35,906 nt of DNA from a virus, in the IMG/VR virus record IMGVR_UViG_3300031539_000142, positions 1 through 35,906 of that record. One strand, given 5' to 3'. Positions 1-35,906 of this stretch are shown in pieces (position 1 is the stretch's first letter; every line of letters starts with the position of its first letter). The notes under the pieces were generated by a model. The model worked only from the letters and a program-made list of their open reading frames with translations. It had not been told where the DNA came from and did no database searches. Position numbers and translations under genes: made by a program.

Positions 1-84
1 TGGTCAACATGAGCGCAGAATAGCCTCAGTTATGCACCTTTTTAAAAAGGCAGTTCCGGTTCCGGTTTAATAATAAAAAAATAT
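1..84. other. Left end of the phage genome, leader to terminase
   Basis: This non-coding leader lies before the small terminase gene. Positions 4-13 (TCAACATGAG) are repeated exactly at 35897-35906. A perfect 14-bp palindrome, CCTTTTTAAAAAGG, lies at 37-50, and a GTTCCG tandem pair follows at 53-64. In lambda-like phages the region between cos and nu1 carries terminase-binding sites (cosB), so these repeats are candidates for that role by position only. No good Shine-Dalgarno site precedes the ATG at 85. Confidence 0.45.
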
Positions 85-597
85 ATGATAAATGAGAAAA
101 AAAAGAAAATACAAGATATTGAAATTACTCAACTTGAGTTGGCTGAAATTCTTAATCTTTCAATTAAAAGAATATATGAATTATCGGAACTGGATATTTT
201 GGATCACAGTCCCAGGGGTAAATATAATTTAAAGAAGTCAGTTCAAAAATATATTAATTATAGAATTGAATATGAAAGAAATATTTGGGGGGACATAGAT
301 AAAGAAGCCAAAAGGGCGAGGCGAGAAAAGGAAATTGCAGAAGCTGAATTAAAGAGAATAGATGTTCAAATTAAAGAAATTGATCTTGATGTCCTTAGAG
401 GTAAATTGATACCTATTGATAAAGTTATTGAAGACGATCAGAAAATTATCAGTTTGGTTAGAACCAGAATATTGGCGATTTCAGCAAAAGTTGCGCCGCT
501 TTTAATTGGACTCCGTTCAATTAAGAGGATTAAAACAATCATTGATCCGGAATTACATGAAGCATTAAATGAATTATCAAGGATAAAAAAAGTTTGA
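85..597 (+). CDS. Terminase small subunit (Nu1-like)
   Basis: This 170-residue protein has the layout of small terminases. An N-terminal helix-turn-helix (about residues 15-45, with the recognition-helix pattern 'LNLSIKRIYEL') is followed by a long charged coiled coil (about 65-105) and a helical C-terminal part (about 110-168) ending in 'EALNELSRIKK'. The HTH would bind the packaging site upstream and the C-terminal part would contact the large subunit. The next gene overlaps its stop codon and is a GpA-type large terminase, which strongly supports the call. The start ATG at 85 lacks a clear ribosome-binding site. Confidence 0.85.
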   Translation: MINEKKKKIQDIEITQLELAEILNLSIKRIYELSELDILDHSPRGKYNLKKSVQKYINYRIEYERNIWGDIDKEAKRARREKEIAEAELKRIDVQIKEIDLDVLRGKLIPIDKVIEDDQKIISLVRTRILAISAKVAPLLIGLRSIKRIKTIIDPELHEALNELSRIKKV

Positions 598-2438
598 ATT
601 ATATAGCAGAACGAACAAAAATATTCAAGTCGCCACCCATGCTAAAAGTTTCGGAGTGGGCGGATAAATATCGAGTCCTTTCTTCCAAGGCATCGGCGGA
701 GCCCGGGAGATGGCATACGTCCCGCGCGGAATATCAGCGCGGTATAATGGATGCCATCAATGATCCGGACATCGAACAGGTGGTGGCAATGACCTGCGCC
801 CAGATCGGGAAGACGGAGACACTCGGAAATATCATCGGTTATTTTATTTCCCAGGATCCGGCTCCGATCCTGGTCATACAGCCTACTCTGGAAATGGCGA
901 TGACCTGGTCAAAGGACCGGTTTACGCCAATGATCAGGGATTGTGATATCCTGAAGGGAAAAATAAAAGAATCAAAAACCAGGGATTCAGATAATACGAT
1001 TCTTCATAAATCATTCCCGGGTGGTCACGTTACGATATGCGGCGCCAATTCTCCGGCATCGCTGGCATCCCGGCCGATCAGAGTGGTCTTGTGTGATGAG
1101 ATTGACAAGTATCCGCCCAGCGCCGGCAGCGAAGGAGATCCGGTCAGCCTGGCGCTTAAAAGATCGGCGACATTCTGGAACCGGGTAAATCTTCTTATTT
1201 CAACCCCAACCGTAAAAGGTTTGAGCCGTATAGAGGCAGCCTGGGAAGAATCGGACCAGAGAAGATTTTTCGTTTCCTGTCCTAAATGCAAAAAAACGCA
1301 ATTTTTAAAATGGTCAAATATCGCTTGGTTAAAAGACGATGACGGAAAAAACCTGCCGCATACAACTAAATATAAATGCGAATTTTGCGGGAACTTGTGG
1401 GATGATGCCAAACGCTGGAATGCCATAAGACATGGCCAGTGGCAGATAACCAGAAAAACTCCGGAACAGAATCTTGTCGCCGGTTTTCATTTGAATGAAA
1501 TCTATTCTCCCTGGATACGATTAAGTGAGATGGTTTCAAATTTTTTAAAATCAAAAGACAATCCGGAAATGTTGAAAGCATTTGTCAATACTTCCCTGGG
1601 AGAAACCTGGGAAGAGGAAGGCTTTAAATTAAGCGAAATGGATCTATATGCCAGGCGTGAAAAATATAAGGCCCCGGTACCTAAAGGTGGACTTGTTTTG
1701 ATAGCCAGCGTTGACGTCCAGGATGATAGATTAGAAGGCGAAATCGTTGCCTACGGTGAAGGGGAGGAATCCTGGGGAATCGAATATTTTATTATCCACG
1801 GGGATCCGGGAAGGCGAAGGGTATGGGATGACCTGGACAGGAAACTGGCCTCAACTTACAGACATGAGGATGATCTTGAATTGAGAATTGCCTGCACGTG
1901 CATAGATTCCGGCGGCCATTTTACTAATCAGGTATATGCATTTTGTAAGGGTAAGGAATTCCGGAGGATTTATGCGATTAAAGGAGCGAACACACCGGGA
2001 AAGCCGATTGTTTCCCGGCCGTCAAAATCAAATAAAGCCCGGATTAAATTATTTACCGTCGGTACCGATACGGCAAAGGAATTGATTTTTTCCAGGCTAA
2101 AAATGAAGGATCCCGGGCCTGGATATATGCATTTTCCCAAAGGTTATGATGATGAATATTTCTCCCAGCTAACCGCGGAAAAGGCAACGACGAAATATAC
2201 CAGGGGATTTCCGCATAGGGTATGGGTAAAAAAACCGGGCCAGCGCAATGAAGCTCTGGATATTAGAGTTTATAACCTGGCAGCATTGATTATCTTGAAT
2301 CCAATGTTCAAGAAGATTGCCGAAAGTTTTTCCAGGAAGAAAAAAACAAAAGAAGATCCGGAGATAGTCACTAAAAAATCTAATACAGTAAAAAGACCCA
2401 GGCGGAAAAACAGCTGGGCTTATGGCTGGAAAACATGA
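594..2438 (+). CDS. Terminase large subunit (GpA family)
   Basis: This is the DNA-packaging motor ATPase and nuclease of the lambda GpA type (614 residues, close to lambda gpA's length). A deviant Walker A, 'CAQIGKTE', is at residues 68-75 and Walker B, 'VVLCDEID', at 164-171. A zinc-binding pair, CPKC (229-232) and CEFC (262-265), follows. The C-terminal nuclease domain begins with 'ASVDVQDDRLEG' (371-382), whose Asp374 is a probable metal ligand. Translation appears to start at TTG 594, overlapping the small-subunit stop and preceded by AAGGA. A downstream ATG at codon 16 is an alternative. GpA-type terminases usually cut at cos sites. Confidence 0.95.
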   Translation: MNYIAERTKIFKSPPMLKVSEWADKYRVLSSKASAEPGRWHTSRAEYQRGIMDAINDPDIEQVVAMTCAQIGKTETLGNIIGYFISQDPAPILVIQPTLEMAMTWSKDRFTPMIRDCDILKGKIKESKTRDSDNTILHKSFPGGHVTICGANSPASLASRPIRVVLCDEIDKYPPSAGSEGDPVSLALKRSATFWNRVNLLISTPTVKGLSRIEAAWEESDQRRFFVSCPKCKKTQFLKWSNIAWLKDDDGKNLPHTTKYKCEFCGNLWDDAKRWNAIRHGQWQITRKTPEQNLVAGFHLNEIYSPWIRLSEMVSNFLKSKDNPEMLKAFVNTSLGETWEEEGFKLSEMDLYARREKYKAPVPKGGLVLIASVDVQDDRLEGEIVAYGEGEESWGIEYFIIHGDPGRRRVWDDLDRKLASTYRHEDDLELRIACTCIDSGGHFTNQVYAFCKGKEFRRIYAIKGANTPGKPIVSRPSKSNKARIKLFTVGTDTAKELIFSRLKMKDPGPGYMHFPKGYDDEYFSQLTAEKATTKYTRGFPHRVWVKKPGQRNEALDIRVYNLAALIILNPMFKKIAESFSRKKKTKEDPEIVTKKSNTVKRPRRKNSWAYGWKT

Positions 2439-2647
2439 ATAGATCAAATGATAATGGACGGGGAGGAAGACCGAAAACCGATAATCCGAAAGTACATCTC
2501 CCGCGGGTGAAATGTTATCAAAATACTCTGACGGGAATGGAAAAAATTGCCCGTAAAAAGGAAAGAAATTTAAGTGATGTTTACCAGGAAGCACTTGATT
2601 TTTACCTTCGCATGGAAGAAAAAAGCGGTTTATCCGTCACATTATGA
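2435..2647 (+). CDS. Small ribbon-helix-helix-type protein
   Basis: This 70-residue protein overlaps the terminase stop by ATGA. After a basic, glycine-rich N-terminus ('GRGGRPKTDNP') it has a short strand-like stretch ('VHLPRVKCY'), a helix ('TGMEKIARKKER'), a turn, and a second helix ('NLSDVYQEALDFYL'). That order matches ribbon-helix-helix DNA-binding proteins of the MetJ/Arc type. Its position inside the packaging module is unusual. The 255 bp downstream carry a 15-bp hairpin and a repeated 18-bp motif, so autoregulation is a possible role. The fold assignment rests on pattern only. Confidence 0.6.
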   Translation: MNRSNDNGRGGRPKTDNPKVHLPRVKCYQNTLTGMEKIARKKERNLSDVYQEALDFYLRMEEKSGLSVTL

Positions 2648-2686
2648 TAAAAAGTGAACTTTTTTTAAACTTTTTTTAATCTGCAT

Positions 2687-2849
2687 CTAGTTTTAGGGTA
2701 CCCAAAAACCTCATATAGGGGGTTTTTGGGTACCCCAAAACCTCCCAAAACTCCCTTTTTTGACCACTTTTTAACTTTTTTTCAAAAAAAATCAGGTCTA
2801 AGTCCTTAAAAAACAGATGTCATTTTGCTTGCTAGTTTTGGGGTACCCA
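2687..2849. repeat. Intergenic hairpin and repeated GGGTACCC motif
   Basis: The 255-bp gap between the RHH gene and gpW (2648-2902) contains no gene I can support. It holds a hairpin with perfect 15-bp arms (2696-2710 and 2721-2735, loop 10 nt) containing GGGTACCC. The 18-mer at 2687-2704 (CTAGTTTTAGGGTACCCA) recurs with one mismatch at 2832-2849. Poly-T runs (2660-2680, 2755-2785) surround the hairpin, but none directly follows the stem, so it is not a standard terminator. Candidate roles are an operator for the adjacent RHH protein or an mRNA processing or stability element. Confidence 0.6.
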
Positions 2850-2902
2850 GATATTCAGGGTTTTGCAATAGTATATTATGGGCAAACCATTTTGAGGACT
2901 AT

Positions 2903-3142
2903 ATGGCCTGGACCATTGAAGACTTGCAAACGCATATCAGCGCAATCGAATCATTCATCGCCGGACGTATTACATCGGACGTGGAAAATTATTCCATCGC
3001 CGGCCGCCAGATAACAAAAATCCCGATCACAGAATTAATGGATCTCAAAGACCGATTAAAAAGGGAATTAAATAATCTGAAAGTTAAAGAAAATGTAAAA
3101 CTGGGATTGGATAATCCGAGAAAAATTCTGGTAAGGTTTTGA
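2903..3142 (+). CDS. gpW-like head-tail joining protein
   Basis: This 79-residue protein begins at ATG 2903, preceded by GAGG. An earlier in-frame start would add a stretch made from the upstream repeat region, which looks non-coding. The sequence follows the lambda gpW pattern: a helix ('TIEDLQTHISAIESFIAG'), a short beta hairpin ('VENYSIAGRQITKIP') and a second helix ('ITELMDLKDRLKREL'). Lambda gpW is 68 residues. gpW sits below the portal and is needed before tail joining. The order terminase, gpW, portal is the lambda order. Confidence 0.8.
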   Translation: MAWTIEDLQTHISAIESFIAGRITSDVENYSIAGRQITKIPITELMDLKDRLKRELNNLKVKENVKLGLDNPRKILVRF

Positions 3143-3156
3143 GGTAATTACCTTTG

Positions 3157-4656
3157 ATGATAGATAAAATATTAAAGAGGCTCGGCTATTCCAAAATGCG
3201 CCGGAGAAATTTCAGCGGTGCGAATACAGGCAGGCTTTATTCATCCTGGCCCTCAACCAGTTATTCCGCCGATGCTGAATTAAGGAATGATTTACGGGCG
3301 CTGCGGGCCAGGAGCCGGGAACTTGCCAATAATAATGATTATGCAAAGAAGTTTATCCGTATGGTAAAAACAAATGTTATCGGACAGAATGGGATCCGCC
3401 TGCAGAGCATAGCCAAAACCGATAATAATAAGCCCGATCAATTAGCCAGAATTAAAATCGAGGAGGGATTTGATTCCTGGTCTAAAAAAGGGATCTGCGA
3501 GATATCCGGAAAGTATTCATTCCGTGATGTCCAGAACCTGGTGATGGGTTCCACGGCCAGGGACGGTGAAGTTCTGGTGCGTTTTATTCGGAAAGTAGAT
3601 AACGATTTTGGATTCGCTCTTCAGCTTTTAGAAGCCGATCATTTGGATGACAGATATAATGACACCAGACCAAATGGAAATAAGGTTAAGATGGGTATCG
3701 AATATAATGAATGGAACCGGCCGGTAAGATACTGGATCCATCCGAGTCATCCTGGCGATTTGTTTTTTACCCAATCCTATGGCGAGAGGATTCCTGTTGA
3801 TGCCAATGATATGCTTCATATTTTCCTTCCCATCCGGATCAGCCAGGGAAGGGGAATACCCTGGATGCATGCCGCCCTTACCCGTCTGAATATGATCGGC
3901 GCCTATGAAGAAGCAGAACTGGTTGCAGCGCGAATGGGAGCTGCAAAAAACGGTTTTTATTATTATGAAAAAGGAGAAGGGGAAGGTGAATATCCCGGAG
4001 ATGATACGACGGAAGAGGGTGGCCAAGGTAGCCCGATCCAGGAGGCGGAAGCTGGTCATTATGAGTTATTGCCCTATGGTCTGAGATTTAAAGAAAATGA
4101 TCCTCAGCATCCGACAACAGCTTATAAGGATTTTATTAAGGCGCTACTCCGGGGAATCGCCTCCGGGGTAGATGTCAGTTATAATTTTTTGTCCAATGAT
4201 TTAGAGGGTGTCAATTATTCCAGCATTCGAGCCGGTGTCCTGGATGAAAGGGATGTTTGGCGGGATATCCAGGCCTGGATATCAGAACATTTTCACCAGG
4301 TTGTTTTCGAAAAATGGCTGGAGATGGCAATATTGACCGGCGCCGTGAAACTTACTTTCAGGGATTTCGATCGCTGGATCCAGACCAGATGGCAGCCGCG
4401 GGGATGGCAGTGGGTTGATCCCCTAAAAGATTCCATGTCAACCATTAACGAAATAAAGGCCGGATTAAAAACCGGTTCGATGGCAGCTGCCGAGAAGGGC
4501 TTAGATCTTGAAGAGACTTATCAGCAATTATCTTATGAGGAAGAGCTGCGAAAAAAGTATGGTATTAAAGTCAGTTATGATCTGGATTTATTGGAAACAC
4601 TGGCAAAAATACAAGAAACATTGGAAAAAATAGAGGTCCAAAATGAAAAAAATTAA
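3157..4656 (+). CDS. Portal protein (lambda gpB type)
   Basis: This portal subunit of about 499 residues forms the dodecameric ring through which DNA enters the head. The N-terminal 'LRALRARSRELANNNDYAKKFIRMVKTNVIG' region, cut here for length by its key words LRARSREL and NVIG, is the hallmark of lambda-type portals. The later 'SYNFLSNDLEGVNYSSIRAGVLDERD' stretch matches the conserved 'YSSxRAGxLE' motif. ATG 3157 is chosen; TTG 3154 is an alternative with better spacing from GAGG at 3141. The start lies next to a perfect 12-bp palindrome (3142-3153, AGGTAATTACCT) that contains part of the ribosome-binding site. Confidence 0.92.
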   Translation: MIDKILKRLGYSKMRRRNFSGANTGRLYSSWPSTSYSADAELRNDLRALRARSRELANNNDYAKKFIRMVKTNVIGQNGIRLQSIAKTDNNKPDQLARIKIEEGFDSWSKKGICEISGKYSFRDVQNLVMGSTARDGEVLVRFIRKVDNDFGFALQLLEADHLDDRYNDTRPNGNKVKMGIEYNEWNRPVRYWIHPSHPGDLFFTQSYGERIPVDANDMLHIFLPIRISQGRGIPWMHAALTRLNMIGAYEEAELVAARMGAAKNGFYYYEKGEGEGEYPGDDTTEEGGQGSPIQEAEAGHYELLPYGLRFKENDPQHPTTAYKDFIKALLRGIASGVDVSYNFLSNDLEGVNYSSIRAGVLDERDVWRDIQAWISEHFHQVVFEKWLEMAILTGAVKLTFRDFDRWIQTRWQPRGWQWVDPLKDSMSTINEIKAGLKTGSMAAAEKGLDLEETYQQLSYEEELRKKYGIKVSYDLDLLETLAKIQETLEKIEVQNEKN

Positions 4657-6520
4657 AGAACTTGAACTTCCGGTTCAACGGATATATTCCCAGATCAGGA
4701 AAGAAGATATTGACGAGGAAAATCGCATAGTCAATATGACTTTTTCAAGTGAATTCAAAGTTGATAGATGGTGGGGAAAGGAAATATTGGATCATTCTCC
4801 CGGAGCGGTGAGACTGGACCGGCTGCGCACAGCAGGTCCACTCCTGGTAATGCATGAGAGAGCCAAACAGGTGGGCGTGATCGAAGGTGCAGAGATAGGC
4901 TCTGACCGGCGCGGTCATGCTAAAGCACGTTTTGGTAAGTCGTCTTATGCGGAAGAAATCTTTCAGGACGTGAAAGATGGAATCAGGAGAACTACTTCGA
5001 CCGATTACAGAATTCACGAAATGATTCTGGAAAAAAAGAGTGATGAAGGTCTGGATGAATATCGGATAACCGATTGGGAGCCTGTTGAAATTTCCCTTGA
5101 ACCTACGCCCGCCGATATAACGGTAGGAGTGGGCAGATCCGAAGATCCGGAAGGTAAAAAGTATAAAGTTAAAATTATAAACAGGAGGAACTTTGAAATG
5201 ACTGAAGAAGAAAGAAAACAAATCCAGGAAGAAGAGCGCGCAAAAGTGGTCGCAACCGCGGAGGCGGATAAAAAGAAAAAAGATGAAGAAGCCCGGGTAA
5301 AAGCCGATGCGGACAAGGCGATTGAAGATACGCGGAAAACGGAAGCGGAAAGAGCCATCGAAATAATTGCGATCGGTGAGCAATTCAATATGCGCGACGA
5401 AGCCTTAAAAGCGGTCAAAGATGGAACGATCGTCGATAATTTCCGAAAAGTAGCCATGGATAAACTGGTCTCGGAAAAGCACATCGATACGACCATGGGT
5501 ACCATAGGCTTGACCGAAAAAGAGATCAAGAATTACTCTTTTTTCCGTGCCGTCGAGGCGCAAATAAAAAAAGACTGGACCAAGGCGGGATTCGAACGGG
5601 AATGCAGCATTGAACTGGCCAAGAAGTTGGGCAAAGAACCGCGTGGTTTTTATGTTCCCGATGATATTCTGGTACGTTCAGATCTACTTTATGCCAAACG
5701 TACCATTACCAAGACGGGAGCGCCGGGATTGGTCGGTACCGAGCATCTGGCCGGTAGTTTTATCGATTTGCTCCGGACCAGGACCGCCGTCATTGAATTG
5801 GGAGCGCTGACCCTTACAGGATTAGTCGGAGATATCAGCATACCGAAACAGATCGGGGCGGCGACCGGACACTGGATTACCGAAGGAGGCGATACGACCC
5901 CAAGTACACCGGCATTCGGAACACTGGCCATGGGCCCCAAAACAGTGAGTGCGCGTGTGGATATTACCCGGAGAATGCAGATCCAATCCAGCCCGGCCGT
6001 TGAAGCTTTAACACTGACTGATATTGTTAACGTTTTATCCCGGTTGATAGATTTGGCCGCCCTTGCGGGAACCGGGCTTTCCGGCCAGCCGACAGGAATA
6101 TTGAATACATCCGGGATCGGAGATGTTATCGGTGCATCACTTGATTGGGGTGCGATCGTGGAATTTGAAACGGACGTGGCTGAAGCCAATGGTGATGTCG
6201 GTTCGATGGCTTATCTTACCCGGGCATCGGTGAATGGGATTTTAAAAACCAGGGAAAAATCAGCGAACACGGCAGAATTCCTGCAGAAAGATGGAGCGAT
6301 GAACGGATATCCAGTAAAGGTTTCTAACCAGGTACCGGCAGCTACGATGATATTCGGTGTATGGAGCCAGATCCTGATCGGATTCTGGTCCGGGCTTGAT
6401 ATTAAACTGGATGAAGTGACACTCGGCGATTCCGGTGGTCTGGTGGTCCGCGCTTTCCAGGATGCCGATATCGGCGTGCGCCATGCCGCAGCCTATTCGG
6501 CTTCCGATGATATCGATTGA
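4643..6520 (+). CDS. Prohead protease-scaffold-major capsid fusion
   Basis: This 625-residue polyprotein overlaps the portal end by 14 bp. Residues about 10-168 match the HK97-type prohead protease (S78), with His71 in 'VMHERAK', Ser119 in 'TSTDYRI' and Glu149 in 'PVEISLEPTPAD' as likely catalytic or conserved residues. Residues about 186-250 are a charged coiled coil like the delta/scaffold domain. Residues about 295-625 match the HK97-fold capsid protein, including 'GGDTTPSTPAFGTLAMGPKTVSARVDITRRM'-type strand motifs (key words TPAFG, RVDITRR) and a C-terminal 'RAFQDADIGVRH'. An in-frame internal start with a strong ribosome-binding site at codon 186 would give a separate scaffold-capsid product of 440 residues. 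Confidence 0.92.
   Translation: MKKIKELELPVQRIYSQIRKEDIDEENRIVNMTFSSEFKVDRWWGKEILDHSPGAVRLDRLRTAGPLLVMHERAKQVGVIEGAEIGSDRRGHAKARFGKSSYAEEIFQDVKDGIRRTTSTDYRIHEMILEKKSDEGLDEYRITDWEPVEISLEPTPADITVGVGRSEDPEGKKYKVKIINRRNFEMTEEERKQIQEEERAKVVATAEADKKKKDEEARVKADADKAIEDTRKTEAERAIEIIAIGEQFNMRDEALKAVKDGTIVDNFRKVAMDKLVSEKHIDTTMGTIGLTEKEIKNYSFFRAVEAQIKKDWTKAGFERECSIELAKKLGKEPRGFYVPDDILVRSDLLYAKRTITKTGAPGLVGTEHLAGSFIDLLRTRTAVIELGALTLTGLVGDISIPKQIGAATGHWITEGGDTTPSTPAFGTLAMGPKTVSARVDITRRMQIQSSPAVEALTLTDIVNVLSRLIDLAALAGTGLSGQPTGILNTSGIGDVIGASLDWGAIVEFETDVAEANGDVGSMAYLTRASVNGILKTREKSANTAEFLQKDGAMNGYPVKVSNQVPAATMIFGVWSQILIGFWSGLDIKLDEVTLGDSGGLVVRAFQDADIGVRHAAAYSASDDID
5183..5200 (+). promoter_or_regulatory. Internal ribosome-binding site and start in the capsid fusion
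   Basis: AGGAGGAAC (5183-5191) lies 9-10 nt before ATG 5198, which is in frame at codon 186, exactly between the protease and the coiled-coil scaffold. This is among the best Shine-Dalgarno sites in the window. It implies that the capsid is made in excess over the protease by internal initiation, as lambda does with C and Nu3. Confidence 0.8.
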
Positions 6521-6594
6521 TAATATCGGTTGATGTGCGGCTTTTAATAAAAGAAAAATAGAAAAACGATTCTATACCAGAGGAGGTATGTCTG

Positions 6595-7128
6595 ATGAAA
6601 TTATTCAAATATTCATTTATTGTTCTGGCTATTCTGCTGATCCTGGCGGGCCAGTCCTTTGCTGGCAGTACCTATTATGATCAAGATGTCAGTGAGATCC
6701 AGAGGCCGGGGAAGCTTCTGTATTATGGGACTGTCACGTTCTCGGACAGCGGAACCGGCACGATTTACTATACCCAGGCATTTTATATCGGCGGTGTCAA
6801 TACGGCTTATGGCCTGGGACGTTTTATATGTTCCGAGGCAGGTGTGGAAGATGTTAATGTATTTGTTGAGTACTCCATGGATGCCGAAACCTGGGTAGCA
6901 GGTACGACAGACACAGATCTCGATGCTGTCGGAACAACTGCTGTAATAGATACTTTTGGTCTCGTTCGGGGAGTTGATCAATTACTTTATTCCACCTGGC
7001 TTTTTATGCGTTATGAGTTTTTGGCCGGGCAGGCTATAGGATCCACGACTTTGACCTGGAGTGTTGCCTTTACAAAACCTTCCGGTCTTGAATATAGGGA
7101 TCTGGCAATAATAAAAGATACACAATAA
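6595..7128 (+). CDS. Exported protein next to capsid, unknown
   Basis: This 177-residue protein is preceded by AGAGGAGG. It starts with a clear Sec signal peptide (residues 1-24, hydrophobic core 'FIVLAILLILAGQ', cleavage near 'SFA-G'). The mature part is rich in Gly, Thr, Tyr and Asp and looks beta-stranded. By position, directly after the major capsid gene, one would expect a decoration or structural protein, and indeed similar positions hold virion proteins in other phages. A signal peptide on such a protein is odd. I do not recognise the family. It is followed by a terminator. Confidence 0.65.
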   Translation: MKLFKYSFIVLAILLILAGQSFAGSTYYDQDVSEIQRPGKLLYYGTVTFSDSGTGTIYYTQAFYIGGVNTAYGLGRFICSEAGVEDVNVFVEYSMDAETWVAGTTDTDLDAVGTTAVIDTFGLVRGVDQLLYSTWLFMRYEFLAGQAIGSTTLTWSVAFTKPSGLEYRDLAIIKDTQ

Positions 7129-7152
7129 AACGGATTCTTATTGATAACTAAA

Positions 7153-7190
7153 AAAAACAGCGCCGGTTTAATTTCCGGCGCTTATTTAAA
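7153..7190 (+). terminator. Rho-independent terminator after head genes
   Basis: A perfect 7-bp GC-rich stem (GCGCCGG 7160-7166, CCGGCGC 7175-7181, loop 8 nt) follows an A-run and is followed by TTATTT. It ends the capsid-proximal transcript, or reduces readthrough into the connector genes. Any open frame running across it is spurious. Confidence 0.8.
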
Positions 7191-7215
7191 ATTAAAAAAT
7201 ATCAAGGAGTTTCAA

Positions 7216-7395
7216 ATGGCTGACAAAAAAATTGATATAACGGTTACCCGCAGATTCAGATATGAAGGCAAGAAAATAGAACCAGGAAAATATCTGACGG
7301 TTGAACGGCATTTTGCCAATGAAATGATCAGTGCTTCCAAGGCTGTTGAAGGGCATGTTAAATTAAAAGATGAACCCAAAAAACCGGCTGCTTAA
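7216..7395 (+). CDS. Small basic structural-module protein, unknown
   Basis: This 59-residue protein starts at ATG 7216, with AAGGAG 8 nt upstream. A longer frame starting at 7141 would translate through the terminator and is rejected. The sequence 'IDITVTRRFRYEGKKIEPGKYLTVERHFANEMISASKAVEG' (key words RFRYEGK, GKYLTVE, ANEM) resembles small head-region proteins in which a beta domain like that of gene-product 'FI' or a neck protein is found between capsid and connector. No firm family is recognised. Confidence 0.6.
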   Translation: MADKKIDITVTRRFRYEGKKIEPGKYLTVERHFANEMISASKAVEGHVKLKDEPKKPAA

Positions 7396-7420
7396 ATAGA
7401 ATTCGAATCTTTAATTTATC

Positions 7421-7741
7421 ATGACTATAAATGAGCAGATTTTAAGTGATCTCGATGCGATTTTTACCGATGGTCTGACAATCGATATTACCCATACTTA
7501 CAACGGCGGTGAGTCCAGTGAAACATTGAAGGCGTTCTTTGACCGATCATATGGAGTGGCTCTGCAGGAGGGTGTGGGAATCGAATCAGCGAGTCTATCG
7601 ATATTAATCAGAACATCAGAGGTAGGAAATATTGATAGAGACAGTGAATTTACAATCCAAGATACTACTTATTATGTCATTGAAAATCAAGGAGATGATC
7701 AGGGTGTGACACGAATATTAATCAGTGAGGACAAGGTCTGA
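7421..7741 (+). CDS. Head-tail connector, lambda FII-like
   Basis: This 106-residue protein is likely a head-tail joining protein of the FII / head-tail adaptor type. It has an N-terminal helix ('INEQILSDLDAIFTDG'), then strand-rich sequence ending in 'DTTYYVIENQGDDQGVTRILISED'. The final 'Y.V..i..D..G...i.L' pattern is characteristic of FII and stopper proteins. It sits in the expected place after the capsid and overlaps the next gene by TGATG. A general 'neck protein' is the safest wording. Confidence 0.65.
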   Translation: MTINEQILSDLDAIFTDGLTIDITHTYNGGESSETLKAFFDRSYGVALQEGVGIESASLSILIRTSEVGNIDRDSEFTIQDTTYYVIENQGDDQGVTRILISEDKV

Positions 7742-8178
7742 TGTCAAAACGGCAAGAAATAATGGATTTGGTTGATGCTAAATTTAAAACAATATCTATT
7801 GCAAAAGGATTTAGTTCTGATTTGGGAAATAATGTATTTGAATTTAGGGATTCACCTATCGCTGATGAAGAATTACCGGCATTGTCATATGGGGATATAT
7901 CTGATGATATTAATGATGAAGAGACGGGAAACCATAATCTTAATCTTGATGTTGAAATTTCTGCCACCGGTTCAACTAGTCCAGCGGCCATGCGTGAAAT
8001 GATACAAGATGTTCTTACTGCGTTTGCGCCGAAGAAAGCTGATTCAGCATTAAGAGCCTTAATTATCGGAGCTGCGTATCTTGGCTCTGATATGTTTATA
8101 GAGCATGAGAAAAAGAAATATATGAAGTCGAGAATAACATTTGAGATTTCATATCAAACAGATGACTGGGATATCTGA
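7741..8178 (+). CDS. Tail terminator / minor tail protein U-like
   Basis: This 145-residue protein has a helix at the N-terminus ('KRQEIMDLVDAKFKTI'), then 'ELPALSYGDISDDIN', a strand with 'NHNLNLDVEISATG', a helix ('SPAAMREMIQDVLTAFAP') and a final strand 'RITFEISYQTDDWD'. This alternation and the closing 'i.~.i.Y.t' pattern match tail terminator proteins (gpU fold). These cap the tail tube and bind the connector. The neighbour upstream is FII-like, in accord with lambda order FII-Z-U, with Z absent here and found at 34714. Confidence 0.65.
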   Translation: MSKRQEIMDLVDAKFKTISIAKGFSSDLGNNVFEFRDSPIADEELPALSYGDISDDINDEETGNHNLNLDVEISATGSTSPAAMREMIQDVLTAFAPKKADSALRALIIGAAYLGSDMFIEHEKKKYMKSRITFEISYQTDDWDI

Positions 8179-8484
8179 ATGAATTTTGATTTTCATTTAT
8201 TACAGTTAATAATAATCATTGTAGTCAATATTGTTTTGGTAACCGGAGCCTACTGGAAATTAAAAAACGATATTAATGAACGGCCGCAATATCAAAAAGT
8301 TGAGGAAATGATTAAAAGAGATACGATAAAAGAAAGAAGAGTGGAAGAGATAGTGAACCGGGATTCATTCCCAAAGGGTGACGGTCAAGTATTGCTTTCT
8401 AAAATGGAGGGTCTTGAGAAGGCATTAAATATTATTTCGGAAAAGTTAGATTCATATTTTAAACCACGAAAGGATATATCATGA
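8179..8484 (+). CDS. Small membrane protein with coiled coil, lysis cassette
   Basis: This 101-residue protein has a single N-terminal transmembrane segment (about residues 5-26, 'LLQLIIIIVVNIVLVTGAYW') followed by a charged helical, probably coiled-coil, tail. It lies directly before a holin-like gene, the endolysin and the spanin, with ATGA overlap to the next gene. It may be a holin regulator, a pinholin-type or antiholin protein, or an extra membrane lysis factor. The family is not recognised. The start has no clear Shine-Dalgarno site and probably depends on coupling to the upstream gene. Confidence 0.6.
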   Translation: MNFDFHLLQLIIIIVVNIVLVTGAYWKLKNDINERPQYQKVEEMIKRDTIKERRVEEIVNRDSFPKGDGQVLLSKMEGLEKALNIISEKLDSYFKPRKDIS

Positions 8485-8663
8485 ATTTTAATTGGAAGTA
8501 TTTTATTTATGACCTGTTTAAGGTCGGGGTACCAATTCTGGTAGGTGCTCTTCTTCCGGAGACAGCTCCCCAGGTTGAAATCATTTCAGTTGCATTGTAT
8601 ATATTCGCCGCTGTCCTGGGCATCGATGCGATAAAGAAAACAGCTGTTTCTTTAAAAAAGTAA
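8481..8663 (+). CDS. Holin candidate
   Basis: This 60-residue protein has two hydrophobic segments, about residues 12-27 ('LFKVGVPILVGALLP') and 33-52 ('VEIISVALYIFAAVLGIDAI'), with a short basic C-terminus ('KKTAVSLKK'). The size, the two segments and the charged tail fit class II holins, which form inner-membrane lesions that release or activate endolysin. It overlaps the preceding membrane gene by ATGA and is separated by 1 nt from the M15 peptidase start. Holins are not conserved in sequence, so the call rests on topology and context. Confidence 0.7.
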   Translation: MNFNWKYFIYDLFKVGVPILVGALLPETAPQVEIISVALYIFAAVLGIDAIKKTAVSLKK

Positions 8664-8664
8664 A

Positions 8665-9120
8665 ATGCAACTGACGGAGAATTTTTTCCTCAAGGAATTT
8701 GTTTTCTCTCCCACGGCGGCCAGAATGGGCGTTGATAACTATCCTGGCCCGCGGGAGATTGCCGCCATCGATGCACTCTGTGACGAAGTTTTGCAGCCAT
8801 TGCGCAACCGGTATGGCAAACCGGTATATATAGTCAGTGGATTTCGCAGTCTGGCGCTGAATTCCATTATACCAGGTGCCGCTAAAAACAGCCAGCATAT
8901 GGACGGGGAAGCGGCAGATCTGGACACGGTCAATGATAATCATATATTATTTGAAATTATAAAGAATGAACTGGGATTCGATCAATTGATCTGGGAACAC
9001 GGAGACGATGAAACACCGGACTGGGTGCATGTTTCATATAAGGCCGACGGTAATAACCGCCGGGAAATATTAAAGGCGTACAGGGATGAATACGGGATGC
9101 ATTATGCTAAAGTTTCTTAA
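8665..9120 (+). CDS. Endolysin, M15 family peptidase
   Basis: This 151-residue protein is a peptidase M15 (D-Ala-D-Ala carboxypeptidase/L-Ala-D-Glu endopeptidase-like) lysozyme. It has the 'SGFRS' motif (58-62) and zinc ligands His78 and Asp85 in 'SQHMDGEAADL' and His122 in 'WVHVSY'. No signal peptide is present, so it would need the holin for release. It cleaves the peptide part of peptidoglycan. It follows the holin candidate and its end overlaps the spanin gene, giving a compact lysis operon. Confidence 0.92.
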   Translation: MQLTENFFLKEFVFSPTAARMGVDNYPGPREIAAIDALCDEVLQPLRNRYGKPVYIVSGFRSLALNSIIPGAAKNSQHMDGEAADLDTVNDNHILFEIIKNELGFDQLIWEHGDDETPDWVHVSYKADGNNRREILKAYRDEYGMHYAKVS

Positions 9121-9571
9121 AATAATATTTTTGATTTTTGTACTGGTTTCATGTACCACGAAAATTATAAAAAAGGATATCGTTACTGAGATCCGCGATG
9201 TGGAGATTGCCTCCGATCACGCCGGCATAAAAGACACAGTGGACTTATCCGATATTTCAAAGGAATGGTATATTAAAGGTTATATTTCCGATTCAACGCC
9301 CGTGAAAATCGAAATCCCCAAACGCATTAATTTGCCTAAAAAGAAGGAAACAATTCAGATCAATAAGAGCACGTCAGTGGGACTGGAAATCTCTACAAGC
9401 ATTGATTCCGGCCAGGTGATTCATGATATCGAGGTTACAAAAGTCGCTTACCAGGAATCGACGGTTACCGAAACGATCGAGATTGATACATCACCTAGTT
9501 ATATAAGATGGATCATTATCATCGTTATAGGATTCCTGGCGGTTTTATTATTTACAATATTGAGAAAATAA
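9104..9571 (+). CDS. Unimolecular spanin-like lipoprotein
   Basis: This 155-residue protein has a lipoprotein signal (residues 1-17, 'LIFVLVSC', lipid-bearing Cys17) and a C-terminal transmembrane segment (about residues 131-152, 'WIIIIVIGFLAVLLF'), with a beta-rich periplasmic middle. A lipobox plus a C-terminal membrane anchor is the architecture of u-spanins such as T1 gp11, which tether the outer and inner membranes and fuse them at lysis. The ATG at 9104 begins the signal sequence, whereas an earlier ATG at 9086 would add residues before it. It overlaps the endolysin gene by 17 bp. Confidence 0.8.
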   Translation: MLKFLKIIFLIFVLVSCTTKIIKKDIVTEIRDVEIASDHAGIKDTVDLSDISKEWYIKGYISDSTPVKIEIPKRINLPKKKETIQINKSTSVGLEISTSIDSGQVIHDIEVTKVAYQESTVTETIEIDTSPSYIRWIIIIVIGFLAVLLFTILRK

Positions 9572-9904
9572 ATGCTGACATTTTATAAATATTTAGACGA
9601 GAGTATCCGGACCAGACTGTTTAAAAAACAGAGCGATGAAACTATATCTATCAAGGCTGATTTTACAAACGCGATCGAATCCGGAGAAGTAATTCTTGCA
9701 ACCAGTATTGTCACTGCCTACGATTCATCGGATATTGATGTGACTTCAACTATTATTTCCGGGGATCCTACAATCTTAAATCCGGCAATCACCATCAAGA
9801 TCCAGGGCGGGGAAGACGGAAAAAAATATAAAATTACATTCCAGGCGATAACGACTGAACATACCTATGAACTGGATATTTTTATGCTAATTAACGACAT
9901 CTAA
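9572..9904 (+). CDS. Tail-fibre adaptor-like beta protein
   Basis: This 110-residue protein has alternating beta strands. The pattern 'SDETISIKADFTNAIESGEVILATSIV' (key words ISIKADF, SGEVI) then '...IKIQGGEDGKKYKITFQAITTEHTYELDI' follows the Ig-like fibre-tail adaptor family, where 'GG.~G..Y.it....T..G......' recurs. It starts immediately after the spanin stop and precedes the tail tube candidate. Its likely role is linking tail fibre to the tail, but the assignment is only by pattern. The overlap with the lysis cassette means co-transcription. Confidence 0.5.
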   Translation: MLTFYKYLDESIRTRLFKKQSDETISIKADFTNAIESGEVILATSIVTAYDSSDIDVTSTIISGDPTILNPAITIKIQGGEDGKKYKITFQAITTEHTYELDIFMLINDI

Positions 9905-9927
9905 CTTATTTTTAAGGAGTATTAATT

Positions 9928-10401
9928 ATGGATCGCGATTTAACAAAAATTTTAAAAAGACATTACCGGGTGCTTCACCGGACACCGGAAGCCTATACCC
10001 AGCCTCCCGATGCGGCCACCTTTGCCACATTTTTGGCCACATTCACCGAACTGGGTTATTGCCGGGATAAGACGATTAAATTAACTATGGTCTCGACGGA
10101 AGAGGAACCATTGGATGACGGAAAGAAAAAACACATGGGTTGGAATGGACATATAGAAGGTATTTTACTTCAATCTGCTGCAGAAGATTTTACGGCCTAT
10201 GAAGCGATCGAGAATATCGAACAGGATTTATTTTTCTATTCTGAAGTTTCCGGTATGTGTATTTTTCTGCCGAATGCCATTCTGATATTTAACGAGTCTG
10301 TTTCTTCCGGTGATACTGAAACGGTGCCTTTTGAATATGATGCTGAAAATCTGGCCACAAAAGCGGCATTCAGAGACAGATTCGAAGAGCCGCTTACCTA
10401 A
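9928..10401 (+). CDS. Major tail tube protein candidate
   Basis: This 157-residue protein follows a good AAGGAG site. It has 'FTELGYCRDKTIKLTMVSTEEEPLDDGKK', then 'GWNGHIEGILLQSAAEDFTAYEAIENIEQ' and ends 'TVPFEYDAENLATKAAFRDRF' (these runs are given by their key words ELGY, GHIEGILLQ, FEYDAEN). This is the kind of strand order seen in tail tube proteins, where a first strand gives 'G.~.d.ti.l', the second 'G....leg.l..' and the C-terminal strand 'ip......e'. It is in the late gene block. No specific family is certain; a neck or tail completion protein is possible. Confidence 0.5.
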   Translation: MDRDLTKILKRHYRVLHRTPEAYTQPPDAATFATFLATFTELGYCRDKTIKLTMVSTEEEPLDDGKKKHMGWNGHIEGILLQSAAEDFTAYEAIENIEQDLFFYSEVSGMCIFLPNAILIFNESVSSGDTETVPFEYDAENLATKAAFRDRFEEPLT

Positions 10402-10415
10402 CGGGGCGGTCTCTT

Positions 10416-10715
10416 GTGAGTATTAAAACAAATTTCATCCGTTTGCGCCGGAAATCCGATGATGTAAAACTGTCCGGTTTGTCCGCTTCTCTGCTTCCTG
10501 AGGGCGGATCCGCTCCGGGGGATCTTATTTCACTGGTACAAAATTCCGGTATAAACTGGCAGTATGACTTTCCGGGGCAGGTCACAAACGGAACTTATAT
10601 TTTGTATGTGAACGGAGTGCCGGTTTTAAACGATGGTGAACCGCAGGAAGTGAGGATAATCCGCAACGGGATTATCAGTGCCGGCGATACGGATTTTGCA
10701 AAGGATTCATGGTAA
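10416..10715 (+). CDS. Small protein before tailspike, unknown
   Basis: This 99-residue protein uses a GTG start (10416) and is followed 1 nt after its stop by the tailspike gene. The sequence is Ser, Gly and Asn rich with beta strands ('GTYILYVNGVPVLNDGEPQEVRII') and looks like a small structural domain, perhaps a fibre or tailspike attachment module. I do not recognise the family. Codon use resembles that of its neighbours. Confidence 0.55.
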   Translation: MSIKTNFIRLRRKSDDVKLSGLSASLLPEGGSAPGDLISLVQNSGINWQYDFPGQVTNGTYILYVNGVPVLNDGEPQEVRIIRNGIISAGDTDFAKDSW

Positions 10716-10716
10716 T

Positions 10717-13074
10717 ATGAGAATCATAATTATCACATTATTTCTTTTAATCTCTTCGATCTTAAATGCCCAGCCTTATCGGCTTCGCCTGGATTCGCTC
10801 AAAATTGATTATAAACTTTATTTAGATGGTATTGACAGGATGCCGTTTTTTGAAGGTTTGGGCGATTCCAATCTGGTGCACTGGAATCAGTTATCAGATG
10901 CGGTTAAACAGCAATTGGGAGCGGGGACAGTTTATAATGCGCCGGATGATTTGACGTTGGAATTAAAGATTGAGGGTTCTGATACCACCATTGGGATTAA
11001 AGATGAAGGTGTTTTCGGATCGGCTTTTTCCCAGTCTGCCATTGATACGATAATGAAATATGGTGGTGATTCTATTTCGGTAGTTAATGATACAATTGCT
11101 TTACAAGAAAAAGATCTGGGCGTGGGTGGAAGATGTTTCTTAAAACAATTATCAACTGGTAATAAGTCTGGCGCAGGAATGCTTGTAGGCATCGATTCCT
11201 CGGATTTTGGTATTGAACCAAATAGCATCGTTATTTTTGATAATCCGAATACGGATGTTATCTGGGTCAGAGATGAATTCCTGCAATTTGGGATAATCAA
11301 TGTCCTGGCTGCCGGGGCAAAGGGGGACAGTATTAATGATGATACCCAGTCCATACAGGCCTGCATGGATCTTGCCCGCGACCTTCAGATTGATATTACG
11401 GATAATTATACAGGGTTTGCTTCCGATCGCCGCGTAATCAGATCTCCTAAAATAATTATTCCATTCGGTAAAAAGGGGAAATACAGAATAACATCTCCGA
11501 TTACGATTTATAACGGCCAGGATATCGAATTCCAGAAAAGCGCTTTGGTTGCCGGCACCCAGGGAATGGTCATGGTCACAACCTTACATACGTCTGCAGG
11601 GAACCCGGTCGCGACTTATGGGACGCGAAATCTCCGGGTTAAAGACATGATTTTATTCGGGAACGGCCTCGCTGAAAAGGGATTGTTCCTCAGGAATACC
11701 GGGGATGGAAGTACAATATCAAACCTGGCGGTTTACGGGGTTAAAGGAAAGACGTTCGCCGATGGAACCAGGGAATGCGATATCCCGGATCTCTCCTCTA
11801 ATACAATTATAGTAGATAATGCGACCGGGCTTTTGCCTAACCAAATTATAGAGATAGAAAACTACAGCGGCTTTTTTGTGATCGAGACAATCTCCGGAAC
11901 TACTGTAACCTTAAACAGGAATATAAGCGCATCTGGAGGAGTTGGAAATGTTTCAGAATTTTATTCGAGGCCGACCGGTCTACAGATCGGGCGGTGTATA
12001 GGGCTGAATATTTTCTCGCCTGAGGTCCGGTTAAATACCCTGGGGGTATATGTCGGCGATGACTCGACGGTCGGAAGATCCGCAAAGGTTCAGTTTTATG
12101 GCGCCTTTATTGAAGATAACGATTACGGGCTTTTACTCGACCGGGCGGATGCCTGTAGTTTTTACGGCCCGCTGGTTCAGCACTCGCGCCGGGGCTGGGA
12201 TATTTGCATCACGAACGGGACCTGGAACAATGATTTTTATAGCCTTTATTGCGAAAGTATAAATTCAGACACGCTCGATACATACGGGACCAGAACCTTT
12301 CCGGTTATAGATATATTATGGAATTCTTTCGGGACTTCATTTCACAACCTCAGATACCCGCAAAATCCGTCTGCAGTCGGATGGCGCCGTCTTATGAGAA
12401 ATTACGGGGAAAACACTTTCGTCAGTGGGCTAAAAGTTACGGACGACGATTTAATCGAGAATCCCAGCGCGGATAATGATTATGCTCTAATCGAACAGAA
12501 CCAATCGAATGGCACTATCACGGTCCAATCATCATCCGGGTCCGCGAATATTCACAACCCATATTTATATGTTGTCGGGTCTGACGGATCTTACCCGAAC
12601 GATCGGGCGTCTGTCTCTTTTCAATGGGCAAACGGACAAAGATTAAGCGGGAGATATAATTTTTATAGCGATACCGGGAGCGACCCTTTACTTTCTTTTT
12701 ATAAGAGCGATACGACCTGGACCTCGACAGCGGCTCGGCTCTATCTGGCGATCAATGGTCTGCACCTGGGACATGACGACATTAGCTTTGCGAGTACGAG
12801 AATTTATAGCGACGCGACGAATCGTGTAAGGCTGGAAACCGGGGACACTTTTTATATAAATACCTCCTGGGATGGCGGTCAATTAAGGCTTGATTCCTGG
12901 CGAATGTGGGAAGATGAAGCCGGTTATTTACGGGCGGTCGGGACCGGAGATCCGGCCAGTGACAGCGATGGATATGAATTCTTTTTAGGCGATTCAATAA
13001 GATCAGATGCCGACTCTGTATATATTTATATTCACGGAAAGTATAGCGCATTAGAATTGAAGGCAATACCATGA
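10717..13074 (+). CDS. Pectate-lyase-like beta-helix tailspike with signal peptide
   Basis: This 785-residue protein begins with a Sec signal peptide ('IIIITLFLLISSILNAQ', cleavage after residue about 19). The motif 'NVLAAGAKGDSINDDTQSIQAC' (key words GAKGD, NDDTQSIQA, about residues 194-216) is the entry motif of pectate-lyase-3 beta-helix proteins, as in phage tailspikes and depolymerases. The middle (about 230-560) is a right-handed parallel beta helix by its repeated strand-turn pattern, and the C-terminus is beta rich and may trimerise. Likely role: binding and degrading a host surface polysaccharide. The signal peptide is unexpected for a virion protein. An in-frame start at 10678 would precede the signal and is rejected. 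Confidence 0.75.
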   Translation: MRIIIITLFLLISSILNAQPYRLRLDSLKIDYKLYLDGIDRMPFFEGLGDSNLVHWNQLSDAVKQQLGAGTVYNAPDDLTLELKIEGSDTTIGIKDEGVFGSAFSQSAIDTIMKYGGDSISVVNDTIALQEKDLGVGGRCFLKQLSTGNKSGAGMLVGIDSSDFGIEPNSIVIFDNPNTDVIWVRDEFLQFGIINVLAAGAKGDSINDDTQSIQACMDLARDLQIDITDNYTGFASDRRVIRSPKIIIPFGKKGKYRITSPITIYNGQDIEFQKSALVAGTQGMVMVTTLHTSAGNPVATYGTRNLRVKDMILFGNGLAEKGLFLRNTGDGSTISNLAVYGVKGKTFADGTRECDIPDLSSNTIIVDNATGLLPNQIIEIENYSGFFVIETISGTTVTLNRNISASGGVGNVSEFYSRPTGLQIGRCIGLNIFSPEVRLNTLGVYVGDDSTVGRSAKVQFYGAFIEDNDYGLLLDRADACSFYGPLVQHSRRGWDICITNGTWNNDFYSLYCESINSDTLDTYGTRTFPVIDILWNSFGTSFHNLRYPQNPSAVGWRRLMRNYGENTFVSGLKVTDDDLIENPSADNDYALIEQNQSNGTITVQSSSGSANIHNPYLYVVGSDGSYPNDRASVSFQWANGQRLSGRYNFYSDTGSDPLLSFYKSDTTWTSTAARLYLAINGLHLGHDDISFASTRIYSDATNRVRLETGDTFYINTSWDGGQLRLDSWRMWEDEAGYLRAVGTGDPASDSDGYEFFLGDSIRSDADSVYIYIHGKYSALELKAIP

Positions 13075-13298
13075 ACAGGTTCTTTTATGATCTAACAAAA
13101 AGAAACTGGGGATTACCCTGGCATATTATAATAGCATGGGGAATTACTGATATAGCAATGATTTGGGTGCATTGGTTCTGGATTTTATTTGGCATTACTC
13201 TCATCGGTTTTGCTTATGAAAGATATCAAGATTCAACTGGTACAGTTGAGGATATGGTAGCAAATACTGTTGGATTTATCTTTGGGGTACTGTTATGA
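13071..13298 (+). CDS. Small membrane protein, unknown
   Basis: This 75-residue protein has two hydrophobic segments (about residues 16-34 and 36-51) with many Trp residues in 'WGLPWHIIIAWGITDIAMIWVHWFW' (key words WHIIIAW, WVHWFW), a charged loop, and a hydrophobic C-terminus ('TVGFIFGVLL'). It overlaps both neighbours by ATGA, so it is co-translated. It could be a second holin-like protein or a membrane factor for the exported fibre genes on both sides. No family is recognised. DNA from here to about 14850 is more AT-rich than the preceding gene, which may mark a later-acquired cassette. Confidence 0.6.
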   Translation: MNRFFYDLTKRNWGLPWHIIIAWGITDIAMIWVHWFWILFGITLIGFAYERYQDSTGTVEDMVANTVGFIFGVLL

Positions 13299-14494
13299 AA
13301 TATTTAATAGAAATTATGTCTATACTATTGTTATTGTTCATATCAACATTGTTTATTGGCACAGATTATTACGTTGATAAGAATAAAGGTTCTGATGCTG
13401 CCAATGGTTTAACCCCTGCAACGGCATGGGAGACTATATCAAAAGTAAATTCCGTAACATTTGATCCTGGAGATGTTGTACATTTTCGTACCGGAAATAT
13501 ATGGAGAGAAACACTAACAGTTCCCTCAAGTGGTATTCCAATAGAAGCTCTAATTTTTGAATTAGATGTTATATCTACTCAGACGATTGACGGTGCTTTT
13601 CAGACATCATCAACATCAGATACAGTCTATGTCTATTGGGGCGATGGAACATCCGGCAAATATGTAGGAACAACAGATCAGGCGTATTCCAAAAATTACG
13701 GCAGCCCAGGAAACAGAAAAGTTAAGATATACGCGGATGATGAATCTGTATTGACGAAATATACTATGGCAACGGTGGGTGCCAACGTACAATTTGCATT
13801 GTCAGATTTGCCATCTGGCTTGACTTCTTTTTATTGTGCTGGATCAAATACTGTGTCTGGGGCATTGTCAGATTTGCCATCAGGATTAACTTATTTTTTT
13901 TGTCTTGGGTCAAATACTGTGTCTGGGGCATTGTCAGATTTGCCATCTGGCTTGACTTCTTTTTATTGTGCTGGATCAAATACTGTGTCTGGGGCATTAT
14001 CTGATTTATCATCTGACGTAATTTATTTTAAATGTTATGGATCGAATACTCTTTCGGGTACGTTGTCAGATTTGCCATCTGTCTTGACTGTTTTTTATTG
14101 TGCCGGATTAAATACTGTGTCTGGAGCATTGTCAGATTTGCCATCAGGATTAACTTATTTTTTTTGTCTTGGGTCAAATACTGTATCTGGAACGTTATCA
14201 GATTTGCCATCTGACGTAATTTATTTTTATTGTGCCGGATCAAATACTATAAGTGATTTTACACCGCCGCACACATGGGCAAATAATTTTAATATGATGA
14301 ATTCTAGTCCCGCTCTCGAATCGGGATTATCTTCATCAGAAGTAGATGATTTGCTTATTTCACTTGCGGCAGCAACCTGGGGTGGGAGTTCAAGGTCTTG
14401 TTGGCTTGCCGGAAATAATGCGGCAAGAACGGCTGCCAGTGATGATGCAGTTTCAACGCTTCAAGGTAAATCAGTTAACGTCACAACAAATTAA
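13295..14494 (+). CDS. Exported repeat protein, beta-helix N-terminus and LRR-like repeats
   Basis: This 399-residue protein has a hydrophobic N-terminus (residues 1-22) typical of export. Its next part, 'YYVDKNKGSDAANGLTPATAW' (key words YYVDK, GSDAANG), is the classic opening of secreted right-handed beta-helix proteins. Residues 168-321 are seven 22-residue repeats of the type 'ALSDLPSGLTSFYCAGSNTVSG'. The pattern L..LPSGLT.f.c.gsntvsG resembles leucine-rich repeats of the kind that form curved solenoids. Cys recurs at a fixed position in each repeat. The C-terminal part (about 325-399) is non-repetitive. The likely function is ligand binding on a surface, but whether the protein is in the virion is unknown. 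Confidence 0.75.
   Translation: MKYLIEIMSILLLLFISTLFIGTDYYVDKNKGSDAANGLTPATAWETISKVNSVTFDPGDVVHFRTGNIWRETLTVPSSGIPIEALIFELDVISTQTIDGAFQTSSTSDTVYVYWGDGTSGKYVGTTDQAYSKNYGSPGNRKVKIYADDESVLTKYTMATVGANVQFALSDLPSGLTSFYCAGSNTVSGALSDLPSGLTYFFCLGSNTVSGALSDLPSGLTSFYCAGSNTVSGALSDLSSDVIYFKCYGSNTLSGTLSDLPSVLTVFYCAGLNTVSGALSDLPSGLTYFFCLGSNTVSGTLSDLPSDVIYFYCAGSNTISDFTPPHTWANNFNMMNSSPALESGLSSSEVDDLLISLAAATWGGSSRSCWLAGNNAARTAASDDAVSTLQGKSVNVTTN
13796..14257 (+). repeat. Seven tandem 66-bp repeats inside the LRR-like gene
   Basis: Units begin at 13796, 13862, 13928, 13994, 14060, 14126 and 14192, each 66 bp (22 codons). Units 1 and 3 are identical, and units 2 and 6 differ only near the end, which shows recent duplication in blocks. 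Units 4, 5 and 7 are more diverged. The exact in-frame period means copy number can change without breaking the gene. Antisense open frames through this block are a by-product of the repeat. Confidence 0.95.
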
Positions 14495-14508
14495 TCGGAG
14501 TGTTAGAG

Positions 14509-14850
14509 ATGAAAATATTATTTTTATTACTTTTTTCCTTTTCTCTTTGTTACGCACAAAACACAACAGATAGAGAAGATGAATTTAAGGCAAAAAACTG
14601 CAAACAGGTAACCAAGGCAGACATTAAGGTCAATGTAATTTCAGGAAAAGCACGTGTTATATGGGATAAATACGGCAATATTACTTATCGGCATGAAACA
14701 TACAAGGGCGATGTATCAATGACATATCCGGGCTTATTTAATTTTTTTGCTGATTATGATACTAAGATAAAAGCAGATTCAGCAATAACCAAATTAAATC
14801 TTAAGGATAAAACAAATGAATATAAATTAACCGGGGATGTAAATAGATGA
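14509..14850 (+). CDS. Exported protein, unknown
   Basis: This 113-residue protein starts at ATG 14509, 8 nt after CGGAG. Residues 1-18 are a Sec signal ('ILFLLLFSFSLCYAQ', cleavage after 'CYA'). The mature part is polar with several beta strands. 'ITYRHETYKGDVSMTYPGLFNFFADYDTKIKADSA' (key words KGDVSMTY, FFADYDTKIKAD) is a little like LPS-transport OstA-type strand repeats, but I would not assign this. It overlaps the next gene by ATGA. Function unknown. Confidence 0.6.
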   Translation: MKILFLLLFSFSLCYAQNTTDREDEFKAKNCKQVTKADIKVNVISGKARVIWDKYGNITYRHETYKGDVSMTYPGLFNFFADYDTKIKADSAITKLNLKDKTNEYKLTGDVNR

Positions 14851-15662
14851 AGAAAATATTATTTATTTTGTTATTATTGTCTTCTCCAAATTTGAACAGT
14901 GCAGGGCTTCCGATTACATTCAGCGTATATGATTCGGCTACGGGGCTGACAGGGACGGACGCATCAGGAGCAAAGCCGATTATAGACTCTACCGGAACAG
15001 CAATTGATTTTAATGGTAAAAGTTATATCACTCTGGAAAAGATCGAGATAAGAAATGGGTTGACTAAACTTAATCTTGGCATAAATAATATAATAAGATA
15101 CTGCAAATTCGACAGCGCAGATGCAAACGCACTTCTTTTAGATGGGAAAACCAATTCCGTATATTATAATTTATTCTTAAATGGCACTACTGATGCGATA
15201 GAAGTTGATTCATCGGCGAATACAATTTATAATAATGTTATTTACGCAAATGGAAACGGATTTGACGTGGATGCTGCTGTGACTATTAAGAATAACATTG
15301 TAAATACATCGGGGACAAATGATATAAATATTGCAGCCGGAGTAACGGTGACAGGTGGCTATAATGTTTATGAAGATGCCGCAAAAGCAGGAGACGGTAC
15401 GTATTCTGGCACTTCATTGTGGGCGGCTGATCCCCTATTCACCAATGCAGCCGGGGGTGATTTCACATTGACTGCATTGTCACCTTGTATAAATGCAGGT
15501 ACTGGTGTTGGATTGGTATTAGATTACATTGGCATCACAGTACCATCACCGACAGGGACTAACCCGGATATCGGAGCGTATGAATATAGTCAGTCGGCAG
15601 GAACAATTATAAAAAATTACTGGCCAATCTGGCCAATCTGGCCGGTTTACCCGGAACATTAA
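14847..15662 (+). CDS. Exported beta-helix protein, choice-of-anchor Q type
   Basis: This 271-residue protein has a Sec signal (residues 1-19, cleaved near 'NSA'), then parallel beta-helix coils ('NIIRYCKFDSADANALLLDG', 'NTIYNNVIYANGNGFDVD', 'VTIKNNIVN'). The C-terminal part 'DPLFTNAAGGDFTLTALSPC' followed by 'INAGTG' and 'DIGAYEY' is the signature of secreted choice-of-anchor Q proteins of Bacteroidota-like bacteria. The protein ends in a Trp-Pro repeat ('YWPIWPIWPVYPEH'), encoded by a 9-bp tandem repeat TGGCCAATC at 15621-15638. Likely a carbohydrate-binding or tailspike-like factor captured from a host gene. Confidence 0.75.
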   Translation: MKKILFILLLLSSPNLNSAGLPITFSVYDSATGLTGTDASGAKPIIDSTGTAIDFNGKSYITLEKIEIRNGLTKLNLGINNIIRYCKFDSADANALLLDGKTNSVYYNLFLNGTTDAIEVDSSANTIYNNVIYANGNGFDVDAAVTIKNNIVNTSGTNDINIAAGVTVTGGYNVYEDAAKAGDGTYSGTSLWAADPLFTNAAGGDFTLTALSPCINAGTGVGLVLDYIGITVPSPTGTNPDIGAYEYSQSAGTIIKNYWPIWPIWPVYPEH

Positions 15663-15680
15663 ATTAAGGAGAAATAGATA

Positions 15681-16136
15681 ATGAAGAAATTTTTAATATT
15701 ATTTTTAATCTTAATCCCGCTCTGCCTGCCGGCCCAGATCTATGACCGGGGTATATTCGGGACCGAATCCGTAATCCTCGATCTGGATACCTGCGCAGTC
15801 TCTGACGACAGTTTAACTTCCCGGATAGTCAACTGGCCACAATGGCGTTCGATGCGCGGTACGCTCAAGATCTGGGGCGAAATGTGGGTATTATCGGGCA
15901 AGGTTCGGACATTCACGGTCAATTTAAAACCTTTGCATGATTATGATACAAGTGAACTGGGGATTTCCAGGGAACTGGGCACGATTACCGTCACCGATTC
16001 GGTAAAATATGAATTCAGTGTGGGAAATATCGGCGCCGGTGACTGGTGGGATATTATAAAGGGTTACCAGGTAAATTTCGTTCCTGATTCAACTACTTCA
16101 GGGGTAAAAATTAAGGGGAGGGAGCTGGCAAAATGA
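15681..16136 (+). CDS. Exported protein, unknown
   Basis: This 151-residue protein follows AAGGAG and begins with a Sec signal (residues 1-19, 'ILFLILIPLCLPAQ'). The mature part has a beta-rich pattern such as 'WPQWRSMRGTLKIWGEMWVLSGKVRTFTVNLK' (key words TLKIWGEMWVL, RTFTVNLK). It is probably a compact beta sandwich. It closes the run of exported proteins before the tail chaperones. The closing 'SGVKIKGRELAK' overlaps the next gene by ATGA. No family is recognised. Confidence 0.6.
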   Translation: MKKFLILFLILIPLCLPAQIYDRGIFGTESVILDLDTCAVSDDSLTSRIVNWPQWRSMRGTLKIWGEMWVLSGKVRTFTVNLKPLHDYDTSELGISRELGTITVTDSVKYEFSVGNIGAGDWWDIIKGYQVNFVPDSTTSGVKIKGRELAK

Positions 16137-16342
16137 ACTTAGAGAATAAACGTAAATTCTATATCACTGCTTTAAGTCTGATATTTTCGGCTGTATTATC
16201 AGGCATAGTGATCTGGCAGATCCCGGCCGATGCCGTAACTCTGATCGCAGCGATCGGGGCCAATGTCACGGCCGTGAATACACCGTTCATGCTATCCAAT
16301 TACGGAGAGAATAAAGTAAAGGCCCAGAATGGAAAGGTCTGA
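16133..16342 (+). CDS. Two-helix membrane protein, unknown
   Basis: This 69-residue protein has two hydrophobic segments (about residues 9-29 and 33-52, 'ALSLIFSAVLSGIVIWQIP' and 'AVTLIAAIGANVTAVNTPFML'), with a charged C-terminal end. It overlaps genes on both sides by ATGA and 14 bp respectively. Its position between an exported protein and the tail chaperones is not diagnostic. It could be holin-like or an assembly factor. Unknown. Confidence 0.55.
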   Translation: MNLENKRKFYITALSLIFSAVLSGIVIWQIPADAVTLIAAIGANVTAVNTPFMLSNYGENKVKAQNGKV

Positions 16343-16754
16343 ATACAGGATCGGGCATCTGACTTACTTCCAGGAAGAACTGACCTATGGCCAGGATAAA
16401 AAACTCTTAAAATTCTATAATAGTATAAGGAATAAATCGTTTAAAAATGAAGAGCTAAAACTTAAAGATCTCCCTGAGATTTTAGAAAAATACAATCTCC
16501 TGGATTCATTCTTTGGTATACTTTTAAAGCCGAAATGGAACCTGGTTTATTTATTAAGTTTTAAATGGATCCGGTATTTATTATATGGCCAGATCGCCAT
16601 TGATAAGGCCAAAAATACGGAGATCGGAGAGATCTTCAACGATTTTTTTTTATGGAACAGGAAGTACGTGACAATATTAAAAGAATATCTGAATACCTTG
16701 GGCTTAACAGCGATAGCGATGGAGAAAACGGCGCCGGCGGAAAAGAAGGAATAA
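16329..16754 (+). CDS. Tail assembly chaperone, G-like
   Basis: This 141-residue acidic and helical protein sits just before the tape measure gene, the position of lambda gpG. A segment 'LKDLPEILEKYNLLDSFFGILLKPKW' is compatible with the chaperone fold. Codon 106-108 read TTT TTT TTA at 16644-16652, within a T9 run, so ribosomes can slip -1 (T TTT TTA). The slipped product continues in the frame 16652-16927 to give a 199-residue GT-type protein. In lambda-like phages the G and GT ratio guides tape-measure folding. The zero-frame C-terminus ends 'APAEKKE'. Confidence 0.75.
   Translation: MERSEYRIGHLTYFQEELTYGQDKKLLKFYNSIRNKSFKNEELKLKDLPEILEKYNLLDSFFGILLKPKWNLVYLLSFKWIRYLLYGQIAIDKAKNTEIGEIFNDFFLWNRKYVTILKEYLNTLGLTAIAMEKTAPAEKKE
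16643..16652 (+). other. Programmed -1 frameshift site (T TTT TTA)
   Basis: Nine T (16643-16651) precede A16652. In the zero frame of the upstream gene the codons are TTT TTT TTA, so the heptamer T TTT TTA (16646-16652) is a classic -1 slippery sequence. The frame entered by the shift is open to 16927. A GGAG sequence at 16625-16628 lies about 17 nt upstream and could stimulate slipping. The next ATG in the shifted frame is at 16652, immediately at the slip point, with no Shine-Dalgarno site, which makes independent initiation less likely. Confidence 0.8.
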
Positions 16755-16927
16755 TACGGGAATCTTTTATTATCGGTGAGGAAGAGGATTTTGAAGGCTG
16801 GCTCAATTTTAAACTGATAGAAGTCAATGCATTGAACGGAGAATTTAATCATAAAAAATCTAAAAAATTGGATAAACTGCCGGTTGTCGAAGTTTATCTC
16901 CGGGCATATTCAAATTTGAAGAGGTAG
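16652..16927 (+). CDS. Frameshift extension of tail chaperone (T-like)
   Basis: This 91-residue frame lies -1 relative to the upstream G-like gene and is best read as the C-terminal extension made by ribosomal frameshift. It begins 'MEQEVRDNIKRISEYLGL', then an acidic and Gly-rich linker ('NSDSDGENGAGGKEG') and a helical domain ending 'LPVVEVYLRAYSNLKR'. In lambda the T part of gpGT binds tail tube subunits. A separate start at 16652 cannot be excluded. The stop lies inside a hairpin (16921-16934). Confidence 0.72.
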   Translation: MEQEVRDNIKRISEYLGLNSDSDGENGAGGKEGIIRESFIIGEEEDFEGWLNFKLIEVNALNGEFNHKKSKKLDKLPVVEVYLRAYSNLKR

Positions 16928-16968
16928 TTACCTCAGAGATAATTACCTCAGAGTTAATTAACTCACAG
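16921..16968 (+). repeat. Hairpin and three 15-nt repeats before tape measure
   Basis: TTACCTCAGAG occurs at 16928-16938 and 16943-16953, and TTAACTCACAG at 16958-16968, at an exact 15-nt period. GAGGTA and TACCTC (16921-16926, 16929-16934) form a 6-bp hairpin. The portal start has a related palindrome (3142-3153). The repeat sits between the chaperone stop and the TMP start. A translational or protein-binding role is possible; none is proven. Confidence 0.6.
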
Positions 16969-16979
16969 GAAATAATAAA

Positions 16980-19199
16980 ATGGCATTAAAGGGAAGTCAA
17001 ATAGATCTGATACTCGGATTAAAATTGTCCGAGTTTTTTAATGCCAATAAAAAGGCCTGGGTTGAATATTCCAAAACCAAGGGAAAGATAGAAAAGGATC
17101 CGGTTCGTTTCAGGGAAACAGGAAGTAAGAGCCTGCTCGCCACCATGGCAAAGATGGGCGCCCTTTATCTTGTCATAACCAGGGCAATCCCTGATATGAT
17201 CCGCGTGTCGAACGAGCAGGAAAAAGCCGATACCAGGCTTGCCCAGGCGCTAAAAAACGTAAATGAATATTCCGAAGAGAATTTCCGATTGTTCAAACAA
17301 CAGGCATCGGCCATTCAGAATATTACGATAGTCGGTGATGAACAATCCGAAATGCTTCAGACCCTGGCGCTTAATATGGGAATTAATACGAAAAGACTTG
17401 ATGAGGCAACCAGGGGAGCGATAGGTTTATCATCCGCCTTTAGTTCCGCCGGACTTTCCCAGGAAACGGCCATGAAGGGAGTCGCCCTGGCCTACCAGGG
17501 GAATTTTGAACAGCTGCAAAGATATATTCCCGCCTTAAGAACTACCAAAGATGTAACTGAAAAAATGGCCATCCTTCAAAAAGCGATGGCCGATGGATTT
17601 AAAATGGCGACTGAGGAGGCAAAAAGCGGCGCCGGTCAGATGCAGCAATTCTCAAATCTGGTGGGTGATTTTAAGGAAGAGATCGGGGATCTCATAAAAA
17701 GCGCTCTCATGCCCATGATTCAGACCGGCAAGCCGATCGTTCAATGGCTTAATGATATGGATGAGGGTACCCGGAATACAACGCTGGCCATGTCCGGGTT
17801 TATTCTTATTACGCCCAAACTAATTACAGCGCTTCGGGGTTTAAGCATTGCCATTGGACCTGCAGGTTGGTTAACCCTGGCCCTGGGAGTGATTATTACT
17901 TTGTGGCTTGAAAATGAATCCGCCGCAGAAAGAGCGGCGACAGCCATAAGAAATTATAAAAAAGCCGCCGATGAATTAAATACGGATCAAATAGAAAAAG
18001 AGATTAAAGAATTAAATGATGAAATAGAGCGGACTAAAAAATTAATTACGGAAGAGTTGGAAGAAGGTCCTAGTATATTTGATGTAATTTTAGCCGGTGC
18101 CCGATCTGTTATCGGGGGATTTTCCGCTGTAGAATTACCCGTTGAAAGATACATTGATCAGTTGGGAGAATTAAATAATAAGGAAAAAGCTTATAACGAA
18201 ATATTAAAAGAGAGAAATGAAATAAAAGCAGGTGCAAAGCCCGTAATACCGGAGATCCCGGGAACTCCGGGTGCTAGAGCTCCCGCTGAAATTCTAACTC
18301 CTGACATTGAACCATTAAAAGCCATTCATAAAGATATGCTGGGTGAAGAACAGCAATTCCGATTTAAAATGCTTGATATCAGCACGCAATTTGATGAGCT
18401 GGGGATGACTGGGTTAAATGATGAATATGCGCGGAAAACAATGCTGCTCGATGATCAATTGGACCAGGTCCGGGAGCATTTAGGCGAAGAATCACAATTA
18501 TACCAGGATCTGGCATTAAAAAAACTGGTCACAGAAAAGAACTATCAGAAACAGAAAAATAAGCTCGCGGAATTAGCGATTAAAGAAGCGGCAGCGTTGG
18601 GCGATGAAGTGATGCAGACTTTCCAGGCCCAGAGCAGTATTTTGTTTGGTATCGGAAAAGCGCTGGCCATGGCCAACCTGGCCATAACCAAGGGTGAAGC
18701 GATCGCCCGGGCATATAAGGATTATCCCTGGCCCTTCAATCTTATAGTTATGGGAATCCAGGCGGCCCTTGTCGCTCAACAGATCGCCAATGTTTCTAAA
18801 GTAAATTTTAAACCAACGGGTAAAAAAGAGGGCGGAGTTTTAACTTCCAGGGATATTATCGGCCGTTCATTCCTGCCTCCGGAAGAAGACGGATATTTTG
18901 CTGGTCAATTGGGCGAAATGGTGATGAACCGTTATGCGACCAGGAAATATTTTCCGGTCTTAAATCAGATGAATCGGGAAAAGAGAAGGGGATTCGCGGA
19001 AGGGGGTATTATTCAAAACGGAGATCTGTCGACACCGATCGCATCGGAAGATTTGACACTGCTTTCCGCAGTGGTTGAAAATGCTATTATATCCGGTTTT
19101 AGTAAGTCATCTATAAAGGTTAAAGGTGAATTCAGGCAATCCGGTAGAGACATGAGAGCTGTTCTTGATAAAATAGAAGAATTAAAGGAGCAGGCTTAA
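16980..19199 (+). CDS. Tape measure protein
   Basis: This 739-residue protein has the pattern of siphovirus tape measures. A helical N-terminus (to about 260) includes the frequent 'GAIGLSSAFSSAGLSQETAMKGVALAYQGNFEQLQRYIPALR' type motif (key words SSAFSSAG, AYQGNFEQLQRY). Hydrophobic segments at about 268-310 follow, then long coiled coils (320-560) and a Gly- and Ala-rich hydrophobic region near 570-630. Length scales with tail length, and 739 residues at about 1.5 angstrom each would suggest a tail near 110 nm (inference). It follows the frameshift chaperone and its stop overlaps the next gene by TAATG. Confidence 0.92.
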   Translation: MALKGSQIDLILGLKLSEFFNANKKAWVEYSKTKGKIEKDPVRFRETGSKSLLATMAKMGALYLVITRAIPDMIRVSNEQEKADTRLAQALKNVNEYSEENFRLFKQQASAIQNITIVGDEQSEMLQTLALNMGINTKRLDEATRGAIGLSSAFSSAGLSQETAMKGVALAYQGNFEQLQRYIPALRTTKDVTEKMAILQKAMADGFKMATEEAKSGAGQMQQFSNLVGDFKEEIGDLIKSALMPMIQTGKPIVQWLNDMDEGTRNTTLAMSGFILITPKLITALRGLSIAIGPAGWLTLALGVIITLWLENESAAERAATAIRNYKKAADELNTDQIEKEIKELNDEIERTKKLITEELEEGPSIFDVILAGARSVIGGFSAVELPVERYIDQLGELNNKEKAYNEILKERNEIKAGAKPVIPEIPGTPGARAPAEILTPDIEPLKAIHKDMLGEEQQFRFKMLDISTQFDELGMTGLNDEYARKTMLLDDQLDQVREHLGEESQLYQDLALKKLVTEKNYQKQKNKLAELAIKEAAALGDEVMQTFQAQSSILFGIGKALAMANLAITKGEAIARAYKDYPWPFNLIVMGIQAALVAQQIANVSKVNFKPTGKKEGGVLTSRDIIGRSFLPPEEDGYFAGQLGEMVMNRYATRKYFPVLNQMNREKRRGFAEGGIIQNGDLSTPIASEDLTLLSAVVENAIISGFSKSSIKVKGEFRQSGRDMRAVLDKIEELKEQA

Positions 19200-20710
19200 T
19201 GGCTTTTCTTCTTCAAAAATGGGATTCATTAACCGAAACCTGGGATGATTTAAGCCAGCAGGCTCAGAAATTCGACCTAGACGTCCATTTGGATATTTTT
19301 AATGTCAGAGAGATCGAATACAACGGCCAGACACTTGTTTTGGATGATGAGAATGCGATCGAGAACGGGGATTATATGCGTTACCGAACAGACGGTTCCG
19401 CGGAGAATTTCGGGAACATGCTTTCTGATATAGATTCGGAGATGTCCCAGGCTTCAGGGCATAACTGGATTGCCGGATCCGGATCGCCGACATTCGATGT
19501 CAATACGACTGTTGCTGGTAAAATGTATTATGATGCGGCGGTAGGGTCCGCTAATCAGATTAAGCTGGATCTTCCAAATTTTTTAACGGTCGGAAAGACT
19601 TACCGGATTAAGGTTAAATTGAGATTGAACGCTTCTGGGGGAACAAATGTGATCCGGTTCGGATCCGGGATAGGTGTTGCATCCGATCATTATGTTGAAT
19701 TTACGCCAACTGGAAGCGAAGTAGAATACGAAGATACTTTCACGCCGGTTTCGGGTACCGGGCATGATCAGGATTTTTTTATTTATACCTTGGCTGATTC
19801 CAGTGGCGCTTTTGAGATTGATGATCTGCAGATATATTTGGAAAGTGATCCCGTTCTTTTTTCCGGATATGTGAGCAAGCTTGTTCATAAATTAAAAGCT
19901 CAGAAATATGAATTTGATTTGGTTAATGAAATTGCCGATTTAAAAACAATGGATATACCCAGGGTATTGAGCGGCGCGGATATTAAAGAGCGGCTTTTAT
20001 ATGGTTTGCCTGATGATTATTCACTGGTAATTATGGATGATATTGCAGAGTTAATGATAGAATCTGCCCCGTCAGGTTATGATTCTATAACATATCCGGG
20101 AGATGAGGTAACCGGTACCGATTCGAATATTTATACCTGTAAGGCAACCCATGAAGCAGCGGCGGCCAATAAACCGATAACCGGCGGCAGTTGGTCAACA
20201 TACTGGGAACTGACCGGCAGTACCGGCGGAACCTGGGAAGAGGGAAAAGAATATTCACCGATGCGTTTTAACGATCTTCTATATGATACCCTGCTGATAG
20301 GCAATGGAAATGTATCACCGGCCGGTTTGTATGTTTTATATTGTGTCGTCGTTAATCATGAATTAAGATTTTATGGTATCGATACCACAGATTCTCCGAC
20401 CATTATCGATAATCAACATATAGAAGAATGTGAGGAAAGTTTAACTAACGAATTTGTATTTTTAAGCCAGAGCAACAGCATCAATGAAGATCTAAGGGGG
20501 GCCGGCGGATTAACAACCGGTGCTTATGGTTATGTAAAATGGCAGATCAAAACACATAAAATAATGACCACTTACGGGGCCGAAATAATGGACAATATCG
20601 GTTGTGCCCGTCCGGGCGGCGGAGATCCGATAAGTGGTATTATTACTGGTATCGAAAAAGATGGTTCGATGTTTACTTATGAGTTGATTTATATGGAAGA
20701 GGTACCATAA
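19199..20710 (+). CDS. Tail-tip protein with carbohydrate-binding domains
   Basis: This 503-residue protein follows the tape measure, the place of distal tail or hub proteins. About residues 85-215 read as an inserted CBM-like beta sandwich ('GKTYRIKVKLRLNASGGTNVIRFGSG', with 'FEIDDLQIYLES' closing, as in CBM_4_9-type lectin domains). About 300-345 contain 'DSNIYTCKATHEAAAANKP' and 'GGSWSTYWELTG', a small chitin-binding-like module found in phage tail proteins. The outer parts ('FDLDVHLDIFNVREIEYNGQ' and the C-terminus) likely form the tail-tip fold. Its role is probably host-surface contact. Confidence 0.65.
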   Translation: MAFLLQKWDSLTETWDDLSQQAQKFDLDVHLDIFNVREIEYNGQTLVLDDENAIENGDYMRYRTDGSAENFGNMLSDIDSEMSQASGHNWIAGSGSPTFDVNTTVAGKMYYDAAVGSANQIKLDLPNFLTVGKTYRIKVKLRLNASGGTNVIRFGSGIGVASDHYVEFTPTGSEVEYEDTFTPVSGTGHDQDFFIYTLADSSGAFEIDDLQIYLESDPVLFSGYVSKLVHKLKAQKYEFDLVNEIADLKTMDIPRVLSGADIKERLLYGLPDDYSLVIMDDIAELMIESAPSGYDSITYPGDEVTGTDSNIYTCKATHEAAAANKPITGGSWSTYWELTGSTGGTWEEGKEYSPMRFNDLLYDTLLIGNGNVSPAGLYVLYCVVVNHELRFYGIDTTDSPTIIDNQHIEECEESLTNEFVFLSQSNSINEDLRGAGGLTTGAYGYVKWQIKTHKIMTTYGAEIMDNIGCARPGGGDPISGIITGIEKDGSMFTYELIYMEEVP

Positions 20711-21042
20711 TGGAAACAGTCGGTTTTAAACATGCATCCGGGGATCCTTCCTTCACGGAATTCGATGCGGTTTTGGTTATTCCGGACTGGGATGTTCAAA
20801 ATACAATATATAGTGATATCAATGATAATTTAAGAAAGATTGTAGATGTCAAGCATAAGGTCTGGAAAATTACATTCGCCGCCATCGATGTTAGTGGACA
20901 AGATTTTCTTATTGATATGAAGGGTGAGGAAGCGCCGCAAATGTATTATGATTCGGCGACTTATAATATCCGGGTACTTGAATCTAACATAAAACATATC
21001 GGTTCAATGATAACGGTATCAAAGGTTGAAAAAACAACATGA
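20710..21042 (+). CDS. Small tail-tip protein, unknown
   Basis: This 110-residue protein overlaps the tail-tip gene stop (TAATG) and overlaps the next gene by ATGA. It has strands like 'FDAVLVIPDWDVQNT' and 'RVLESNIKHIGSMITVSKVEK'. No family is recognised. The tight coupling with both neighbours marks it as part of the tail-tip group. Confidence 0.55.
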   Translation: METVGFKHASGDPSFTEFDAVLVIPDWDVQNTIYSDINDNLRKIVDVKHKVWKITFAAIDVSGQDFLIDMKGEEAPQMYYDSATYNIRVLESNIKHIGSMITVSKVEKTT

Positions 21043-21416
21043 AAGGGAGACTCCAATATTGTGATACTGAACTGGGGACCTATGAAGATGTCGGGACCAT
21101 CAGGACAAAGAAAAATCAGGATTATAAGATTGAAGCGATTACCGGTAAAAATCGTATTGAAGAGGTTGAAGTTCTTGGTTTTCGTGTCTCCGTACGGGCT
21201 CTGGCACTTGAATTAGATCCGAATTTCCTGGATCAGAATATTTGGTATTTTAAGGTTTGTTTTCCAGACATATCAATTAAATTTGGGCAGCGTCCTTATA
21301 CGATTGATTATGACGGGCTGCTCCGAATTCATGAAATTGAATATCATACGGTTGAGATCAGTTTTACAATTGATGCTGATGAATATTCATCATATGCACT
21401 TAGCCGGCATCCTTAA
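21039..21416 (+). CDS. Tail-tip protein, first of a paralogue pair
   Basis: This 125-residue protein is paralogous to the next gene. Shared segments are 'LQYC.TE.GTY..VGTIR..KNQDY.IEA.T.KNRIEEVE' at the N-terminus and 'PYTIDYDGLLR..' with 'IEYHTVEISFTI..DEY' at the C-terminus. It overlaps the preceding gene by ATGA. Two tandem copies would suit a symmetrical or two-layer tip assembly. No database family is recognised. Confidence 0.6.
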   Translation: MKGRLQYCDTELGTYEDVGTIRTKKNQDYKIEAITGKNRIEEVEVLGFRVSVRALALELDPNFLDQNIWYFKVCFPDISIKFGQRPYTIDYDGLLRIHEIEYHTVEISFTIDADEYSSYALSRHP

Positions 21417-21445
21417 ATAAATATTTTTTTAAATGGAAATTAATA

Positions 21446-21880
21446 ATGAAAGGAATATTACAATACTGTGCAACCGAAGACGGAACATATAAAAATGTGG
21501 GAACGATCCGATCGGCTAAAAATCAGGATTACCGGATTGAAGCAGTTACCGCTAAAAACCGCATTGAGGAAGTTGAGGCGCTGGCCAGTCGTGTTTATGT
21601 CCGTGCCTTGTGCCTTGAATTAAATGATGATTTTTTAGACCAGGATGAATGGTTCTTCCGGATTGCTTATTTTGATGACCTGGTCATGGTTAAATTGGGA
21701 GAGCATCCTTATACTATTGATTATGATGGATTACTCCGTTTTAACCAAATTGAATATCATACGGTTGAAATCAGTTTTACTATTAATTTTGATGAATATG
21801 ATTACTATGGAGATACGGAACCGCTACCGGAAGAGGAGGGCGGTATTATTGTTGAGGATGATGATATTTATATAGAATGA
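21446..21880 (+). CDS. Tail-tip protein, second of a paralogue pair
   Basis: This 144-residue protein matches the preceding one over most of its length, and then adds an acidic tail ('EPLPEEEGGIIVEDDDIYIE'). It has its own spacer and a weak upstream site. It is the last late gene on this strand; the next gene is on the minus strand and converges on it. Divergence at both protein and DNA level suggests an older duplication than the 66-bp repeats. Confidence 0.6.
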   Translation: MKGILQYCATEDGTYKNVGTIRSAKNQDYRIEAVTAKNRIEEVEALASRVYVRALCLELNDDFLDQDEWFFRIAYFDDLVMVKLGEHPYTIDYDGLLRFNQIEYHTVEISFTINFDEYDYYGDTEPLPEEEGGIIVEDDDIYIE

Positions 21881-21888
21881 ATCTAACT

Positions 21889-22521
21889 TTACCAATTTCT
21901 AGGTTTTGAAATTCTTTTACCATTGCTTAATATAAATGGATTTTTGAATTGAAAATTTATATATTTTGTTGGTTTTATTAAGAAATAATTACCATCAACA
22001 AGTTGACCCAATTCTTTGTTTTTTCTTCTATATGGGAAGATAAAGTAAGTAATTTTACCTGGATAAACATCCTTTGCTAATTTTATTATAGGGACCAAGT
22101 CAGTATCGCCTGAAACAATTACTGCCGATTCACATTCATTTTTCATATATATTTCTATTAATTTTGCTGCTACTGCTACATCTGTTTCTTTTTCTTCATG
22201 ACGTAAAATAGTTGAAGCACAGTTTGGGCAAGTAATTTCTTTTTCTTTAAATCTATTCTCCTCACAAATTACACCGGTTTCTTTTAAGCATCTAATATAT
22301 TTTCTATGCTTATGAACATTTCGAGGACCTGTATGGTGAGCTAGGGCTGTAAAATAGTAAACATTATTAATCACTGCGTCTTTTGAAATATGTGGTAGAT
22401 AAGATTGGACAAGAGATTTAATATCAAGCCATTTCGTTGAAGCGCCGGCTAAATATTTACCGGCTTCCCTCAAGGAGTGATAAAGATTAAATCCGTCGAT
22501 TATGAAATTTATTCTATTCAT
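21889..22521 (-). CDS. NYN-domain (PIN-like) nuclease
   Basis: This 210-residue protein has the NYN/LabA-type pattern. Asp9 is in 'FIIDGFNLYHSL' (6-17), Asp114 in 'KETDVAVAAKLIEIY' and Asp139 and Asp141 in 'AVIVSGDTDLVPII' (133-146), a full set of acidic residues for a metal-dependent RNase. A CPNC pair (98-101) before the KETDVA motif may hold zinc. The start ATG at 22521 fits the domain; an upstream TTG (22560) would begin inside a hairpin. It lies downstream of the repressor and lipoprotein genes on the same strand, so it is probably lysogen-expressed. A role in phage exclusion or RNA control is an inference. Confidence 0.8.
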   Translation of the reverse strand: MNRINFIIDGFNLYHSLREAGKYLAGASTKWLDIKSLVQSYLPHISKDAVINNVYYFTALAHHTGPRNVHKHRKYIRCLKETGVICEENRFKEKEITCPNCASTILRHEEKETDVAVAAKLIEIYMKNECESAVIVSGDTDLVPIIKLAKDVYPGKITYFIFPYRRKNKELGQLVDGNYFLIKPTKYINFQFKNPFILSNGKRISKPRNW

Positions 22522-22524
22522 AAT

Positions 22525-22575
22525 AAAAAACCCTTTGGATCGTAACCCAAAGGGGGCCAAGTGTGAACCACTTGG
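22525..22575 (-). terminator. Attenuator-like double hairpin in the NYN leader
   Basis: On the minus strand a first hairpin (arms 22557-22563 and 22569-22575, 7 bp) is followed by a second hairpin (arms 22531-22538 and 22547-22554, CCCTTTGG/CCAAAGGG), then T6 (22525-22530) and the NYN ATG 3 nt later. This is the form of an intrinsic terminator abutting a start codon, so readthrough is needed for expression. No Shine-Dalgarno site is present. The loop of the terminator contains the 12-mer TTTGGGTTACGA, which also occurs at 23757-23768. Confidence 0.7.
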
Positions 22576-22590
22576 GGATGATGGCTAAAT

Positions 22591-22617
22591 ATAATAGAAT
22601 TACTTAACATATGTCAA
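22591..22617 (-). promoter_or_regulatory. Candidate promoter for the NYN gene
   Basis: On the minus strand TTGACA (22612-22617) is followed by TATTAT (22591-22596) at 15-bp spacing. An alternative, TTATAT (22589-22594), has 17-bp spacing. It reads toward the double hairpin and NYN gene. If active, NYN can be transcribed separately from the repressor-lipoprotein pair. Confidence 0.45.
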
Positions 22618-22668
22618 GTAATAAAATGACATCGTGCAATTTTCTAGTTATAAAGCACATCTGAATTA

Positions 22669-23211
22669 TTAATGAGCTTTCGATATTTTTTCATAAAATT
22701 CCCTAAACCCTGGTCTTGCCGTCGTAGGAGCATCAGAGGAAAACTCTCCTTCAACAAATTCTTTATCTAAATCAATTTTAACTAATACCTTTTTACCTTC
22801 GATTAATTGCTTTATAAATTTTTTAGATATTAAATAATCTTTTGAAGACCAACTTGTCGAGGATACATGTGTATATTTATCATAAATTCCTGGATCTATT
22901 TCTATATCAGTAATTTCATCAAATGATTCCATTGAAATAAATTCGCCATCAATATTAAAATGTAATGATTTACCTTTTGAAAAATTACTTATGCCTTTAA
23001 CAATTGCGGTTAATATTACTGAAGAATCAGGCATTTTACTCGAATGGAATAGGCCTAATTTCATAGGACTACTATATAACCATGCCGGTTCCATTTGTAT
23101 CATTCTTGTACCATCAAAATCCGAGACACTTTCAGATACCCAGCCTGGACCCCCAGGTATTGTATAACATGAAAATATAAAAGGAATTATTAAAATAATT
23201 AAAAATTTCAT
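22669..23211 (-). CDS. Prophage-expressed lipoprotein, unknown
   Basis: This 180-residue protein starts with a lipoprotein signal ('LIILIIPFIFSC', Cys15). The mature part is polar and beta rich, ending 'PGFREFYEKISKAH'. It lies 15 bp downstream of the CI-like repressor gene and is probably co-transcribed with it in a lysogen. Such lipoprotein morons can block superinfection by masking receptors, but no similarity to a known exclusion lipoprotein is seen. The region is AT-rich compared with the tail genes. Confidence 0.7.
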   Translation of the reverse strand: MKFLIILIIPFIFSCYTIPGGPGWVSESVSDFDGTRMIQMEPAWLYSSPMKLGLFHSSKMPDSSVILTAIVKGISNFSKGKSLHFNIDGEFISMESFDEITDIEIDPGIYDKYTHVSSTSWSSKDYLISKKFIKQLIEGKKVLVKIDLDKEFVEGEFSSDAPTTARPGFREFYEKISKAH

Positions 23212-23226
23212 GATTTTAACTTTAGT

Positions 23227-23670
23227 TTAATCCATATATTTTTTGTTTTTCCCATCACCATCATCGAGGTAAATATTTTCTTTTTCGATATCAAACATGG
23301 CGCATGTAACTCTTAATAATTTTTCTCTATGGTCCGGAGGAAGACTTGAAACGATATGTAATATCTCTTCCACATATGGTTTTCTAAAAACACCGCGTTT
23401 TTCATTTTCACTAAAGGGAGAAAATGGCTCAATTACAATTAAAGTTTTTTCATTATTAATTTCCGGGGATCCTTCACCGGTAATCAACCAGTTAAAATTT
23501 ATATTCTCGCATTTGGAAAATATTAAATTCCAATCAATTTTATTTCTTTTTTTCCAGGACGATAAAGTATTTGATGCTAATCCTAGAAATTCACTTAATT
23601 TATTGTATTTTTTAAATTTATATATTTGCATCAAACGATCAATTACCAATTCAGCTAATACTTTTTCCAT
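23227..23670 (-). CDS. CI-like repressor, HTH, no S24 peptidase
   Basis: This 147-residue protein has an N-terminal CI-repressor HTH (about 5-60). 'KKYNKLSEFLGLASNTLSSWKKRNKIDWNLI' (key words LGLASNTLSSWKKRN) and 'FNWLITGEGSP' match the Phage_CI_repr family almost word for word. The C-terminal half (about 75-147) has no S24/LexA autoprotease motif, and the protein is shorter than lambda CI (237), so RecA-mediated self-cleavage is not expected. Its promoter overlaps a rightward one. It is the first gene of the minus-strand operon. Confidence 0.85.
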   Translation of the reverse strand: MEKVLAELVIDRLMQIYKFKKYNKLSEFLGLASNTLSSWKKRNKIDWNLIFSKCENINFNWLITGEGSPEINNEKTLIVIEPFSPFSENEKRGVFRKPYVEEILHIVSSLPPDHREKLLRVTCAMFDIEKENIYLDDGDGKNKKYMD

Positions 23671-23683
23671 AAAATCTCTCTAT

Positions 23684-23727
23684 ATGCGAATATTTATCTT
23701 GACTTTCTCGCATGATTCGATTATATT
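23684..23727. promoter_or_regulatory. Divergent promoters and candidate operators
   Basis: Rightward: TTGACT (23699-23704), 17-bp spacer, TATATT (23722-23727). Leftward: a perfect TATAAT on the minus strand (23720-23725) with a weak -35. The two -10 boxes overlap, so occupancy is mutually exclusive. A 13-bp pseudo-palindrome TCGCATGATTCGA (23708-23720) lies between the rightward -35 and -10. ATGCGA recurs at 23684-23689 and 23840-23845. These are candidate sites for the CI-like repressor and the Cro-like protein. Confidence 0.6.
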
Positions 23728-23734
23728 TATCCAG

Positions 23735-24115
23735 TCTTATTTAATTCCTTGACCCATTTGGGTTACGAATTGATCTTTGAAAATAAAGCCGGCAGGAACA
23801 GCCTGTGTCATTCGTTTTAACAGCTAGGTTCACTAACAAATGCGACCAAGCATTTGCTAAACCTATGATCATGCTGCTAATCGGTAACTCTAAAAAACCA
23901 TTCCGAAACCTATCTCAGAGTATTAATACTCTTCGAGGAGCCTGCCATTCATTCCTATTGATAAAGGGTAGGGCGACCGGGAGATTATTTTATAGGACGG
24001 ATCCTATAAAAGGTGATCCCCTTCAAGTCCACTTCCGGTTCCTGCCGGCGCTAAGGGCTTCGCTATTTTAGATCATCGGCATATAGGATATTGAATCAAT
24101 TAACAATTTTTAAGG
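23735..24115 (+). ncRNA. Long structured leader of the early transcript
   Basis: About 450 bp between the repressor and the Cro-like gene (23671-24123) hold no gene I trust. An open frame (23805-24071) lacks a Shine-Dalgarno site and a credible protein pattern. The DNA is rich in inverted repeats: 12-bp arms 23788-23799 and 24038-24049 enclose 238 nt; 7-bp arms 23837-23843 and 23850-23856 inside a 6-bp outer stem (23825-23830 and 23860-23865); a perfect 16-bp palindrome 23917-23932; 10-bp arms 23988-23997 and 24002-24011 with a 4-nt loop. This suggests a folded RNA or replication/recombination site. A role in antitermination is only a hypothesis. Confidence 0.6.
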
Positions 24116-24123
24116 ACCATCTT

Positions 24124-24342
24124 ATGGACGAAATAAAAAAATTCAGAATCGCTTTACTCTATTCCGATCTTGATTATGAAACTTTCGGCAAGATCCATGG
24201 CGTTGGAAAACAGAATGTATATGCAACGGTACGGGCCATGAAGATTGGTATACCGCAATCTGCCAGGATCCGGGAAGCGATCAAGAATTTTACCAGGGAG
24301 CAGTTAATCCTTCTGCGTTATGCCATCGATAAGGCTGCCTGA
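24124..24342 (+). CDS. Cro-like DNA-binding protein candidate
   Basis: This 72-residue protein starts at ATG 24124, with TAAGGA 7 nt upstream, and is the first gene of the rightward early transcript, the position of cro. The sequence 'TFGKIHGVGKQNVYATVRAMKIGIP' has a helix-turn-helix look (turn at 'HGVGKQNV') and continues in a helical end ('REQLILLRYAIDKAA'). An upstream TTG (24091) has no ribosome-binding site. Functional assignment is from position and pattern. Confidence 0.6.
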   Translation: MDEIKKFRIALLYSDLDYETFGKIHGVGKQNVYATVRAMKIGIPQSARIREAIKNFTREQLILLRYAIDKAA

Positions 24343-24346
24343 TACC

Positions 24347-24461
24347 CGTGAATATAATATATTATATTTACGCTGTCAATATTAATCGGGAAGTTTCCAC
24401 CTTAGTAAAAGGTAAGACAGCTTCCGTTAAAATGAAATTATAATTTTGGGAGAGATTATAA
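24347..24461. promoter_or_regulatory. Palindrome and hairpin before the CII-like gene
   Basis: A 26-bp palindrome (24347-24372, with one mismatch and an AATATAATAT core) is followed by a nested hairpin (GGAAG 24390s and CTTCC 24420s, enclosing ACCTT/AAGGT). This could be an operator or an RNA structure controlling the CII-like gene, whose Shine-Dalgarno site GGGAGAG follows. Confidence 0.5.
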
Positions 24462-24917
24462 ATGGATTATGAAAATCTGGCTGAATGGCAGGTCGTCAGC
24501 GAGATCCTGCACAACAACCCCGAAAGTTTAACCGTACTTCAAATTGCCAACCGCCTGGGTATTACCGACATTAACGTATACAAATGGGGCCAGGATCCGG
24601 AGTTTTCTGGTACTGTGATGCCTAAAAAGTATGAAATCCCATTCTCAAATGTAACCGGCGATAAACGTCTATTCGAATGGAAGGCCTCACAGATCGGATA
24701 CCGGTTAAAGCCGCTTGAGATCGGCGCCGTAAATAAAGATGATATTTTTACCCAGTTCCTCGATGCCGGCAATCTCTTAGGTAAAGCAATGGGCGAACTT
24801 AAAATATCTCTGGTTGACGGGAAATTAGACGATAGTGATAAGATGAAATTGCGGACCGTGCTTGATGTACTGATCAGGCACTGCCAGGGTATAAAAGATT
24901 CAATCGGAGCATTATAA
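24462..24917 (+). CDS. CII-like regulator (Phage_CP76 family)
   Basis: This 151-residue protein resembles phage CII-type regulators of the CP76 family, with an HTH near residues 22-45 ('TVLQIANRLGITDINVYKWGQ') and a C-terminal helical region. It follows a strong ribosome-binding site and the Cro-like gene, as CII does in lambda-like phages, and would favour lysogeny by activating transcription. Its stop overlaps the next gene by TAATG. Confidence 0.65.
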   Translation: MDYENLAEWQVVSEILHNNPESLTVLQIANRLGITDINVYKWGQDPEFSGTVMPKKYEIPFSNVTGDKRLFEWKASQIGYRLKPLEIGAVNKDDIFTQFLDAGNLLGKAMGELKISLVDGKLDDSDKMKLRTVLDVLIRHCQGIKDSIGAL

Positions 24918-25594
24918 TGCCCTTAAAATACAACCTAAATTTACTAAAAGAAAAATTCTCACTCACCACCGCTGAAATCGAAAGTTTTATCGATAACGGT
25001 TTGCTGATACCGGACGGCTGGAATCAGCTCAAACCCACGGTCCAGGATCTGATCATAAAGGATGGATTCGTAAGCCAGATCTGGTCCGCTAAAGAAGTTG
25101 AAAGATTCGATCGCATTATCAATCAAGTCAAAGATAAACACCTCCATTTTTATCATATCGTAAATACCAGGCTGAATGAAATTGACGCCGGTTTCCAGGA
25201 TAGTTATGAACAGATTTACAAATCAATCAATAAACTCCGCTATGATTTTAATAAACTGCGATCGAGAATCGAACGTAAAGAAATTATGATTGATATAGAA
25301 TATTTTTGCCAGATGACCGGAATGTCCAAACAGACATTTTATAACACGAAGGTATATCTCGATAATAAAAAGCTCGTCTGCAGATTAAAAAAGACAGTTT
25401 ACAAAGATCTGATATGGTACAAAATCAAAGGGACCTGGCAGACACCACTTATAAACTTTGAAGAGATCCGCAGCGGGTTTACTTATGAACTCTGGCTGGA
25501 TGAGAAAAAAAGGCGCGGGGAATTTATCCCAGCCTTAAATGCCAGCATCGAGGAGATTATAAAACTGGATAAGAACATCGGTAAAAGTGAGTAA
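24917..25594 (+). CDS. Coiled-coil winged-helix protein, unknown
   Basis: This 225-residue protein has an N-terminal helical region with 'LTTAEIESFIDNGLL', a coiled coil (about 70-125), and a possible winged-helix part with 'DIEYFCQMTGMSKQTFYNTKVYLDNKKLV' (about 128-155). The last 60 residues are polar. It is coupled to the CII-like gene. The DNA following it has a very large inverted repeat, so a role in replication or regulation at that site is possible. No family is recognised. Confidence 0.6.
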   Translation: MPLKYNLNLLKEKFSLTTAEIESFIDNGLLIPDGWNQLKPTVQDLIIKDGFVSQIWSAKEVERFDRIINQVKDKHLHFYHIVNTRLNEIDAGFQDSYEQIYKSINKLRYDFNKLRSRIERKEIMIDIEYFCQMTGMSKQTFYNTKVYLDNKKLVCRLKKTVYKDLIWYKIKGTWQTPLINFEEIRSGFTYELWLDEKKRRGEFIPALNASIEEIIKLDKNIGKSE

Positions 25595-25611
25595 CTAAAT
25601 AAATAAATCAA

Positions 25612-25784
25612 GAGGTATATTTTAAAGAGAGGTTTAAAAGGGGAATCTTATTTAAGAGACTTAAAATCAATTAGATAGGCGGAAATAAAGAAGATTGTAT
25701 ACTATGAAAATTGTTACATAATATACAATCCGTTAACACCAAACAAATCCCCTTTTAACCTCTTTTAAATCATAAGTATACCTC
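25612..25784. other. Large nested inverted repeat (cruciform-like)
   Basis: The 237-bp gap (25595-25831) has no gene. Outer arms GAGGTATA and TATACCTC are 25612-25619 and 25777-25784. Next arms of about 16 bp with one bulge are 25628-25644 and 25748-25763 (AGAGGTTTAAAAGGGGA against TCCCCTTTTAACCTCT). Inner arms GATTGTATA and TATACAATC are 25693-25701 and 25722-25730, with TATG/CATA inside. All are symmetric about nearly the same centre, near 25700. No T-run follows. Candidate roles: replication origin, protein-binding cruciform or structured RNA. Confidence 0.75.
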
Positions 25785-25831
25785 AGAATTTCTAAAAATT
25801 TTTAAGCTAGTATAGCAGGAGGGTTTTACTT

Positions 25832-26074
25832 ATGACACTACTCCGTGTCTATATTGATGAGCAAAAAAAAGATTACGAAACGGCCGTTTCTATCTTAAAA
25901 AATACCCTGGAAAAAATAAATCAAAAAGGTATAATCCTAGACAGCGATCAGGAAGAATTAATAATTCATGCCGTCGGTCATTTTAATGAGGATGCTATCT
26001 CTATTAAAGAATTTCAAGAATTACTCGCTGGATTATTCAGGGATTTCAGCAAAAACCAAAAAGGTGATAAATGA
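25832..26074 (+). CDS. Small early protein, unknown
   Basis: This 80-residue acidic helical protein follows AGGAGGG and an AT-rich spacer that may hold a promoter. The sequence has a helix 'DYETAVSILKNTLEKINQKG' and 'DQEELIIHAVGHFNEDAISIKEFQELLAG'. It overlaps the next gene by ATGA and begins a run of six coupled early genes. Unknown function. Confidence 0.6.
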   Translation: MTLLRVYIDEQKKDYETAVSILKNTLEKINQKGIILDSDQEELIIHAVGHFNEDAISIKEFQELLAGLFRDFSKNQKGDK

Positions 26075-26400
26075 AACGTCAGACTATCGGAATTTCGGAT
26101 GCGGAAGATTTAGATCTCCAATTAATCACTTATTTCAAATCAAGATTCGGATTTGATATGGCGATCCGTCCGATGAGTAATATAAATATCGGAACGAAGG
26201 AAAAACCAATATTGGTTGATTGTGATATCAGTAAGCCAGGGAGGTATTACGATCATTTTGCCTGGATTGGGAAACTTGCAGATCAGATCGAAGAGGATCC
26301 GGACCGGATAGTTTACATTGTTCAGAACGCAGAAGGTGAAAGAGCGGTCGGCGTTAATAGGGTCACTGGTACACGACGACCCGGGAAGGGGGTATCATGA
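26071..26400 (+). CDS. Small early protein, unknown
   Basis: This 109-residue protein overlaps its neighbours by ATGA. Strands such as 'KEKPILVDCDISKPGRYYDHFAWIG' and 'DRIVYIVQNAEGERAVGVNRVTGT' suggest an alpha/beta fold. It may be a host-takeover or nucleic-acid-related factor, but no family is recognised. Confidence 0.55.
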   Translation: MKRQTIGISDAEDLDLQLITYFKSRFGFDMAIRPMSNINIGTKEKPILVDCDISKPGRYYDHFAWIGKLADQIEEDPDRIVYIVQNAEGERAVGVNRVTGTRRPGKGVS

Positions 26401-26621
26401 GTTTATGGATATATGGTTTAATCTGGATTATTACCGCTATCATTCTGGCTTTATTTTTCGGCCGCTTTATGGCGAATCAGAATAAAATGATAAAAAAAAT
26501 GTTTCTTGAAGAGTTCAGGCGGCAGCGTGAATTTAATGAATATATGAATAGGCAGTTGCACCAGACTTTTAACAGAATTTCAAAGAAGAAAGAAGATATG
26601 GTCCATGGCAAAAATAAATGA
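26397..26621 (+). CDS. Small membrane-anchored protein, unknown
   Basis: This 74-residue protein has one N-terminal transmembrane segment (residues 3-22, 'WIYGLIWIITAIILALFFG') and a charged helical tail rich in Lys, Arg and Glu. It overlaps the next gene, also a membrane protein, by 17 bp. Function unknown; membrane-located early proteins often act in exclusion or host takeover. Confidence 0.55.
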   Translation: MSLWIYGLIWIITAIILALFFGRFMANQNKMIKKMFLEEFRRQREFNEYMNRQLHQTFNRISKKKEDMVHGKNK

Positions 26622-26892
26622 CGATTCTTTAGGTATTTTTATGATGTTAATCGCAATTGTATTAATTATCGTACTTTTTATACAAAACAATGAACTCAAT
26701 GATGAAATTAAAGAAATCACATCCGCCAATGAAAATGAATTTATGATGATTTCAGATATTCAATTCAAAACACTAGTTAGGGTTGCTGAATATTACGGGG
26801 ATATCGATTCAGTCGAAGTTGATGTTAAGATGAATTCCATCAAGTTCTATTTTAAACATAAAACCGATGAAAGAGATCTGACCAGTTTTTAA
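26605..26892 (+). CDS. Small membrane-anchored protein, unknown
   Basis: This 95-residue protein has one N-terminal transmembrane segment (about residues 7-26, 'LGIFMMLIAIVLIIVLFIQ'), then a polar domain with strands 'FKTLVRVAEYYGDIDSVEVDVKMNSIKFYFK'. It overlaps the preceding membrane gene and may act with it. Not recognised. Confidence 0.55.
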   Translation: MAKINDDSLGIFMMLIAIVLIIVLFIQNNELNDEIKEITSANENEFMMISDIQFKTLVRVAEYYGDIDSVEVDVKMNSIKFYFKHKTDERDLTSF

Positions 26893-26899
26893 GGATATT

Positions 26900-27244
26900 A
26901 TGAATATTATATTTGATCCGGTTGAAACAGATACACGCCTGGTAATTCCGCCCAGGTGCCGGGGCTGCCTTATAACCTGCCAGCACAACGGCCGTACGAT
27001 GGCCGCCTGGAAGGCTGATGAGGAATTAATCCGATTAAGTTTAACCGGACTTAATAAATGCAATACGAAATACCGGGTGGTGGTAAAAGAAGATAATTCA
27101 TTGATGGAGATAATCAAATATGCTTTCTATTCAAAATTACTTAGAGGCGCGATACGAAGTATACAACAGGATACTAAGAAGGGTCGTATTCCAGGCGCCG
27201 GAAAGAAAAGACTGCCGGCAGTGGCTCGGAAGTCTGATAAATGA
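26900..27244 (+). CDS. Small Cys-containing early protein, unknown
   Basis: This 114-residue protein has a possible metal-binding pair in 'CRGCLITC' (about 22-29), followed by an alpha/beta region ending near 'YRVVVKEDNSLMEIIKYAFY'. The last 35 residues are Lys, Arg, Gly and Ala rich and look like an out-of-frame extension, because the same DNA has a better-looking protein in another frame (27120-27278). Whether the last part is real is uncertain. Confidence 0.5.
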   Translation: MNIIFDPVETDTRLVIPPRCRGCLITCQHNGRTMAAWKADEELIRLSLTGLNKCNTKYRVVVKEDNSLMEIIKYAFYSKLLRGAIRSIQQDTKKGRIPGAGKKRLPAVARKSDK

Positions 27245-27278
27245 TCCGGATCTTGAGATGAGAAAGATTAAAGATTAA
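27120..27278 (+). CDS. Overlapping small gene, unknown
   Basis: This 52-residue gene starts at ATG 27120 with GGAGA 7 nt upstream, and overlaps 125 nt of the preceding gene in another frame. The product 'MLSIQNYLEARYEVYNRI...' ends '...NDPDLEMRKIKD' and is compositionally normal and helical, including 'CRQWLGSLI'. Its stop overlaps the next start (TAATG). Its reading frame looks better than the preceding gene's tail over the same DNA. Confidence 0.55.
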   Translation: MLSIQNYLEARYEVYNRILRRVVFQAPERKDCRQWLGSLINDPDLEMRKIKD

Positions 27279-27445
27279 TGAATACGAATCAATTAATCAA
27301 AGATCTGGAAAAAATGAAGGTAAACCTGGATAAAACTGTGGCTAATTTTCCTCTGCTTCAAGTGTTTACGCCTATGAAAGTGGTAAGGTCTGTTTTAGAT
27401 AATATGATCGATTCACTAAAGACAAAGGAGGCTCTTGAAATCTGA
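27278..27445 (+). CDS. Small helical protein, unknown
   Basis: This 55-residue protein is coupled by TAATG to the preceding gene and has a helical, amphipathic sequence ('MNTNQLIKDLEKMKVNLDKT' ... 'VVRSVLDNMIDSLKTKEALEI'). It looks like an ordinary small phage protein. It ends 23 bp before the HNH gene. Unknown function. Confidence 0.55.
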   Translation: MNTNQLIKDLEKMKVNLDKTVANFPLLQVFTPMKVVRSVLDNMIDSLKTKEALEI

Positions 27446-27468
27446 AGCAACTTCGGAAAGGACTTAAT

Positions 27469-28008
27469 TTGAATACACCCGACGGAAAATTCAAGAAAGG
27501 AAGAAGAGCCAGCCCGGCCACGGAATTTAAGAAAGGAATCATTCCCTGGAATACCGGAAGGAAAGGAGTTCATTACAGCCCGGCTACGGAGTTTAAAAAA
27601 GGTCACGTGCCGGCCAGCATGAAATATGACGGCTGTATCTCGGTCCGGGTCAAAAGAACAACCGGCGAGAAGTACAAGTTTATCCGGATATCAAAAAATA
27701 AATGGGTTCAATATCACAGATATATCTGGGAAAAACATTATGGAAAAATTCCGGAAGGAATGATTGTCCGGTTTAAAAATGGCAATTCACTGGATGTCCG
27801 GATAGAAAATCTTGAGATGATATCAAAAAATGAAAATCTAATCCGGAACAGAAATTACAATACGGATAAAATGATCGCCGGATATATTACCAGGGATCCG
27901 GAACTTAAAAAACTGGTTGTTTTAAATCCGCACTTGCTGGAGATAAAACGGCTGCAGTTAAAACTTGGGAGATCCTTGAATGGGAGAAAGATTAAGTCAG
28001 TATCTTAA
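27469..28008 (+). CDS. Degenerate HNH endonuclease-like protein
   Basis: This 179-residue protein uses a TTG start with AAGGA upstream. The N-terminus has three 'FKKG'-type repeats ('SPATEFKKG' twice, about 13-50), as in phage HNH proteins with NUMOD-like arms. The core 'HRYIWEKHYGKIPEGM' and 'NSLDVRIENLEMISK' matches HNH_3-like phage endonucleases. The usual second His ('vnHidgd') is replaced by 'IVRFKNGN', so catalytic activity is doubtful. Some phage families with this substitution exist, and they may bind DNA only. Confidence 0.8.
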   Translation: MNTPDGKFKKGRRASPATEFKKGIIPWNTGRKGVHYSPATEFKKGHVPASMKYDGCISVRVKRTTGEKYKFIRISKNKWVQYHRYIWEKHYGKIPEGMIVRFKNGNSLDVRIENLEMISKNENLIRNRNYNTDKMIAGYITRDPELKKLVVLNPHLLEIKRLQLKLGRSLNGRKIKSVS

Positions 28009-28381
28009 AGACATGGTGGGTAAAACCTTCATGTATGAAACACACCTTCACCGGATATTATCCTATGAGATCCAGGATGGAATCTGCACTGTTGTCACCG
28101 ATAAGAAATGGATAAAATTTCCGGAATCCAGAGGATTAAAAAAGCTGCGGGAATTTCTGGAAGCTCCTGATGAGGAAAAACAGGAACTGGCCCTTAAAAT
28201 CCTTCCCAAAAACGGAGAATTAACAGATCTGAAAAAGATTTTAGTGGAAAATATAAAAAGGGTCCAGAATGATGAAAAATTCGTCCAGCAGGCTAATGCT
28301 ATCAATAAATCAGTTAATGCCGTAATTAATCTCGGGAAACTTGAAATAAGTTTTTTTAAGGCGCAAAGAGAAGAATTATGA
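27980..28381 (+). CDS. Phage protein next to HNH, unknown
   Basis: This 133-residue protein overlaps the HNH gene by 29 bp and the next gene by ATGA. It has a beta-strand N-terminus ('KTFMYETHLHRILSYEIQDGICTVVTDKKWIKFP') and long charged helices in the C-terminal half ('EEKQELALKILPKNGELTDLKKILVENI'). It occurs beside HNH-like genes in similar phages as far as I recall. Function unknown. Confidence 0.55.
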   Translation: MGERLSQYLKDMVGKTFMYETHLHRILSYEIQDGICTVVTDKKWIKFPESRGLKKLREFLEAPDEEKQELALKILPKNGELTDLKKILVENIKRVQNDEKFVQQANAINKSVNAVINLGKLEISFFKAQREEL

Positions 28382-28662
28382 CAGATCTACACCAGGAAAT
28401 ACAGGATAAGATCCTATTTCTCATCCGGGAAAAAGGAAAAAGCAAAGGAATATACTCCATCCTGGAATATAATAGATTCCACATAACCTATGCCAGTTAT
28501 CACAGATTATTGACCGTATACAATGATCTGGACATCGTTTTTCAGACTCTTGAGAATGAATTGATAACATTTACCGATGGAAACTGGATCCATTTGATCA
28601 ATAATTATTACCGGGAGGTTTACAGGAATGCAGAGAAGAACCAGAAAGCACTCCATACTTGA
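28378..28662 (+). CDS. Small helical early protein, unknown
   Basis: This 94-residue protein overlaps both neighbours. It looks helical with a possible winged-helix pattern ('QDKILFLIREKGKSKGIYSILEY', 'TYASYHRLLTVYNDL'). It may bind nucleic acid. Its gene overlaps the next by 35 bp in another frame. No family is recognised. Confidence 0.5.
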   Translation: MTDLHQEIQDKILFLIREKGKSKGIYSILEYNRFHITYASYHRLLTVYNDLDIVFQTLENELITFTDGNWIHLINNYYREVYRNAEKNQKALHT

Positions 28663-29014
28663 ATATCTCTGTCAGAATGGACGTACATCGCTCTACACGC
28701 TGCGTGAGCCGCATATCGGCGGATCCTCTGCAGATACACAGATCCGGAAACTGAGGACCGTCCACGGTATTCCGATTGACTGGGCATACAGGAAGGATTC
28801 ACAGGGCAAAATCACCAGTACAACAGAATATTTCCTGGTCGTGGATCCCGAGCGCATCGATATCGATAATTTATGCCTCAAAAATGTTAAACCGGTCCAG
28901 GGTATACTGGATTTGAATGTCGAACCTAAAATTGAATTATGTCCGGTTTGCGGCGGGGTTAAAGGCCGATTGGGGATTGACGGTTGTCTATGTAATAATC
29001 TGGGAATGATATGA
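28628..29014 (+). CDS. Winged-helix plus zinc-ribbon protein, unknown
   Basis: This 128-residue protein has an N-terminal winged-helix-like region ('HSILEYLCQNGRTSLYTLREPHI' and 'SADTQIRKLRTVHGIPIDW', about 8-55) and a C-terminal CPVCGG ... CLC zinc-binding motif (about 99-123). GGAGG lies before ATG 28628. It is likely a DNA-binding regulator. The pattern is also seen in other phage early regions, but no named family is certain. Confidence 0.6.
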   Translation: MQRRTRKHSILEYLCQNGRTSLYTLREPHIGGSSADTQIRKLRTVHGIPIDWAYRKDSQGKITSTTEYFLVVDPERIDIDNLCLKNVKPVQGILDLNVEPKIELCPVCGGVKGRLGIDGCLCNNLGMI

Positions 29015-29049
29015 TGAAAATACATAAATGAAATGAAGGAGGAAATAGG

Positions 29050-29265
29050 ATGCAAAGTTACAAGGAAGATGAATTATTTAAGACACAACAGGGAACGATT
29101 GACAAATTAGCAGAAGCAATGAAGAATGATAAAGAATCTACTCATCATGTAATTGGTAAAATTCCGAAGGTTGGGAAAGAATTTACTTTAAATGGATTGA
29201 TTTATAAGGTGATATCAGTCAATCCATTTAAAGGAATATTTATTTCTAAAATCAAAGGAGAATAA
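29050..29265 (+). CDS. Small protein, unknown
   Basis: This 71-residue protein follows AAGGAGG and has a helical start ('LFKTQQGTIDKLAEAMKND') and a strand-rich end ('IGKIPKVGKEFTLNGLIYKVISVNPFKGIFISKIKG'). The end resembles small SH3-like or OB-like domains of phage regulators. Unknown function. Confidence 0.55.
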   Translation: MQSYKEDELFKTQQGTIDKLAEAMKNDKESTHHVIGKIPKVGKEFTLNGLIYKVISVNPFKGIFISKIKGE

Positions 29266-29402
29266 AAGCAAAGTTATTATCTTTTAACCGTTTAACTCTA
29301 TTCGAATTGGAACACATAAAATTTTTAGAGGGCATCGAACTTTATGGTGAATATGAAGAGTATGAAATGCTGAATAAATTATTTAAAGTTATTTTGAATT
29401 AA
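29262..29402 (+). other. Possible small coding frame, start unclear
   Basis: The gap before the replication gene holds an open frame ending TAA 29400-29402 whose product, '...LTLFELEHIKFLEGIELYGEYEEYEMLNKLFKVILN' (here only key parts LEHIKFLEG and MLNKLFKVILN), looks like a normal helical protein. No ATG, GTG or TTG starts it near the Shine-Dalgarno site AAAGGAG at 29254. An ATA at 29262 or a later TTG would be needed. It may be a broken or non-canonically started gene. Confidence 0.35.
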
Positions 29403-29450
29403 TATAGATAAACAACTATACAAGTAAAACGGTCATGAAGGGGGTACTAG

Positions 29451-30374
29451 TTGCCTTTAAGATTTACAGATACTGAAAAGTGGAAAAAAGCCTGGTTTCG
29501 GAAATTGCCACCGATTTATAAATTATTTTGGGATTATTTATGCGATATGTGCGATCATGCCGGTATGTGGGATGTAGATCTGGAACGCGCGGAATTCGAA
29601 ATCGGGGGAAAAATAGCCATTGATGATATCAATAAATATTTTGGTGATCAAATAAGGGTTATAAAAGAAGATAAATGGTTCTTTGAGCCGTTTATTCCTT
29701 TTCAATATAAACATGAGATAGAAGATCTTAATCCGGAAAGTAATGTTCATCTGGGAGTGATTAAAGTATTAAAGCGTTATAACCTATACTTAAATGGGAG
29801 CGGTAAATCTTTAACAAACCCTTGCCTAACTCTTAACGAATGGTTAACTAATCTATCTGAACCCTTACCCAACCCTTGCCCAACCCTTAAGGAACCCTTA
29901 CCCAACCCTTCCTTAACCCTTATGGATATGGATAAGGATAAGAATAAAGAAAAACTAGAAACTAGTAATATAAATAATAATAATACTAGTATTAATAATA
30001 TTAAAAGCAAAAAGTTTAAAAAACCTACGATTGAAGAAATTGAAGAATATGCAGAAAAAATAAAATACAACCTGGATCCTGAACAGTTTTTTGAATTTTA
30101 CGAGCAAAAGGACTGGATGGTTGGAAAAAATAAAATGAAAAACTGGAAGGCGGCGATAAATAACTGGAAGGCTCATGGCTGGGGAATAAGAGAAGGTCCT
30201 CCGGCCAAAGAGAATAAACCAGTGACATTGATTAAAAAGTTTGATGAATTCTGCAGCCTGTGTCCGGAGCTGAGCAGGGAAGAGGCTTTAAATTCGATAG
30301 ATTTAACGTCTGATGATAAGGTTTTGCTTAAGGATGCTCTGAATAAACGGGCTATGCCAATTCCCGGGGGATAG
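29451..30374 (+). CDS. Replication initiator, O-like, with internal origin
   Basis: This 307-residue protein is a phage replication initiator of the DnaD/O-like type. Its N-terminal part (1-125, 'KWKKAWFRKLPPIYKLFWDYL' onward) is a winged-helix-like DNA-binding domain with acidic patches. The middle (about 123-160) is an unusual Pro- and Leu-rich segment encoded by 11-bp iterons. The C-terminal part has 'PTIEEIEEYAEKIKYNLDPEQFFEFYEQKDWMVGKNKMKNWKAAINNW' (key words EEYAEK, FFEFYEQKDW, MKNWKAAINNW), typical of DnaD-like phage replisome organisers. TTG 29451 is the start. By analogy it binds the iterons and recruits host helicase. Confidence 0.85.
   Translation: MPLRFTDTEKWKKAWFRKLPPIYKLFWDYLCDMCDHAGMWDVDLERAEFEIGGKIAIDDINKYFGDQIRVIKEDKWFFEPFIPFQYKHEIEDLNPESNVHLGVIKVLKRYNLYLNGSGKSLTNPCLTLNEWLTNLSEPLPNPCPTLKEPLPNPSLTLMDMDKDKNKEKLETSNINNNNTSINNIKSKKFKKPTIEEIEEYAEKIKYNLDPEQFFEFYEQKDWMVGKNKMKNWKAAINNWKAHGWGIREGPPAKENKPVTLIKKFDEFCSLCPELSREEALNSIDLTSDDKVLLKDALNKRAMPIPGG
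29817..30020 (+). other. Replication origin candidate: 11-bp iterons then AT-rich DNA
   Basis: Six AACCCTT units start at 29860, 29871, 29882, 29893, 29904 and 29915, exactly 11 bp apart, and another at 29817 with degenerate units between. The full unit is AACCCTTNNNN. An AT-rich block (29941-30020) follows. Iterons plus AT-rich DNA inside the initiator gene is the lambda O/ori design. Period 11 places sites on one face of the helix. It codes for a Pro- and Leu-rich stretch because 11 bp cycles through the reading frame. Confidence 0.85.
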
Positions 30375-30414
30375 TATAAAATTTAAACCTGGTTAATTTT
30401 AAAATTGAGGGTAA

Positions 30415-30717
30415 ATGGGACATAAAGTTATCAGTAGAAATTACAAAATGCAGGCGCATGTAAACAGGATACTTATTGGACGGGCCGATGTATTGACAAT
30501 GGCCAGGGAAAAATTTCCGGTTAAGGAAAAATGGCAGACAATCGATACATCAAAAATGCGTGTTTGTGAGGTTAGAAATAAAATAAATAATCCAAATTGC
30601 CTTAGACTTGCCTATCGAAAAGTGAAATCAAAATATGGCGATATATATACCTGTGACAACTGTGCTATGAAGATTGCCAGGGAAAATGAAATGAATTGGA
30701 ACCCTGATGATCTGTGA
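30415..30717 (+). CDS. Small Cys-containing protein, unknown
   Basis: This 100-residue basic protein, preceded by GAGGG, has a Cys pair ('TCDNCAMK', about 82-89) with another Cys in 'MRVCEVRNKINNPNC'. It is likely zinc-binding and associated with nucleic acid. Its end overlaps the next gene. No family is recognised. Confidence 0.55.
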   Translation: MGHKVISRNYKMQAHVNRILIGRADVLTMAREKFPVKEKWQTIDTSKMRVCEVRNKINNPNCLRLAYRKVKSKYGDIYTCDNCAMKIARENEMNWNPDDL

Positions 30718-30895
30718 TATCTGTAAGGCCGAGATAAAGGGAAAAGTTAAGAGCAGGTATTGCCCTAAATGTTCATCGGAAATTAAAAAATGTTATCAGT
30801 ATTACATCGGAACTGCCTGGAAAAGAGCGGTTGAATTCGTAAGAGGGGCGCATGAAAGTGACTTACGTGAAAAACAAAAAAGCGATAAGAAATAG
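30707..30895 (+). CDS. Small zinc-ribbon protein
   Basis: This 62-residue protein has the two pairs CDIC (3-6) and CPKC (19-22) of a zinc ribbon, followed by a charged helix. It overlaps its neighbours (11 and 44 bp). It is probably a small nucleic-acid-binding accessory of the replication or recombination group. Confidence 0.6.
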   Translation: MICDICKAEIKGKVKSRYCPKCSSEIKKCYQYYIGTAWKRAVEFVRGAHESDLREKQKSDKK

Positions 30896-31235
30896 ATCCG
30901 GATTACAGCGTACTTCATCTATCCGGGCGAAACAATTGGAGGAAGCAGTCGGCCGGACTTTATCCTTGCTCGATATTTCTTTTATGCGTGTTTCCAATTA
31001 TCGCTGTTTCAAATGCGGCCAGGTTCAAAATGCGCCTGCCAAGAACTGGCCTGATTTTTTTTGCTATCATCCGTTTTTACTGGCAATTGAATGCAAAACA
31101 GGATCCGGCGCGTTAACCAGCGGACAGCACGATGTAATATATAAATTAAAATCATCCGGGGTGAAGACTTTGATTGTTCGTGATACGGTTGATTCGCTGT
31201 TTCTCTGGTTGAAAGAAAAGGGATATAATATCTGA
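30852..31235 (+). CDS. VRR-NUC-type nuclease
   Basis: This 127-residue protein shows the PD-(D/E)XK core of VRR-NUC nucleases: Asp68 in 'NWPDFFCY', Glu80 and Lys82 in 'LAIECKTGSGALTSGQ', and Gln92 (in 'SGQHDVIYKL'). Its length (90-130) matches stand-alone phage VRR-NUC proteins, which act as Holliday junction resolvase-like nucleases. The N-terminus has a CFKCG pair (52-56). The position after the initiator is typical of recombination or replication genes. It overlaps the next start by TGATG. Confidence 0.8.
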   Translation: MKVTYVKNKKAIRNRSGLQRTSSIRAKQLEEAVGRTLSLLDISFMRVSNYRCFKCGQVQNAPAKNWPDFFCYHPFLLAIECKTGSGALTSGQHDVIYKLKSSGVKTLIVRDTVDSLFLWLKEKGYNI

Positions 31236-32029
31236 TGGGAACATCAAAAATAGAATGGACGGATAAGGTCTGGAATCCAGTAACTGGTTGCACTAAAGTT
31301 TCGGAAGGATGCCGGAATTGTTATGCTGAATCCTTTGCGAATAGATTCTGGATTGATAAAATCAGATATCAGGATACTGGGAAAAAAGTAAAGCGTCCAT
31401 TTGATGCTATATTGTGTCATCCGGAAAGATTAGAGCAGCCGCTGCATTGGAAAAAGCCATGTAAAATATTTGTATGCAGTATGGCTGATTTATTTCATGA
31501 AAGTATTTATTTCTCTGATATTGATTGTGTGTTTAATACGATGTTAAATGCTGATCAACATATTTATATGATTCTAACAAAAAGACCTAAAAATTTAAAA
31601 AATTATTTGCATGATAATGAATGGATTATGAGAAATGTTGGTCATATCTGGCTCGGTGTTTCGGTTGAAGATCAAAAAACAGCGGATGAACGGATACCAG
31701 TTCTCCTGTCGATTCCAGCAAAAGTACATTTTGTTTCCTGTGAGCCGTTGCTTGAAACGATAGATCTTGAATTGTCCGGGAGAAATTATGGCATCGATCA
31801 TAAAGATTGGTCAGAAAGACTTGATTGGGTGATTGTCGGAGCGGAATCCGGGCCAAAACGTAGAAAATGCCAGCTTTCCTGGATTGATTATATCATACGT
31901 CAATGCCGGGAATCGAGTATCCCAGTTTTCATTAAGCAGATTCATTATTGCGGTGAATTAATACATGCTAAAGATTTTAATAATTTTTTTTCTAAGGGAT
32001 TATTTCCGACTGAATTTCCAAAGGAGTAA
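31235..32029 (+). CDS. Phage Gp37/Gp68 family protein (DUF5131)
   Basis: This 264-residue protein begins 'SKIEWTDKVWNPVTGCTKV', with C19, C26 and C29 in 'GCTKVSEGCRNCYAE'. This three-Cys motif and 'IWLGVSVEDQKTADERIPVLL', 'VSCEPLLE', 'DWVIVGAESGP' match the Gp37/Gp68 family. The Cys arrangement suggests a metal or Fe-S cluster, and the fold resembles radical-SAM-like barrels. Its exact role is not established. The usual partner, a TcmP-type protein, is not visible here. Confidence 0.9.
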   Translation: MGTSKIEWTDKVWNPVTGCTKVSEGCRNCYAESFANRFWIDKIRYQDTGKKVKRPFDAILCHPERLEQPLHWKKPCKIFVCSMADLFHESIYFSDIDCVFNTMLNADQHIYMILTKRPKNLKNYLHDNEWIMRNVGHIWLGVSVEDQKTADERIPVLLSIPAKVHFVSCEPLLETIDLELSGRNYGIDHKDWSERLDWVIVGAESGPKRRKCQLSWIDYIIRQCRESSIPVFIKQIHYCGELIHAKDFNNFFSKGLFPTEFPKE

Positions 32030-32032
32030 AAA

Positions 32033-32455
32033 ATGAAAAATATACTTTTATTATTTGCAATATTGTGGATATTCTTTGATTGCAATTTACAGGCACAAAA
32101 TCATACTTACAAACTGGTATGGGATTATAATACCGATGATATAACCTATGAATATATGATTTTTGTCGCAGAAGTATCCGATACATTACAATCACCATTT
32201 TATGTACCAATTGATTCTTTAAGTAACTGGACTCCATATTTATTTAAAGCCGTTAATCATGATACATTGTTTTCAATGAATCCTGATTCGGCCGTTTTTT
32301 TATATGAAACAATTGAAGATGGGAAATGGCTTTGTGGAAGAATAATTGCCAGAACAATAGGCAGTGTCTATTCAGGTCCTAGTAATCAAGCGTTTTATCA
32401 TAAACCAATGCTATTAAAACCACAAACGCCTGGCGGAGCGAGATGGGAGAGATAA
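32033..32455 (+). CDS. Exported protein, unknown
   Basis: This 140-residue protein has AAAGGAG upstream and a Sec signal (residues 1-23, 'ILLLFAILWIFFDCNLQAQ'). The mature part 'YKLVWDYNTDDITYEYMIFVAE' and 'GRIIARTIGSVYSGPSNQAF' look like an Ig or fibronectin-III-type beta sandwich. It is an exported protein among early genes, a place where surface or superinfection factors are common. No family is certain. Confidence 0.6.
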   Translation: MKNILLLFAILWIFFDCNLQAQNHTYKLVWDYNTDDITYEYMIFVAEVSDTLQSPFYVPIDSLSNWTPYLFKAVNHDTLFSMNPDSAVFLYETIEDGKWLCGRIIARTIGSVYSGPSNQAFYHKPMLLKPQTPGGARWER

Positions 32456-32462
32456 TTAGAGA

Positions 32463-32534
32463 ATGAAATCATTATTGTGGTATGTTATCTTTTTTGCCCT
32501 GGCATCTTTCACTAAAGGTTTTGAGGGGAAATGA
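32463..32534 (+). pseudogene. Truncated duplicate of the membrane gene at 34142
   Basis: The first 60 nt (32462-32521) match 34141-34200 with 3 mismatches. The reading frame starts 'MKSLLWYVIFFALASFTKGF', the same 20 residues as the 34142 gene, then runs into 'EGK' and a stop. The stop overlaps the next ATG (ATGA, 32531). It is a remnant of a duplication or a recombination scar. The reading frame is intact for 23 residues, so a small hydrophobic peptide could still be made. Confidence 0.75.
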
Positions 32535-32755
32535 AAATAAAACAAAATATCGATGATTTAATCGGAGACCCGGATTGTCCTATTTGTGAAGGTGGGGGCT
32601 GGTATTGGGATTATGGACCAATGGGAATTGAGATAAATAAAATTCCATGTTGGCGCTGTAATACATTTTGGAAAAGAATAAAAAGAAAATTCAAATTCCG
32701 GACTTATGATAAAAATAGTACAGTTCCATTCAGGGGAAAATTGGAGGATAGATGA
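32531..32755 (+). CDS. Small zinc-binding protein, unknown
   Basis: This 74-residue protein has CPIC (about 16-19) and CWRC (about 40-43), a likely zinc-binding pair, with 'EGGGWYWDYGP' between and a basic C-terminus. It is coupled to the remnant upstream and the broken gene downstream by ATGA. It resembles DnaJ-like zinc-knuckle minimal proteins of phages, but no family is firm. Confidence 0.55.
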   Translation: MKIKQNIDDLIGDPDCPICEGGGWYWDYGPMGIEINKIPCWRCNTFWKRIKRKFKFRTYDKNSTVPFRGKLEDR

Positions 32756-32958
32756 AGGTAAAAGTTGGTAATAAAATATATGATGGTAATAAAGAGCCGG
32801 TGATGGTGATTTTATCTAAGGGCGAGAAAGAGTAAATCGCGAATATGCATCCGGATGCAACTAAATATTGTGTTTATCCAGATACCGAAAAATGGACACA
32901 GAATAATTATGCAGGGATAAAAGTGTGGATGGACAGTAATGTCTCCGGTTTACTTTAG
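32752..32958 (+). pseudogene. Small phage gene interrupted by an in-frame TAA
   Basis: The frame reads 'MKVKVGNKIYDGNKEPVMVI', 'LSKGEKE', a TAA at 32833-32835, then continues 'IANMHPDATKYCVYPDTEKW' and to a stop at 32956-32958. The part after the stop ('IANMHPDATKYC.YPD') is the conserved end of small phage proteins with the start 'KIGNKIYD...EPIM.IL'. So a coding frame crosses a stop. A one-base change, such as CAA to TAA, would explain it. The alternatives are sequencing error or readthrough. Confidence 0.7.
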
Positions 32959-32967
32959 GAGGATAAG

Positions 32968-33234
32968 GTGAGTATTACAGTATTAAGAGAAGAATATCCA
33001 ATCGCCAGAAAAGACTATAATTGTTCAGCGTGTGAATGGATAAGAGAAGATATTAGTGGTTTTGAATTCGCCGAATTAAGAAAAATTGTCATGGCAAGAA
33101 AAAATGGTTGGAAAATTAAAAAAGGGCAAAGATACATAAAGCAGATTAATATTTGTGACGGTGATTTTTATGTATACAAAGCCATCCCAGATATACATGA
33201 TATCTGCATAGAGCATGATATATTTGATTCTTAA
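32968..33234 (+). CDS. Phage protein with Cys motifs, unknown
   Basis: This 88-residue protein uses a GTG start after AGGAGG. The 'REEYPIARKDYNCSACEWI' start, 'CDGDFYVYKAIPDIHDIC' end and spaced Cys pairs resemble a recurrent small phage zinc-binding protein. No named family is recognised. It ends 10 bp before the next start. Confidence 0.6.
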   Translation: MSITVLREEYPIARKDYNCSACEWIREDISGFEFAELRKIVMARKNGWKIKKGQRYIKQINICDGDFYVYKAIPDIHDICIEHDIFDS

Positions 33235-33244
33235 AGGAGAAGAA

Positions 33245-33427
33245 ATGAGTAATATAAGGAAAGAGGTCATTAGGGCTGAATGGATGGGAATTAATTTGGG
33301 GGGTCTTTCGTGGGAGTTAGAATTGGAATGTGGTCATAGTAAAACTTTTACTACGCATTCTAAAGATCTTAAAACACCACAAAAAGTTATTTGTGAAAAG
33401 TGTAAAAAAGTATTGGAGGAGAAATGA
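33245..33427 (+). CDS. Small zinc-binding protein, unknown
   Basis: This 60-residue protein starts at ATG 33245 after AAAGGAGAAG (an ATG at 33215 gives a leader without a ribosome-binding site). It has 'LELECGHSKTF' and 'VICEKCKKVLEEK', a Cys/His set like a zinc ribbon. The stop overlaps the next start by ATGA. Unknown function. Confidence 0.6.
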   Translation: MSNIRKEVIRAEWMGINLGGLSWELELECGHSKTFTTHSKDLKTPQKVICEKCKKVLEEK

Positions 33428-33777
33428 GTTTACGAGTGCCTATAAAATTGGGAGATACAACATATTTAATTCATCAAGTTGTTGGCGATTATATAAACAA
33501 ACTGGAAAAGGATTGTGAAGATTTCAGGGAAGCTGCAAAGATTGCCCTTAAAGATAGAGACAAACAAGTGATCAAAGTCAAACAACTGGAAGAAGAACGA
33601 AGGATGTATCTTGATGAGAAGGCAACATTCAAAGAGCAAATCAAACAACTGGAGGATGGCATACGAAGGATTAAAAAATGGGTTGTATCTAAATCTAACA
33701 CTTATGATATGAAAATGGCTATAGAACAAGAATGCGAGTTTTTTTTAGATAAAGCAATGGCAAACTACTGGATTTGA
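33424..33777 (+). CDS. Coiled-coil protein, unknown
   Basis: This 117-residue protein is almost wholly a charged coiled coil from about residue 20 to 90 ('LEKDCEDFREAAKIALKDRDKQ' and 'KVKQLEEERRMYLDEKATFKEQIKQLEDGIRRIKKW' by key words). It is coupled by ATGA to the gene upstream and by TGATG to the short frame downstream. Function unknown. Confidence 0.55.
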   Translation: MSLRVPIKLGDTTYLIHQVVGDYINKLEKDCEDFREAAKIALKDRDKQVIKVKQLEEERRMYLDEKATFKEQIKQLEDGIRRIKKWVVSKSNTYDMKMAIEQECEFFLDKAMANYWI

Positions 33778-33858
33778 TGCAAAAGGAACCTACACATAGG
33801 AAAAACAAATCGAATGGCATCAAAGACAGGATGATGCACAAAAAGCATTGGAGCAGAA
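33777..33858 (+). pseudogene. Decayed small coding region
   Basis: Between two genes lie 82 bp that carry traces of coding. One frame (ATG 33777) gives a basic 31-residue peptide. Another, interrupted by TAG (33797-33799), ends 'EKQIEWHQRQDDAQKALEQK', which looks like a real phage C-terminus. The 'GAGCAGAAATGAT' end recurs at 34092-34104. A broken or duplicated gene end is the best reading. Confidence 0.35.
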
Positions 33859-34104
33859 ATGATGGCCACTAATAAGTTTGACCAACTTGTTGAGGATTTA
33901 GACAACGGAGATCTTGGTTTCCGCCACATTTGTAATGCCATTCGTCAGCATATTCGAAACAAATATCCAAAAGAATATACAGATATATTATGCGGTAAAA
34001 GCGAGCATAATTCTGGGTTAATTGCAATACAATTCCGACTAATCAGAGAAATGATTGGATCAATGGAATTACTTTATTTAAGAATGAAGCAGGAGCAGAA
34101 ATGA
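33859..34104 (+). CDS. Small protein, unknown
   Basis: This 81-residue protein has two adjacent possible ATGs (33859, 33862). It is helical and acidic-basic mixed, with 'LGFRHICNAIRQHIRNKYPKEYTDILCG' and 'GLIAIQFRLIREMIGSMELLYLRM'. It overlaps the next tiny frame by ATGA. Not recognised. Confidence 0.5.
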   Translation: MMATNKFDQLVEDLDNGDLGFRHICNAIRQHIRNKYPKEYTDILCGKSEHNSGLIAIQFRLIREMIGSMELLYLRMKQEQK

Positions 34105-34145
34105 TAGACGCTGAGGAATATAGAAGGCAATTTGAAGAAAAATGA
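34101..34145 (+). CDS. 14-residue coupled minigene
   Basis: The frame MIDAEEYRRQFEEK starts at an ATGA overlap with the upstream stop and ends in an ATGA overlap with the next gene. Its length and double coupling suggest a translational bridge (or a very small peptide) rather than a protein with its own domain. Evidence is positional only. Confidence 0.4.
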   Translation: MIDAEEYRRQFEEK

Positions 34146-34438
34146 AATCATTATTGTGGTACGTTATCTTTTTTGCTCTGGCATCTTTCACTAAAGGCTT
34201 TATGGATTATATTCATTTCCAGAGGCCTCTGAATAGTGGTTATTTTAGTATTCATACAAAGGATACCCGGGATGCCTGGCATGACGGCTCCAGGCTTATG
34301 TGGTTTTTTATAGCAGTAGGTATGATCGGTGTTAGCTTGTATCTGTTGTTGTTTGCGTTTATAAATTACTTAGTCCACGAATTAAGTTACCATGAGATAT
34401 TTAAGAGGATCCTAAATAAAATCACCAGAACAAAATAA
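34142..34438 (+). CDS. Small membrane protein, unknown
   Basis: This 98-residue protein has an N-terminal hydrophobic segment (residues 3-20, 'LLWYVIFFALASFTKGF') and a second (about 53-76, 'MWFFIAVGMIGVSLYLLLFAFI'), with a basic C-terminus. The N-terminal 20 codons are duplicated as the remnant at 32463. It may be a membrane exclusion protein, but no family is recognised. Confidence 0.6.
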   Translation: MKSLLWYVIFFALASFTKGFMDYIHFQRPLNSGYFSIHTKDTRDAWHDGSRLMWFFIAVGMIGVSLYLLLFAFINYLVHELSYHEIFKRILNKITRTK

Positions 34439-34457
34439 ATTAAGAGAGGGTAAGACA

Positions 34458-34733
34458 ATGGCAAAGAAATTTGAAGTTACCGGATTAAAGAAAAAGCAGT
34501 ACCGTGGATCATCGGTGCCAACGGTTGATAAGAAAATCATCAGCGCGGATAATGCTGAGAAGGCTAAGCAGAAGTTTGAAAAGGAAAATCAGTATTACAA
34601 TGCTGTTGGGGCAGTAGAATTGGGTGAATTGGATCAGCAAATACGAACTCACGATGCGAAATCAGAAAAAGTAAAAGAAGAGGAAAAGGAAAAACCAGAG
34701 AAGGGGAAGAAAGATGCCGGGCCAACCGAGTGA
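34458..34733 (+). CDS. Small charged protein next to gpZ, unknown
   Basis: This 91-residue protein follows GAGAGGG. It starts with a strand-rich domain ('KKFEVTGLKKKQYRGSSVPTVDKKIISADNAEKAKQKFEKE', key words SSVPT, IISADNAEKAKQKF) and ends in a long Lys- and Glu-rich tail. It overlaps the gpZ-like gene by 20 bp, and so probably belongs to the virion group that starts here. Confidence 0.55.
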   Translation: MAKKFEVTGLKKKQYRGSSVPTVDKKIISADNAEKAKQKFEKENQYYNAVGAVELGELDQQIRTHDAKSEKVKEEEKEKPEKGKKDAGPTE

Positions 34734-35220
34734 GTACCGAAGTGCTTTCGAGAAGGCGATCCTGCGGACCGTCAACCGTTTAATCGTTACCGGCCGGAAG
34801 CGGGCGACCCAGAAGGTGAGGGAAGTCTATAACGTTAAGGCTGGTGACTTAAAGCAGAGTACGCGCATATACCGGGCACGGAGAGCGAAACCAGAAGCAT
34901 TGCTTGTCATCAGCGGTAAGAAGATGCCTGTTATTCTATTCGGTGCCAGGCAGAGGGCTAAAGGCACATCCGTGCGGATAAAGAAAACAGAGGGACGTAA
35001 GCTCATTCGCCATGCTTTTATCGCTACCATGAAGAGCGGGAAAATCCAGGTATGGATGCGCAAGGGAACGGCCCGGCTGCCGATCAAGCAATTGTTTACC
35101 GTATCCCCGCCTAAGATGTTCGAGAAAGAAGGGGAGAAAGCATTCCAGGATATCATCGAAAAGGAGATGAGCCCGACATTTAAACGTGAATTGGAATTTT
35201 ATTTAAGCAGGATCACATGA
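34714..35220 (+). CDS. Minor tail protein Z-like
   Basis: This 168-residue basic protein matches the lambda gpZ pattern. 'RKRATQKVREVYNVKAGDLKQSTRIYRA' (key words KAGDLKQST), then 'LLVISGKKMPVILFGARQRAKGTSVRI' and 'HAFIATMKSGKIQVWMRKGTARLPIKQLFTVSPPKMF' (key words FGARQ, HAFIA, VWMRKG, RLPIKQL) reflect the gpZ fold. gpZ binds the tail end that joins the head. In lambda it lies between FII and U; here it lies upstream of terminase near the genome end, a clear rearrangement. Confidence 0.8.
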   Translation: MPGQPSEYRSAFEKAILRTVNRLIVTGRKRATQKVREVYNVKAGDLKQSTRIYRARRAKPEALLVISGKKMPVILFGARQRAKGTSVRIKKTEGRKLIRHAFIATMKSGKIQVWMRKGTARLPIKQLFTVSPPKMFEKEGEKAFQDIIEKEMSPTFKRELEFYLSRIT

Positions 35221-35267
35221 ATATTCCATAAGTTGTTTTTGTATGACATGGTAAGGATAGGAGTAAT

Positions 35268-35804
35268 TTGAACACACATAGGGATTTTGTTATTGAATTT
35301 GCGAGAGCAAAGAAAACACCTTATTTCGAAGTTCCGCTCGGTTCTATTTGGGCTAATTATTATAGAAAAAATGGTGTACCAATTGCTGATGTGCTTATTG
35401 TTAGACCTTCATATACAAAATTCAATATTGATATATTTGAATGTAAGATAAGCCGGGGAGATTTGTTGCACGATATTAGATCAGAAAAATATAAAAAATA
35501 TTTACCATGTTGTAATCGTTTTTATTTTGTTGTGCCGAAGGGGCTAACTGATAAAGAAGAAATCCCCGAAGAGTGCGGGTTGATATTAAAATCTGAGAGA
35601 TCATTTTATACACGAAAATCTGTAATAGCGAGATATCCTGAAATTGATGTTGAGATGTTAATGGCACTAATTTTTTTTAGAGGAAGAACAGATAAAAATT
35701 TCGAACATAGACGTTGGTTGTCCCATAGGGATTCGAACGAGCTGAAAAAATTAGGTAAGAAAATAAATATTGCATTAAATGAATATAACCACAGACAAGG
35801 ATGA
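35268..35804 (+). CDS. MmcB-like DNA repair/nuclease-fold protein
   Basis: This 178-residue protein has the restriction-endonuclease-like core of MmcB-type proteins: 'VPIADVLIVRPSYTKFNIDIFECKISRGDLLHDIRSEKYKKYLPCCNRFYFVVPKGL' is a string of conserved words (ADVLIV, FECKISR, LHDIRS.KYKKYLP.CNRFYFVVPKGL). Asp and the ECK motif suit a PD-(D/E)XK fold. TTG 35268 follows AGGAG. It sits immediately before the packaging end; involvement in DNA processing is likely, but which reaction is unknown. Confidence 0.75.
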   Translation: MNTHRDFVIEFARAKKTPYFEVPLGSIWANYYRKNGVPIADVLIVRPSYTKFNIDIFECKISRGDLLHDIRSEKYKKYLPCCNRFYFVVPKGLTDKEEIPEECGLILKSERSFYTRKSVIARYPEIDVEMLMALIFFRGRTDKNFEHRRWLSHRDSNELKKLGKKINIALNEYNHRQG

Positions 35805-35818
35805 TTTAGAGGTAATAA

Positions 35819-35863
35819 ATGGATAGACGTGGATTTATAAAGAACATATATTTAAATCAGTAA
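35819..35863 (+). CDS. 14-residue minigene near the genome end
   Basis: The frame MDRRGFIKNIYLNQ has AGAGG 7 nt upstream of ATG 35819 and ends at TAA 35861-35863. It is too short to assign. It may be a leader peptide or chance. Confidence 0.3.
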   Translation: MDRRGFIKNIYLNQ

Positions 35864-35906
35864 CGCGGGTCCTTCCTGGCAAAAGAGCCGTACGGATCAA
35901 CATGAG
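35863..35906. other. Genome end, candidate cos or packaging site
   Basis: This 44-bp end is more GC-rich than its surroundings (ACGCGGGTCCTTCCTGGC at 35863-35880) and ends in TCAACATGAG, which repeats positions 4-13. GpA-type terminases cut at cos, and the site normally lies just before the small terminase gene. GC-rich words like GGGTCCTT occur beside cos in some lambda-like phages, as far as I recall. The 10-bp repeat could be a filled-in cohesive end or an assembly overlap. Confidence 0.5.

What the first reader, a model, noticed from the sequence alone, without database searches (positions are those of the whole stretch)
6595..16136. Dense cluster of Sec-exported proteins in the tail-fibre region
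Genes at 6595, 10717, 13295, 14509, 14847 and 15681 all encode clear N-terminal signal peptides, and a seventh is at 32033. Virion proteins normally fold in the cytoplasm. So either these are secreted phage-made proteins (decorating the host surface, degrading or capturing polysaccharide, or acting in biofilms) or the tail parts mature through the periplasm. Two beta-helix proteins and an LRR-like one are among them.
Basis: partly seen in the sequence, partly recalled or inferred. Interest (0 to 1): 0.75.

Follow-up and report, generated by a model that had tools for sequence, protein, structure and literature searches.

The report
Phage exporting proteins among virion genes
A virus of (probably) Bacteroidota bacteria carries, among the genes for its own particle, a run of genes whose products bear the host's export tag; relatives have put the same kind of tag exactly in front of a protein that normally coats the virus head, so part of what looks like 'virus particle' seems to be sent out of the cell.

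Summary
Observation largely confirmed. In a temperate-looking siphophage (an IMG/VR record), five of the seven named proteins have convincing type I Sec signal peptides (6595, 10717, 14509, 14847, 15681). 13295 is weak and 32033 plausible. Clustering exceeds chance: 8/18 genes in the region against 1/45 outside, and 8/63 window genes against 11/711 in capsid-related phages and 12/443 in seven Bacteroidota phages. Four of seven predicted mature ends start with Gln, the Bacteroidota 'Q-rule', so the signals look tuned to the host's signal peptidase. P. gingivalis phages are already reported to carry five such genes.

New here: gene 6595 lies in the slot between major capsid protein and head-closure gene where relatives encode a capsid decoration/cement protein. 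In four relatives a signal peptide is joined exactly before that protein's normal N-terminus, with a new cysteine pair; in two others an unrelated slot protein keeps AEA|Q while its hydrophobic core diverges.

Best reading: late-made proteins exported to the envelope, probably altering surface or receptor. Rivals: attachment to virions after lysis; uncleaved virion proteins; lysogenic cargo. Function is inferred. Both structure predictions failed.

The parts
6595..7128 (+). 177 aa, signal peptide MKLFKYSFIVLAILLILAGQSFA|G, then a small beta-rich protein; lies in the capsid-decoration slot between major capsid protein and head-closure gene
   Evidence: no family hit; no detectable homology to phrog_5707 or to L018/L094
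10717..13074 (+). 785 aa, signal peptide ...SSILNA|Q, then N-terminal domain and pectate-lyase-type beta-helix (tailspike-like)
   Evidence: no relatives outside the sister contig; no PDB relative
13295..14494 (+). 399 aa, weak signal peptide or signal anchor, beta-helix-type N-terminus, seven 22-aa LRR-like units
14509..14850 (+). 113 aa exported protein, LCYA|QNTT
   Evidence: and direct reading; no family hit
14847..15662 (+). 271 aa exported beta-helix protein (DUF5123-like), LNSA|GLPI
15681..16136 (+). 151 aa exported small beta-rich protein, LPA|QIYD; good ribosome-binding site AAGGAG
   Evidence: no relatives found
32033..32455 (+). 140 aa, plausible signal peptide (LQA|QNHTY) before a short beta-rich, Fn3-like domain
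   Evidence: direct reading; not called by the predictor because of Asp before the site; domain type by eye only
9104..9571 (+). lipoprotein signal (LVSC) plus C-terminal TM segment right after the endolysin: u-spanin architecture
   Evidence: same layout in RAP44, 11b and P12002S
22669..23211 (-). lipoprotein (IFSC) beside the repressor in the leftward block; candidate superinfection-exclusion or lysogenic-conversion gene
   Evidence: (phrog_7678, E=3.8e-12)
4643..6520 (+). protease-major capsid protein fusion; anchor gene for the synteny
   Evidence: phrog_617, E=7e-141
7421..7741 (+). head closure Hc1; downstream border of the decoration slot
16133..16342 (+). 69 aa small TM protein at the end of the exported cluster

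Best explanation
The region holds six late-operon genes (plus 32033) whose products are pre-proteins for the host Sec translocase and signal peptidase I. They are made together with head and tail proteins, exported, cleaved (often leaving N-terminal Gln, which a Bacteroidota-type host would cyclise) and placed in the periplasm, outer membrane or on the surface. There their beta-helix, LRR-like and beta-sandwich domains most likely bind or trim surface polysaccharide or receptor, so that progeny are not captured by the producing cell, its debris or its neighbours. Shown from sequence: the signal peptides, their clustering, the Q-rule ends and their recurrence in relatives. Inferred: late expression (from gene order), the host phylum, cleavage in vivo, final location and the surface or receptor function.
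For: Signal peptides and clustering above chance. Q at +1 in 4 of 7: P=0.003 at a 10% background, against an expected 71% in Bacteroidota. Lipoprotein-plus-TM spanin next to lysis genes, as in isolated Bacteroidota phages. Orthologous slot proteins in L018 and L094 keep AEA|Q while the signal core differs (11/20 identical in the first 21 residues, 121/150 after) with an in-frame 3-nt indel, as expected of a working cleavable signal. Four relatives carry a signal peptide before a phrog_5707 domain, two cysteines each, against 6 of 48 non-exported homologues with two or more. Nearly all differences from the sister contig (9 of 10 over 24 kb) lie in one LRR unit of exported gene 13295, as a recognition surface would show. 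Precedents: T5 Llp; Q-rule genes in P. gingivalis phages.
Against: No expression, fractionation or virion data. SignalP was not run. The window's own exported proteins have no relatives beyond the sister contig, so selection on their signals could not be measured. Genes 6595 and 10717 occupy positions or fold classes typical of virion parts. No promoter or terminator sets the cluster apart, so expression timing is inferred from gene order only. Enrichment of signal peptides next to the capsid gene across relatives is modest (p=0.016) and includes a few false calls.
Confidence: 0.5

Rival explanations
1. Post-lysis decoration: the exported proteins are outer virion parts (head decoration 6595, tailspike 10717, others) that fold, and in relatives form a disulphide, in the periplasm, and attach to finished particles when the cell lyses.
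For: 6595 sits in the decoration slot. In L113, L115, L117 and L130 the signal peptide is joined exactly before the normal N-terminus of a decoration-type protein, so cleavage restores the usual start (A|EDLYNN against M-RDLxNN), and in L115, L117 and L130 no second decoration gene is seen beside it. The family profile's two best PDB matches are a capsid decoration protein and the BPP-1 cementing protein (E=0.002 and 0.006). A cysteine pair is present in exported members.
Against: No known tailed phage does this (own knowledge). Dilution after lysis works against it. 6595 is not detectably homologous to that family. No virion data.
Confidence: 0.2
2. The N-terminal hydrophobic segments are not used for export: virion proteins stay in the cytoplasm, and the segments are cut by the prohead protease or kept as hydrophobic tails.
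For: A signal-like N-terminus on major capsid proteins of P. gingivalis Nixviridae phages was explained that way. Phage assembly is cytoplasmic.
Against: AXA sites with Gln at +1 in four unlinked genes; conserved AEA|Q in L018/L094; complete n/h/c structure; two cysteines in exported relatives.
Confidence: 0.13
3. Lysogenic conversion cargo: the cluster is a set of host-derived secreted genes carried as morons between tail genes (as lambda lom lies among tail genes), serving the lysogen.
For: Temperate markers: repressor and CII-like genes. Lower GC3 in 13295-15662 (0.26-0.34) than in the main virion genes (0.40-0.48). The cluster separates the tail gene from the tail chaperone.
Against: Same strand, overlapping starts (13071/13295, 14847, 16133) and no own promoter or terminator signal point to late co-expression. 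6595 and 10717 have the GC3 of the virion genes (0.42, 0.46).
Confidence: 0.14

Closest known systems
Q-rule signal-peptide genes of Porphyromonas gingivalis 'Nixviridae' prophages (PMC10367356)
   Same: Phage genes of unknown function with type I signal peptides that expose N-terminal Gln in a Bacteroidota host
   Different: Here six such genes cluster among head and tail genes, one in the decoration slot, with beta-helix and LRR domains
Capsid decoration/cement proteins (phrog_5707; PDB 8cjz; BPP-1 cement protein 3j4u)
   Same: Slot directly after the major capsid gene; small beta-rich protein; relatives L113/L115/L117/L130 are true members with a signal peptide
   Different: Known members start at the DLxNN motif without a signal; window 6595 itself has no detectable sequence homology to them
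T5 Llp and related superinfection-exclusion lipoproteins (PMC9586334)
   Same: Small phage proteins exported to the envelope to stop adsorption to infected cells and debris
   Different: Llp is one lipoprotein that jams a TonB-dependent transporter; here several larger SPase I substrates are encoded among virion genes
Lambda lom (own knowledge)
   Same: Exported protein gene lying among tail genes
   Different: Outer-membrane barrel, single gene, unrelated sequence

Membership tests
Bacteroidota Q-rule SPase I substrates | type I signal peptide | tested here: met
   five convincing, one weak (13295), one plausible (32033)
Bacteroidota Q-rule SPase I substrates | Gln directly after the cleavage site | tested here: met
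   10717, 14509, 15681, 32033; not 6595, 13295, 14847
Bacteroidota Q-rule SPase I substrates | N-terminal pyroglutamate in the mature protein | not testable with these tools
   needs mass spectrometry
Capsid decoration protein, phrog_5707 type (window gene 6595) | gene between major capsid protein and head-closure gene | tested here: met
Capsid decoration protein, phrog_5707 type (window gene 6595) | sequence or profile similarity | tested here: not met
   hmmscan, hmmsearch and hhalign gave nothing; not filed as a member
Capsid decoration protein, phrog_5707 type (L113, L115, L117, L130) | profile similarity over the mature chain | tested here: met
   phrog_5707 E=5e-20 to 1e-27 for L113, L115 and L117; L130 near-identical to L115; hhalign exported against non-exported group 95.7%, E=1e-8
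Tailspike (10717) | beta-helix domain | tested here: met
   Pect-lyase_RHGA_epim E=1.7e-4, below the curated cut-off
Tailspike (10717) | presence in the virion as a trimer | not testable with these tools
   AF2 model pLDDT 32, unusable
u-spanin (9104) | lipobox plus C-terminal TM segment next to lysis genes | tested here: met
Llp-type superinfection exclusion (cluster) | blocks adsorption of the same phage | not testable with these tools
   needs a host and an assay

The most novel reading that the evidence does not exclude
Some tailed phages send part of their outer virion (capsid decoration, spikes) through the host Sec pathway, where it folds and is trimmed to its natural N-terminus by the host's signal peptidase, and add it to particles only at lysis: a two-compartment virion.
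Probability: 0.18. Interest if true: 0.9.

Novelty: new variant of a known kind. Interest (0 to 1): 0.58.

Why it matters
Tailed phages are taken to build virions wholly in the cytoplasm, and exported phage proteins are taken to be lysis or exclusion factors. A repeated fusion of a cleavable export signal to a capsid-decoration-type protein, at the exact domain boundary, breaks that division and offers a clear test: find the mature N-terminus and ask whether the protein is on the particle, on the cell, or both. It also gives phage-side use of the Bacteroidota Q-rule outside P. gingivalis.

Tried and rejected
AlphaFold2 of mature 6595 (three sequences, pLDDT 33) and of 10717 (single sequence, pLDDT 32) failed, so no fold search was made. 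Homology of 6595 to the L018/L094 slot protein, to phrog_5707 or to 15681 was sought by BLASTP, hhalign and hmmsearch and not found, so the link is position, size and signal only. Searches for relatives of 6595, 10717, 13295, 15681 and tail gene 19199 in IMG/VR, and of 6595, 10717 and 15681 in INPHARED, gave only the near-identical sister contig. Promoter and terminator scans were at chance level. 'All Bacteroidota phages do this' was rejected: seven isolates show mainly spanins and lipoproteins, and one (P2559S gp16) an exported protein in its structural module. Signal peptides on predictor hits in L005, L148 and L155 are false calls on tail-terminator or decoration starts. Prophage copies of phrog_5707 in 289 class-mates of Chelatococcus and 247 Acidobacteriota genomes (30 genomes with hits) show no convincing signal peptide, and none of 369 gammaproteobacterial genomes has a match (the control genomes did not ring either, so absence is not proven), so exported forms look like the exception.

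Full report
What the window is. The 35,906-base window is a single IMG/VR virus record: a siphophage with small and large terminase, portal, protease-capsid fusion, head closure, tail terminator, a lysis cassette (M15 endolysin), tape measure and tail genes on the + strand, and a short leftward block with a repressor. A CII-like gene suggests a temperate phage. One sister contig (23,957 bases) is identical to window 2-23958 except for ten positions.

Checking the observation. With no SignalP at hand I wrote a rule-based predictor; it found 11 of 12 E. coli control signals. It supports 6595, 10717, 14509, 14847 and 15681 clearly, 13295 weakly, and does not call 32033, which still looks plausible by eye. 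It adds two lipoproteins, 9086 (probable start 9104) and 22669(-). False calls are rare: none in 76 non-gene ORFs and 0.35% of shuffled proteins. The density is unusual against capsid-related phages (11/711), against seven isolated Bacteroidota phages (12/443) and against the rest of the window (1/45 outside, 8/18 inside). Those seven phages were picked by me from memory and are not a random sample.

Are the signals real? Four of the seven predicted cleavage sites leave Gln. In Bacteroidota this 'Q-rule' holds for about 71% of signal peptidase I substrates and it is uncommon elsewhere, with exceptions such as Ignavibacterium album (PMC5837995); window proteins contain 2.9% Gln overall. Later work reports that P. 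gingivalis phages have adopted the rule (PMC10367356, PMC10653852). The lipoprotein-plus-TM gene beside the endolysin matches the layout in Riemerella, Flavobacterium and Polaribacter phages. So the signals look adapted to a Bacteroidota-like host; the host itself was not identified.

The decoration slot. Scans with the capsid protein gave about 130 related contigs. In many, the gene between capsid protein and head closure encodes a small beta-rich protein. One group belongs to phrog_5707; an 18-member profile has as its two best PDB matches a capsid decoration protein (8cjz, E=0.0022) and the BPP-1 cementing protein (3j4u, E=0.0058), weak but consistent with each other and with the position. 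Most members start at a DLxNN motif two to five residues from the N-terminus. In L113, L115, L117 and L130 a full signal peptide stands directly before that motif (A|EDLYNN, A|GDLYNN), each has two cysteines in the mature chain, and the exported and plain groups align over 134 columns at 95.7% probability. The four are at most two or three independent lineages, so the cysteine count (p=8e-4) overstates the case. In L018 and L094 an unrelated slot protein has a signal whose core differs (11/20) but whose site AEA|Q and mature chain (121/150) are kept, with an in-frame indel. Window 6595 is a third type in the same slot. Contigs L115 and L144 have further exported small proteins between terminase and portal. 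Across all relatives, signal peptides near the capsid gene are enriched only modestly (p=0.016, with false calls), so the argument rests on these specific cases.

The cluster 10717-16136. It lies between tail gene 9928 and a probable tail chaperone (16329), on the same strand with overlapping starts, and has no convincing promoter or terminator of its own. It includes a tailspike-like beta-helix protein (10717), an LRR-like protein (13295), a DUF5123 beta-helix protein (14847) and two small proteins. Nine of the ten differences between window and sister contig fall within 24 bases of one LRR unit; in the window that unit is an exact copy of the first unit, and the sister's version occurs nowhere else in the window. 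This is either repeat exchange in a recognition surface or an assembly collapse of a repeat.

Interpretation. The most economical reading is export of late-made proteins to the envelope or surface, with recognition-type folds acting on receptor or polysaccharide. T5 Llp shows that phages gain by switching receptors off in the producing cell and its debris (PMC9586334). The decoration-slot fusions leave open a stronger reading, that outer virion parts travel through the periplasm and join particles at lysis. I give the first about 0.5 and the second about 0.2. What is shown is signal peptides, clustering, host-type cleavage sites and recurrence; function and location are inferred.

Limits. Both structure predictions failed. 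The window's own exported proteins have no useful relatives. No proteomics exists for this phage.

Noticed in passing
13964-13987 (gene 13295): 9 of the 10 differences from the 24-kb sister contig fall in one 66-bp LRR unit (FYCAGSNTVSG to FECTGTNTISG); window unit 3 is an exact copy of unit 1. Repeat exchange or assembly collapse.
   Followed up: partly
22669-23211 (-): Lipoprotein of phrog_7678 in the leftward block beside the repressor; candidate superinfection-exclusion or lysogenic-conversion gene.
   Followed up: partly
9104-9571: u-spanin architecture (lipobox plus C-terminal TM) after the endolysin, as in Riemerella RAP44, Flavobacterium 11b and Polaribacter P12002S phages.
   Followed up: partly
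16329-16927: Overlapping ORFs 16329-16754 and 16652-16927 just before the tape measure look like a tail-chaperone frameshift pair.
   Followed up: no
L115 2752-3639, L144 1445-1888: Further small signal-peptide proteins between terminase and portal in high-GC relatives, each with two cysteines in the mature chain.
   Followed up: partly
9572-9904: Gp77-type fibre-tail adaptor domain (PF23148, E=1.5e-8) close upstream of the tailspike-like gene.
   Followed up: no
34714-35217: Tail completion/Neck1 gene (phrog_27) lies near the right end of the record, far from the other connector genes and next to terminase if the genome is circular.
   Followed up: no
L090 12432-12935: Croceibacter phage P2559S gp16 has a type I signal peptide inside the structural module of an isolated phage; a ready test case.
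   Followed up: partly
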